In this document: positions 1 through 35,417 of the stretch, one piece after another
Numbering within the stretch: the stretch's first letter is position 1
How the letters are laid out: every line of letters begins with the position of its first letter
Virus record (IMG/VR): IMGVR_UViG_3300028883_000537
Span: 1-35,417 of that record
Origin: a virus
DNA: 35,417 bases
Direction: 5' to 3' (one strand)
Position numbers and translations under genes: made by a program
Notes under the pieces: model-generated
Database searches by the model: none
What the model saw: the letters and a program-made list of their open reading frames with translations, nothing else
Told to the model about the DNA's origin: nothing

Positions 1-148
1 AAGTGAGAAGAAATGAAGTTCAAAAAAAAAAGGAGTGTATGATAGGTTATACAGATTTTTCAAAAAAAGTTTTTTATCTCGCCTATTGACTTTTTATATA
101 ATATTGATTGCCCTAAGTTATATTAGCTTAAATAATGGTGGAATCGTA
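1..148. repeat. Terminal overlap, left copy
   Basis: This segment recurs at the right end of the window and is identical except that its A-run has 10 A where the right copy has 9. This indicates a circular molecule cut open at an arbitrary point inside an operon. The extra A here breaks the reading frame of the small membrane gene that crosses the junction, so the left copy is the more likely one to hold an error. Confidence 0.9.
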
Positions 149-229
149 GTTGACTTAATTTGTTTATTTTTAGTGGTTAAGTACATTTATATATTTGGTT
201 ATACAGAGTCCAAAAGGTGGGGTAAATGA
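35..229 (+). CDS. Small two-helix membrane protein (junction-spanning gene)
   Basis: The protein is hydrophobic, with two likely membrane helices at about residues 13-30 and 38-55 of the 64-residue GTG version. The GTG start used here is probably not the real one, because its GGAG sits directly against the GTG. In the right-hand copy of this segment the A-run is one base shorter, and an ATG at 35283 then reads in frame (MKFKKKGVYDRL...). That ATG overlaps the upstream stop as ATGA and has a GGAAGTGA ribosome-binding site. The true product is therefore probably 71 residues. The gene overlaps the following glycosyltransferase start by 4 bases, so the two are translationally coupled. I do not recognise a family. 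Confidence 0.75.
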   Translation: MYDRLYRFFKKSFLSRLLTFYIILIALSYISLNNGGIVVDLICLFLVVKYIYIFGYTESKRWGK

Positions 230-1266
230 AAATATTATACTGTGGTTCTGCTAAGTCCGTTCTTGTCAAGCAATGGTGCGATGAGTTTGTTAAGAGAGGA
301 CATGAGGTATATCTTATGACATTCCATGCTGTGCTTCATGATTTTAATGGCACAAAAATAATTAAAGTTCCGACTTTTAATGGTCTTGGTAGGTTAATTA
401 GATGGTATAAAATTATTAAAGCTATAAGATCCATCAAACCAGATGTGATTCATGCTCATTCTCTACAGACTTATGGTATTATCCCTGCTGTGTTTTATAA
501 GTTTACTGGTAAAAACATTTTCTCAGTTGTGGATTGCATGGGTTCGGACATAGGTGAGACCACTCAAGATAAGCCAGAACTTAAGAAAAAGAACAATTAT
601 ATTTTTAGGTATGTTGATCTTGTGACTGTTAAGGATAGGTTTGCTCAGGCTAGGGTCTATGAGTTAGGCTGTAACCCACAGAAAACTATGATTCGCCCTT
701 CCTTTGCTGAGTTTAATGCTTTGACTTTACACACCAAAAAACAGAAAAATTCATTTATTTTCCTAAGGAGATTTGAGGATAAGTACAAGTCTACTAATTT
801 ATTTGAAGTTATTAAAAAAGTTGTTCAAGCCATTCCTGATGCGAAGTTCATTTTTGCAAAGAGATATGGTTGGCAGAGTTTGTACTCTATTTTAACTGAG
901 CATAACTTGACTAGCAATATAGAACTTATAGAAACTGATCATGCTACAATCCAGAAGTATCTCGCAAAGGCTAATATTTATTTTGACACATTCTATTCTA
1001 CCAACTTAGTTTATGGTCATGGGCATGGCACTACCACTATTGAGGCAATCTTTTCAGGCTGTAAGTTAGTCCTACCTGATAGAGATGAGTATAATGATTT
1101 TATGTGTGAGACTTATAAACATGGTGATATGTCTGATCTTGCTAATGCATTAATTACAACAACTAAAAAAAGAAATGACATTATAATGATATATAATAAG
1201 AAGAATAATAAAAAATATATAATGGATAAATTTGAAAAAATTTATAAACAAGGATGGTGGAAATAA
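226..1266 (+). CDS. GT4-like (group 1) glycosyltransferase
   Basis: This 346-residue protein has a GT-B fold layout. The N-terminal Rossmann half opens with MKILYCGSAKS and contains the DVIHAHSLQTYG strand and loop typical of group 1 transferases. The C-terminal half carries the family's nucleotide-sugar signature around GTTTIEAIFSGCKLVLPD, with the conserved Glu at about residue 273. Such enzymes are cytoplasmic and move a sugar from a nucleotide donor to a lipid, glycan or protein acceptor. The start is set by the ATGA overlap with the gene before it, with GGTGGGG upstream. The last 35 codons are much richer in A than the rest. Together with the epimerase upstream and a second GT4 gene downstream it suggests a glycan modification cassette. 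Donor and acceptor cannot be read from sequence. Confidence 0.88.
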   Translation: MKILYCGSAKSVLVKQWCDEFVKRGHEVYLMTFHAVLHDFNGTKIIKVPTFNGLGRLIRWYKIIKAIRSIKPDVIHAHSLQTYGIIPAVFYKFTGKNIFSVVDCMGSDIGETTQDKPELKKKNNYIFRYVDLVTVKDRFAQARVYELGCNPQKTMIRPSFAEFNALTLHTKKQKNSFIFLRRFEDKYKSTNLFEVIKKVVQAIPDAKFIFAKRYGWQSLYSILTEHNLTSNIELIETDHATIQKYLAKANIYFDTFYSTNLVYGHGHGTTTIEAIFSGCKLVLPDRDEYNDFMCETYKHGDMSDLANALITTTKKRNDIIMIYNKKNNKKYIMDKFEKIYKQGWWK

Positions 1267-1386
1267 ATGAAGTTATGGTTGATACTTGTTCTGTGCATTA
1301 TGTTTGCACCAATTATATTACTTTATTTATATATTAAATGTCGTATGCTTGTGGATAAAAGAAGACAAAAAAGAGTGTTTGGTTAA
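1267..1386 (+). CDS. 39-residue single-span membrane peptide
   Basis: The ATG follows the glycosyltransferase stop directly (TAAATG). The product has one hydrophobic helix at about residues 3-24 followed by a strongly basic tail (KRRQKR), which predicts an N-out, C-in orientation. The upstream AAGGATGG is a plausible ribosome-binding site. Position between two coupled genes supports a real gene, but there is no family assignment. Confidence 0.6.
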   Translation: MKLWLILVLCIMFAPIILLYLYIKCRMLVDKRRQKRVFG

Positions 1387-1397
1387 GTGGTGGAATA

Positions 1398-2786
1398 ATG
1401 TTAAAGATTAATAAAATTTATAATATGGATTGTATTGAAGGTATGAAACAATTAGGAGACAATTCAATAGATTCAATTGTAACTGACCCCCCTTATGAGC
1501 TTGGTTTTATGGGTAAGAAATGGGATAATTCAGGTATTGCTTACAATGTAGAGCTTTGGAAAGAAGCATTTAGATTATTAAAACCAGGAGGTCATTTACT
1601 TAGTTTTGGTGGTACTAGGACTTATCATAGAATGGCTTGTGCAATTGAAGATGCAGGTTTTGAGATACGAGACCAGATACAATGGATTTATGGTTCTGGA
1701 TTTCCTAAGAGTTTGAATATAGGTAAAGCTATTGATAAAAATGGTGGTAATCAGTTAAATTGGTTTATTCCATATATTATTGAAGTTGCAAAAGAAAAAG
1801 GAATTACTAAAAAACAATTAACAGACTTATTTCCATCTAAAAATGGTAATCCAACTGGTTGGTTATATAATAAAATAAAGTGTCAAAATATAACTATTGA
1901 ACAATATAATAAAATAAAAGATTTTTTAGAATTACCATTTACAAGTTTAGAAGAAGCAGAAAGAGAAGTAATTGGTAAATCTAAAACTAATAAAACAGTA
2001 TATCAAAGAATAGGTTCTGATAATGAGGGTGGGGAAATAGATATTACTGCACCTGCAACAGACCAAGCAAAGCAATGGGATGGTTGGGGAACTGCTTTAA
2101 AACCTGCACACGAGCCTATTGTTGTAGCACGAAAACCATTAGCAGAGAAAACTGTTGCAGAGAATGTCTTAAAGTATGGAACTGGTGGAATTAACATTGA
2201 TGAGTGTCGGATTAGAACAACTGATAAAGATTTAAATAATATAATTAAAAAAAATAATAGTTTTGGTAATGTGAATAATAAAGAGTATGATGGAATTCAT
2301 TTTGTAAATACAAACAGAAATATTAAAGTAAATCTTCAAGGAAGATTTCCTTCAAATGTAATTCACGATGGTAGTCAAGAAGTTATTAGTTTATTAGGAG
2401 AACCTCAGAGATTTTTTTATTGTGCTAAGGCGAGTAAATCGGAACGAAATAAAGGACTTGAAGGGTTTGAAGATAAACAAAAAATATTTAATGGTCAATC
2501 TGATAAATCTAGTGAAGATATGAAAGATGTTGAAAAAAGATTTACAACAGAACCAACAAAAAACAACCACCCAACCGTAAAACCATTAAAGTTAATGGAA
2601 TACTTAGTAAGGCTTGTAACTCCTAAAGATGGTGTTGTATTAGATCCATTTATGGGTTCAGGCACAACCGGAATTGCTGCAAAGTCCCAAGGATATAACT
2701 ATATAGGTTTTGATATGACTGAAGAATACTGTAAGATAGCAGAAGCAAGAATTAAAAGTGTAGAAAGACAAAAGAGGTTGTTTTAG
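1398..2786 (+). CDS. Beta-class DNA methyltransferase (N6-adenine or N4-cytosine)
   Basis: This 462-residue protein has catalytic motif IV, DPPY, at residues 30-33 and the SAM-binding motif DPFMGSGTT near residues 416-424. Motif IV before motif I is the beta-class order of amino-methyltransferases. NHPTVKPLKLMEYLVRL before motif I is typical of the family. The middle, about residues 115-195, holds a helix-rich insertion that may help target recognition. It starts at an ATG preceded by GGTGG. No restriction endonuclease gene is nearby, so it looks like an orphan enzyme, which viruses commonly use to escape host restriction or mark their own DNA. Its codons are richer in A and T than those of the flanking glycosyltransferases, suggesting a different origin. 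Confidence 0.93.
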   Translation: MLKINKIYNMDCIEGMKQLGDNSIDSIVTDPPYELGFMGKKWDNSGIAYNVELWKEAFRLLKPGGHLLSFGGTRTYHRMACAIEDAGFEIRDQIQWIYGSGFPKSLNIGKAIDKNGGNQLNWFIPYIIEVAKEKGITKKQLTDLFPSKNGNPTGWLYNKIKCQNITIEQYNKIKDFLELPFTSLEEAEREVIGKSKTNKTVYQRIGSDNEGGEIDITAPATDQAKQWDGWGTALKPAHEPIVVARKPLAEKTVAENVLKYGTGGINIDECRIRTTDKDLNNIIKKNNSFGNVNNKEYDGIHFVNTNRNIKVNLQGRFPSNVIHDGSQEVISLLGEPQRFFYCAKASKSERNKGLEGFEDKQKIFNGQSDKSSEDMKDVEKRFTTEPTKNNHPTVKPLKLMEYLVRLVTPKDGVVLDPFMGSGTTGIAAKSQGYNYIGFDMTEEYCKIAEARIKSVERQKRLF

Positions 2787-2799
2787 GGTGGTGCTTGAT

Positions 2800-3864
2800 A
2801 TGAAGAAGCTAGTAATGTGTGTTTGGAATGATTTTGACAAGGATGATAGAGTAAGAAAAAAAGCTTATTCTTTATCTAAGAAGTTTAAGGTCGTTGTTAA
2901 GTCTGTATGTAAAGCCCCAAAGCCACAGCATGTTCGGATCATCTCACCTACACTCTTGGTTGAATACTACTGGGTTACCAAAGCCAGAAAGCACAGCCCT
3001 AGGTGGTTCTTCTATAGACTTATTGCTAACAAAGAGTTCTGGATTGATAAGGTTGAACCCGCTGATGTCTATGACTGTAATGACCCTGACACCTTAGTAG
3101 CTGGTGTGATTGCCAAAAAGAGGTATGGGTCTAAGCTAGTCTATGACTCACATGAATACTGGGCTAGGACAATGCGGAAGGAGGCTACTCTTTATTATAC
3201 TTTATATTCTTATATCGGCAATTTCTTACAGTACATCAGAGAACTGGCTTATTATAAGTATGCAGATAGAATCATCACAGTCTCCAAGTCCATTCAAGAA
3301 ATTTATAAAAATAAGTACAATAAGCCAACATATTTAATTTATAATTATTCTAATTATAATAAAGACAAAGTCCTACCATTTAGTCAGAGAAAGAATATTG
3401 TGGTATTCCTTGGTGGAAAGGTAAGGGTCGGTGTGTCTAAGCACTTCAAGTTATTCAATGAGCTTGGGTTCAAGGTGTTTGTTATTGGTGTGAACGGTTC
3501 TTCTAAGGGTGTGTTCTATACTGGCTTCCTAACCAAGGAAGAATACAGAGTGATTATGCGTGAGTGCATTCTTGGTTTCTATGCACCTGAGAACACCTGC
3601 AAAAACATATACTATTCTATGCCTAATAAGATATTTGAGTATATACAGTCTGGGCTACCAATTGTGGTGAATAACATGAAGGACATGTCTGGGTTTGTGA
3701 GTGATAATAAGCTGGGTTATGTCTTTGACAAGTCAATTAGTAAGTACCATTTACTAAGCACAATTAACCAGGATTACATTTATGATAACTTAAAAAAAGC
3801 AAAAAAGAAGTTTAGCTGGGAGAGCCAAGAGCCAAATCTATTCAAAATCTATAAATTTAACTAA
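2800..3864 (+). CDS. GT4-like (group 1) glycosyltransferase
   Basis: This is a second GT-B enzyme, 354 residues from the ATG at 2800. That start is preferred over the in-frame GTG at 2788 because GGTGGTG lies six bases before the ATG. The N-terminal half has the YDCNDPDTLVAGVIAKK and YDSHEYW segments seen in group 1 transferases. The linker has ITVSKSIQE, and the C-terminal half has the donor-site signature MPNKIFEYIQSGLPIVV with its conserved Glu. It lies 13 bases after the methyltransferase. Known role of the family: transfer of a sugar from a nucleotide or lipid donor. Inference: it works with the other glycosyltransferase and the epimerase on one glycan. Confidence 0.88.
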   Translation: MKKLVMCVWNDFDKDDRVRKKAYSLSKKFKVVVKSVCKAPKPQHVRIISPTLLVEYYWVTKARKHSPRWFFYRLIANKEFWIDKVEPADVYDCNDPDTLVAGVIAKKRYGSKLVYDSHEYWARTMRKEATLYYTLYSYIGNFLQYIRELAYYKYADRIITVSKSIQEIYKNKYNKPTYLIYNYSNYNKDKVLPFSQRKNIVVFLGGKVRVGVSKHFKLFNELGFKVFVIGVNGSSKGVFYTGFLTKEEYRVIMRECILGFYAPENTCKNIYYSMPNKIFEYIQSGLPIVVNNMKDMSGFVSDNKLGYVFDKSISKYHLLSTINQDYIYDNLKKAKKKFSWESQEPNLFKIYKFN

Positions 3865-3866
3865 CC

Positions 3867-3881
3867 GAAACCCTTATAAAC
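3867..3881 (+). promoter_or_regulatory. Archaeal promoter (BRE plus TATA box)
   Basis: A TTATAAAC box is preceded by the purine-rich CGAAAC, which fits BRE followed by TATA. A start site about 25 bases downstream would give a short leader carrying the GAGGTG of the next gene. It separates the glycosyltransferase operon from the small-gene run after it. Confidence 0.6.
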
Positions 3882-3930
3882 ATTTCTATCCATAATATAT
3901 GTATATTTAAAAAAAATGAGGTGTTTGAAA

Positions 3931-4083
3931 ATGAATTTAGAAAAAATAATGTATGGTGAAAGAAAAGCAAAAAAAGTTGAGGAGTTAAGACTAAATCTGG
4001 CAAGTTCTTTTTATAAAGGTGCACTTATGTCTGATTTCGCAAAAGTTTATGCTGGTAAGGACATTGCTTTTGAGGTTAAATAG
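3931..4083 (+). CDS. 50-residue hypothetical protein
   Basis: It starts at an ATG with a strong GAGGTG seven bases upstream and its own promoter. The product is charged and predicted helical (MNLEKIMYGERKAKKVEELR...), with no membrane span. I do not recognise it. Size and position as first gene of a run of small genes suggest a small regulator or adaptor, without direct evidence. Confidence 0.6.
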   Translation: MNLEKIMYGERKAKKVEELRLNLASSFYKGALMSDFAKVYAGKDIAFEVK

Positions 4084-4092
4084 TGAATAGAT

Positions 4093-4290
4093 ATGGGAGA
4101 TAAACATAAATCTGTTATAGTGTCATTAATATTACTGATATTATATATAGCTTTATTATACAAGCCACATACCATTATTGAGTTTATAATTTATACGGTG
4201 TTATTTATGGTTGGTCATTCTTTCAATTTTATTTTAAATAGAAAAATGTTTTTCTTAGAAAAGGATGTGAGTAGATATGGGGTTAAATAG
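4093..4290 (+). CDS. 65-residue two-helix membrane protein
   Basis: Two hydrophobic helices lie at about residues 7-23 and 27-46, followed by a charged tail. The GTGAATAGAT upstream matches the ribosome-binding site of the next two genes almost exactly. It overlaps the next gene by 14 bases. No family recognised. Confidence 0.6.
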   Translation: MGDKHKSVIVSLILLILYIALLYKPHTIIEFIIYTVLFMVGHSFNFILNRKMFFLEKDVSRYGVK

Positions 4291-4564
4291 AGATAGTGTA
4301 TTACCACTTATACTTGTGATAATTATAATAATCATAGGTGTTTTAATTGGGCTTACTTCTTATAATGTAGATCTTAGCAAAAACCGTGCTTGTATGGAAC
4401 TAGGCTATGACCACTACGCCACATACAACTCTGAATATGTTTGTGTTGATGAGTCTGGTAATAAATATTTTGTAGAAATGGAACCAGTTGCTAGTCCACG
4501 ACTTACTATTGAATATGAAGCCCATGAGATAACCATTGGTTATGTTAGGACAGTAGGTGAATAG
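4277..4564 (+). CDS. Single-span membrane protein, C-GYD-C family, copy A
   Basis: An N-terminal helix at about residues 9-28 (LPLILVIIIIIIGVLIGLTS) anchors a short exported domain with CMELGYD and then YVCV. The same arrangement, Cys, a few residues, GYD, then a Tyr- or His-rich stretch and a second Cys, occurs in the next gene and in the gene at 33512. The two Cys may form a disulphide outside the cell. This is the shortest and most divergent copy. Function is unknown. Confidence 0.68.
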   Translation: MGLNRDSVLPLILVIIIIIIGVLIGLTSYNVDLSKNRACMELGYDHYATYNSEYVCVDESGNKYFVEMEPVASPRLTIEYEAHEITIGYVRTVGE

Positions 4565-4566
4565 AT

Positions 4567-4908
4567 ATGGGTAAAATAAAACAAAAAGAAATATTTATTT
4601 TATTAATCTTATGGGTTGCACTTTCATGTGTGGTTGCTGCATGTTTTTATAATTATAACATGAACATCAAGGCTAACTGTGAAACACTTTATGGTGCTGG
4701 GTATGATGCTGAGTTAATTAATTTGTATGAATATTATCCTGATTTAATTATTGATTCTGCCTTAGGGGTTGAGCATTATGAGTGTGTTATCACCCTTAAT
4801 AATCATGAGAAATATGGTCTAAGAGGAATTTATTATGATAAATTAAATAGTGATTATGTTGGTGAGTGGATTAGCCTTGCCAGAAATAATCAAATAATAG
4901 GTGATTAA
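4567..4908 (+). CDS. Single-span membrane protein, C-GYD-C family, copy B
   Basis: It has an N-terminal membrane helix at about residues 9-28 and an exported domain of about 80 residues. The domain contains C-x(3)-YGAGYDAEL, YYP and then HYECVI. These match the 33512 protein closely (C-x(5)-LGYDTNL, YYP, YLHCKI), so the two are paralogues. GGTGAATAGAT precedes the ATG, the same site as in the neighbour upstream. The last 8 bases overlap a zinc-ribbon gene. No known family recognised. Confidence 0.68.
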   Translation: MGKIKQKEIFILLILWVALSCVVAACFYNYNMNIKANCETLYGAGYDAELINLYEYYPDLIIDSALGVEHYECVITLNNHEKYGLRGIYYDKLNSDYVGEWISLARNNQIIGD

Positions 4909-5041
4909 TATTTATTTTATATGTCCAATCTGTAAAACAAAAAACCACACTGAAATAGCAGTTAATGGTAAGATTATATTTAGTAACTGTGTAAGGTGTG
5001 GATATAAAGTAGGGCATTCCAAAGAATATTTTAAGGATTGA
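4901..5041 (+). CDS. 46-residue zinc-ribbon protein
   Basis: Two CxxC pairs, CPIC and CVRC, are spaced 18 residues apart in a 46-residue product, a classic zinc ribbon. No ATG is available. Possible starts are the GTG at 4901, inside the end of the previous gene, or the ATT at 4910, which sits five bases after GGTGA. Small zinc ribbons in archaeal viruses usually bind nucleic acid or partner proteins, but that is family-level inference. Confidence 0.6.
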   Translation: MINIYFICPICKTKNHTEIAVNGKIIFSNCVRCGYKVGHSKEYFKD

Positions 5042-5052
5042 AATAGAAAATC

Positions 5053-5068
5053 TTAAATATAAATTAAA
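5053..5068 (+). promoter_or_regulatory. Putative TATA box
   Basis: TTAAATATAAATTAAA resembles the TATA core before the capsid-like gene on the other strand. Transcription would start about 20 bases before the ATG of the following gene, leaving its AAAGGTGA in the leader. Confidence 0.5.
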
Positions 5069-5106
5069 ATACTTAACAAAAAATAAAAAAAAAAAGGTGA
5101 AAAAGA

Positions 5107-5445
5107 ATGAATGAAACAGAACAAACAAAAATATATTATGACAAAACTGACCTGAAGGACATCCCTGAGCTTTTACCGGCAAAAGTTACTAAGATTGTTG
5201 TTAAGACTGCGCTTGAGATTTTTAAGGATGAAGCAAAGGACAAGGATCAGAAGTTGTTCTATATAGAGTTTAATAATGCACAGTATGATATTACTGGGAA
5301 CACAGTCTTCACATATTTCAATAAAGCTGAAGTTCCAAAAAAGAGCCACTTCGGTAAGTTCATTGCTAAGTATGAGAAGCTAGAAGAAGGCATGGAAGTT
5401 AGCATTATACAGAATGATAAGAACTTCTGGAAGATACTAATCTGA
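5107..5445 (+). CDS. 112-residue hypothetical protein
   Basis: It has a strong AAAGGTGAAAAAGA ribosome-binding site and its own TATA box. The product is soluble and probably beta-rich, with alternating hydrophobic strands (LFYIEFNN, YDITGNTVF) and ending FWKILI. The strand pattern with a basic stretch could fit a small OB-like nucleic-acid-binding fold, but no diagnostic motif is present. It begins a run with the next two genes; the third encodes an acidic-tailed protein, a combination seen around some single-stranded-DNA-binding proteins. That is a weak inference. Confidence 0.65.
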   Translation: MNETEQTKIYYDKTDLKDIPELLPAKVTKIVVKTALEIFKDEAKDKDQKLFYIEFNNAQYDITGNTVFTYFNKAEVPKKSHFGKFIAKYEKLEEGMEVSIIQNDKNFWKILI

Positions 5446-5459
5446 GGGAGTGATTAATT

Positions 5460-5699
5460 TTGCCATCAACCATACTAAATAAGTACAAATCATTTACTGA
5501 TAACAGGGAATTCAGCAGTAAGACAATCAAACAAAAAGAAGCCTTAAGGAGATATATCAAGAGATTCAATAGTAAATGTTATACCTTTGATGACTTGTTT
5601 TTCTTGCATGTGGTGTGTGGTGGGGACACAAAAAAGTTTTACCAAAATTTAAAAAATAAACACGAGGTGTATAATAAATGGAAGAACCAAAAAAAATGA
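5460..5699 (+). CDS. 79-residue basic hypothetical protein
   Basis: It starts at a TTG preceded by GGGAGTGAT; no upstream ATG is in frame. The product is helical and strongly basic (KTIKQKEALRRYIKRF) with two Cys. The tail overlaps the next gene by 22 bases. Basic charge suggests nucleic-acid contact. No family recognised. Confidence 0.6.
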   Translation: MPSTILNKYKSFTDNREFSSKTIKQKEALRRYIKRFNSKCYTFDDLFFLHVVCGGDTKKFYQNLKNKHEVYNKWKNQKK

Positions 5700-6181
5700 T
5701 TACCGAACTGATAGGTAGTCTTAAAGAAATAACATCTGAGTTAGAAATAATTGAAGGTATGATGGGTACTAATGCTTTATTGCAGAGACCACTGGAAACA
5801 CTGAATCTAGTTCAGCTTAGGTTATATGATACATTTGAGAATTTTAATCAGATGTATAGAGAAGCAGAGCAATATTTCTTGGAACTAAAAACACAAGTAG
5901 AAGATACTCAGATTACAAACAAGAAGAAAATAGAGAGTATAAAAACCGAACCAACTGAACCAGTAAAACAGGATATAGAAGTGAGACCAGCTGATGAGGA
6001 TATTGCTGATACAGATGCAAAGAACATTGATGCAACAGAGAAGATACAAGAAGTTAATGAGGATGCCACAATCACAAACAAATCAGACACTAAGCCTAAA
6101 GACCTAGATGATGACGAATATGATGATGACTCCGATGAGGATGATGACTTTATAAGTGAAATCAAGAACAAAATGAAGTGA
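5678..6181 (+). CDS. Acidic-tailed coiled-coil protein
   Basis: The 167-residue product has a helical, coiled-coil-like N-terminal part to about residue 85. A low-complexity Glu/Asp/Thr linker follows, then a very acidic segment (DDDEYDDDSDEDDDF) just before the short basic end SEIKNKMK. Acidic tails recruit partners or mimic DNA in many replication and anti-defence proteins, but neither role is shown here. GAGGTG lies nine bases before the ATG. Confidence 0.65.
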   Translation: MEEPKKMITELIGSLKEITSELEIIEGMMGTNALLQRPLETLNLVQLRLYDTFENFNQMYREAEQYFLELKTQVEDTQITNKKKIESIKTEPTEPVKQDIEVRPADEDIADTDAKNIDATEKIQEVNEDATITNKSDTKPKDLDDDEYDDDSDEDDDFISEIKNKMK

Positions 6182-6191
6182 GGTGTCTTTT

Positions 6192-6395
6192 ATGACTGAG
6201 ATTGATATTGATGCAGAAGTAAGGAAGTCTATAATTGCCAACCAAAAGATTAGGTTTCCTACTGCTGAACAGATTGCGTCTGTTAAGACAAATGCCTTAC
6301 TTCTTGGGCTAAAGATAATCACATTAAAGGCTGGTGAGTCAATTAAGAACGATGAGAACTCTAAGTTTGTGTTTGAGTTCAGGAGAGTGAAGTAA
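6192..6395 (+). CDS. 67-residue hypothetical protein
   Basis: The ATG at 6192 is preferred over the in-frame GTG at 6183 because GAGGTG is then six bases upstream. The product is soluble and mixed helix-strand (MTEIDIDAEVRK...). It follows the acidic-tail gene by 10 bases. I do not recognise it. Confidence 0.6.
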   Translation: MTEIDIDAEVRKSIIANQKIRFPTAEQIASVKTNALLLGLKIITLKAGESIKNDENSKFVFEFRRVK

Positions 6396-6397
6396 CC

Positions 6398-6700
6398 ATG
6401 AAAGAAGAAAAAAAGAAAGAACTGCTTACTTACTTTGTTGAGAAGTCCAAGTTGATGACTAAGAAATGGTCTTGTGATAACCTACTTAAGACCACTAAAG
6501 AACTTGGGATGGTGAACACCATTGCGGTTGTGATTATGGCGGTGCTTACTCTATTCACATTCAAGAGTGCATCAGCACCCTTCTTTCTTGGGGGTTGCAT
6601 GTTCTTCCTGGTTGGCTGGATTGTGTGTGTGATCAACACCAAGAGACTCAAGAAGGAATGCAAAAAAATAAACATGGAGCTAAACAAGATTGATAAGTGA
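6398..6700 (+). CDS. 100-residue two-helix membrane protein
   Basis: A charged N-terminal region of about 38 residues is followed by two membrane helices (about 39-57 and 61-80) and a basic tail, giving both ends in the cytoplasm. It begins two bases after the previous stop, with GGAGAGTGA upstream. Its composition is more balanced than that of the neighbours downstream. Function unknown. Confidence 0.65.
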   Translation: MKEEKKKELLTYFVEKSKLMTKKWSCDNLLKTTKELGMVNTIAVVIMAVLTLFTFKSASAPFFLGGCMFFLVGWIVCVINTKRLKKECKKINMELNKIDK

Positions 6701-6706
6701 TGCTCT

Positions 6707-6880
6707 ATGATTAGAACACAACTCACTGTGGGTTTTAGTAAAGGTGATGTTCCGCTTGTGTTTGACACACAAGCCCAGGCATATCATGAAATGAAGTTGT
6801 ATAGGCGATTTGGGTTCAGGGTATCACTTAGATACCTTGATACCAGAAAGCATATCCCAAAGAGAAAAAAGTGGGTATAA
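6707..6880 (+). CDS. 57-residue basic hypothetical protein
   Basis: AAGTGATG precedes the ATG. The product (MIRTQLTVGFSKGDVP...) ends in a cluster of Arg and Lys (RKHIPKRKKWV) and has no membrane span. No family recognised. Confidence 0.55.
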   Translation: MIRTQLTVGFSKGDVPLVFDTQAQAYHEMKLYRRFGFRVSLRYLDTRKHIPKRKKWV

Positions 6881-6894
6881 AGAAGTGATAAAAA

Positions 6895-7266
6895 ATGAAT
6901 AAAGAGGAATATAATGTAAGATTTTCAACAGAGAATCCTGATAAAGTAAAAAAGATATTAGATAGTTTAGAATGTAAATCTAAAGAGGAGTTAGACACTA
7001 TTATCAGAAATATACATGAGACATATTTAACTGAAATGAATAAAGATATAAGATTTTGGGTGAGTATGTTTGATTATTGTAATCATATTAAATATTTAGA
7101 CATATCTAAAAAAGAACCTAAAATGTTTATTACATCTAATATTGAATTTTTAGAATTTATAGAGGATTTAAAGAAAAAGATAAATTATTTAGATGTTATT
7201 AGTGTTAAGGATACAGTCAAAGCCATTAAAGAATTAGACAAAGAAGGTGTGAAAAATGAAAGATAA
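6895..7266 (+). CDS. 123-residue helical hypothetical protein
   Basis: The product is charged, predicted helical and has no membrane span. AAGTGATAAAAA precedes the ATG. Codons are strongly biased to A and T, unlike the two genes before it. It overlaps the next gene by 11 bases. No family recognised. Confidence 0.6.
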   Translation: MNKEEYNVRFSTENPDKVKKILDSLECKSKEELDTIIRNIHETYLTEMNKDIRFWVSMFDYCNHIKYLDISKKEPKMFITSNIEFLEFIEDLKKKINYLDVISVKDTVKAIKELDKEGVKNER

Positions 7267-7492
7267 GAAATATAAATTAACTGTTGAATATTATATAATA
7301 ATGTTTCTATATAGTTTTATTATGTTATTATTTTTAATAAATTTTTATTTTCAAAATAAGATTAATTGGATGATAGATGTTTTTTTTGTGGGATTAGTAT
7401 TAGGTATAATTATGCATATAGTTTTAAAAAGTATATTCAAAGAACCAATTACTGAAATTATAGAAAATAAAAAGGTGATTAAGTATGGATGA
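7256..7492 (+). CDS. 78-residue two-helix membrane protein
   Basis: Helices lie at about residues 12-30 and 38-56, followed by a soluble tail ending EIIENKKVIKYG. The DNA coding for that tail is copied further downstream. AAGGTGTGAAA precedes the ATG, and the stop overlaps the next start. Function unknown. Confidence 0.62.
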   Translation: MKDKKYKLTVEYYIIMFLYSFIMLLFLINFYFQNKINWMIDVFFVGLVLGIIMHIVLKSIFKEPITEIIENKKVIKYG

Positions 7493-7495
7493 AAA
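7453..7495 (+). repeat. 43-base direct repeat, copy 1
   Basis: The segment covers the last codons of one gene, the AAGGTGATTAAGT ribosome-binding site and the ATG GAT GAA start of the next. It matches the segment 283 bases downstream with a single mismatch, 34 of its bases being an unbroken match. Confidence 0.9.
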
Positions 7496-7664
7496 AAAAC
7501 ATAAAGATTCTTCAAATATTGGAGATATAATATTTTTATATATATGTATGGCGTTTGTTTTAATTGTATATATTATGATAATTTTGAAGCTTTGGGTTTT
7601 AGTATTTTTTTTAGTTTTAACTGTTATAGTTGGGATTATGTTTTATTCTGAGTGTGCGAAGTAA
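7485..7664 (+). CDS. 59-residue two-helix membrane protein
   Basis: The ATG has AAGGTGATTAAGT directly upstream. The short charged start MDEKKHKD is followed by two near-continuous hydrophobic helices (about 14-34 and 36-54). Its first codons resemble those of the gene at 7768, so the two starts derive from one duplication. Function unknown. Confidence 0.6.
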   Translation: MDEKKHKDSSNIGDIIFLYICMAFVLIVYIMIILKLWVLVFFLVLTVIVGIMFYSECAK

Positions 7665-7706
7665 TAAAAATATTTAAAAGGTAGTTAAAAAGGAGAATGA
7701 GAAGTA

Positions 7707-7772
7707 ATGGTTAAAAAAAAGAATACCATAGGTGTTGAAATTATAGAAAATAAAAAGGTGATTAAGTATTGA
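7707..7772 (+). pseudogene. 21-codon remnant of a duplicated gene tail
   Basis: The short frame MVKKKNTIG-VEIIENKKVIKY reproduces the C-terminal residues EIIENKKVIKY of the 78-residue membrane protein without its membrane part. It has an AAGGAGAATGAG site upstream, so it may still be translated, perhaps only as a leader coupled to the next gene. Confidence 0.5.
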
Positions 7773-7778
7773 TGAAAA
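7736..7778 (+). repeat. 43-base direct repeat, copy 2
   Basis: This is the second copy of the gene-tail, ribosome-binding-site and start segment. The single mismatch turns the ATG start of copy 1 into ATT. Confidence 0.9.
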
Positions 7779-7980
7779 GAAACTAAAAGCTGGTATCCAA
7801 AAAGTATTTTATATGATTGCGGATATTTTTGTTATGATAATATTCATAATCATATATTCAATTGGCTCATTGGTTGAGTATGTGAACAGACCAGCACAAA
7901 AAAATAAAGAAGAAACAAAGAAAGAAGTTAAGAAGGATACTAAAAAAGATGAATTGGACTTATCATTCACAATAGACTAG
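7768..7980 (+). CDS. Single-span membrane protein with an ATT start or a lost start
   Basis: The frame has one membrane helix at about residues 15-37 and a Lys/Glu-rich cytoplasmic tail (KEETKKEVKKDTKKDELD). No ATG, GTG or TTG lies near the good AAGGTGATTAAGT site; the codon in the right place is ATT. Initiation is therefore either at ATT (70 residues) or at the ATG at 7813, which has no ribosome-binding site and would trim the helix (55 residues). Its end overlaps the convergent minus-strand gene by 18 bases, closing the plus arm. Confidence 0.5.
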   Translation: MDEKKLKAGIQKVFYMIADIFVMIIFIIIYSIGSLVEYVNRPAQKNKEETKKEVKKDTKKDELDLSFTID

Positions 7981-9099
7981 CTGTGCATTCCTATTTTTTT
8001 GAATAGTATCACAGTCATCTATTCTTTTATCATTCAAATATGTAAGCACAATCCCACTCTTTTTATAATCTTGGGCGTGTCCAAACTGGTTTGTATCATA
8101 TCCTTTGAAGATTGCATAATAACCATAGCCCCATTGGATATTAAATTCAATATTTCTATCTAAACTCTCTGTGTACCCTACTGTAAGCAAGTCATCTAGG
8201 TTAGAGTTAGGTAGTGCAATTAGATTTACTGCACATGCAACCACAAAAAACAAAGTGAAGTAAATTATGAAGCACTTTTTAATAGCATTAGTATCATTTT
8301 CTATGTATTTAATTATGTTCAGAATCAAAAAAGGCACACACAGGAATATAAACTTATAATTCAGAACAGTTAATACACTTAATACCAAAACTACTACCCA
8401 GTTTTCCTTAATTCTGGATGGCTTGAGATATGCAAACCCAAGTGTTAGTATTAATAATCCATAAATTGGATAGTTCTCAGAGACTTTTAAGTTAGGCAAT
8501 ATAGATTGGTATAAGGTTGAATAGAAAGGTAGGATTGATGCAGTTGCTAGTCCGTACCAGAAGTGCTTGGTCATTATAAATATTATAGGTATAAGATAGA
8601 CTGTGAATCTCCATAAAAATACTGCAATTACCAAACTTGCAATGCTTAGCATTATGTTCTTATCCCATATCTTCTTTTTATTGTCTGAGACTTGGTATCT
8701 TGTTGCAAAGTAGATTGCAAGTAGCATGAATGGTAGCCCAAACAGGTCATCTTCTAGCCTAGCAAAGATAACAGAGAAGAAAGGGAAAGCCAGAAGAAAG
8801 AGCCCTGCTAGGTATCCAGTTTTTTTGAATCTAAGTCTTGCGGTCATTGAGAATATCACAGCACTGCATAGTGTTAGTACAAGCATAATAATTTTTATAA
8901 TATTAAAGTTAGCTGGTATTAAACTGAACACACCTGTAGCTAATGAAGTTGTTAATGGTAGTGTGTTTGTTATTCCATAAATATAGTTCATGAAATAGAA
9001 GCTATCCATCCCAGTTGGCACCGACCTAAGCCAGTAGACTGTGAAGAATATAGCTACTACTATGAATATGAACAAAAGCTCTTTATATATTCTTTTCAT
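7963..9099 (-). CDS. Polytopic GT-C-like membrane glycosyltransferase, possibly STT3/AglB-like
   Basis: The 378-residue product has about nine to eleven membrane helices. In the first outer loop TGMDSFYF places an Asp (residue 32) where GT-C enzymes carry their catalytic acid. A second loop has LEDD (about 115-118), like the second acidic motif of oligosaccharyltransferases. The C-terminal outer part contains QWGYGYY (about 322-328), reminiscent of the WWDYG motif of STT3/AglB. It is far shorter than AglB (usually over 600 residues). Known role of that family: transfer of lipid-linked glycan to Asn in NxS/T. A plain GT-C mannosyltransferase-like protein, or an unrelated membrane protein, remains possible. 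It is last in the minus arm. Confidence 0.5.
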   Translation of the reverse strand: MKRIYKELLFIFIVVAIFFTVYWLRSVPTGMDSFYFMNYIYGITNTLPLTTSLATGVFSLIPANFNIIKIIMLVLTLCSAVIFSMTARLRFKKTGYLAGLFLLAFPFFSVIFARLEDDLFGLPFMLLAIYFATRYQVSDNKKKIWDKNIMLSIASLVIAVFLWRFTVYLIPIIFIMTKHFWYGLATASILPFYSTLYQSILPNLKVSENYPIYGLLILTLGFAYLKPSRIKENWVVVLVLSVLTVLNYKFIFLCVPFLILNIIKYIENDTNAIKKCFIIYFTLFFVVACAVNLIALPNSNLDDLLTVGYTESLDRNIEFNIQWGYGYYAIFKGYDTNQFGHAQDYKKSGIVLTYLNDKRIDDCDTIQKNRNAQLVYCE

Positions 9100-9123
9100 T
9101 ACTTATCTTTATTTATTTTATTT

Positions 9124-9309
9124 TCATTTATATTTTTTATAGTCTTTTTCTGTTACTATTCTATAGCACTTATGTTTCTTTTTCCCAGTCCCATACTCAC
9201 CATAGATCATAAACCTTCGTCTACCATTTACCATCATGGACTTAGTCTTTATTTTTGTGTGTGGTACTATCACATTTTTTCTTAGCACTACTGAGTACAT
9301 CTTTACCAT
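9124..9309 (-). CDS. 61-residue basic protein
   Basis: The product is Lys/Arg-rich and probably beta-stranded (MVKMYSVVLRKNVIV...). GGAGATGATTAAGT precedes the ATG. The opening MYSVVLRK resembles the MYKVVLRK start of the 101-residue protein two genes upstream, so the two may share an N-terminal strand motif. It is one of a cluster of basic proteins that could coat DNA in the virion. Confidence 0.6.
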   Translation of the reverse strand: MVKMYSVVLRKNVIVPHTKIKTKSMMVNGRRRFMIYGEYGTGKKKHKCYRIVTEKDYKKYK

Positions 9310-9315
9310 ACTTAA

Positions 9316-9531
9316 TCATCTCCTTTTTTTTCCTTTATAATATGGTGCTTTATGCAAACCCATAATTATATCTTCTGGATTCAATCCTAGCTTTTTAGCT
9401 TGTTTTTCTAATGGTGTTAATTTTATATGATCATAACTACTTTTGTGTTTTTTAGTTAGATATACTATTTTTGTTTTGTATATGATTTTAGTAGCCCTTC
9501 TTTTTCTTGGTTTCTTTTTCTTATACACCAT
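9316..9531 (-). CDS. 71-residue very basic protein
   Basis: It has an extremely basic N-terminal half (VYKKKKPRKRRATK) and a shorter helical part (LTPLEKQAKKLGLNPEDII) ending in KGKKRR. That charge fits a nucleic-acid-condensing virion protein, as small basic DNA-binding proteins do in several archaeal viruses. A GGAGC-like site lies upstream. No family recognised. Confidence 0.6.
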   Translation of the reverse strand: MVYKKKKPRKRRATKIIYKTKIVYLTKKHKSSYDHIKLTPLEKQAKKLGLNPEDIIMGLHKAPYYKGKKRR

Positions 9532-9566
9532 TTATTCTCAGCTCCTATTTTTTTAATATATAATTA

Positions 9567-9872
9567 CTACATACTATTTTTTAAAAATCTTCTTTTTTGG
9601 CTAAAAAAGTTCTGTGTGTTAAGCATCATTTTTCTTGTGTACTTCCTAATTCTATTTCTTGGTTTGTACTTATTCTTGTTAGGATCATTAATGAAGTTAT
9701 AGCACTCGTTTGGCGTTTCAAAGCTCAAGAGTGGTTTATTATTCTCTGTGACTAACCACCTTTTGTGCCTTGCGAACTCAGATGTGAGTGAACTCTTATT
9801 TAGTCTATTTCTTTCAACACTACCTTTCGGATAGTTTAATGCTGTGAATTTTCTTAAAACTACCTTGTACAT
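9567..9872 (-). CDS. 101-residue basic protein
   Basis: AAGGTGAAAGACAA gives a clear start. The sequence MYKVVLRKFTALNYP opens like the 61-residue neighbour, and the C-terminal third is rich in Arg and Lys (RNRIRKYTRKMM). No membrane span. Probably part of the same basic-protein cluster; function unknown. Confidence 0.62.
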   Translation of the reverse strand: MYKVVLRKFTALNYPKGSVERNRLNKSSLTSEFARHKRWLVTENNKPLLSFETPNECYNFINDPNKNKYKPRNRIRKYTRKMMLNTQNFFSQKRRFLKNSM

Positions 9873-9902
9873 TTGTCTTTCACCTTTGTTATATTTAGCA
9901 AT

Positions 9903-10361
9903 CTAGAATCTGAAGAAATCAAATTCACTTTTTTTGTAACCCTTTCTCTTTTTTGTTTGCTGAGGGAATGTACTTTCCACCTTTTTGGTGAACTTAGCAT
10001 GTCCTCTTTTTAATTGCCTACCGATCTTTTTAAGTTGCCTCTTTCTTTTCTGGAATTTGTCCTCTAGCTTTTGTAGTCTAGCCTCACTTTCTTTATAGGA
10101 CTTGACTGTCTTTACTACACCCTTGATTGCACCCTTTCTTATCTTACCAAGTCTTGCCATTCTCCTGGCTTGTGCAACTGTGAGTGGTACTTTCTTTTGT
10201 TTTCTTTTTAGTTCTTTAATCTTTGCAGGATTAGTTGTACCATATAGCTTCATCCACAGCTTCTTTTTCATTTTTTCTTTTTTATCTTCCCAGGATTCAT
10301 ACTTCTTGGTTTCTTCTTTATACTCATCCTTTAAGTTTTTCCATTTTTGTATAATACCCAT
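9903..10361 (-). CDS. 152-residue Lys-rich coiled-coil protein
   Basis: It is almost wholly helical and highly charged, with heptad-like stretches (SEARLQKLEDKFQKRKRQLK) and a central basic segment (AQARRMARLGKIRKGAIKG). It starts after AAGGGTGAAAAGAA. Size and charge suit a DNA-binding or internal virion protein. There is no enzymatic motif. The neighbours on both sides are also basic. Confidence 0.65.
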   Translation of the reverse strand: MGIIQKWKNLKDEYKEETKKYESWEDKKEKMKKKLWMKLYGTTNPAKIKELKRKQKKVPLTVAQARRMARLGKIRKGAIKGVVKTVKSYKESEARLQKLEDKFQKRKRQLKKIGRQLKRGHAKFTKKVESTFPQQTKKRKGYKKSEFDFFRF

Positions 10362-10374
10362 TTCTTTTCACCCT

Positions 10375-10581
10375 TCATCCTTTAATTTGTTTAAACAGTT
10401 CCATTAATTCCTTAAATATTCTTTTATCTTTTCTATTTTGTTCTGATAACCATTTATTATGTAATGATGTGATTTTGCCAGAGAGATATTGCTTGGCTTT
10501 TATTGTATCATCTGGCATATCTTTAATTAAATCTTTAAGATAACTAAATCTTTTATCCCAGTATTTTTCTCTATTACCCAT
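10375..10581 (-). CDS. 68-residue hypothetical protein, likely leaderless
   Basis: The product is helical and charged (MGNREKYWDKRFSYLKDLIK...). There is no ribosome-binding site, but the TATA core upstream is placed so that transcription would begin at or next to the ATG, the pattern of leaderless archaeal mRNAs. It would be the first gene of the basic-protein unit. Confidence 0.58.
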   Translation of the reverse strand: MGNREKYWDKRFSYLKDLIKDMPDDTIKAKQYLSGKITSLHNKWLSEQNRKDKRIFKELMELFKQIKG

Positions 10582-10592
10582 ATATATCTGTA

Positions 10593-10614
10593 TTTATTTA
10601 TATTTAATTACCAC
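10593..10614 (-). promoter_or_regulatory. Promoter element shared with the capsid-like gene
   Basis: Read on the minus strand it contains GTGGTA followed by an AT-rich TATA core, TTAAATATAAATAAA. The 22 bases match those upstream of the 30228 gene at 21 positions, so both units are likely co-regulated. Confidence 0.65.
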
Positions 10615-10923
10615 TTATCTCTGGGCTGAATTGAATAACTTCATGACGAATATACCAATCCCTGCACCAAGCACCACTGCAATAATAGATAGAATTATCT
10701 TGAACACTTGTGTATTGCTCCAAGTTGACATCATACCTATTAATAATAACCCACCAAACATCATAACTAATGGTGCTGGGATATTCATATAGAACATAAA
10801 TATAACTAGACCAATCAATAGTATGAACCCAAACAATGCAAGTGACCCAGTTGCCATTGCACCGCTTTCAGTGAATATGCTTTCTAGAGATTTTGTAGCT
10901 AGTAATGTTAAGTTTAAAATCAT
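10615..10923 (-). CDS. 102-residue three-helix membrane protein
   Basis: Three hydrophobic segments lie at about residues 26-46, 48-65 and 74-94. The start overlaps the previous stop as ATGA, so translation is coupled to the 141-residue protein. Small helical membrane proteins next to the giant surface proteins are candidates for virion membrane components or fibre anchors. No family recognised. Confidence 0.65.
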   Translation of the reverse strand: MILNLTLLATKSLESIFTESGAMATGSLALFGFILLIGLVIFMFYMNIPAPLVMMFGGLLLIGMMSTWSNTQVFKIILSIIAVVLGAGIGIFVMKLFNSAQR

Positions 10924-11345
10924 GGTTTTGCTCCTGTAAACATGCTAACAATGTATGCAGCAAGATAGAATAATGCAACTACTTGGAATATACTAACCAA
11001 TCCAACAAGTAACCAAAGTATTAGCATTGGCAGTCCTATGTTAACAAGTATGGCTGTGTACCCAGCCACAAGCCCAAGTATGAGCTTTTTGAATGTTGAG
11101 TATTTTGAAACACCACTTTTGGCTTCAAATGTAGGTAGCTTATCATAATCATCAGTTGCCTCTGAGCTGCCTACTACTGTGTAATTTATATCTACTACTG
11201 ACTGCTGTGCTGCTAGTTCTCCTGGTGTCTGATCAATAATTTTCATTTTATCAATCCAAGTATCATCAGCTAGACCTAAGCCTAAGGTAACTATATTTAT
11301 TGCAAACAATATCATTGCAGCACCCATGATTGTTTTTAAGTCCAT
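10920..11345 (-). CDS. 141-residue membrane protein with a small exported domain
   Basis: An N-terminal helix (about 7-24) precedes a roughly 60-residue polar segment with an NYT sequon, then two long helices (about 85-107 and 110-134). It lies two bases after the giant surface gene and is coupled to the next one. It may form the membrane base of that surface protein. No family recognised. Confidence 0.65.
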   Translation of the reverse strand: MDLKTIMGAAMILFAINIVTLGLGLADDTWIDKMKIIDQTPGELAAQQSVVDINYTVVGSSEATDDYDKLPTFEAKSGVSKYSTFKKLILGLVAGYTAILVNIGLPMLILWLLVGLVSIFQVVALFYLAAYIVSMFTGAKP

Positions 11346-11347
11346 AC

Positions 11348-14300
11348 CTAATCACTTATCCTCTTACTCATCATAAAAAATGCAAATAACACACATAAGA
11401 TATACAAAAACTTACCTGTATCAAATCCAAACACAACCACACCAGTATCTAGCCAACCCAAGAACATAAATATCCCAAGTATAAATAACCCAAGGAATGT
11501 GGATGAAGTTATATCTAATGGCATACCAGATAGTCTAAGTCCAGCCACAAGCCCAACTGTGCATAATATTGCTAACAGTATTGAAAGCAAATGCCCAAAA
11601 TCATTTGGTATGTCTTTTAGTATTTTAAATAAATTTAAGCTCCCAGTAATTTGTAGAAATATTGTTTTCTTATATTGCTTAGATATACTATCACCATCAA
11701 TTATATAATTCACAGTTAGATAGATATCAGCTGTTGGGTAATTAGTATCTAAACTTGCACCTGCTAGTGTTTGGTCAATATCAATCATTACCCCTGTTTC
11801 ATTTACCACTACACTATCTATTAACATATCATTTTGGTATAGCTCAAGTGTGTATCCTGTCACCACATCTATGTTTGTTTTTATGTACCCACCTATATCA
11901 ATATCACTACCATATGTGTAATAATCCTCTGTCCCATTCAGGTCAACATTCATAATCAAGTAATTAGCAATAGGGTCTTCACCAATCAAGTTTAAGATTA
12001 AATAAAATGTGTCTGTTGACTCCCTAGGCACAATCTTGTAGATATTCTTTAGTGTGCCTTCATAATATAACTGTACATAGTATGATTCAAGTGGGTATGC
12101 ACTAAATGATACCTTACCAGTATCATCAGTTGTCTGTTGACTCACTAATGTGTAATTAGTATTAATGTATCTATAAATTTTCATATCAATTTCTGGCAAT
12201 GCTCGTTCAAACTCATCCACGACATATATCACAGGCACGACCCCGTCATCTTCTGTTAATAGGTAAGGCTGTAGGATATAACTGGATTCATAGTCAGAAC
12301 CAGTGGGCATCTTAAGTTCAAATATTCTAGGGATATATTCTCTATCTAATGGTGTTGCATTATAATCTGATATAATCACACTATAGCTCTGTGTAGTCCC
12401 TGGGAACATATTGAAAGTTATATTAGAATCAGTCACATTGGTATCGGATATATTTAGTAACCCACCAACTATCACATCATATGGGCTTATGTCCACTAGT
12501 GTGATTTCATCCTTAGGCTTAAGAACAGTGGTCTCTACCATTTGGTATATATGTTCTACTGAGCCAGTCCCATTAATATATAGGAACTGGTAATTGCCAT
12601 CTGTGTCTAAGTACATTGTGGTCAGTCCTGAGGCATCAGTTATTGCAAGGGAGGCATATGGCTGTAGCTGTATCATATCCCAAGCACACTTTTCAAACAC
12701 TTCTAGCTTGATTAGGTTATAACCCCTAGTAGATATGCATGTGGTTGGTGAGTTAGCACAGCCGTTTTGGTACTCAATATATGTTCCAGTCACTGGGCTA
12801 GACAACAAACCATTAGTATACTGTGATCTATAGTTAGCACCATCATTATCAAAAGTGATAGAGTATCTTTTCCCTGCAGTTAGCTCAGTTAACAATGGTA
12901 AAGCCACATAATCAAAATCAGTATTAATATCTAGTTCTAACAACAAGTCCTCAGTATCATAGTCATATAGATAGGCTTTAGTGTACTGAATCACCCCATC
13001 ATTCTCAAAATAAATCCTGTTCAAGTACACATCAGATAGCACCTCAAACTGCACACCGTCTATATTATTGGTTACTAGTTCAGTAGTATAGTTACTTGTC
13101 AATGATTCATCCACTAGCACCAAGTTGTTACCATTAATTTTCTGTGCGTATATATATCTGTTTGACCATAGCTCATCAGTTGCTGACTTACCAATAAATT
13201 CAATATAAGTGCCTTCATTAACTGGTAATAGTGCCATGTTTATATCGTGATTACTAAATAAAGATAGGTATGGATTGAACTGTCTTTGTGTGTGTGTGAC
13301 TGTGTCCCCTACCTTTCTTTCTACAGTTCCTGTAATTGGTTCAGTTATGTTATAATCCTCAAGCCATATTTCCATGTATCCATTCTCGTCAACTGGTAGG
13401 TACTGTGAATTGGTTGAGTCATAAACAATCACATTCCCATCAAGTGTATCACAGGTGTTCTCGTCAAAAAACTGAACTGTGAATCTTGAATAGTTTACAT
13501 CAAATGTATCATCCGACCAGAATGTATTCCCATCAACACTGATGTATGAATATAATGCCTGTCTAGTTAATGTATCTGGTAACGCAGTAGTTATTTTAAA
13601 TGTACTATCATTAAATTTATATTTATTAATTTTATTTTCTTCAACATATGTAATTATATTTGAGTTATAAATTATGTTTTGATAAAGATAGTTGGAATCA
13701 GTATTCACATTTATTTGTGTGTCCAAACTAATTGTATCACTTATAAAATTATAATCTAAAGAAATTATATCATCTAGGGTTTGTAAATATACTTGATTTT
13801 GATCTTCATTAACTGTCATAGCATATGTGGTCTCACCAATATTATAAGTTGTTATTGGTGTGGATGCTGATGCGAAGTTATTAACAAAATTAGTATCATA
13901 GTCATAAACACTAAGTGTATCTTTTACTAGGTTCAAAGCAAAAGCCCTATCATTATACTCATACAAATCCAAAAAGGCTTCTGATTTATTTGTAGTAGTT
14001 GTAACATTCACATCTGTGTCATAAGAATATAAAATCTTACTTACTGCATTATAATCTTTATAACTTATATAAAAACTATTCACATCAGGGTCATGCCAGA
14101 TATCGCTTGAATTGTATGCACTGGTTATTCCCTTTTGCCCATCTAACACAGTTGAATCCAAAGCAATCAGATCCTCAATTTTATAAAATATGAGTGCACC
14201 GTTAGACCAATTATTCTGTGAACTTGCGATGTAATTAAGGTCATTGGGTGTGGTGAAAACTTCAAGCCATGTGCAGTTATAATCAGCACCATAACTATAA

Positions 14301-16096
14301 ATCACATTACCAATATTATGGTTACCAGCTGAGTTTATATTATCATCAGTAACATCATATATATTAATTCCGTTCTGGTTGTTAGATAGGAATATATATT
14401 CATTACTACCATCGTTAAAGTAATCCACATTATGGACTGTATCGTTTGTATCTATTCTTGATAAAAAAATAAAGTCATTAGTAGTTGCATTATAATCATA
14501 AATTAAAACACAATTACCATCTATTAAATAATAATATGATGTATTAAGTATTTGAAAATAACTAGTAGGGTGTGTTGTATTATAATCTAACAAATCACCA
14601 GTAGTAAAGCTTGAACTTACTAGTTGTGTTTCAGTACCATCAAGTGAGTTAGTATCATTCACACCAAAGTTATAATCCTCAGTTCTATATAAATAATAAT
14701 TATAATCTATCATCCAATCATAATTAGTATTAGGAAACAAAAAACCTAGCTCATTCTCAGCTGGGTTGGTGATATCAGCATTGTACACATTGTTGCTTAT
14801 TGAAAAATTATCATCAGAGAATATTGTTTCTGATGAAATAAAATTTAAATCATAATAATCTACAACATCTATATTAGTTATATTTTGTGAGTATGATCTA
14901 TCAAACCAACCACCAGCTAGTGATGCACCACTCATAAAAAATATATGTGTATTTGAATATGGGAAAGATGGTGACATATCGTAAACATTCTGAAAAGAAG
15001 CACCATCGCTACCAGCTACAACATAATAATATTGTTGACTTAAACTTAGCGGTGGTGTGAATGTAGCAGTATCACCTACAAAACTTGTAGAATCTAATAA
15101 TGTTCCTGATGTATTATAGACATATACTTTTGTAGCTGTACATAAATTATTTTTATCTATACTTCTAATCATACTATCTTGAACACCAAGAATTTTAACA
15201 CCATTATATGTAGTATTACTACCATAGGTAGCTGATGGATAATTTGAACCAGTTTGAGTAAGAGTTATATATGATTTAATATATTTATTTACATCAACAA
15301 AACTATATATATCAGTGTATGTATTTCCATCTAACTCATGTGGTAATGCAAAATAATTAGTATCAACAGAAACAACATTTAGATATTGGTTCACATCCCA
15401 ATAAATTGGTGTTCCTGTTTCTAAGTTCTGGTCAGTATCTATTCCTAGGCTATATTTATAAACTAATTCTGAATTATAATCTGTGTCTGTGTAATCAAGT
15501 AGCCAATTATAATTATTCCAGTTATCACTTTTCCAATTATCCATTAGCAATTCGCCTTCTGCTAATGTTATACTTGCACCAGTTAGTGAAATTAGAATTG
15601 TTACTGTTGAGATGTCATTAATACTAATATCATTAAACTCAATTTCATTCCAACCAATATTAAGATAAGCCTTATTAGTTCTTTGAACCACATAATTTCC
15701 ATTACTATCTGTTAATCCAAGCTGTGCAGCATAATCAGTGTTATCAATTTTGGCAAGTACAGTGGCATCTTTAATGTATAAATAATAACTTATATCTTTA
15801 CCATATATATCAGAGACATATATATCTTTTTTTTGTGAATAAGAACTTGTACTTGTGCTTGTCTTTATTAAGTTAAGTGATGCATTATTAGTATAAAAGG
15901 TAGTTGTGTTTAAAGACACACTTAAGCCAGACAATGTAGCGTACCATCCATCAATAGTAGTACAATCATCTATAGCACCATCACCAATAACTAAAAGGTC
16001 TGATGGATTTGTAACTGTGTTTGTTGCAGAAACAAACCCACCTATAAATATTGCACTCATTAGTACTAATAATACTAACCAAACTTTGTATTTCAT
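11348..16096 (-). CDS. Giant secreted, membrane-anchored surface or fibre protein
   Basis: About 1582 residues. It has an N-terminal signal peptide (KVWLVLLVLMSAIFIGGFVSA), a very long Tyr/Asp/Asn/Thr-rich beta-type ectodomain, and three to four C-terminal membrane helices in the last 95 residues. The ectodomain has more than 30 NxS/T sequons and repeated modules of the form YDWMIDYNYYLYRTED...NDTNSLDGTE that also occur in the other giant protein. Known spindle-shaped archaeal viruses use very large proteins as terminal fibres for host attachment, and this one is well placed for that role. The ATG at 16096 is preferred over the GTG just before it, but the ribosome-binding site is ambiguous. 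Catalytic motifs were not seen. Confidence 0.82.
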   Translation of the reverse strand: MKYKVWLVLLVLMSAIFIGGFVSATNTVTNPSDLLVIGDGAIDDCTTIDGWYATLSGLSVSLNTTTFYTNNASLNLIKTSTSTSSYSQKKDIYVSDIYGKDISYYLYIKDATVLAKIDNTDYAAQLGLTDSNGNYVVQRTNKAYLNIGWNEIEFNDISINDISTVTILISLTGASITLAEGELLMDNWKSDNWNNYNWLLDYTDTDYNSELVYKYSLGIDTDQNLETGTPIYWDVNQYLNVVSVDTNYFALPHELDGNTYTDIYSFVDVNKYIKSYITLTQTGSNYPSATYGSNTTYNGVKILGVQDSMIRSIDKNNLCTATKVYVYNTSGTLLDSTSFVGDTATFTPPLSLSQQYYYVVAGSDGASFQNVYDMSPSFPYSNTHIFFMSGASLAGGWFDRSYSQNITNIDVVDYYDLNFISSETIFSDDNFSISNNVYNADITNPAENELGFLFPNTNYDWMIDYNYYLYRTEDYNFGVNDTNSLDGTETQLVSSSFTTGDLLDYNTTHPTSYFQILNTSYYYLIDGNCVLIYDYNATTNDFIFLSRIDTNDTVHNVDYFNDGSNEYIFLSNNQNGINIYDVTDDNINSAGNHNIGNVIYSYGADYNCTWLEVFTTPNDLNYIASSQNNWSNGALIFYKIEDLIALDSTVLDGQKGITSAYNSSDIWHDPDVNSFYISYKDYNAVSKILYSYDTDVNVTTTTNKSEAFLDLYEYNDRAFALNLVKDTLSVYDYDTNFVNNFASASTPITTYNIGETTYAMTVNEDQNQVYLQTLDDIISLDYNFISDTISLDTQINVNTDSNYLYQNIIYNSNIITYVEENKINKYKFNDSTFKITTALPDTLTRQALYSYISVDGNTFWSDDTFDVNYSRFTVQFFDENTCDTLDGNVIVYDSTNSQYLPVDENGYMEIWLEDYNITEPITGTVERKVGDTVTHTQRQFNPYLSLFSNHDINMALLPVNEGTYIEFIGKSATDELWSNRYIYAQKINGNNLVLVDESLTSNYTTELVTNNIDGVQFEVLSDVYLNRIYFENDGVIQYTKAYLYDYDTEDLLLELDINTDFDYVALPLLTELTAGKRYSITFDNDGANYRSQYTNGLLSSPVTGTYIEYQNGCANSPTTCISTRGYNLIKLEVFEKCAWDMIQLQPYASLAITDASGLTTMYLDTDGNYQFLYINGTGSVEHIYQMVETTVLKPKDEITLVDISPYDVIVGGLLNISDTNVTDSNITFNMFPGTTQSYSVIISDYNATPLDREYIPRIFELKMPTGSDYESSYILQPYLLTEDDGVVPVIYVVDEFERALPEIDMKIYRYINTNYTLVSQQTTDDTGKVSFSAYPLESYYVQLYYEGTLKNIYKIVPRESTDTFYLILNLIGEDPIANYLIMNVDLNGTEDYYTYGSDIDIGGYIKTNIDVVTGYTLELYQNDMLIDSVVVNETGVMIDIDQTLAGASLDTNYPTADIYLTVNYIIDGDSISKQYKKTIFLQITGSLNLFKILKDIPNDFGHLLSILLAILCTVGLVAGLRLSGMPLDITSSTFLGLFILGIFMFLGWLDTGVVVFGFDTGKFLYILCVLFAFFMMSKRISD

Positions 16097-16110
16097 CACA
16101 TCACATTTAT

Positions 16111-16341
16111 CTATTGTTGACCCCTAACCTTTTTAATATAACTTGCTAACCACATGTACACAACTAATGCTGGTAACAATGCAAATGCAAGATTAATCAA
16201 ACTAATGTATGGTGTGTTATCAGGGAATGGAATTGCAGCAGTGAATGGATTCCATATACTAAAGAATGCATAAAACATAATGTACACACCAATCAAGCTA
16301 AACAGGTCGGTAAAATCAAAACTACCTTTATCATTTTTCAT
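16111..16341 (-). CDS. 76-residue two-helix membrane protein
   Basis: Helices lie at about residues 12-34 and 48-66, with a basic C-terminus (YIKKVRGQQ). The second ATG is preferred because the AAAGGAG site is then eight bases away; the first ATG at 16347 is only two bases from it. It sits between the KPY-repeat protein and the giant surface protein. Function unknown. Confidence 0.6.
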   Translation of the reverse strand: MKNDKGSFDFTDLFSLIGVYIMFYAFFSIWNPFTAAIPFPDNTPYISLINLAFALLPALVVYMWLASYIKKVRGQQ

Positions 16342-16367
16342 GTTCATTTCTCCTTTATAAATAATAT

Positions 16368-19300
16368 TTAATACAATAAATTTAAAACACTTCTTTTTTT
16401 AGTTTTTATTTTCTTTTTTCTTTTGGTCTTTTTTGCATACCAACCTTTAGCAGTAATTCCTTGTAACTCACCTTGGCTATCAATTGCAAATTTTGACTTC
16501 TCAATAAACGCCTCTTTCAATCTTAGTGCTTTTGTCTTTGATGGTTGATAGAATTTATTTAGGTTTTTTGGTAATGACTTTTGTACAATCTTAGCCTTAC
16601 CCTTACCCTTTCTGACTTTGAAGCTTCTTGCTGCTGAGTGGTCTACTGCCCTACCACCTAATTTAATTGCAGAATAAATGTTCCTTTTTTCAGTTGGTTT
16701 ATTTAGTCTTTTCCAGTTACCTTGTGATAATATAAGAGTGTCATATGTGCTCTTAGTATCAACTTTCTTTTTAGGTTTTGGTTCAAGCTTAATTTTTTTA
16801 ACTACTGCTTTTTTCTTTCTTGTTGTGATTGGTGGTCTGTAAAATGGATCACTCAAATATGGCTTATAGCTTGGGGTGCCAACATATGGCTTATAGCTTG
16901 GGGTGCCAACATATGGCTTATAGCTTGGGGTGCCAACATATGGCTTGTAGGTTGGGTCACTCACATATGGCTTACGGCTTGGTTTTCCAACATATGGCTT
17001 ATAGCTTGGGTCTCCTGTATATGGTTTATAGCCTTTAACACCTATATATGGTTTATATGGTTTTTGTTTCTTATATGGCTTAGAAACTGGTAACCTAAAT
17101 GGTTTACCAAATTTATTATAATATATTTTTTTTGCATATCTAACCTTAGGTGCTTTGGATATAGCAGCTGTACCTAGTCCTATAGCTTTAGAAACATCTG
17201 GTAAAGGATCATAAAACTTAACTTTCCTAGATATTTTAGATTCAAATTTATATAGATCTTTAGCTTTTATTTTAGGAACTTGTTTTTTGCCTTTAACTAA
17301 ACCTAATTCTTTATCACTAATTCCTTCAAACATCTTTTTAAGCTTAATCTTTGGTGATTTCTTTGGTGCTTTCCCAACTAAGTCCTTTCCTAACTGCCCA
17401 AGTTCAGCTGAATAAATATTAAGTCTTTTACCACCTATAAGTGTAACACCAATCTTCTTTTTAGGTAATAATCTCTCACCTAAGGTAGCCACAACTTCTA
17501 ATTCACCAGTAGGCATACCAAATGGCTTGAACTTACCAGTTTTCACTTTCTCAAACTTACTATACTTCTCAATAAATCCAGGAGTGAAAGCATCCTTTCC
17601 TAATGCAGCTTTGTATTCTGGGAGTATGTGTTTTGGAATGCCTGAGACTGTTTGTTTTTCAAGCAACACAGCTTGTGGCTTACCTCTTACTTGTGCCTTA
17701 CCTGATAAAAAGTCTAGTAGACTACCTCTCTCCACATCTTCACCTATCCCAAGTCTGCTTACTCTTAGTTGTGGTCTTCCAGTAACCACATCAGGTGGTG
17801 AAGCATAAAATAATTGTTCTCTTAATGATAATGTTTCTCTGCCTTTACCTAATGAAATTGGCTTTTTGGATAGCTTACCAAAAATACCAGTCTCTAACAA
17901 ATCTTGTTGAGCAGTAACTAAATCTAATTCTTTTCCAACAAACTGTGCTTGTTCTCTAAAACTTGCACCAAAGGGTCCTTTTACTTGTTGTCCAGTAAGA
18001 CTAACTTTTTTTCCTGTAATTTGTTGGATATCACCTATTGTTTTTTCAAGTTTAATACCTTTTGAAAATGCAATTGACTTACCACCAAGTCTTGCTCTTG
18101 GGTCTATAACTTTTATACCCTTACCAATATCTATAGTTGGGAACTTGGTTACAAACCCACCTTCACCTTTTGCAAATTCAACCACATCTGCAATATCCTT
18201 ACCGGTCTTTTTTTCAATTATAGTTATTGCAGTTGGTTGCTTTTTTATAACAACTTTTTCTTTACCTAAGGCTTTAATAATTCTATCAACAGTCTTTTCT
18301 CTATCTAAAGATAATACATCAATATCTTTGATGTCCCTAGTAAACTGTGGTTTCAGAACTGATGTCTGTGCATAAGACCCAGCAATCACATCATCAGTAC
18401 CACTTACTGCACCAATAACTTTTTTCAATTCCTTACTTTGTAATTTTGGAATAATTGGTGCTTCTCTCATTGCTTCTTGTACAGCAGAACCATATTCAGA
18501 GACTACTTCTGATGGTTTTACTTCACCAAATTTAAGTGGTTTTCCACCAGCTCTTGCAATGTCTATATCAATTACCTTACCTGAACCTGACTTTACACCT
18601 TTAATTGTTTGTATTCCAAAAGCATCAGTCTTTAATGGAACAAACTTAGGTGATAGTCTAGTCACCCCAGCTTTGGCCAACTGGAATCCTTTCACTCCAG
18701 CTTCAAACCCAACTAACTCAGCGGTAGTAAGCAACACCTTTGCAAGTTCATACTTCTTGCCTGGTAGTTGGTATTCCCTTTTAATCATCTTCAGACCAGT
18801 TTCTTTTGGTGGTTTTTTAATACCTTTTTTTAGTTGAAACCAATCCTTACTTACCTCACCACCAATTGCACCTATGTCTGATTTAACTAACCCAATTATC
18901 TTTTCCCCTCTTTCTATCTTTCTTTTTTCTCCAGTAACAAGAAGCTCAGTACCTAGTCTAAATGGGTCTTCTTTTACTTTAGTCACTTCCTTTTTTATTC
19001 TTGTACTTACACCAACCAAGGTTTCCTCAACCTGTTTACCTCTCTTGCCTTCAATCTTTAATAATGAAAAAGGAGATAGTATGGCTGTAGGTATTTTTGG
19101 TTTTATTGATTTCACCTTTTCAACTATTGGTGAATATCTACCTTTAGCTTCTAAGCCAATTTCTTTTAGCAAAGTAGTTTTTGGTATCATTGATACTCTT
19201 TTAGAAGCAACAGCAGAAACTAATTTCCTTTCTGGTTTAGTTAGTGGTTTAGTAGTAATTGCACCAAACATTGTCTTTCTCATCTCTGGCTTATCCACAG

Positions 19301-19817
19301 GTTTAACCTCAGGCTTGACATCCTCATAAACAGTTGGGGCTTTATAGTTAGTAAATATTTTTTGTCTTAATGCAACTTCTTTCTGCACCTTAGCTGGTGC
19401 TTTCTCTAAAGTTGTCTTTTTAAAAATAGTAGGCTCTGCCTTTTTACCAATAGTAGATACAAATGATTTACCACCTCTAATTGTGGTAAACAATTCTTTA
19501 ACATCTTTAGATGTACTTACATCTATGTGTGGTACTGACTTACCAGTTTTTTGATCAATAGTATATTTCTCACCAGTTGGTTTCTCGTAAATCCTAGCAC
19601 CTTGTGTTGTAGTTCCAACTAATTTTGGTGCTGTGGGTGTAGAAACAGAGCTACTTGTAGATTTTTTAGAAACAGAGCTACTTGTAGATTTTTTAGAAAC
19701 AGATTTTGGCTTTGAATCAGTATATACAACAGTAGCACCTTTATACTTAGATAATATGGATTTGCCAACACTTGTCTTAGCAAACTTACTACTAATTCTT
19801 ACAACTCTTCTAGCCAT
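16368..19817 (-). CDS. Large basic KPY-repeat protein with a nucleotidyltransferase-like domain
   Basis: 1149 residues, highly basic, no signal peptide or clear membrane span. The ATG at 19817 follows AGGTGTGTCTG, better than the in-frame GTG at 19826. The N-terminus has two KKSTSSSVS units. Around residues 470-560 AGSYAQ, KDIDVL and IADVVEF match the Gly-Ser, DxD and third-Asp layout of the MNT nucleotidyltransferase fold. From about 920 to 995 run eight 9-residue units of YKPYVGTPS type. A basic, structured tail follows (KRKKKIKTKKRS). It heads a unit ending in the giant surface gene. Internal virion or DNA-associated protein is likely; enzymatic activity is speculative, since the Gly-Ser to DxD spacing is longer than usual. 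Confidence 0.75.
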   Translation of the reverse strand: MARRVVRISSKFAKTSVGKSILSKYKGATVVYTDSKPKSVSKKSTSSSVSKKSTSSSVSTPTAPKLVGTTTQGARIYEKPTGEKYTIDQKTGKSVPHIDVSTSKDVKELFTTIRGGKSFVSTIGKKAEPTIFKKTTLEKAPAKVQKEVALRQKIFTNYKAPTVYEDVKPEVKPVDKPEMRKTMFGAITTKPLTKPERKLVSAVASKRVSMIPKTTLLKEIGLEAKGRYSPIVEKVKSIKPKIPTAILSPFSLLKIEGKRGKQVEETLVGVSTRIKKEVTKVKEDPFRLGTELLVTGEKRKIERGEKIIGLVKSDIGAIGGEVSKDWFQLKKGIKKPPKETGLKMIKREYQLPGKKYELAKVLLTTAELVGFEAGVKGFQLAKAGVTRLSPKFVPLKTDAFGIQTIKGVKSGSGKVIDIDIARAGGKPLKFGEVKPSEVVSEYGSAVQEAMREAPIIPKLQSKELKKVIGAVSGTDDVIAGSYAQTSVLKPQFTRDIKDIDVLSLDREKTVDRIIKALGKEKVVIKKQPTAITIIEKKTGKDIADVVEFAKGEGGFVTKFPTIDIGKGIKVIDPRARLGGKSIAFSKGIKLEKTIGDIQQITGKKVSLTGQQVKGPFGASFREQAQFVGKELDLVTAQQDLLETGIFGKLSKKPISLGKGRETLSLREQLFYASPPDVVTGRPQLRVSRLGIGEDVERGSLLDFLSGKAQVRGKPQAVLLEKQTVSGIPKHILPEYKAALGKDAFTPGFIEKYSKFEKVKTGKFKPFGMPTGELEVVATLGERLLPKKKIGVTLIGGKRLNIYSAELGQLGKDLVGKAPKKSPKIKLKKMFEGISDKELGLVKGKKQVPKIKAKDLYKFESKISRKVKFYDPLPDVSKAIGLGTAAISKAPKVRYAKKIYYNKFGKPFRLPVSKPYKKQKPYKPYIGVKGYKPYTGDPSYKPYVGKPSRKPYVSDPTYKPYVGTPSYKPYVGTPSYKPYVGTPSYKPYLSDPFYRPPITTRKKKAVVKKIKLEPKPKKKVDTKSTYDTLILSQGNWKRLNKPTEKRNIYSAIKLGGRAVDHSAARSFKVRKGKGKAKIVQKSLPKNLNKFYQPSKTKALRLKEAFIEKSKFAIDSQGELQGITAKGWYAKKTKRKKKIKTKKRSVLNLLY
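16842..17057 (-). repeat. Eight tandem 27-base units coding YKPYVGTPS
   Basis: The stretch is exactly eight in-frame 27-base units. The three central units are identical in protein and nearly so in DNA, while the outer ones have drifted (YKPYTGDPS, RKPYVSDPT, YKPYLSDPF). This points to recent unit expansion. Pro/Tyr-rich repeats make extended, adhesive or flexible spacers. Confidence 0.92.
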
Positions 19818-19850
19818 CAGACACACCTATAAATAATAATCCCTGTCATT

Positions 19851-19904
19851 ATTATATATTTACAGGTTTATAGATAAATTATACACACAAATATTTTTAA
19901 ACAC
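19851..19904 (-). promoter_or_regulatory. Shared 54-base promoter module, copy 1
   Basis: It matches the module before the LamG operon at 45 of 54 positions with no gap. On the minus strand it begins TTTAAAAATATTTGTGTG and ends with the TATA-like AAATATATAAT. A start about 25 bases after the latter would leave a short leader with the GGTG of the KPY-repeat gene. Confidence 0.75.
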
Positions 19905-19910
19905 TTCTTT

Positions 19911-20555
19911 TTATCTCACATGCCCAAAAGTATTTATATTGGCTCTAATAATTTCTTCTAGCCTATTATCAGAAGTGATTTCCTCATAGGCAACATAGTA
20001 TTCAGAACCGAATTTATTTAAAAAGTCCTTGTGACTCATTGCACGACCGCTTACTGGATCAATATATATCTTTATATAACCTAACATATGCCCTAGTTCT
20101 TTATACTTATTATCTATTCTTATTGGGGTAAATTCATAACCCTGCAGCTCAATAATTTCCTCAAAAGCCAGGGACTGATGCACACAGTTATTAGTTTGTA
20201 GGTTATAATCATTGTCTTTATAGAACTTATTTAGCACATTTAAATAATTCATGTCCTGCAATAAATAGTCTACCCTATGTAGATTTTGGAGGCAAATAGT
20301 ATATTCATAATTCAGGTCATCAGCAACCCTGAGTGATATATCATATTTAGTAATCAAATCATAATACGCTAATTTAGTGCTTTTGATGTCCTCGCTAATA
20401 TTATTAAGTGCTTTATTTTTATTATCTAAAGTTGTGTTATATTTATCAACTAACAAGTTATAATCATTAATGGTGTTAAACAACATTATTGAAAGAAACA
20501 ATGTTATTGCACCTAATGTGCATACTATAATTTTTTCCAATTTTATTTTACCCAT
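19911..20555 (-). CDS. Membrane-anchored protein with a transglutaminase-like Cys-His-Asp domain
   Basis: 214 residues from the ATG at 20555, chosen because GAGGATGA lies just upstream and the gene then overlaps the integrase end by 8 bases. A membrane helix (about 9-27) is followed by a coiled-coil stretch to about residue 105. The C-terminal domain has NNCVHQS (Cys124), GHMLGYIKIYID (His156) and DPVSG (Asp166). That order and the trailing DPxxG are typical of transglutaminase- or papain-like enzymes. If active and outside the cell, it could cut or remodel cell-surface protein links during entry or exit. The domain is short, and the match is by motif only. Confidence 0.6.
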   Translation of the reverse strand: MGKIKLEKIIVCTLGAITLFLSIMLFNTINDYNLLVDKYNTTLDNKNKALNNISEDIKSTKLAYYDLITKYDISLRVADDLNYEYTICLQNLHRVDYLLQDMNYLNVLNKFYKDNDYNLQTNNCVHQSLAFEEIIELQGYEFTPIRIDNKYKELGHMLGYIKIYIDPVSGRAMSHKDFLNKFGSEYYVAYEEITSDNRLEEIIRANINTFGHVR

Positions 20556-21213
20556 ACAACTCATCCTCAATATTTTTGGTAGATAGCTCAATGTAAGAAT
20601 CAAGATGATTAATGTTAGTGTGTCCAGCTATCTTCTGTACTACCTTAACATTTTTCTGTTCATCCACAATTAGATTCTGTAACCTCAAATGCCTAAACCC
20701 ATGTGGATTAATGTTTAGATATTTAGTGCAATAGTAATATACTATCTCTCTTGTAAGATTGCCAAAGAGCAAATCTGTTTCCTTGAATTTCCTATTCCTA
20801 ATTGCTTTCTTAACTTTAGCCAGATAATTAATAATAGGAATTGTAAGTTGATAGTCTTTGTTCTTAAGCTTGTCAAAGGATATAGGGTATCTTTTGATAA
20901 CATTCTTACTGTTTGGATTTCGCTTCAGGTTCTGCAGAGTCACAATCAAAACTAATCTTTCCTTATCATACTGGAAATCATTGAACTTAATTAAAAGACC
21001 CTCACTTATTCTGCAACCTGTGACCGCTAAAAGACACACTAATGCACTGAATTGGGTTACCCTAAACTCAGAAATATTACAATCTCTCATTAAGTCAGGT
21101 ATGTTTATAATTTTATTCCTAACATCATTCCAGTTAAACTTATACACATTACTTGTATTAATAAATGCCTTACTATGTTTAACTTTACCTGTTACTTTGT
21201 CATAGAAATACAC
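20548..21213 (-). CDS. Tyrosine recombinase (integrase)
   Basis: The 221-residue protein shows the catalytic set: Arg68 in TGCRISEG, HGFRHLR giving His171 and Arg174, GHT giving His198, and Tyr207 in SYIEL. Lys97 may be the conserved beta-hairpin lysine. It is short, with only about 45 residues before the catalytic core, so the arm-binding domain is minimal. It starts at a GTG after TAGGTAGGTGAG. The catalytic frame is intact, unlike SSV1-type integrases after integration. Function: site-specific integration of the circular element into a host chromosome, or resolution of multimers. I found no attachment site by eye. Confidence 0.92.
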   Translation of the reverse strand: MYFYDKVTGKVKHSKAFINTSNVYKFNWNDVRNKIINIPDLMRDCNISEFRVTQFSALVCLLAVTGCRISEGLLIKFNDFQYDKERLVLIVTLQNLKRNPNSKNVIKRYPISFDKLKNKDYQLTIPIINYLAKVKKAIRNRKFKETDLLFGNLTREIVYYYCTKYLNINPHGFRHLRLQNLIVDEQKNVKVVQKIAGHTNINHLDSYIELSTKNIEDELYG

Positions 21214-21221
21214 ACACTCAC

Positions 21222-21290
21222 CTACCTAAAATACCCACTGTAATAATAAAACCACACTAAAACAATCACTATAGCTAAAAATCCTAACAC
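21222..21290 (-). CDS. Possible 22-residue membrane peptide
   Basis: A GTG preceded by AAGGTGG opens a frame with one hydrophobic helix (LGFLAIVIVLVWFYYY) ending just before the integrase ribosome-binding site. The nearby TATA box would put the transcript start inside this frame, which argues against it unless transcription begins further upstream. Confidence 0.25.
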   Translation of the reverse strand: MLGFLAIVIVLVWFYYYSGYFR

Positions 21291-21300
21291 ATCTACCACC

Positions 21301-21315
21301 TTATATATAATATTT
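21301..21315 (-). promoter_or_regulatory. TATA box of the integrase unit
   Basis: AAATATTATATATAA on the minus strand lies about 90 bases before the integrase GTG. The transcript would start near 21280 with a leader of about 65 bases. Confidence 0.5.
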
Positions 21316-21393
21316 AGACATTATACTATCTAAATGACTCAAGTTTGATTATTCAGATTCTAATATAATTAGGTGAGAAAATGTTTAAAAAGG

Positions 21394-21417
21394 TTTACAT
21401 TATAAGTATAATGTAAA
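21394..21417. promoter_or_regulatory. 24-base palindrome upstream of the integrase
   Basis: Two perfect 11-base arms, TTTACATTATA and TATAATGTAAA, flank a central AG. It lies in the roughly 310-base gap between the integrase and ATPase genes, about 180 bases before the integrase. It could be an operator, a terminator-like hairpin or part of the recombination site. The rest of the gap is AT-rich; apart from a TTTGAT/ATCAAA hairpin near 21488-21506 and the TATA box I see nothing in it. Confidence 0.7.
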
Positions 21418-21531
21418 TTGTTATTTAAACTAATTTAATTGGGTTGGTTTGTTCACAGAATATTTTTAACTAATATATTAAGCGGAATTTGATTAATTTT
21501 ATCAAACAAGTAATTTTCGCACCTATATTAC

Positions 21532-22575
21532 TCATTCGGTAAAAATATCTTCATACTTTTTTGTCAAATTAGCTTCTTTATTTATGCGTTTGGACACTGT
21601 CTTTCTATGGTCTTTATTAACTTTTTGCTTATTATTGTACTCACGCTTTAGCAGGGTAGCTTTGGTTACAGTCATGGTTGGAAATTTTTCAATCAATTTG
21701 GAGATAAGCACCCTACCTTTTGGGTTTAGATAAAATTCTTTATTTTTTTCTATCTCTTTGATATAATCACTAATTGTCATGTTCTGTTCCTTATCCTTAG
21801 TATCCATTAGACTATCAGCAAATTCATCAAGTATATGGTCTTGGTAGTCTTTCTTTGCTCGTTCATAGTTTCTAATTAGCTGTCTAAAGTCCTTTCGATG
21901 AAGTGGTAAGTATAATCTACTATTTGCTATTTTAATCATTTTGTAGATGTCTTTATCTTCTGATACCTTCTTAATATAGTGTGGATACACCCGTCTTATA
22001 TACTTATCAAATTTATTGATGGAATCTGCTTTTTTAGGGTGAATCACATACTCAAAAGAAAAATTACTAAAATCTTGACTTGGGGCAACACCTTTAAATT
22101 GGAAAGACCCAAAACTAAGTCTTCTTATTTCTGCAGACAACTGGGTTTCAGAGGGTAAATTAAAAAAAATAATTTGTCTTTTAGACCTAATAAGAGACAT
22201 TGTTTTCCCTAAAATTTTGGTTTCCTTCTTAAATGATTCTTTTGAGTTGGCATCAATTTCTAATTCTTCAAAATCAAGAGCTTCACCTATATGATTTGGC
22301 TTTTTAACTTTTTTTATAAAGTCTAATGGGTTGAAAACAATAGAGTGCTCATCAAATCTGTGTTCATCAGTTTTTTTATCAACATCAAGACACCAGCCAA
22401 AAAAAACATCACCCCAGGACTTCCCTGAACCAGTGTCCCCAAAAGTGATGGTGAAGGTATTATTATTAGATAGATTAGGTCGTCTCCACATTTCATAAAA
22501 TAAAACTTGTTGTATACCTTGAGCATATTTAATTGTATATGGTATCTTTAGTTTCTCATATAATAAATTCTTCAT
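21532..22575 (-). CDS. Zot/HerA-like packaging-type P-loop ATPase
   Basis: 347 residues. Walker A is GDTGSGKS at 46-53, an acidic strand LDFEELEID at about 100-108 is the Walker B candidate, and RQIIFFNLP (about 133-141) looks like the sensor strand. The later part is helical and basic, with a possible helix-turn-helix near the C-terminus. ATPases of this type drive DNA into virions or across membranes in many archaeal viruses and mobile elements. The start overlaps the previous stop as ATGA. It closes the operon that begins with the LamG protein, which supports a virion assembly role. Conjugative transfer is an alternative, but no other transfer genes are seen. Confidence 0.75.
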   Translation of the reverse strand: MKNLLYEKLKIPYTIKYAQGIQQVLFYEMWRRPNLSNNNTFTITFGDTGSGKSWGDVFFGWCLDVDKKTDEHRFDEHSIVFNPLDFIKKVKKPNHIGEALDFEELEIDANSKESFKKETKILGKTMSLIRSKRQIIFFNLPSETQLSAEIRRLSFGSFQFKGVAPSQDFSNFSFEYVIHPKKADSINKFDKYIRRVYPHYIKKVSEDKDIYKMIKIANSRLYLPLHRKDFRQLIRNYERAKKDYQDHILDEFADSLMDTKDKEQNMTISDYIKEIEKNKEFYLNPKGRVLISKLIEKFPTMTVTKATLLKREYNNKQKVNKDHRKTVSKRINKEANLTKKYEDIFTE

Positions 22576-23060
22576 AGTTCACCCTCTTTCAAGTCTAATA
22601 TGTTTTTAGTTACTTTCTCTGGAAGTCTGAACTCACCTTCTTCTCTACTACTAATATTTACACCAATCTTGTTCAGGTGTGGTGTAAGTATATTAACAAT
22701 CCTATGACAATCCTTCACAAAAATTGCTCTTGAGTGTTTAGATTTACTAGCTAGTTTATTATAATCAGCGTCAAGCTTGTCTAATATTATATTTAGTCTA
22801 TCTCTCTCACTCTCACTATTAATATAAGGCATGATCATGTTCGCTAGTCCATCAACTGCTAACCAACAAGCAGACACAAACTCAAAAACAAATTCCCTCT
22901 GTGCGGTAGCAATTATGACAGCTTTGGCACCATTATAACTAGCCATACAAAGATATTTATAATCAAAATTATTAACTGACTTAACATACTCATTAGCCAC
23001 ATTCCCTGGCTCACCGGTGCCTAGTCCGAAATTAGTTCCAGTTGGTTTTCCTGTTCCCAT
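22572..23060 (-). CDS. 162-residue hypothetical protein
   Basis: A Gly-rich start (MGTGKPTGTNFGLGTGEPG) leads to a helical domain with moderately hydrophobic segments (EFVFEFVSACWLAVDGLANM). The TGEPG-type start does not form a P-loop. It overlaps genes on both sides, so it belongs firmly to the ATPase operon and may be an accessory to that ATPase. No family recognised. Confidence 0.65.
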   Translation of the reverse strand: MGTGKPTGTNFGLGTGEPGNVANEYVKSVNNFDYKYLCMASYNGAKAVIIATAQREFVFEFVSACWLAVDGLANMIMPYINSESERDRLNIILDKLDADYNKLASKSKHSRAIFVKDCHRIVNILTPHLNKIGVNISSREEGEFRLPEKVTKNILDLKEGEL

Positions 23061-23314
23061 GTGCTTAACACCTCCTGCATCTTTGCAAGTATTAATGGTA
23101 TGGCTGAATTTATATTAGTCTGGATAATGATATAACCCTTAGTAAAATCGTTTTGTTCCATATCCATATTCAATTTATAAAACCGAACAAAGAAGTTATA
23201 AGCATCACTCAGACATGAAAAGTCGTGCTTAGCAACTTCCTTATCAAAGTGCTTGTACTTATCAATGACAAGCACCTTGATTTTCTTTGGGTCTATTATT
23301 ATTGAGTTATACAT
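23021..23314 (-). CDS. 97-residue hypothetical protein
   Basis: The product is mixed helix-strand, soluble, starting MYNSIIIDPKKIKVLVIDKY. GAGGATG precedes the ATG, and its end overlaps the following gene by 40 bases. The long overlap supports tight co-translation. No family recognised. Confidence 0.6.
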   Translation of the reverse strand: MYNSIIIDPKKIKVLVIDKYKHFDKEVAKHDFSCLSDAYNFFVRFYKLNMDMEQNDFTKGYIIIQTNINSAIPLILAKMQEVLSTWEQENQLELISD

Positions 23315-23341
23315 GATTTGTGCATCCTCTATTTATTCAAG

Positions 23342-24349
23342 CTACCCTGTGGGTGATGGCTCTGGTGCATTAGTCAGATCCACTACCTCTACTTGCTGGT
23401 CTGTAGATGATACATCACCAGTCATCACCTTTTTCATGTCTAAAACCTGGGATTTCATGCTAACCACTTGTGTTTGCATTTCAGTTATGGTCTTTCCTTG
23501 TTGGTACACTAAAAAACCACAAACTAAAACTAATAACCCAACCACACCAATCGCAATGATAGTGGTGTAGTCTTTTTTATCATTCCCTAGTGTCTGCTTA
23601 GCAGCCATATAACCATTCTGCCAAGACATATATATAAGCTTAGAAATGTGTTTGGTAATTCCAATACTAGTGAACAAATCATATATGTTCACAAAGGTAT
23701 TGTTCCTTTCGTAAAAACCCTCTCGTAATTCAACTAATTGTCTTCTGTATTCCTCTACTAATTTAATCCCTGTAAACTTAGGATTACCATTAGTCTCATC
23801 AATCATCAGGTCAGTTGCTATTATGTTCTTGATTACTCTTTTAGATTTACCTAAAAACGCAATCTTACCATATATCTTCCCAACAACCCTCTTGATTGCT
23901 ACCTTCAGAGTCTCAATGTTATCCGTATTTCTCTTGAACATAGCTAGATTACAAAGCTCAATCAATTCTCCGACTTGTTTTATTTCTCTGGTTAACCTGA
24001 ATTTCTTGAACAGAACACCAATCGGTAGGTCTTCCATTGCAATGTATACTGGAGTACCATCACTATCCTTTAAATGATATGCTTGTGGGAGATACACATG
24101 CTGGTCGTCATGCTTCTGTGCACCATTTTTAACTTTAAGAAAATAGTCTGGTGGTAATACTTTTAGTTTCCATTTTAGTTTTCTATCATTAGTAAAATAA
24201 AGCACCCAAACGCATTTATTCTTGTTCCATGGCATTTTAGATGCTATCATTTGTCTTAATGCTTTTCCACCTAATGCCAAGACCATTACTAATGCAAATA
24301 CTAATGTCATAAATAAGAAAACTAAAACTAATATTAACAATATGCTCAT
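23342..24349 (-). CDS. 335-residue bitopic membrane protein
   Basis: Helices lie at about 4-26 and 262-281. Between them is a roughly 235-residue soluble domain, and after them a coiled-coil (KTITEMQTQVVSMKSQVLDM) and a Pro-rich end. AGAGGTGAATAGATA precedes the ATG. The layout, two helices with a large domain on one side and a coiled coil on the other, suits a structural or assembly scaffold working with the ATPase downstream. No family recognised. Confidence 0.68.
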   Translation of the reverse strand: MSILLILVLVFLFMTLVFALVMVLALGGKALRQMIASKMPWNKNKCVWVLYFTNDRKLKWKLKVLPPDYFLKVKNGAQKHDDQHVYLPQAYHLKDSDGTPVYIAMEDLPIGVLFKKFRLTREIKQVGELIELCNLAMFKRNTDNIETLKVAIKRVVGKIYGKIAFLGKSKRVIKNIIATDLMIDETNGNPKFTGIKLVEEYRRQLVELREGFYERNNTFVNIYDLFTSIGITKHISKLIYMSWQNGYMAAKQTLGNDKKDYTTIIAIGVVGLLVLVCGFLVYQQGKTITEMQTQVVSMKSQVLDMKKVMTGDVSSTDQQVEVVDLTNAPEPSPTG

Positions 24350-24368
24350 TATCTATTCACCTCTTTAT

Positions 24369-24587
24369 TTATTCTTTAAATCCTATTTTTTCCATTTGCT
24401 TTAGATTGTAATCTGTTTTTGGTACCCAAATATTAGCAAATCCCGTACCACCTAGTGCAATTCTGATTGCATTTCTTGTGAAATAAACTCTGGTAATTTT
24501 ATTTACTACAATGTGCTCAAATTTACCAAGAAATAACAGACTATTATCCTCTAACTTAATCACATCCAATTTATTGTTTTTGTTCAT
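24369..24587 (-). CDS. 72-residue hypothetical protein
   Basis: The product is probably beta-rich and soluble (DVIKLEDNSLLFLGKF...). AAAGGTGATATATAT precedes the ATG. Tight spacing in the structural operon is the main support. No family recognised. Confidence 0.58.
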   Translation of the reverse strand: MNKNNKLDVIKLEDNSLLFLGKFEHIVVNKITRVYFTRNAIRIALGGTGFANIWVPKTDYNLKQMEKIGFKE

Positions 24588-24622
24588 ATATATATCACCT
24601 TTCTTTATATTTTTTTATTTAA

Positions 24623-25129
24623 TTAATTAAACAGCTTGTCTATGAATGATTTATTCTTAACTGATTCCTTGTTATTCTCATCCCTTGACTCAGATCTCCT
24701 AGTCTCCATTATTTGTTTAATTTCTTTTGTGGTTGCTGCTCTTAGTAGTGTACCTTTCTTTGACTTAGATATGCTTAAATATAAATTCACATTATTCCTG
24801 AAGAATCTAAGTAATTCATAGAAATTATAACCACTAATCAACTCAAGGTACTCAATCTGATCAATAAGTAAAAAAGTATCATGCACATATGGTAACTCAG
24901 ACACATCTAGGTTAGAATTAGATAAATCTCTGGTGTTAAGTTCAGCAAAATTACTGAACTTAGCCTTTTCCTCAAATCTACCAGTCCTCTTATCTTTAAC
25001 TCTAACTACATCATAAGATGTCTTAAACTCCGGATTTATAAAGTTATCAAGAATATGAAACTCGGATTCTGCAACCATTCTGTCTGGTGTCTCAGGGTAT
25101 GGTGTGTCTATATCATCAAATTCACTCAT
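24623..25129 (-). CDS. 168-residue hypothetical protein
   Basis: An acidic N-terminus (MSEFDDIDTPYPETPD) precedes a mixed domain and a charged tail ending SFIDKLFN. AGAGAGTGATATATA precedes the ATG. It has no membrane span. It lies between the LamG giant and the bitopic protein, so a virion or assembly role is likely by position only. Confidence 0.6.
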   Translation of the reverse strand: MSEFDDIDTPYPETPDRMVAESEFHILDNFINPEFKTSYDVVRVKDKRTGRFEEKAKFSNFAELNTRDLSNSNLDVSELPYVHDTFLLIDQIEYLELISGYNFYELLRFFRNNVNLYLSISKSKKGTLLRAATTKEIKQIMETRRSESRDENNKESVKNKSFIDKLFN

Positions 25130-25168
25130 TATATATCACTCTCTCTATTTATTAATAAATATAATTAT

Positions 25169-28100
25169 TCATATCCATTCATAATCTTTCTTGAAAAGTA
25201 TCCAAAAGAATATGAAAGTACCAAACAACAATGGGATTAACCCAAATATCCATTTAATTAAATCATTTTCATTGGTTATGTTATAATAATCCTCAGTGGC
25301 GTAATAATTATCACCTAAGCCCAAGGATATATGGTCTAGTATATATCTTTCGCCATTCACATCAATTGCACAGGTAAGATAAACAGGCATAGTCTTTCTA
25401 TCCACCCATACCTTAATATTAAACTGATCTTCATTGACATAAAATGTTTGGTTTCTGGCAGACTCAATCCCACCACCAATCACAGTCACTTGTACATCAT
25501 CTGAGCCATTAGGTAACAAGACCTGATAGGTACAGAAACCTGCTTGAACAATCAAGTCACCGTCATCACAGGAATTGGTTGGTAATAAACACCTAATCAG
25601 TCTAAGTTCAAACATATCAGCTGACCACATGCTGGTGGTGTCAACATACACATTCTCATCATATAAAGCAATGGAAACATAACTGTACCAGTTATTGTTC
25701 ACATAGTTACCATCAATGTCTGTGTTAATATCAAAACCAACTGGTGCAGCAAGGTTCATGTCTAAATTCTGGTCAATCAAGATGGCATGTTGGTTACCAT
25801 CTAAAATCGCAACATTATTTATTCCAAAGTTCCAATCATAACTTCTATTCTCATCATAAGTGTGATCAACCACAGTGAAGTCCCAAGAATAACCCCAAAC
25901 ATAGTTCTGGTAGGCATATAGTATTGGTTGTGGGTTAGTTAGAACACCCTCTAGGTTATTATATACTGGAAATGAACTTGAGCTCCAGGATGTGTTAGTA
26001 TCTGATAAATAACCATCCACATATAGTTTAGTTGTCACAAAGCTGTATAGGTGTTTGCCTACATCACTGAACTCAAAACCAGTGGCTAAATTATAGTCAT
26101 AGTTATTAGAATCAACAGGGATAATTGTGTTAGCAAAAACATATTCTTCATTCCCATCAAATGAATCAGTATAGTTAAATCCAAAAGACATTCTATAAAC
26201 CCTATTCTCATCATACAGTTCATCTTGGACATTGCAGATCCAATTATAGTCTTTATATGTGTAAATTGTCTCTGATGGGTTGGTAATTGTGTTGCTTGTG
26301 GTGTACATTATAAAAATGTCATCTGACCAGTATGTGCTGGTCTGTCGTGAGTTCGCATTATCGTACCAATCTAGATTGAAGAAGGAATAGTATGCTGTGT
26401 TATAGTTCAGGTCATGTGTGTTAAAGTCCTGACTGAACTGCTTCCATGTGATTTGGTTATAATCTAAATAATCTAAGTTAGTTAGTCTATCCTGTTCATC
26501 CTGTGATAATAAATCTGAATAATATCTCATGTTCTGTTTTTGGTTGTTAGTATCATCCACTAAGAAGGTATAATTATAATCACCAATGTTGAAGACTAGT
26601 GAGTCATAATTAACATCATTCTGGTAATAATAGTTTGTGTCAGTTGAATAAGTGAACCACCAGCTATTCACATCTGCTTGGATCAAAGCAGGAGCAAGTG
26701 GTTGTGCCAGGTTGGTCTCTGCGTTGTTATGGTAGTTTCCTGATAGGTTGGTTAGTGTCCGCTCTAGCCAAGAATCATAATCCTGGGTGTACTCAGCTGG
26801 TATTTTCTGTGGAATATAAGTCATACTTGTGTCTGTCCCATTATAATCATTTCCAGAAAGATCATTTGAGTCACTAATTAATGGATAATAAGCTAAAAGA
26901 TTAGTATCCCAGTTATTATACTGCCATTCCTGTTGTATATCAGTCGGTGTTAGTATACCTTCTACAACTTTAAGGTGTCTAATTTCACCATCGAAGGTTC
27001 TTATTTGGTCATTATTATTCCCAATTATAACATTAGTTGTTCCATCTACTGGAGTTCCTGAGTTTTGGTCAGCAGAGCCGCTTAAAGCTGGTGCTGTGTC
27101 TAAATCACCAATATAGAAATTAGCAGTTCCATCTGCTTCTCTTGTTATTGAAACAAATTTCCATTGGTTTAAAGAAATTGAATTTCCACCACTTACAACA
27201 AAGGTATTCCCTCCATCTGAACTAAATTGTAAATACTTTAATAAATTTATTCTAAAAATTATTTTATCATTATATAAAATAGCACCTACACCATTCTCCC
27301 CAAAACTATAAGGATTAATCCAACCCATAATAGTCACAGCTTTAGTTCCAATCATGTCAGTGCCTGTGTCTACCTTACTATCAGCACCATCAAACAAGGC
27401 AGATCCGTCCTGATAGAATCCATCTTCAAAGTTATAATGGAAGGTGTCCTGTGTGCTTGTGTTCCAGAAGATGTCTGAATTAGAATCAGGTATTTCGTAA
27501 ATTGTGAAATTAGTGATATCCACAGATTCATTAGCATCTGATAATTCTAGAACTATATTAGTATTAATATTATTATTAATAGTTGTAATATATGACCCAG
27601 ATTCTGAAAATGTATTATCAGACCATGCAGAAGCACCACCTGGTCTTATAGTAATTGTTCCTGATGATATTAAAAAATTTAAAGTTATTAAATAATCTTT
27701 ACCAATATTATCTTCTTTAATCCAATCAGAATAGGATCCATATATTCTACCATCTACTGCTGTTGATTCAAAATTTGTATCTGAATTAATTATTGAATCT
27801 ATAGTAGACCATTCTTCAAAATTATAATCTTCTACAAAATCTGTTGAATAATCCACATAGCTACCGAAGTTAATTTGGGCATGGTTCTTGTTCCCAGTCA
27901 CATCAAACAAGGTGTTCCCTGTTCCTTCAGCTACTGGTAGCCAAGTAAGTAAAGTATCAACAGAGTCATAAATCTTGATATTATAAATTGTTCCTTGTCC
28001 AGGGGTATCTAAAAATGTAATTGCATTATTATCAATGTTTAAATCAGCAACTGCAGTTCCTTCATAGGTCATGTAGTTCCAGTCTGTATTATCTAAAAAG

Positions 28101-29683
28101 GTGATATTGCTATCATCCCAGACTGTTCCTGCATATGAATTAGATAATTCAATATCGTACTTGACCCTACCTGTGTAGTTTAGGTCAGAGCCAAGAACAT
28201 CCTTGGTTGGATTGGACTCGTCCCTTGGGATGAACACATTCCCGTCCTCTGAGTATCCGTACTGGTTCTGCCAACTGAAGATGGGCTGGGTGTTGAAGAA
28301 TGGTACTTCTATTATTATTAAATTTGATATAGTGTAGTCTGTAGTTGTTGATGAATTCTGGAAATATAATACACCTCTTGTTGTAGCAGTAGCAGTTAGA
28401 ATATACGAATTTATTCCATTTATAGCAGTTGTTGAATTACTACTTGGTCCAGATATAAGTGTCTCTCTTAACCCAAAAGTTGGAGCAGTTCCAGAATTTA
28501 ATGTTAAATCAAATTCAACCAAATATTTTTTTGTATCAACAATAGATATTTGGTCTACTGTTCCAGCAACCTTATTTCCAGAAGCATCACTCGTTGCACT
28601 AAATCCATATCTTCCATTAGAAATAAATGTTGTATATGGAATAGTTCCATCGTTAACTAAATTGCTAGTCTGTAGTGTGTCTTGATTCCAGTTCAAGCCA
28701 TTTGCATTAGTTATTGTCCCGTCATAGCCATTCCCTGAAGAATCATAAGCTGTTGTACCTGAATCCTCATCCATTTTGTATTGTGCTAATAAATCTATGG
28801 TTGGGTCATTATTTTCAGGCTGACCATGATTATAAACCTCAGTTATTTGGTTCAAGTCAAGAATGCCTTCATATACCCTTATATCAAACATTTCTCCATC
28901 AAAAGATCTTGATGTCCCATTATTATTTCCAATTATAACATTAGTTATTCCTGCTACTGGCACTCCTGAGTTTTGATCAGCAGAACCACTTAAGGCTGGT
29001 GCTGTGTCTAGATCACCAATATAGAAATTAGCAGTTCCATCTGCTTCTCTTGTTATTGAAACAAATTTCCATTGGTTTAGTGAGATTGAACCTATTGCAG
29101 AAGTTGTTCCTGTTGAATCATCTGATTTTAGTGTTAGTCTTGTTGAACCACCAGAGATATAAAAATAAAATTTACCATTATCTAATATTCTCCCAACAGT
29201 CCCTTCTCCCCACCCATAAGGTTTAATCCAACCCATAACAGTCACAGCTTTAGTTCCAATCATGTCAGTGCCAGTGTCTACCAAGTCATCCACACCATCA
29301 AAGTTATAGGACTTTCCCTCCTGGACTGGTCTGTTGCTGTCACCAGCCCTATCACCAGTCTGGGTCAGTTCTCTTGGGTCAAAAACCCATTGGAGTAAGC
29401 CCTCATCACGATCAGTCACATTGTTATCAAGCTCGTTATTAATGAAATAGGTTTCAGAGCCATCAAAGGAGTTAGTATCATTATACCCAATGGAATAGAC
29501 ATAGTCAAGCTCGGAGTTGTAATCTGCATCAATGAAGTTCCAGACCCAGGTATAATTAGTATCAATAAAAATTGGTAAAGCAGGGGACTCAATGTTCCCA
29601 TCATATGCCAACAAGCCAGGCAGGAATAGAATTGCAGCAATAATAACTAGAACTAATAAAAATATCTTCTTCTTAAGCTTCAT
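25169..29683 (-). CDS. Giant LamG-domain surface or fibre protein
   Basis: 1504 residues from the ATG at 29683, which overlaps the previous stop as TAATG; the in-frame GTG at 29692 lies in the ribosome-binding site. It has a signal peptide (KIFLLVLVIIAAILFLPGLLA) and a final membrane helix (LIKWIFGLIPLLFGTFIFFW) with a short cytoplasmic end. Two LamG/concanavalin-A-like domains lie at about 124-285 and 760-920, each with FDG-x-DS/D, the VMGWI or IMGWI strand and SLNQWKFVSITREADG. The C-terminal third repeats YxWxxDF...YDENRxYxxxFG modules. LamG-type folds occur in large proteins of Pyrococcus and Thermococcus spindle-shaped viruses. Likely role: carbohydrate or host-surface binding. Confidence 0.85.
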   Translation of the reverse strand: MKLKKKIFLLVLVIIAAILFLPGLLAYDGNIESPALPIFIDTNYTWVWNFIDADYNSELDYVYSIGYNDTNSFDGSETYFINNELDNNVTDRDEGLLQWVFDPRELTQTGDRAGDSNRPVQEGKSYNFDGVDDLVDTGTDMIGTKAVTVMGWIKPYGWGEGTVGRILDNGKFYFYISGGSTRLTLKSDDSTGTTSAIGSISLNQWKFVSITREADGTANFYIGDLDTAPALSGSADQNSGVPVAGITNVIIGNNNGTSRSFDGEMFDIRVYEGILDLNQITEVYNHGQPENNDPTIDLLAQYKMDEDSGTTAYDSSGNGYDGTITNANGLNWNQDTLQTSNLVNDGTIPYTTFISNGRYGFSATSDASGNKVAGTVDQISIVDTKKYLVEFDLTLNSGTAPTFGLRETLISGPSSNSTTAINGINSYILTATATTRGVLYFQNSSTTTDYTISNLIIIEVPFFNTQPIFSWQNQYGYSEDGNVFIPRDESNPTKDVLGSDLNYTGRVKYDIELSNSYAGTVWDDSNITFLDNTDWNYMTYEGTAVADLNIDNNAITFLDTPGQGTIYNIKIYDSVDTLLTWLPVAEGTGNTLFDVTGNKNHAQINFGSYVDYSTDFVEDYNFEEWSTIDSIINSDTNFESTAVDGRIYGSYSDWIKEDNIGKDYLITLNFLISSGTITIRPGGASAWSDNTFSESGSYITTINNNINTNIVLELSDANESVDITNFTIYEIPDSNSDIFWNTSTQDTFHYNFEDGFYQDGSALFDGADSKVDTGTDMIGTKAVTIMGWINPYSFGENGVGAILYNDKIIFRINLLKYLQFSSDGGNTFVVSGGNSISLNQWKFVSITREADGTANFYIGDLDTAPALSGSADQNSGTPVDGTTNVIIGNNNDQIRTFDGEIRHLKVVEGILTPTDIQQEWQYNNWDTNLLAYYPLISDSNDLSGNDYNGTDTSMTYIPQKIPAEYTQDYDSWLERTLTNLSGNYHNNAETNLAQPLAPALIQADVNSWWFTYSTDTNYYYQNDVNYDSLVFNIGDYNYTFLVDDTNNQKQNMRYYSDLLSQDEQDRLTNLDYLDYNQITWKQFSQDFNTHDLNYNTAYYSFFNLDWYDNANSRQTSTYWSDDIFIMYTTSNTITNPSETIYTYKDYNWICNVQDELYDENRVYRMSFGFNYTDSFDGNEEYVFANTIIPVDSNNYDYNLATGFEFSDVGKHLYSFVTTKLYVDGYLSDTNTSWSSSSFPVYNNLEGVLTNPQPILYAYQNYVWGYSWDFTVVDHTYDENRSYDWNFGINNVAILDGNQHAILIDQNLDMNLAAPVGFDINTDIDGNYVNNNWYSYVSIALYDENVYVDTTSMWSADMFELRLIRCLLPTNSCDDGDLIVQAGFCTYQVLLPNGSDDVQVTVIGGGIESARNQTFYVNEDQFNIKVWVDRKTMPVYLTCAIDVNGERYILDHISLGLGDNYYATEDYYNITNENDLIKWIFGLIPLLFGTFIFFWILFKKDYEWI
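27011..27171 (-). repeat. LamG core repeat, DNA copy 1 (second domain)
   Basis: This 161-base block matches the block 1910 bases away without gaps. Its last 68 bases are identical in both copies. The flanking parts of the two LamG domains are more diverged. Confidence 0.9.
28921..29081 (-). repeat. LamG core repeat, DNA copy 2 (first domain)
   Basis: Partner of the block in the second LamG domain. Near-identity at the DNA level in one patch of an otherwise diverged pair suggests recent duplication or gene conversion. Confidence 0.9.
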
Positions 29684-29850
29684 TAAAACCACCCTATTGG
29701 TATGTCAATGCCAGAGCCTAAAATAGTTATACCCATTGCAACAAGCAACAAAGCTGCAACCTGGATATATAATTTCTTACTAAAAGCAGTTCCTATCTTT
29801 AAGAAAAATGCGATGCTGACAATATATATAATAAATAAATACCAAATCAT
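29683..29850 (-). CDS. 55-residue two-helix membrane protein
   Basis: It begins after TAAGGTGAAGAA. Two hydrophobic helices (about 2-20 and 31-48) are separated by a short basic loop (KKLYIQ). The stop overlaps the start of the LamG giant, so the two are translationally coupled. Two short helices in so small a protein also fit a minor capsid or pilin-like virion protein. No family recognised. Confidence 0.65.
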   Translation of the reverse strand: MIWYLFIIYIVSIAFFLKIGTAFSKKLYIQVAALLLVAMGITILGSGIDIPIGWF

Positions 29851-29876
29851 TTCTTCACCTTAGTTATACTAATGCA

Positions 29877-29930
29877 ATTATATATTTGTGAAATTATAAA
29901 TAAATTATGCACACAAATATTTTTAAATAC
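29877..29930 (-). promoter_or_regulatory. Shared 54-base promoter module, copy 2
   Basis: Partner of the module upstream of the KPY-repeat gene. It contains the same TTTAAAAATATTTGTGTG block, an ATAATTTAT core and a distal AAATATATAAT. It drives the LamG-to-ATPase operon. Confidence 0.75.
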
Positions 29931-29949
29931 TACTAATATTTATATTTGA

Positions 29950-29983
29950 AAAAAAGAAATAGAAAAGGAGTAGATGCTACTCC
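29950..29983 (-). terminator. Hairpin and T-tract terminator after the capsid-like gene
   Basis: On the minus strand GGAGTAG, a three-base loop and CTACTCC form a 7-base-pair stem. It is followed at once by TTTT and, a few bases later, seven more T. It lies about 20 bases after the stop and separates this gene from the LamG operon. Confidence 0.75.
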
Positions 29984-30003
29984 ATTGTGCTATGCTAACT
30001 CAA

Positions 30004-30228
30004 TCATGCTCTCTTGAAAGTTAGAACAGACACTAGAATGAAAACAATTCCGCCAACAGCTAAAATACCACCCATTAGGTCAGTGAAAACTTTTTCCATT
30101 GAACCAGCAGTTAGGTTAGCTGCAACATTAACTTTGGTTATAACAAGAACACCAATAGTTGTCATTATACCACCAAACATTGCACCCATTATGTTTGCAA
30201 CTTGTCCGTTTTCGTTTTTGAATAACAT
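30004..30228 (-). CDS. Putative capsid or pilin-like protein with class III signal peptide
   Basis: The 74-residue protein begins MLFKNENGQVANIMGAMFGG. A short charged leader, then Gly8-Gln9 before a hydrophobic helix, is the archaeal class III (type IV pilin-like) processing pattern, with cleavage predicted after Gly8. Two helices (about 10-32 and 49-70) are joined by a polar loop with an NLT sequon. Two-helix proteins of this size are the capsid proteins of spindle-shaped archaeal viruses. Expression signals are strong: its own promoter, GGGTGATGTA ribosome-binding site, a leader hairpin and a terminator. The adjacent A24 peptidase gene fits as its processing enzyme. A surface pilus subunit is the alternative. 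Confidence 0.68.
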   Translation of the reverse strand: MLFKNENGQVANIMGAMFGGIMTTIGVLVITKVNVAANLTAGSMEKVFTDLMGGILAVGGIVFILVSVLTFKRA

Positions 30229-30248
30229 TACATCACCCTTAAAATTTT

Positions 30249-30268
30249 TAGTATTTTTGTAAATACTA
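30249..30268 (-). promoter_or_regulatory. Leader hairpin or operator of the capsid-like gene
   Basis: Perfect 8-base arms TAGTATTT and AAATACTA flank four bases. The predicted transcript start near 30270 would put this hairpin at the very 5' end of the mRNA, where it could protect it. As DNA it could also be an operator. Confidence 0.65.
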
Positions 30269-30283
30269 TAACTAATCTATATC

Positions 30284-30305
30284 TTTATTTATATTTAAAT
30301 ACCAC
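30284..30305 (-). promoter_or_regulatory. Promoter of the capsid-like gene
   Basis: The element GTGGTA followed by TTTAAATATAAATAAA is shared, with one difference in 22 bases, with the promoter of the basic-protein unit. It predicts a leader of about 40 bases. Confidence 0.65.
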
Positions 30306-30309
30306 ACAT

Positions 30310-30816
30310 TTAGAAAAAAAGAGCTAAAACTACTGCAACCAATAAATAAACACCGTACTTAACACTTACCTGGTTGATTCTTGTGTCTAATATCTTATTA
30401 AAACTAGTCTCCTTCTTAACAAAGGTATTAAGATAGAACCAAATGGCTTTCTGGAATAAATTGACAATCACTATAACAAGCATACTATACAAAAGCACTT
30501 TTAAAAAAAATATATTAGTAAGCCAACCAGCATAGAAAGGCATTAGAGAAATCACAGACAATAAAGCCATTGCGTCACCACCACCTATATAGTCTATCTT
30601 AACAAACAACCATAGTGGGAAATATAAAACAACTAGACTACCTAAAATAAACAAAAAGCTCTCTAAACTGAACTCAATCAAGCTAAGAACCAAACCACTA
30701 ATTAGCATTGGATAAGTAACCCAGTTGTATATCTTGCCATGGAGTTGGTCTGTTCTGGCAATAATAATACAACCAATTACTAGTATTAGTATTCTAATCA
30801 TTGTAATTAGTTCCAT
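30310..30816 (-). CDS. A24-family prepilin/preflagellin peptidase
   Basis: 168 residues with about six membrane helices. The two catalytic aspartates of this family are visible: Asp23 in ARTDQLHGKIYNW, matching the D-x(5)-I/P-N motif, and Asp81 in the GxGD motif as IGGGDA. Such enzymes cleave class III signal peptides of archaeal pilins and archaellins on the cytoplasmic side of the membrane. The length is close to small archaeal members (FlaK/EppA-like). It lies just upstream of a gene whose product has a matching signal, so that product is the likely substrate. The ATG at 30801 is a possible alternative start. The TATA box is positioned for a nearly leaderless transcript. Confidence 0.85.
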   Translation of the reverse strand: MELITMIRILILVIGCIIIARTDQLHGKIYNWVTYPMLISGLVLSLIEFSLESFLFILGSLVVLYFPLWLFVKIDYIGGGDAMALLSVISLMPFYAGWLTNIFFLKVLLYSMLVIVIVNLFQKAIWFYLNTFVKKETSFNKILDTRINQVSVKYGVYLLVAVVLALFF

Positions 30817-30836
30817 ATATATCTCACATAAAAATT

Positions 30837-30857
30837 ATACCCCTATAAAAGGGGTAT
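30837..30857. promoter_or_regulatory. Palindrome centred on the peptidase TATA box
   Basis: The 8-base arms ATACCCCT and AGGGGTAT enclose ATAAA. On the minus strand the centre reads CTTTTATAGG, the likely TATA box of the A24 gene. A repressor binding here would directly block TBP. Confidence 0.75.
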
Positions 30858-30898
30858 CCATTTGAATTATAAAATAATTCATTAGCAATTAATATTAA

Positions 30899-30912
30899 AT
30901 TACAAAATATTT
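30899..30912 (+). repeat. ATTACAAAATATTT direct repeat, left copy
   Basis: This 14-base sequence recurs 160 bases away on the other side of the long inverted repeat, each copy about 40 bases from the nearest arm. Confidence 0.6.
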
Positions 30913-30954
30913 TTAAAAGGTACTATTAAAAATCATAAAAAGATAAAAAAAATA

Positions 30955-31021
30955 TATTAAGGGATAAACCAAAAATACTAGAGGTTACTTAGCATGGTAA
31001 AAACCAATTTATCCCTTAATA
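30955..31021. repeat. Long inverted repeat, candidate replication origin
   Basis: Perfect 14-base arms (TATTAAGGGATAAA and its complement) enclose 39 bases. The structure lies in the roughly 445-base gene-free region between the two divergent arms, just upstream of the replication genes. Such stem-loops mark origins in many plasmids and archaeal viruses. A terminator or insertion remnant is less likely, as there is no transposase. Confidence 0.75.
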
Positions 31022-31058
31022 ATGAGGTATTCAATTGGATCTTGAATATGTTAATTAT

Positions 31059-31072
31059 ATTACAAAATATTT
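31059..31072 (+). repeat. ATTACAAAATATTT direct repeat, right copy
   Basis: Right-hand partner of the copy on the other side of the long inverted repeat. Confidence 0.6.
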
Positions 31073-31099
31073 AAAAATGGAATGGTATTTTAGTAATTC

Positions 31100-31124
31100 T
31101 GTTACAGATGTAACAGATGTAACA
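31100..31124. promoter_or_regulatory. Iteron cluster 1 (TGTAACA motifs)
   Basis: TGTTACA-GA-TGTAACA-GA-TGTAACA: two direct copies nine bases apart plus one inverted copy, the first two forming a 16-base dyad. It lies about 80 bases before the TATA box of the plus arm. Confidence 0.75.
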
Positions 31125-31179
31125 GTTTTTCCACTTAGTTTCTATACATGAGAATTTGAGTGAGATATATGAAACATTA

Positions 31180-31194
31180 GTAACACCCGTAACA
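31180..31194 (+). promoter_or_regulatory. Iteron cluster 2 (GTAACA motifs)
   Basis: GTAACA-CCC-GTAACA: two direct copies again nine bases apart, ending 11 bases before the TATA box. Together with cluster 1 this looks like a binding array for a regulator or initiator. Confidence 0.7.
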
Positions 31195-31205
31195 TTACCA
31201 AATAC

Positions 31206-31213
31206 TTTATAAA
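31206..31213 (+). promoter_or_regulatory. TATA box of the plus (replication) arm
   Basis: TTTATAAA is a consensus archaeal TATA box. Transcription should start near 31235, giving a leader of about 28 bases that contains GAGGTG. Confidence 0.7.
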
Positions 31214-31262
31214 CTTATTGGTACTTAATATTAACTAATTTAAACTAAAAAGAGGTGTGAAA

Positions 31263-31400
31263 ATGATTATGACTAGAACTGTAAGGAAAAATAATAACCA
31301 ATTATACTTTTCCATACCCAAAGATATCGCAAAATTAAAAAATATTGATGAAAATGATGTACTCCAAATCCAAATTTTAAAAATATATAAAAATAAATAA
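31263..31400 (+). CDS. 45-residue AbrB/SpoVT-like DNA-binding protein
   Basis: The start is preceded by AAGAGGTGTGAAA. The sequence MIMTRTVRKNNNQLYFSIPKD, then DIAKLKNIDENDVLQIQI, matches the swapped-hairpin AbrB pattern: a strand, IPKDIAK, a small helix and a final strand. Such proteins bind DNA as dimers and often repress their own promoters. Being the first gene after the iteron array, it is the natural candidate to bind it. It is short but complete for a single AbrB domain. Confidence 0.65.
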   Translation: MIMTRTVRKNNNQLYFSIPKDIAKLKNIDENDVLQIQILKIYKNK

Positions 31401-31413
31401 ATTTAGTGATATT

Positions 31414-33006
31414 ATGGATATTGATGCAATTAAAAAAGAAATAGAATTAAAAAATAATAAATCTACAACAAAATTTAATTTAGACATATCAAATTTAAAT
31501 AATTTTGATTTAATAAATAAAGAACTATTTTTGAAAGCACCACTATTTTATGATGAATATAAAATATGGTGGGCATGGGATGAGAAAAAAGGATTGTGGA
31601 ATCAAATTGATGAAACAAGTATTTATATTAAATTTAATAATGTTTTTAATTTGGTAGCTGAAAAATCACCTTTCATATCAAGTGTGAAAGCAACTGTTTT
31701 TAATGCCTTAAAAGAGGCAGGAAGAAGATACAAAGAAAATTATCTTAAAGATATTAAAAAAACATGGGTTGCATTTAAAGATTGTTTTTATGATATTGAA
31801 GATCAAAAGGTTATTGATAAAGATAAAACTTATTTTTGTAATAATGTTATACCTTATAATTATAAAAATATAACTTGTACAGATACACCTACAATTGATA
31901 AATATTTTAAAGATTGGGTTGGGAATACTAAAGATGGTAAAGATTGGAGTCAAACCTTATGGGAGATTATGGCTTACTGTATATTACCAGATTATCCTTT
32001 GGATTTTTGTTTTGCGTTAGTTGGAACAGGTTCAAATGGTAAATCAACTTTTTTAAATTTTTTAATAAAATTTATTGATTTTGGAAACTGTACCACATCT
32101 GATTTTGATTTATTAACAACTAATAGATTTGAGTGTGGTAGATTATATAAAAAATTAGTTTGCCTTATGGGTGAAATTGATGACACAGTTTTTTCAAAAA
32201 CTGCTTTGTTTAAAAGATTATTAGGGAAAGATATGCTAAGAGGTGAATATAAAAATAAAACACCTTTTGACTTTTTTAATTACGCTAAATTAATAATTGC
32301 AACTAACACCTTACCTATGACCACTGATAAGACAAAAGGATTTTATAGAAGGTGGATTGTAATTGATTTTCCTTATGAATTTGATACTAGAAATGGAGAT
32401 GTTTTAAAACAAATCCCAGAAGAAGAATTTGAAAGATTACCACTTAAATTAATTAATATTTTAAAAGAAATATTTAAAAATAAAGCATTTACTAATCAAG
32501 GTACTGTTGAAGATAGAATGAACAGATATGAATCAAAAGCAAATCCAGTTAATTCATTTCTTAAAGAATATTGTGAAAAAGATATTAATGGATATATACC
32601 AGTCTTTGAATTTTATGATACAATATCACCTTATTTAGACAATAAAGGTTATAAACATTTAAGCAAATTACAAATTAGTAAAATTATGAAAGATATGGGA
32701 TTTGAATCAGAAGTTAAAAGATTAACAATTAAAAATGAAAATAAAAGTTGGAGATGTTATAGTGGTATTAAATGGATAGGTAAATTAGAATATAATTATA
32801 ATAATGAAGATAATATATTTGAATCAATTGAAATTAAAAATATAGATGAAAAAGAAAAAATCACATTTGATGAACTTATTAAAAAATTAAATATTGAATC
32901 TAAAAGTATTGAAGACCAAAAAGAATTTATTAAAAAATTAAAAAAACAAGGTGTTATTGCAGAAGTAAGATATGGTGAATATATTTTAATTGGTGGTATG
33001 GTATGA
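31414..33006 (+). CDS. D5-like SF3 helicase (phage/plasmid primase C-terminal family)
   Basis: 530 residues. Walker A GTGSNGKST lies at 204-212, Walker B LVCLMGEID at about 248-256, and the SF3 motif C/sensor as IIATNTLP at 294-301, followed by FYRRWIVIDFP. This is the P4/D5 family of viral replicative helicases. The N-terminal 190 residues resemble the D5_N linker and show no primase motif, so primase activity is not supported. The C-terminus (about 455-530) looks like a winged helix. It would unwind DNA at the nearby origin. The ribosome-binding site is weak (AGTGATATT). Codons are extremely rich in A and T. Confidence 0.92.
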   Translation: MDIDAIKKEIELKNNKSTTKFNLDISNLNNFDLINKELFLKAPLFYDEYKIWWAWDEKKGLWNQIDETSIYIKFNNVFNLVAEKSPFISSVKATVFNALKEAGRRYKENYLKDIKKTWVAFKDCFYDIEDQKVIDKDKTYFCNNVIPYNYKNITCTDTPTIDKYFKDWVGNTKDGKDWSQTLWEIMAYCILPDYPLDFCFALVGTGSNGKSTFLNFLIKFIDFGNCTTSDFDLLTTNRFECGRLYKKLVCLMGEIDDTVFSKTALFKRLLGKDMLRGEYKNKTPFDFFNYAKLIIATNTLPMTTDKTKGFYRRWIVIDFPYEFDTRNGDVLKQIPEEEFERLPLKLINILKEIFKNKAFTNQGTVEDRMNRYESKANPVNSFLKEYCEKDINGYIPVFEFYDTISPYLDNKGYKHLSKLQISKIMKDMGFESEVKRLTIKNENKSWRCYSGIKWIGKLEYNYNNEDNIFESIEIKNIDEKEKITFDELIKKLNIESKSIEDQKEFIKKLKKQGVIAEVRYGEYILIGGMV

Positions 33007-33515
33007 CTAGTTGTTTTATTTGTAATGAAGAAATTAACAAAAATAATTTATTTCATGTAATTATTAATGGAGAACCACAAACTATGTGTGTGAAATGTTA
33101 TGAAGGATGGGTTTTAAATAAATATTATGAAATTGGTATATATGTGAATATATATAACCATGATAATGATTTAGTTTATTTTGAAAAAATTGATAATAAA
33201 ACCATTACCGAAATACATAATTTAGGTTTGAGTCTAAGATTTTTAAGACAACAACATGAGTTTTTATTTAGCAAAGGTAGTGGTTCTAAATTAGAGTGTT
33301 TAATTAAAAATAAAAATTTAAATGATTTAATTAAAGATAATTGGATATGTGATTTTGAAATAAAGTGTTTTAGAAAAAATATTGTTTTTATATGTTCAGT
33401 ATGTGGTGATGAATATTATTATGAATCATACCGTTTTTTATATAAAAATGGAATATTAAATAATATTTGTAGAAAATGCCATGATGAACAATTTAGTAAA
33501 GGTGATGAAAAATGA
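33003..33515 (+). CDS. 170-residue two-zinc-finger protein
   Basis: It has two pairs of knuckles: CFIC with CVKC near the N-terminus (about 4-7 and 29-32), and CSVC with CRKC near the C-terminus. Between them is a mixed domain of about 100 residues. It overlaps the helicase stop as ATGA, suggesting coupled translation and a role in replication or transcription. No exact family recognised. Confidence 0.7.
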   Translation: MTSCFICNEEINKNNLFHVIINGEPQTMCVKCYEGWVLNKYYEIGIYVNIYNHDNDLVYFEKIDNKTITEIHNLGLSLRFLRQQHEFLFSKGSGSKLECLIKNKNLNDLIKDNWICDFEIKCFRKNIVFICSVCGDEYYYESYRFLYKNGILNNICRKCHDEQFSKGDEK

Positions 33516-33835
33516 AAAATAAAAAAGTTGAAAAAGTTAAAATAAATTGGATATTAATAGTTTGCTTTCTTATGGCCTTAGCTCTGGTTTTCACATTTCC
33601 ATTTGTAGGTAATGCCTTTAAAAACAATTTTGATGAAAATGTTAAAAAAGATTGCATTATATTTAGCAATTTAGGTTATGATACAAACTTATATTATGAT
33701 GATAAAATATATTATCCATTTAATACTGGTTATTTACATTGTAAAATCAAGTATAAAGAACACTGGTATGATTATTATGATATGGATGAGGTACTTTATT
33801 ATGATAAAAGAAATTTAAGGAGTGATAAGAAATGA
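33512..33835 (+). CDS. Single-span membrane protein, C-GYD-C family, copy C
   Basis: A basic N-terminus (KNKKVEKVKIN) and a helix at about 13-34 precede an exported Tyr-rich domain with C-x(5)-LGYDTNLYYD, YYP and YLHCKI. It matches the 4567 protein in motif order and spacing. It overlaps both neighbours by 4 bases, linking zinc-finger and epimerase genes. Function unknown. Confidence 0.68.
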   Translation: MKNKKVEKVKINWILIVCFLMALALVFTFPFVGNAFKNNFDENVKKDCIIFSNLGYDTNLYYDDKIYYPFNTGYLHCKIKYKEHWYDYYDMDEVLYYDKRNLRSDKK

Positions 33836-34797
33836 AATATGAAACAGTTTTAGTAACTGGTGCTGCTGGGTTTATCGGCAGCCACCTATGTGATAAACTT
33901 CTAGCCGAAGGCTTAGAGGTAATTGGTGTGGATAACTTCCTTTCCGGAAAAAAAGAAAATATAGCCCACCTGAAGAATAATAAGAAGTTCATCTTCTATA
34001 ATATAGATGTGTCTAAAAAAGAAAATCTATACCTACCATTCATAGAGAACAATATACAGTTAGTTTTTAACTTGATGGCATCAAAAAAGACTATTTGCTT
34101 AAAAGATCCACATAGGGATCTTGAGATTAATGCAGGGGGTACACTTAACCTATTGCAATTATCAAAGGAGTATGGTGTGAAAAAGTTTGTGCATATATCC
34201 ACAGGTAGTGTGTACGGTGACTTAGACCAGAGAGTAATGTATGAAACACATCCATTGCGACCAAGAAGTTATTATGGAATTAGTAAGTTAGCAGGTGAGA
34301 GATATGTGGATATGTTTTATACTGCTTATGACATGAACACATCTATATGTAGATTATTCCATGTGTATGGTGAGAGACAGGATGCTAGTGATGTCGGTGG
34401 GGTAGTAAGTATATTTACTGATAAAATTATGCATAAGAAACCTATCACAGTTTATGGAACAGGCAATCAAGAACGCGTGTTCACCTATGTCAAGGATGTG
34501 GTTAATGCACTATGGTTAGTAGCTAATGAGCCAATATCCAAGGGTCGTGTGTACAATGTTTGTGCCAAACAAGTCTATAAACTATCAGAAGTCCACAAGT
34601 TACTCCAGGATAAACTTAGTTATAGACCAATTGTGCGATACAAAGATTGGGTTGAAGGTGATGTCAAGAAGTTCAGAGTTGCTAATAATAAAATTATGAG
34701 TATTGGTGCTGAGTTCAGGACTTCATTGAGTATGGGTATTGACAACCTAATTGCCTGGTATCAAGATAAGAACAAAAAAGACTTAGAGGATGAATAA
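33832..34797 (+). CDS. NAD-dependent nucleotide-sugar epimerase (extended SDR, GalE-like)
   Basis: 321 residues. The NAD-binding TGAAGFIGSHL is at 9-19, the catalytic Ser/Thr region HISTGSVYGD at about 121-130, and YGISK (Tyr148, Lys152) completes the extended-SDR set. The substrate-side sequence RVFTYVKDVVNALW is typical of UDP-sugar 4-epimerases. Likely reaction: C4 epimerisation of a UDP-hexose or UDP-N-acetylhexosamine, supplying a donor for the glycosyltransferases of the same arm. A dehydratase is less likely. Exact sugar unknown. Base composition is more balanced than in the genes upstream, suggesting separate acquisition from a cell. Confidence 0.9.
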   Translation: MKYETVLVTGAAGFIGSHLCDKLLAEGLEVIGVDNFLSGKKENIAHLKNNKKFIFYNIDVSKKENLYLPFIENNIQLVFNLMASKKTICLKDPHRDLEINAGGTLNLLQLSKEYGVKKFVHISTGSVYGDLDQRVMYETHPLRPRSYYGISKLAGERYVDMFYTAYDMNTSICRLFHVYGERQDASDVGGVVSIFTDKIMHKKPITVYGTGNQERVFTYVKDVVNALWLVANEPISKGRVYNVCAKQVYKLSEVHKLLQDKLSYRPIVRYKDWVEGDVKKFRVANNKIMSIGAEFRTSLSMGIDNLIAWYQDKNKKDLEDE

Positions 34798-34798
34798 C

Positions 34799-34951
34799 AT
34801 GATTGACTTTGAGTTAATAGATAAAGTACAGGACATTATCACACTTGTGGCAATTCCGATTGCCACTATTATGTTAATCATTATCTATTTGAGGTGTAAC
34901 CAGATTTACAAATATATTAAGCAATTAAAAAATAAAAAGGTGGATAAGTGA
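34799..34951 (+). CDS. 50-residue single-span membrane protein
   Basis: A short acidic start (MIDFELIDKVQD) is followed by one helix (about 13-31) and a basic tail. It begins one base after the epimerase stop; the GAGGATGAA in front serves as a ribosome-binding site. Its stop overlaps the next GTG start. Function unknown. Confidence 0.6.
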   Translation: MIDFELIDKVQDIITLVAIPIATIMLIIIYLRCNQIYKYIKQLKNKKVDK

Positions 34952-35286
34952 AATCTTATAAAGAAATTTTTATTAAGCTTAAGTTATATTTTGAGCGGGG
35001 TAGGGGTTATCTTTCAATTTTATCTTTTTCAGGAACTGCATTCATTGTGGTATCTCAGTTGAAGATGATGGGGGTTGAGGTTGACCTGACTAACTACACT
35101 GCAATTGCAGTGATCTGTGTTGCAATGCTGACAATGTTAATGGGTTTCTTAGAAGTTAGAATGCGGTTCTTCAGCAAGGACTTAGAAGTAAGAGGTATGA
35201 AAAATCCTTTATGGCATAGGCTCTATGCTCAGTTAGATAGAATTGAAAATAGACTTGATAAATTAGAAGGAAGTGAGAAGAAATGA
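34948..35286 (+). CDS. 112-residue two-helix membrane protein
   Basis: It starts at GTG within a GTGA overlap, preceded by AAGGTGG. Two helices lie at about 21-40 and 49-67, followed by a charged coiled-coil end (LDRIENRLDKLEGSEKK). The shape recalls small membrane adaptors or holin-like proteins, but there is no real match. Its stop overlaps the ATG of the junction-spanning gene. Confidence 0.62.
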   Translation: MKSYKEIFIKLKLYFERGRGYLSILSFSGTAFIVVSQLKMMGVEVDLTNYTAIAVICVAMLTMLMGFLEVRMRFFSKDLEVRGMKNPLWHRLYAQLDRIENRLDKLEGSEKK

Positions 35287-35417
35287 AGTTCAAAAAAAAA
35301 GGAGTGTATGATAGGTTATACAGATTTTTCAAAAAAAGTTTTTTATCTCGCCTATTGACTTTTTATATAATATTGATTGCCCTAAGTTATATTAGCTTAA
35401 ATAATGGTGGAATCGTA
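35271..35417. repeat. Terminal overlap, right copy
   Basis: Copy of the window's first 148 bases with 9 instead of 10 A in the run. With 9 A the gene across the junction reads without interruption, so this copy is probably the correct one. Confidence 0.9.
35283..35417 (+). CDS. 5' part of the junction-spanning membrane protein gene (partial)
   Basis: The ATG overlaps the preceding stop as ATGA and follows GGAAGTGAGAAGA. The frame MKFKKKGVYDRLYRFF runs to the window end and continues at the left end to its stop. This is the start to use for that gene; the product is 71 residues. Confidence 0.75.
   Translation, partial: MKFKKKGVYDRLYRFFKKSFLSRLLTFYIILIALSYISLNNGGIV

Follow-up and report, generated by a model that had tools for sequence, protein, structure and literature searches.

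Does a virus carry its own prepilin-type peptidase to mature its coat protein? The question is raised by two neighboring genes in IMG/VR virus record IMGVR_UViG_3300028883_000537, which was analyzed over its entire length of 35,417 nt (hereafter the window). A preliminary description had placed an A24 peptidase with both catalytic aspartates directly upstream of a 74-residue two-helix protein, which was said to start with a class III signal, to resemble the capsid proteins of spindle-shaped viruses and to have strong expression signals. Indeed, both open reading frames lie at this place on the minus strand, the peptidase gene upstream and the gene for the two-helix protein 81 bp downstream of it (Table 1). 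Our answer is a reading that we hold with about even confidence: the hairpin capsid proteins of spindle viruses may undergo prepilin-like maturation, carried out by host PibD in fuselloviruses and, in the window virus, by an A24 peptidase that the virus itself encodes.

Table 1 Features of the window discussed in the text; positions count from the first nucleotide of the window.
Feature	Position	Strand	Description and basis
Two small membrane proteins	10615..11345	-	141 and 102 aa; follow adhesin 2, order as in LSV-48N
Second adhesin	11348..16099	-	1583 aa; hydrophobic C-terminal segments
78-aa protein	16111..16347	-	Two hydrophobic segments; leader MNMKNDKG/SFDFTDL, same leader type as the 74-aa protein
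Basic protein	16368..19826	-	1152 aa; heads the adhesin-2 block; positional counterpart of the LSV-48N 824-aa charged protein
Tyrosine integrase	20548..21213	-	PF00589, 41.6 bits
P-loop ATPase	21532..22575	-	Spindle-virus (His1/LSV-48N) DnaA-like family; pairwise E=3e-9 to LSV-48N
First adhesin	25169..29692	-	1507 aa; signal peptide, two ConA-like Laminin_G_3 domains, C-terminal TM
55-aa membrane protein	29683..29850	-	First gene of the adhesin-1 operon
Terminator-like hairpin	29967..29983	-	GGAGTAG-CAT-CTACTCC and T-run, just past the 74-aa gene
74-aa protein	30004..30228	-	Two-helix hairpin membrane protein; candidate major capsid protein and candidate peptidase substrate
Leader of 74-aa protein	30205..30228	-	8 residues, MLFKNENG; predicted cleavage before Gln9
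TATA-like element	30286..30299	-	TTTAAATATAAATA, upstream of the 74-aa gene
A24 (GxGD) prepilin-type peptidase	30310..30816	-	168 aa; Pfam PF01478, alignments, hydropathy
D5-type primase-helicase	31414..33006	+	Replication; PF19263 and PF08706; phrog_864, 5.5e-53

The virus that carries this pair is probably archaeal and spindle-shaped. A 126-bp sequence is repeated exactly at both ends of the window (23-148 and 35292-35417), with identity extending beyond it except for one base difference in an A-run, and the 35-kb genome is thus apparently complete and circular. Its products include those by which we judged membership among spindle viruses, namely a conserved DnaA-like AAA/P-loop ATPase, large membrane-anchored adhesins (a class that is ConA-like in some spindle-virus families) and a small protein with two hydrophobic helices and a short loop, the 74-aa protein. 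The integrase fits such a virus as well. In Thermococcales spindle-shaped viruses, ConA-lectin proteins with membrane helices are among the core genes (PMC12934983). Among the 50,697 phage records searched, the ATPase matched only its homolog in LSV-48N, a lemon-shaped virus of Haloferax. Both ATPases also match phrog_5484 (E=0.0019 for the window protein), the family to which the His1 ATPase (gp16) belongs. Additionally, the window and LSV-48N have in common the order of a long charged protein, a 2-TM protein, an adhesin, an SP/TM protein and a 3-TM protein; unlike the window virus, LSV-48N has no A24 peptidase, and the small membrane proteins of the two viruses lack detectable homology. His1 likewise has no A24 peptidase and differs further in its linear genome with PolB, although its 73-aa capsid protein VP21 is also a hairpin.

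Among the genes scanned, profile searches recognized neither a terminase nor a portal or HK97 protein, and no tailed-phage genes. The Shine-Dalgarno motif GGTG precedes 17 of 35 starts (1.9 expected) and GTGA 21 of 35 (1.8 expected), and this usage and the TATA-like elements look archaeal. The best matches of the primase, integrase and epimerase are bacterial or phage-type, and a search of genome contigs with the epimerase returned bacterial matches only. This epimerase, which is NAD-dependent, two glycosyltransferases and a weak PMT_2-like membrane protein make up a set of viral glycan-modification genes (226-1266, 2788-3864, 33832-34797 and 7963-9099). A row of small Lys/Arg-rich proteins (9124-10361) possibly represents DNA-binding virion proteins. 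The two giant adhesins contain common repeat-like segments (DYNSELxYxYSxG), which suggests that they are paralogous. Each of the two adhesin blocks starts with the same 18-bp promoter-like element, TTTAAAAATATTTGTGTG (29910-29927 and 19884-19901, minus strand), which is a candidate late promoter; the sequences behind its two copies are also similar. In the divergent intergenic region beside the D5 primase-helicase gene, a perfect 14-bp inverted repeat (TATTAAGGGATAAA and TTTATCCCTTAATA, 39 bp apart; 30955-31021) is a candidate origin or operator.

The peptidase scored 35.1 bits against PF01478, above the gathering cut-off of 26.5, and the same result was obtained from a six-frame search. In alignments with A24 relatives and with FlaK (3s0x), D23 in ARTDQ and D81 in IGGGD (G78-G-G-D81) fall on the catalytic aspartates, as the preliminary description had proposed, and the hydropathy profile fits six membrane helices. 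Searching the PDB with the single sequence matched no A24 structure, the sequence being too divergent; a single-sequence structure model was poor (pLDDT 63), and a fold search with this poor model gave no match. PDB matches to PPR proteins were rejected as false because they stem from an IPDVLT segment. The protein resembles PibD, FlaK and EppA in its Pfam A24 family, in the FlaK-like spacing of its catalytic Asp pair and in being a polytopic membrane protein, whereas it is virus-encoded and has only 168 residues (237 in the FlaK chain). Judged by its sequence, it is a genuine member of the A24 family with an intact active site. Directly upstream of its start codon, a hairpin with an 8-bp stem and a T-run (30837-30857) is a possible attenuator that would hold the peptidase low.

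The 74-aa protein begins MLF-KNENGQVANIMG and reads MLFKNENG/QVANIMG, in which the slash marks the predicted cut. It thus has an 8-residue leader that ends in Gly8 (position -1) and is followed immediately by a hydrophobic helix, features also found in archaeal type IV pilins and other class III proteins. These parts of the proposed class III signal stood, while the strict motif did not. Against the FlaFind 1.2 tetrad, [KRDE][GA][ALIFQMVED][ILMVTAS] (PMC4307647), NG/QV fits three of the four positions, and the tetrad fails because Asn is disallowed at -2. Moreover, the leader contains acidic and Asn residues and is not basic overall. The signal is best called near-canonical and, taken alone, would carry little weight. 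Type IV pilins also differ from the 74-aa protein in having one helix and a globular head rather than two membrane helices, and we recognized no pilus machinery in the window genome.

The leader motif K-N-[DE]-x-G has only two copies among all predicted proteins of the window (10,829 aa). Both copies occupy residues 4-8 of small proteins with two hydrophobic segments encoded in structural regions; the second is the 78-aa protein, whose gene sits between the basic-protein gene and the second-adhesin gene. Shuffling of N-termini yielded a second copy with P of 0.004 when membrane proteins were considered and of 0.0125 for all proteins, values that are indicative only because the motif was defined after the sequences had been seen. 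The 78-aa protein is possibly a second substrate of the peptidase or a second capsid protein.

The departures of the 74-aa leader from the strict FlaFind motif bear on the possibility of coincidence, in which an acquired cargo peptidase happens to lie beside an unprocessed hairpin protein with a leader-like N-terminus. The unmet FlaFind tetrad and the acidic and Asn residues of the leader would fit such an accident, as would the failure to find relatives that would show conservation. Searches of IMG/VR with the peptidase, the 74-aa protein, the ATPase, the primase, a DNA pattern for the A24 catalytic motifs and alignments returned no relatives of the window virus, which is weak evidence of absence because pattern-based scans detect mainly close relatives. 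Matches to the catalytic-motif DNA pattern were frame noise or unrelated proteins, not A24, and the peptidase had no tblastn match among phages and plasmids. In contrast, the active site has stayed intact in a divergent A24 protein, and the leader motif is common to two proteins of the window. We therefore consider coincidence very unlikely.

Structure prediction (AF2, single sequence, pLDDT 80) gave the 74-aa protein helices at residues 6-41 and 44-73 with a short loop between them, near which lies an Asn-Leu-Thr, an Asn-x-Thr sequon as in VP1 of SSV1. A fold search with this two-helix model produced weak, unspecific matches only and was uninformative. The protein matched no family in Pfam or PHROG profile searches, and neither VP1_VP3 (PF06281) nor His1_capsid (PF25665) was matched in Pfam at E<1. 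Profile homology to VP1/VP3 was rejected, the hhalign probability being 1% and within the range of shuffles. A 166-aa protein of LSV-48N that appeared to be a look-alike by eye did no better than shuffles. Alignment with His1 VP21 gave z=2.9 against shuffles. The proposed likeness to spindle-virus capsid proteins thus holds for topology and the loop sequon, and not for profile similarity. The gene itself bears the expression signals that had been described: the TATA-like element, a GGTGAT Shine-Dalgarno sequence upstream and a terminator of hairpin and T-run.

The lack of capsid homology by profile is in keeping with the possibility that the 74-aa and 78-aa proteins are cleaved by the viral peptidase but serve as minor membrane or pilin-like proteins, for instance in a fibre or an egress structure, leaving the shell to other small membrane proteins such as those of 102 and 141 aa. 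However, neither an ATPase for pilus assembly nor a platform protein was recognized among the window genes, stand-alone expression signals such as those of the 74-aa gene are typical for a major structural gene, and the protein forms a hairpin with a VP1-like Asn-x-Thr loop. We regard a minor, non-capsid role as rather unlikely, and a hairpin capsid protein as a plausible identity of the 74-aa protein.

The strongest support for prepilin-like maturation of coat hairpins comes from outside the window. VP1 of SSV1 is made as a precursor whose mature N-terminus is Glu66, and its protease has been described as unknown; the five residues ahead of Glu66 are essential, and viruses with E66A and E66Q are viable (PMC5748691). 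The mapped cut is TKG/EATNIG. We read this site in SSV1 and in 17 other fusellovirus genes (n=18, several of them closely related; L003 (SSV1; 12780), L005-L016 and L077-L084). Position -1 is Gly or Ala and position -2 Lys or Arg in 18 of 18, position -3 is variable, and the first helix begins at the new N-terminus. In several precursors (SSV2, SSV7, SSV19, SSV22, SSV15 and SSV8), the leaders are basic and just 9-16 residues long. VP1 of L083, an uncultivated contig, keeps Lys-Gly but has another residue in place of the Glu that was supposed to be universal (KG/TGNINVG). VP1s with Ala at +2 (SSV1, 8, 9, 11 and 15) match the full FlaFind tetrad, and those with Gly at +2 fail at this position alone. 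Read in this way, the fusellovirus VP1 maturation site is an archaeal class III pattern of the PibD type, and a prepilin-type enzyme would be expected to give the results seen with the five-residue deletion and the E66 mutants.

Fusellovirus VP1 (Pfam VP1_VP3) and the 74-aa protein are both short, two-helix and hydrophobic, with a small residue at -1 and an Asn-x-Thr loop sequon, and the VP1 precursor is cut directly before its first helix, where the site in the 74-aa protein is also predicted. KNENG/QVANIMG and KLTKG/EATNIGV of SSV1 VP1 have Lys -5, Gly -1, Asn +4 and Ile +5 in common, positions that were picked after both sequences had been seen. The two differ in that VP1 has Lys or Arg at -2 instead of Asn, and homology between them is undetectable. 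An A24 peptidase gene was absent from all seven spindle viruses that were tested and from four additional fusellovirus contigs.

In S. islandicus with disrupted pibD, SSV9 adsorbs and yields no virus, and viral DNA is not replicated in the delta-pibD strain (PMC7217056). The lack of viral DNA replication points to a block ahead of assembly. Loss of pilins, the explanation given by the authors, suffices for the result, which is thus no more than compatible with PibD as the VP1 protease.

The viral enzyme might instead have another role: it could act on host pilins or archaellins and alter the cell surface, whether to modify receptors, to exclude superinfection or to help a host that has little peptidase of its own, and the position of its gene next to the 74-aa gene would be incidental. 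Pili play a part in the entry of SSV and SIRV (PMC7217056), archaeal PibD processes many different host proteins (PMC4858521), and the viral leaders depart from the strict FlaFind motif; furthermore, the promoter-like element and terminator of the 74-aa gene mean that co-regulation with the peptidase is not needed. Such a role is harder to reconcile with a Gly-ending leader and following hydrophobic helix in two small viral membrane proteins and nowhere else in the virus, and with a peptidase gene directly upstream of one of the two leader-bearing genes, that of the 74-aa protein. On balance we think action on host proteins unlikely, though worth keeping in mind.

Under the favored prepilin-like maturation of the coat, the two-helix hydrophobic coat proteins (the 74-aa protein and probably the 78-aa protein too) would be synthesized as precursors carrying an 8-residue leader whose last residue is Gly and would insert into the host membrane such that the leader faces the cytoplasm. 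The viral A24 peptidase would then cut off the leader at the membrane face, at G8/Q9 in the 74-aa protein and at G8/S9 in the 78-aa protein, so that, as when pilins mature, the hydrophobic helix would come to lie at the new N-terminus. Once the leader is gone, the first helix may be free to move out of the bilayer, and the mature hairpins would exit into the growing virion lattice instead of a pilus. In fuselloviruses, host PibD would be the protease that frees Glu66 of SSV1 VP1. We extend this, with a confidence just short of even, to spindle-shaped archaeal viruses as a group: they would mature their coat hairpins by the class III pathway with PibD as the VP1 protease, and the window virus would have brought its own GxGD peptidase.

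A viral prepilin-type peptidase beside a coat-like hairpin, together with the invariant PibD-type pattern of VP1, names a candidate for the SSV1 VP1 protease, and the delta-pibD strains of Sulfolobus already available allow a direct test of this role of PibD. In the literature searched, which had the SSV19 and SMV1 structure papers outside its scope, we found no proposal that PibD is the VP1 protease, nor one that pairs a prepilin peptidase encoded by a virus with a capsid protein. We know of no precedent for a GxGD intramembrane aspartyl peptidase as a virion maturation protease. If the proposal is true, this class of enzymes would join the virion maturation proteases. Capsid and pilus assembly would then be linked through a common maturation step, with capsid assembly borrowing the first step of the pilus pathway.
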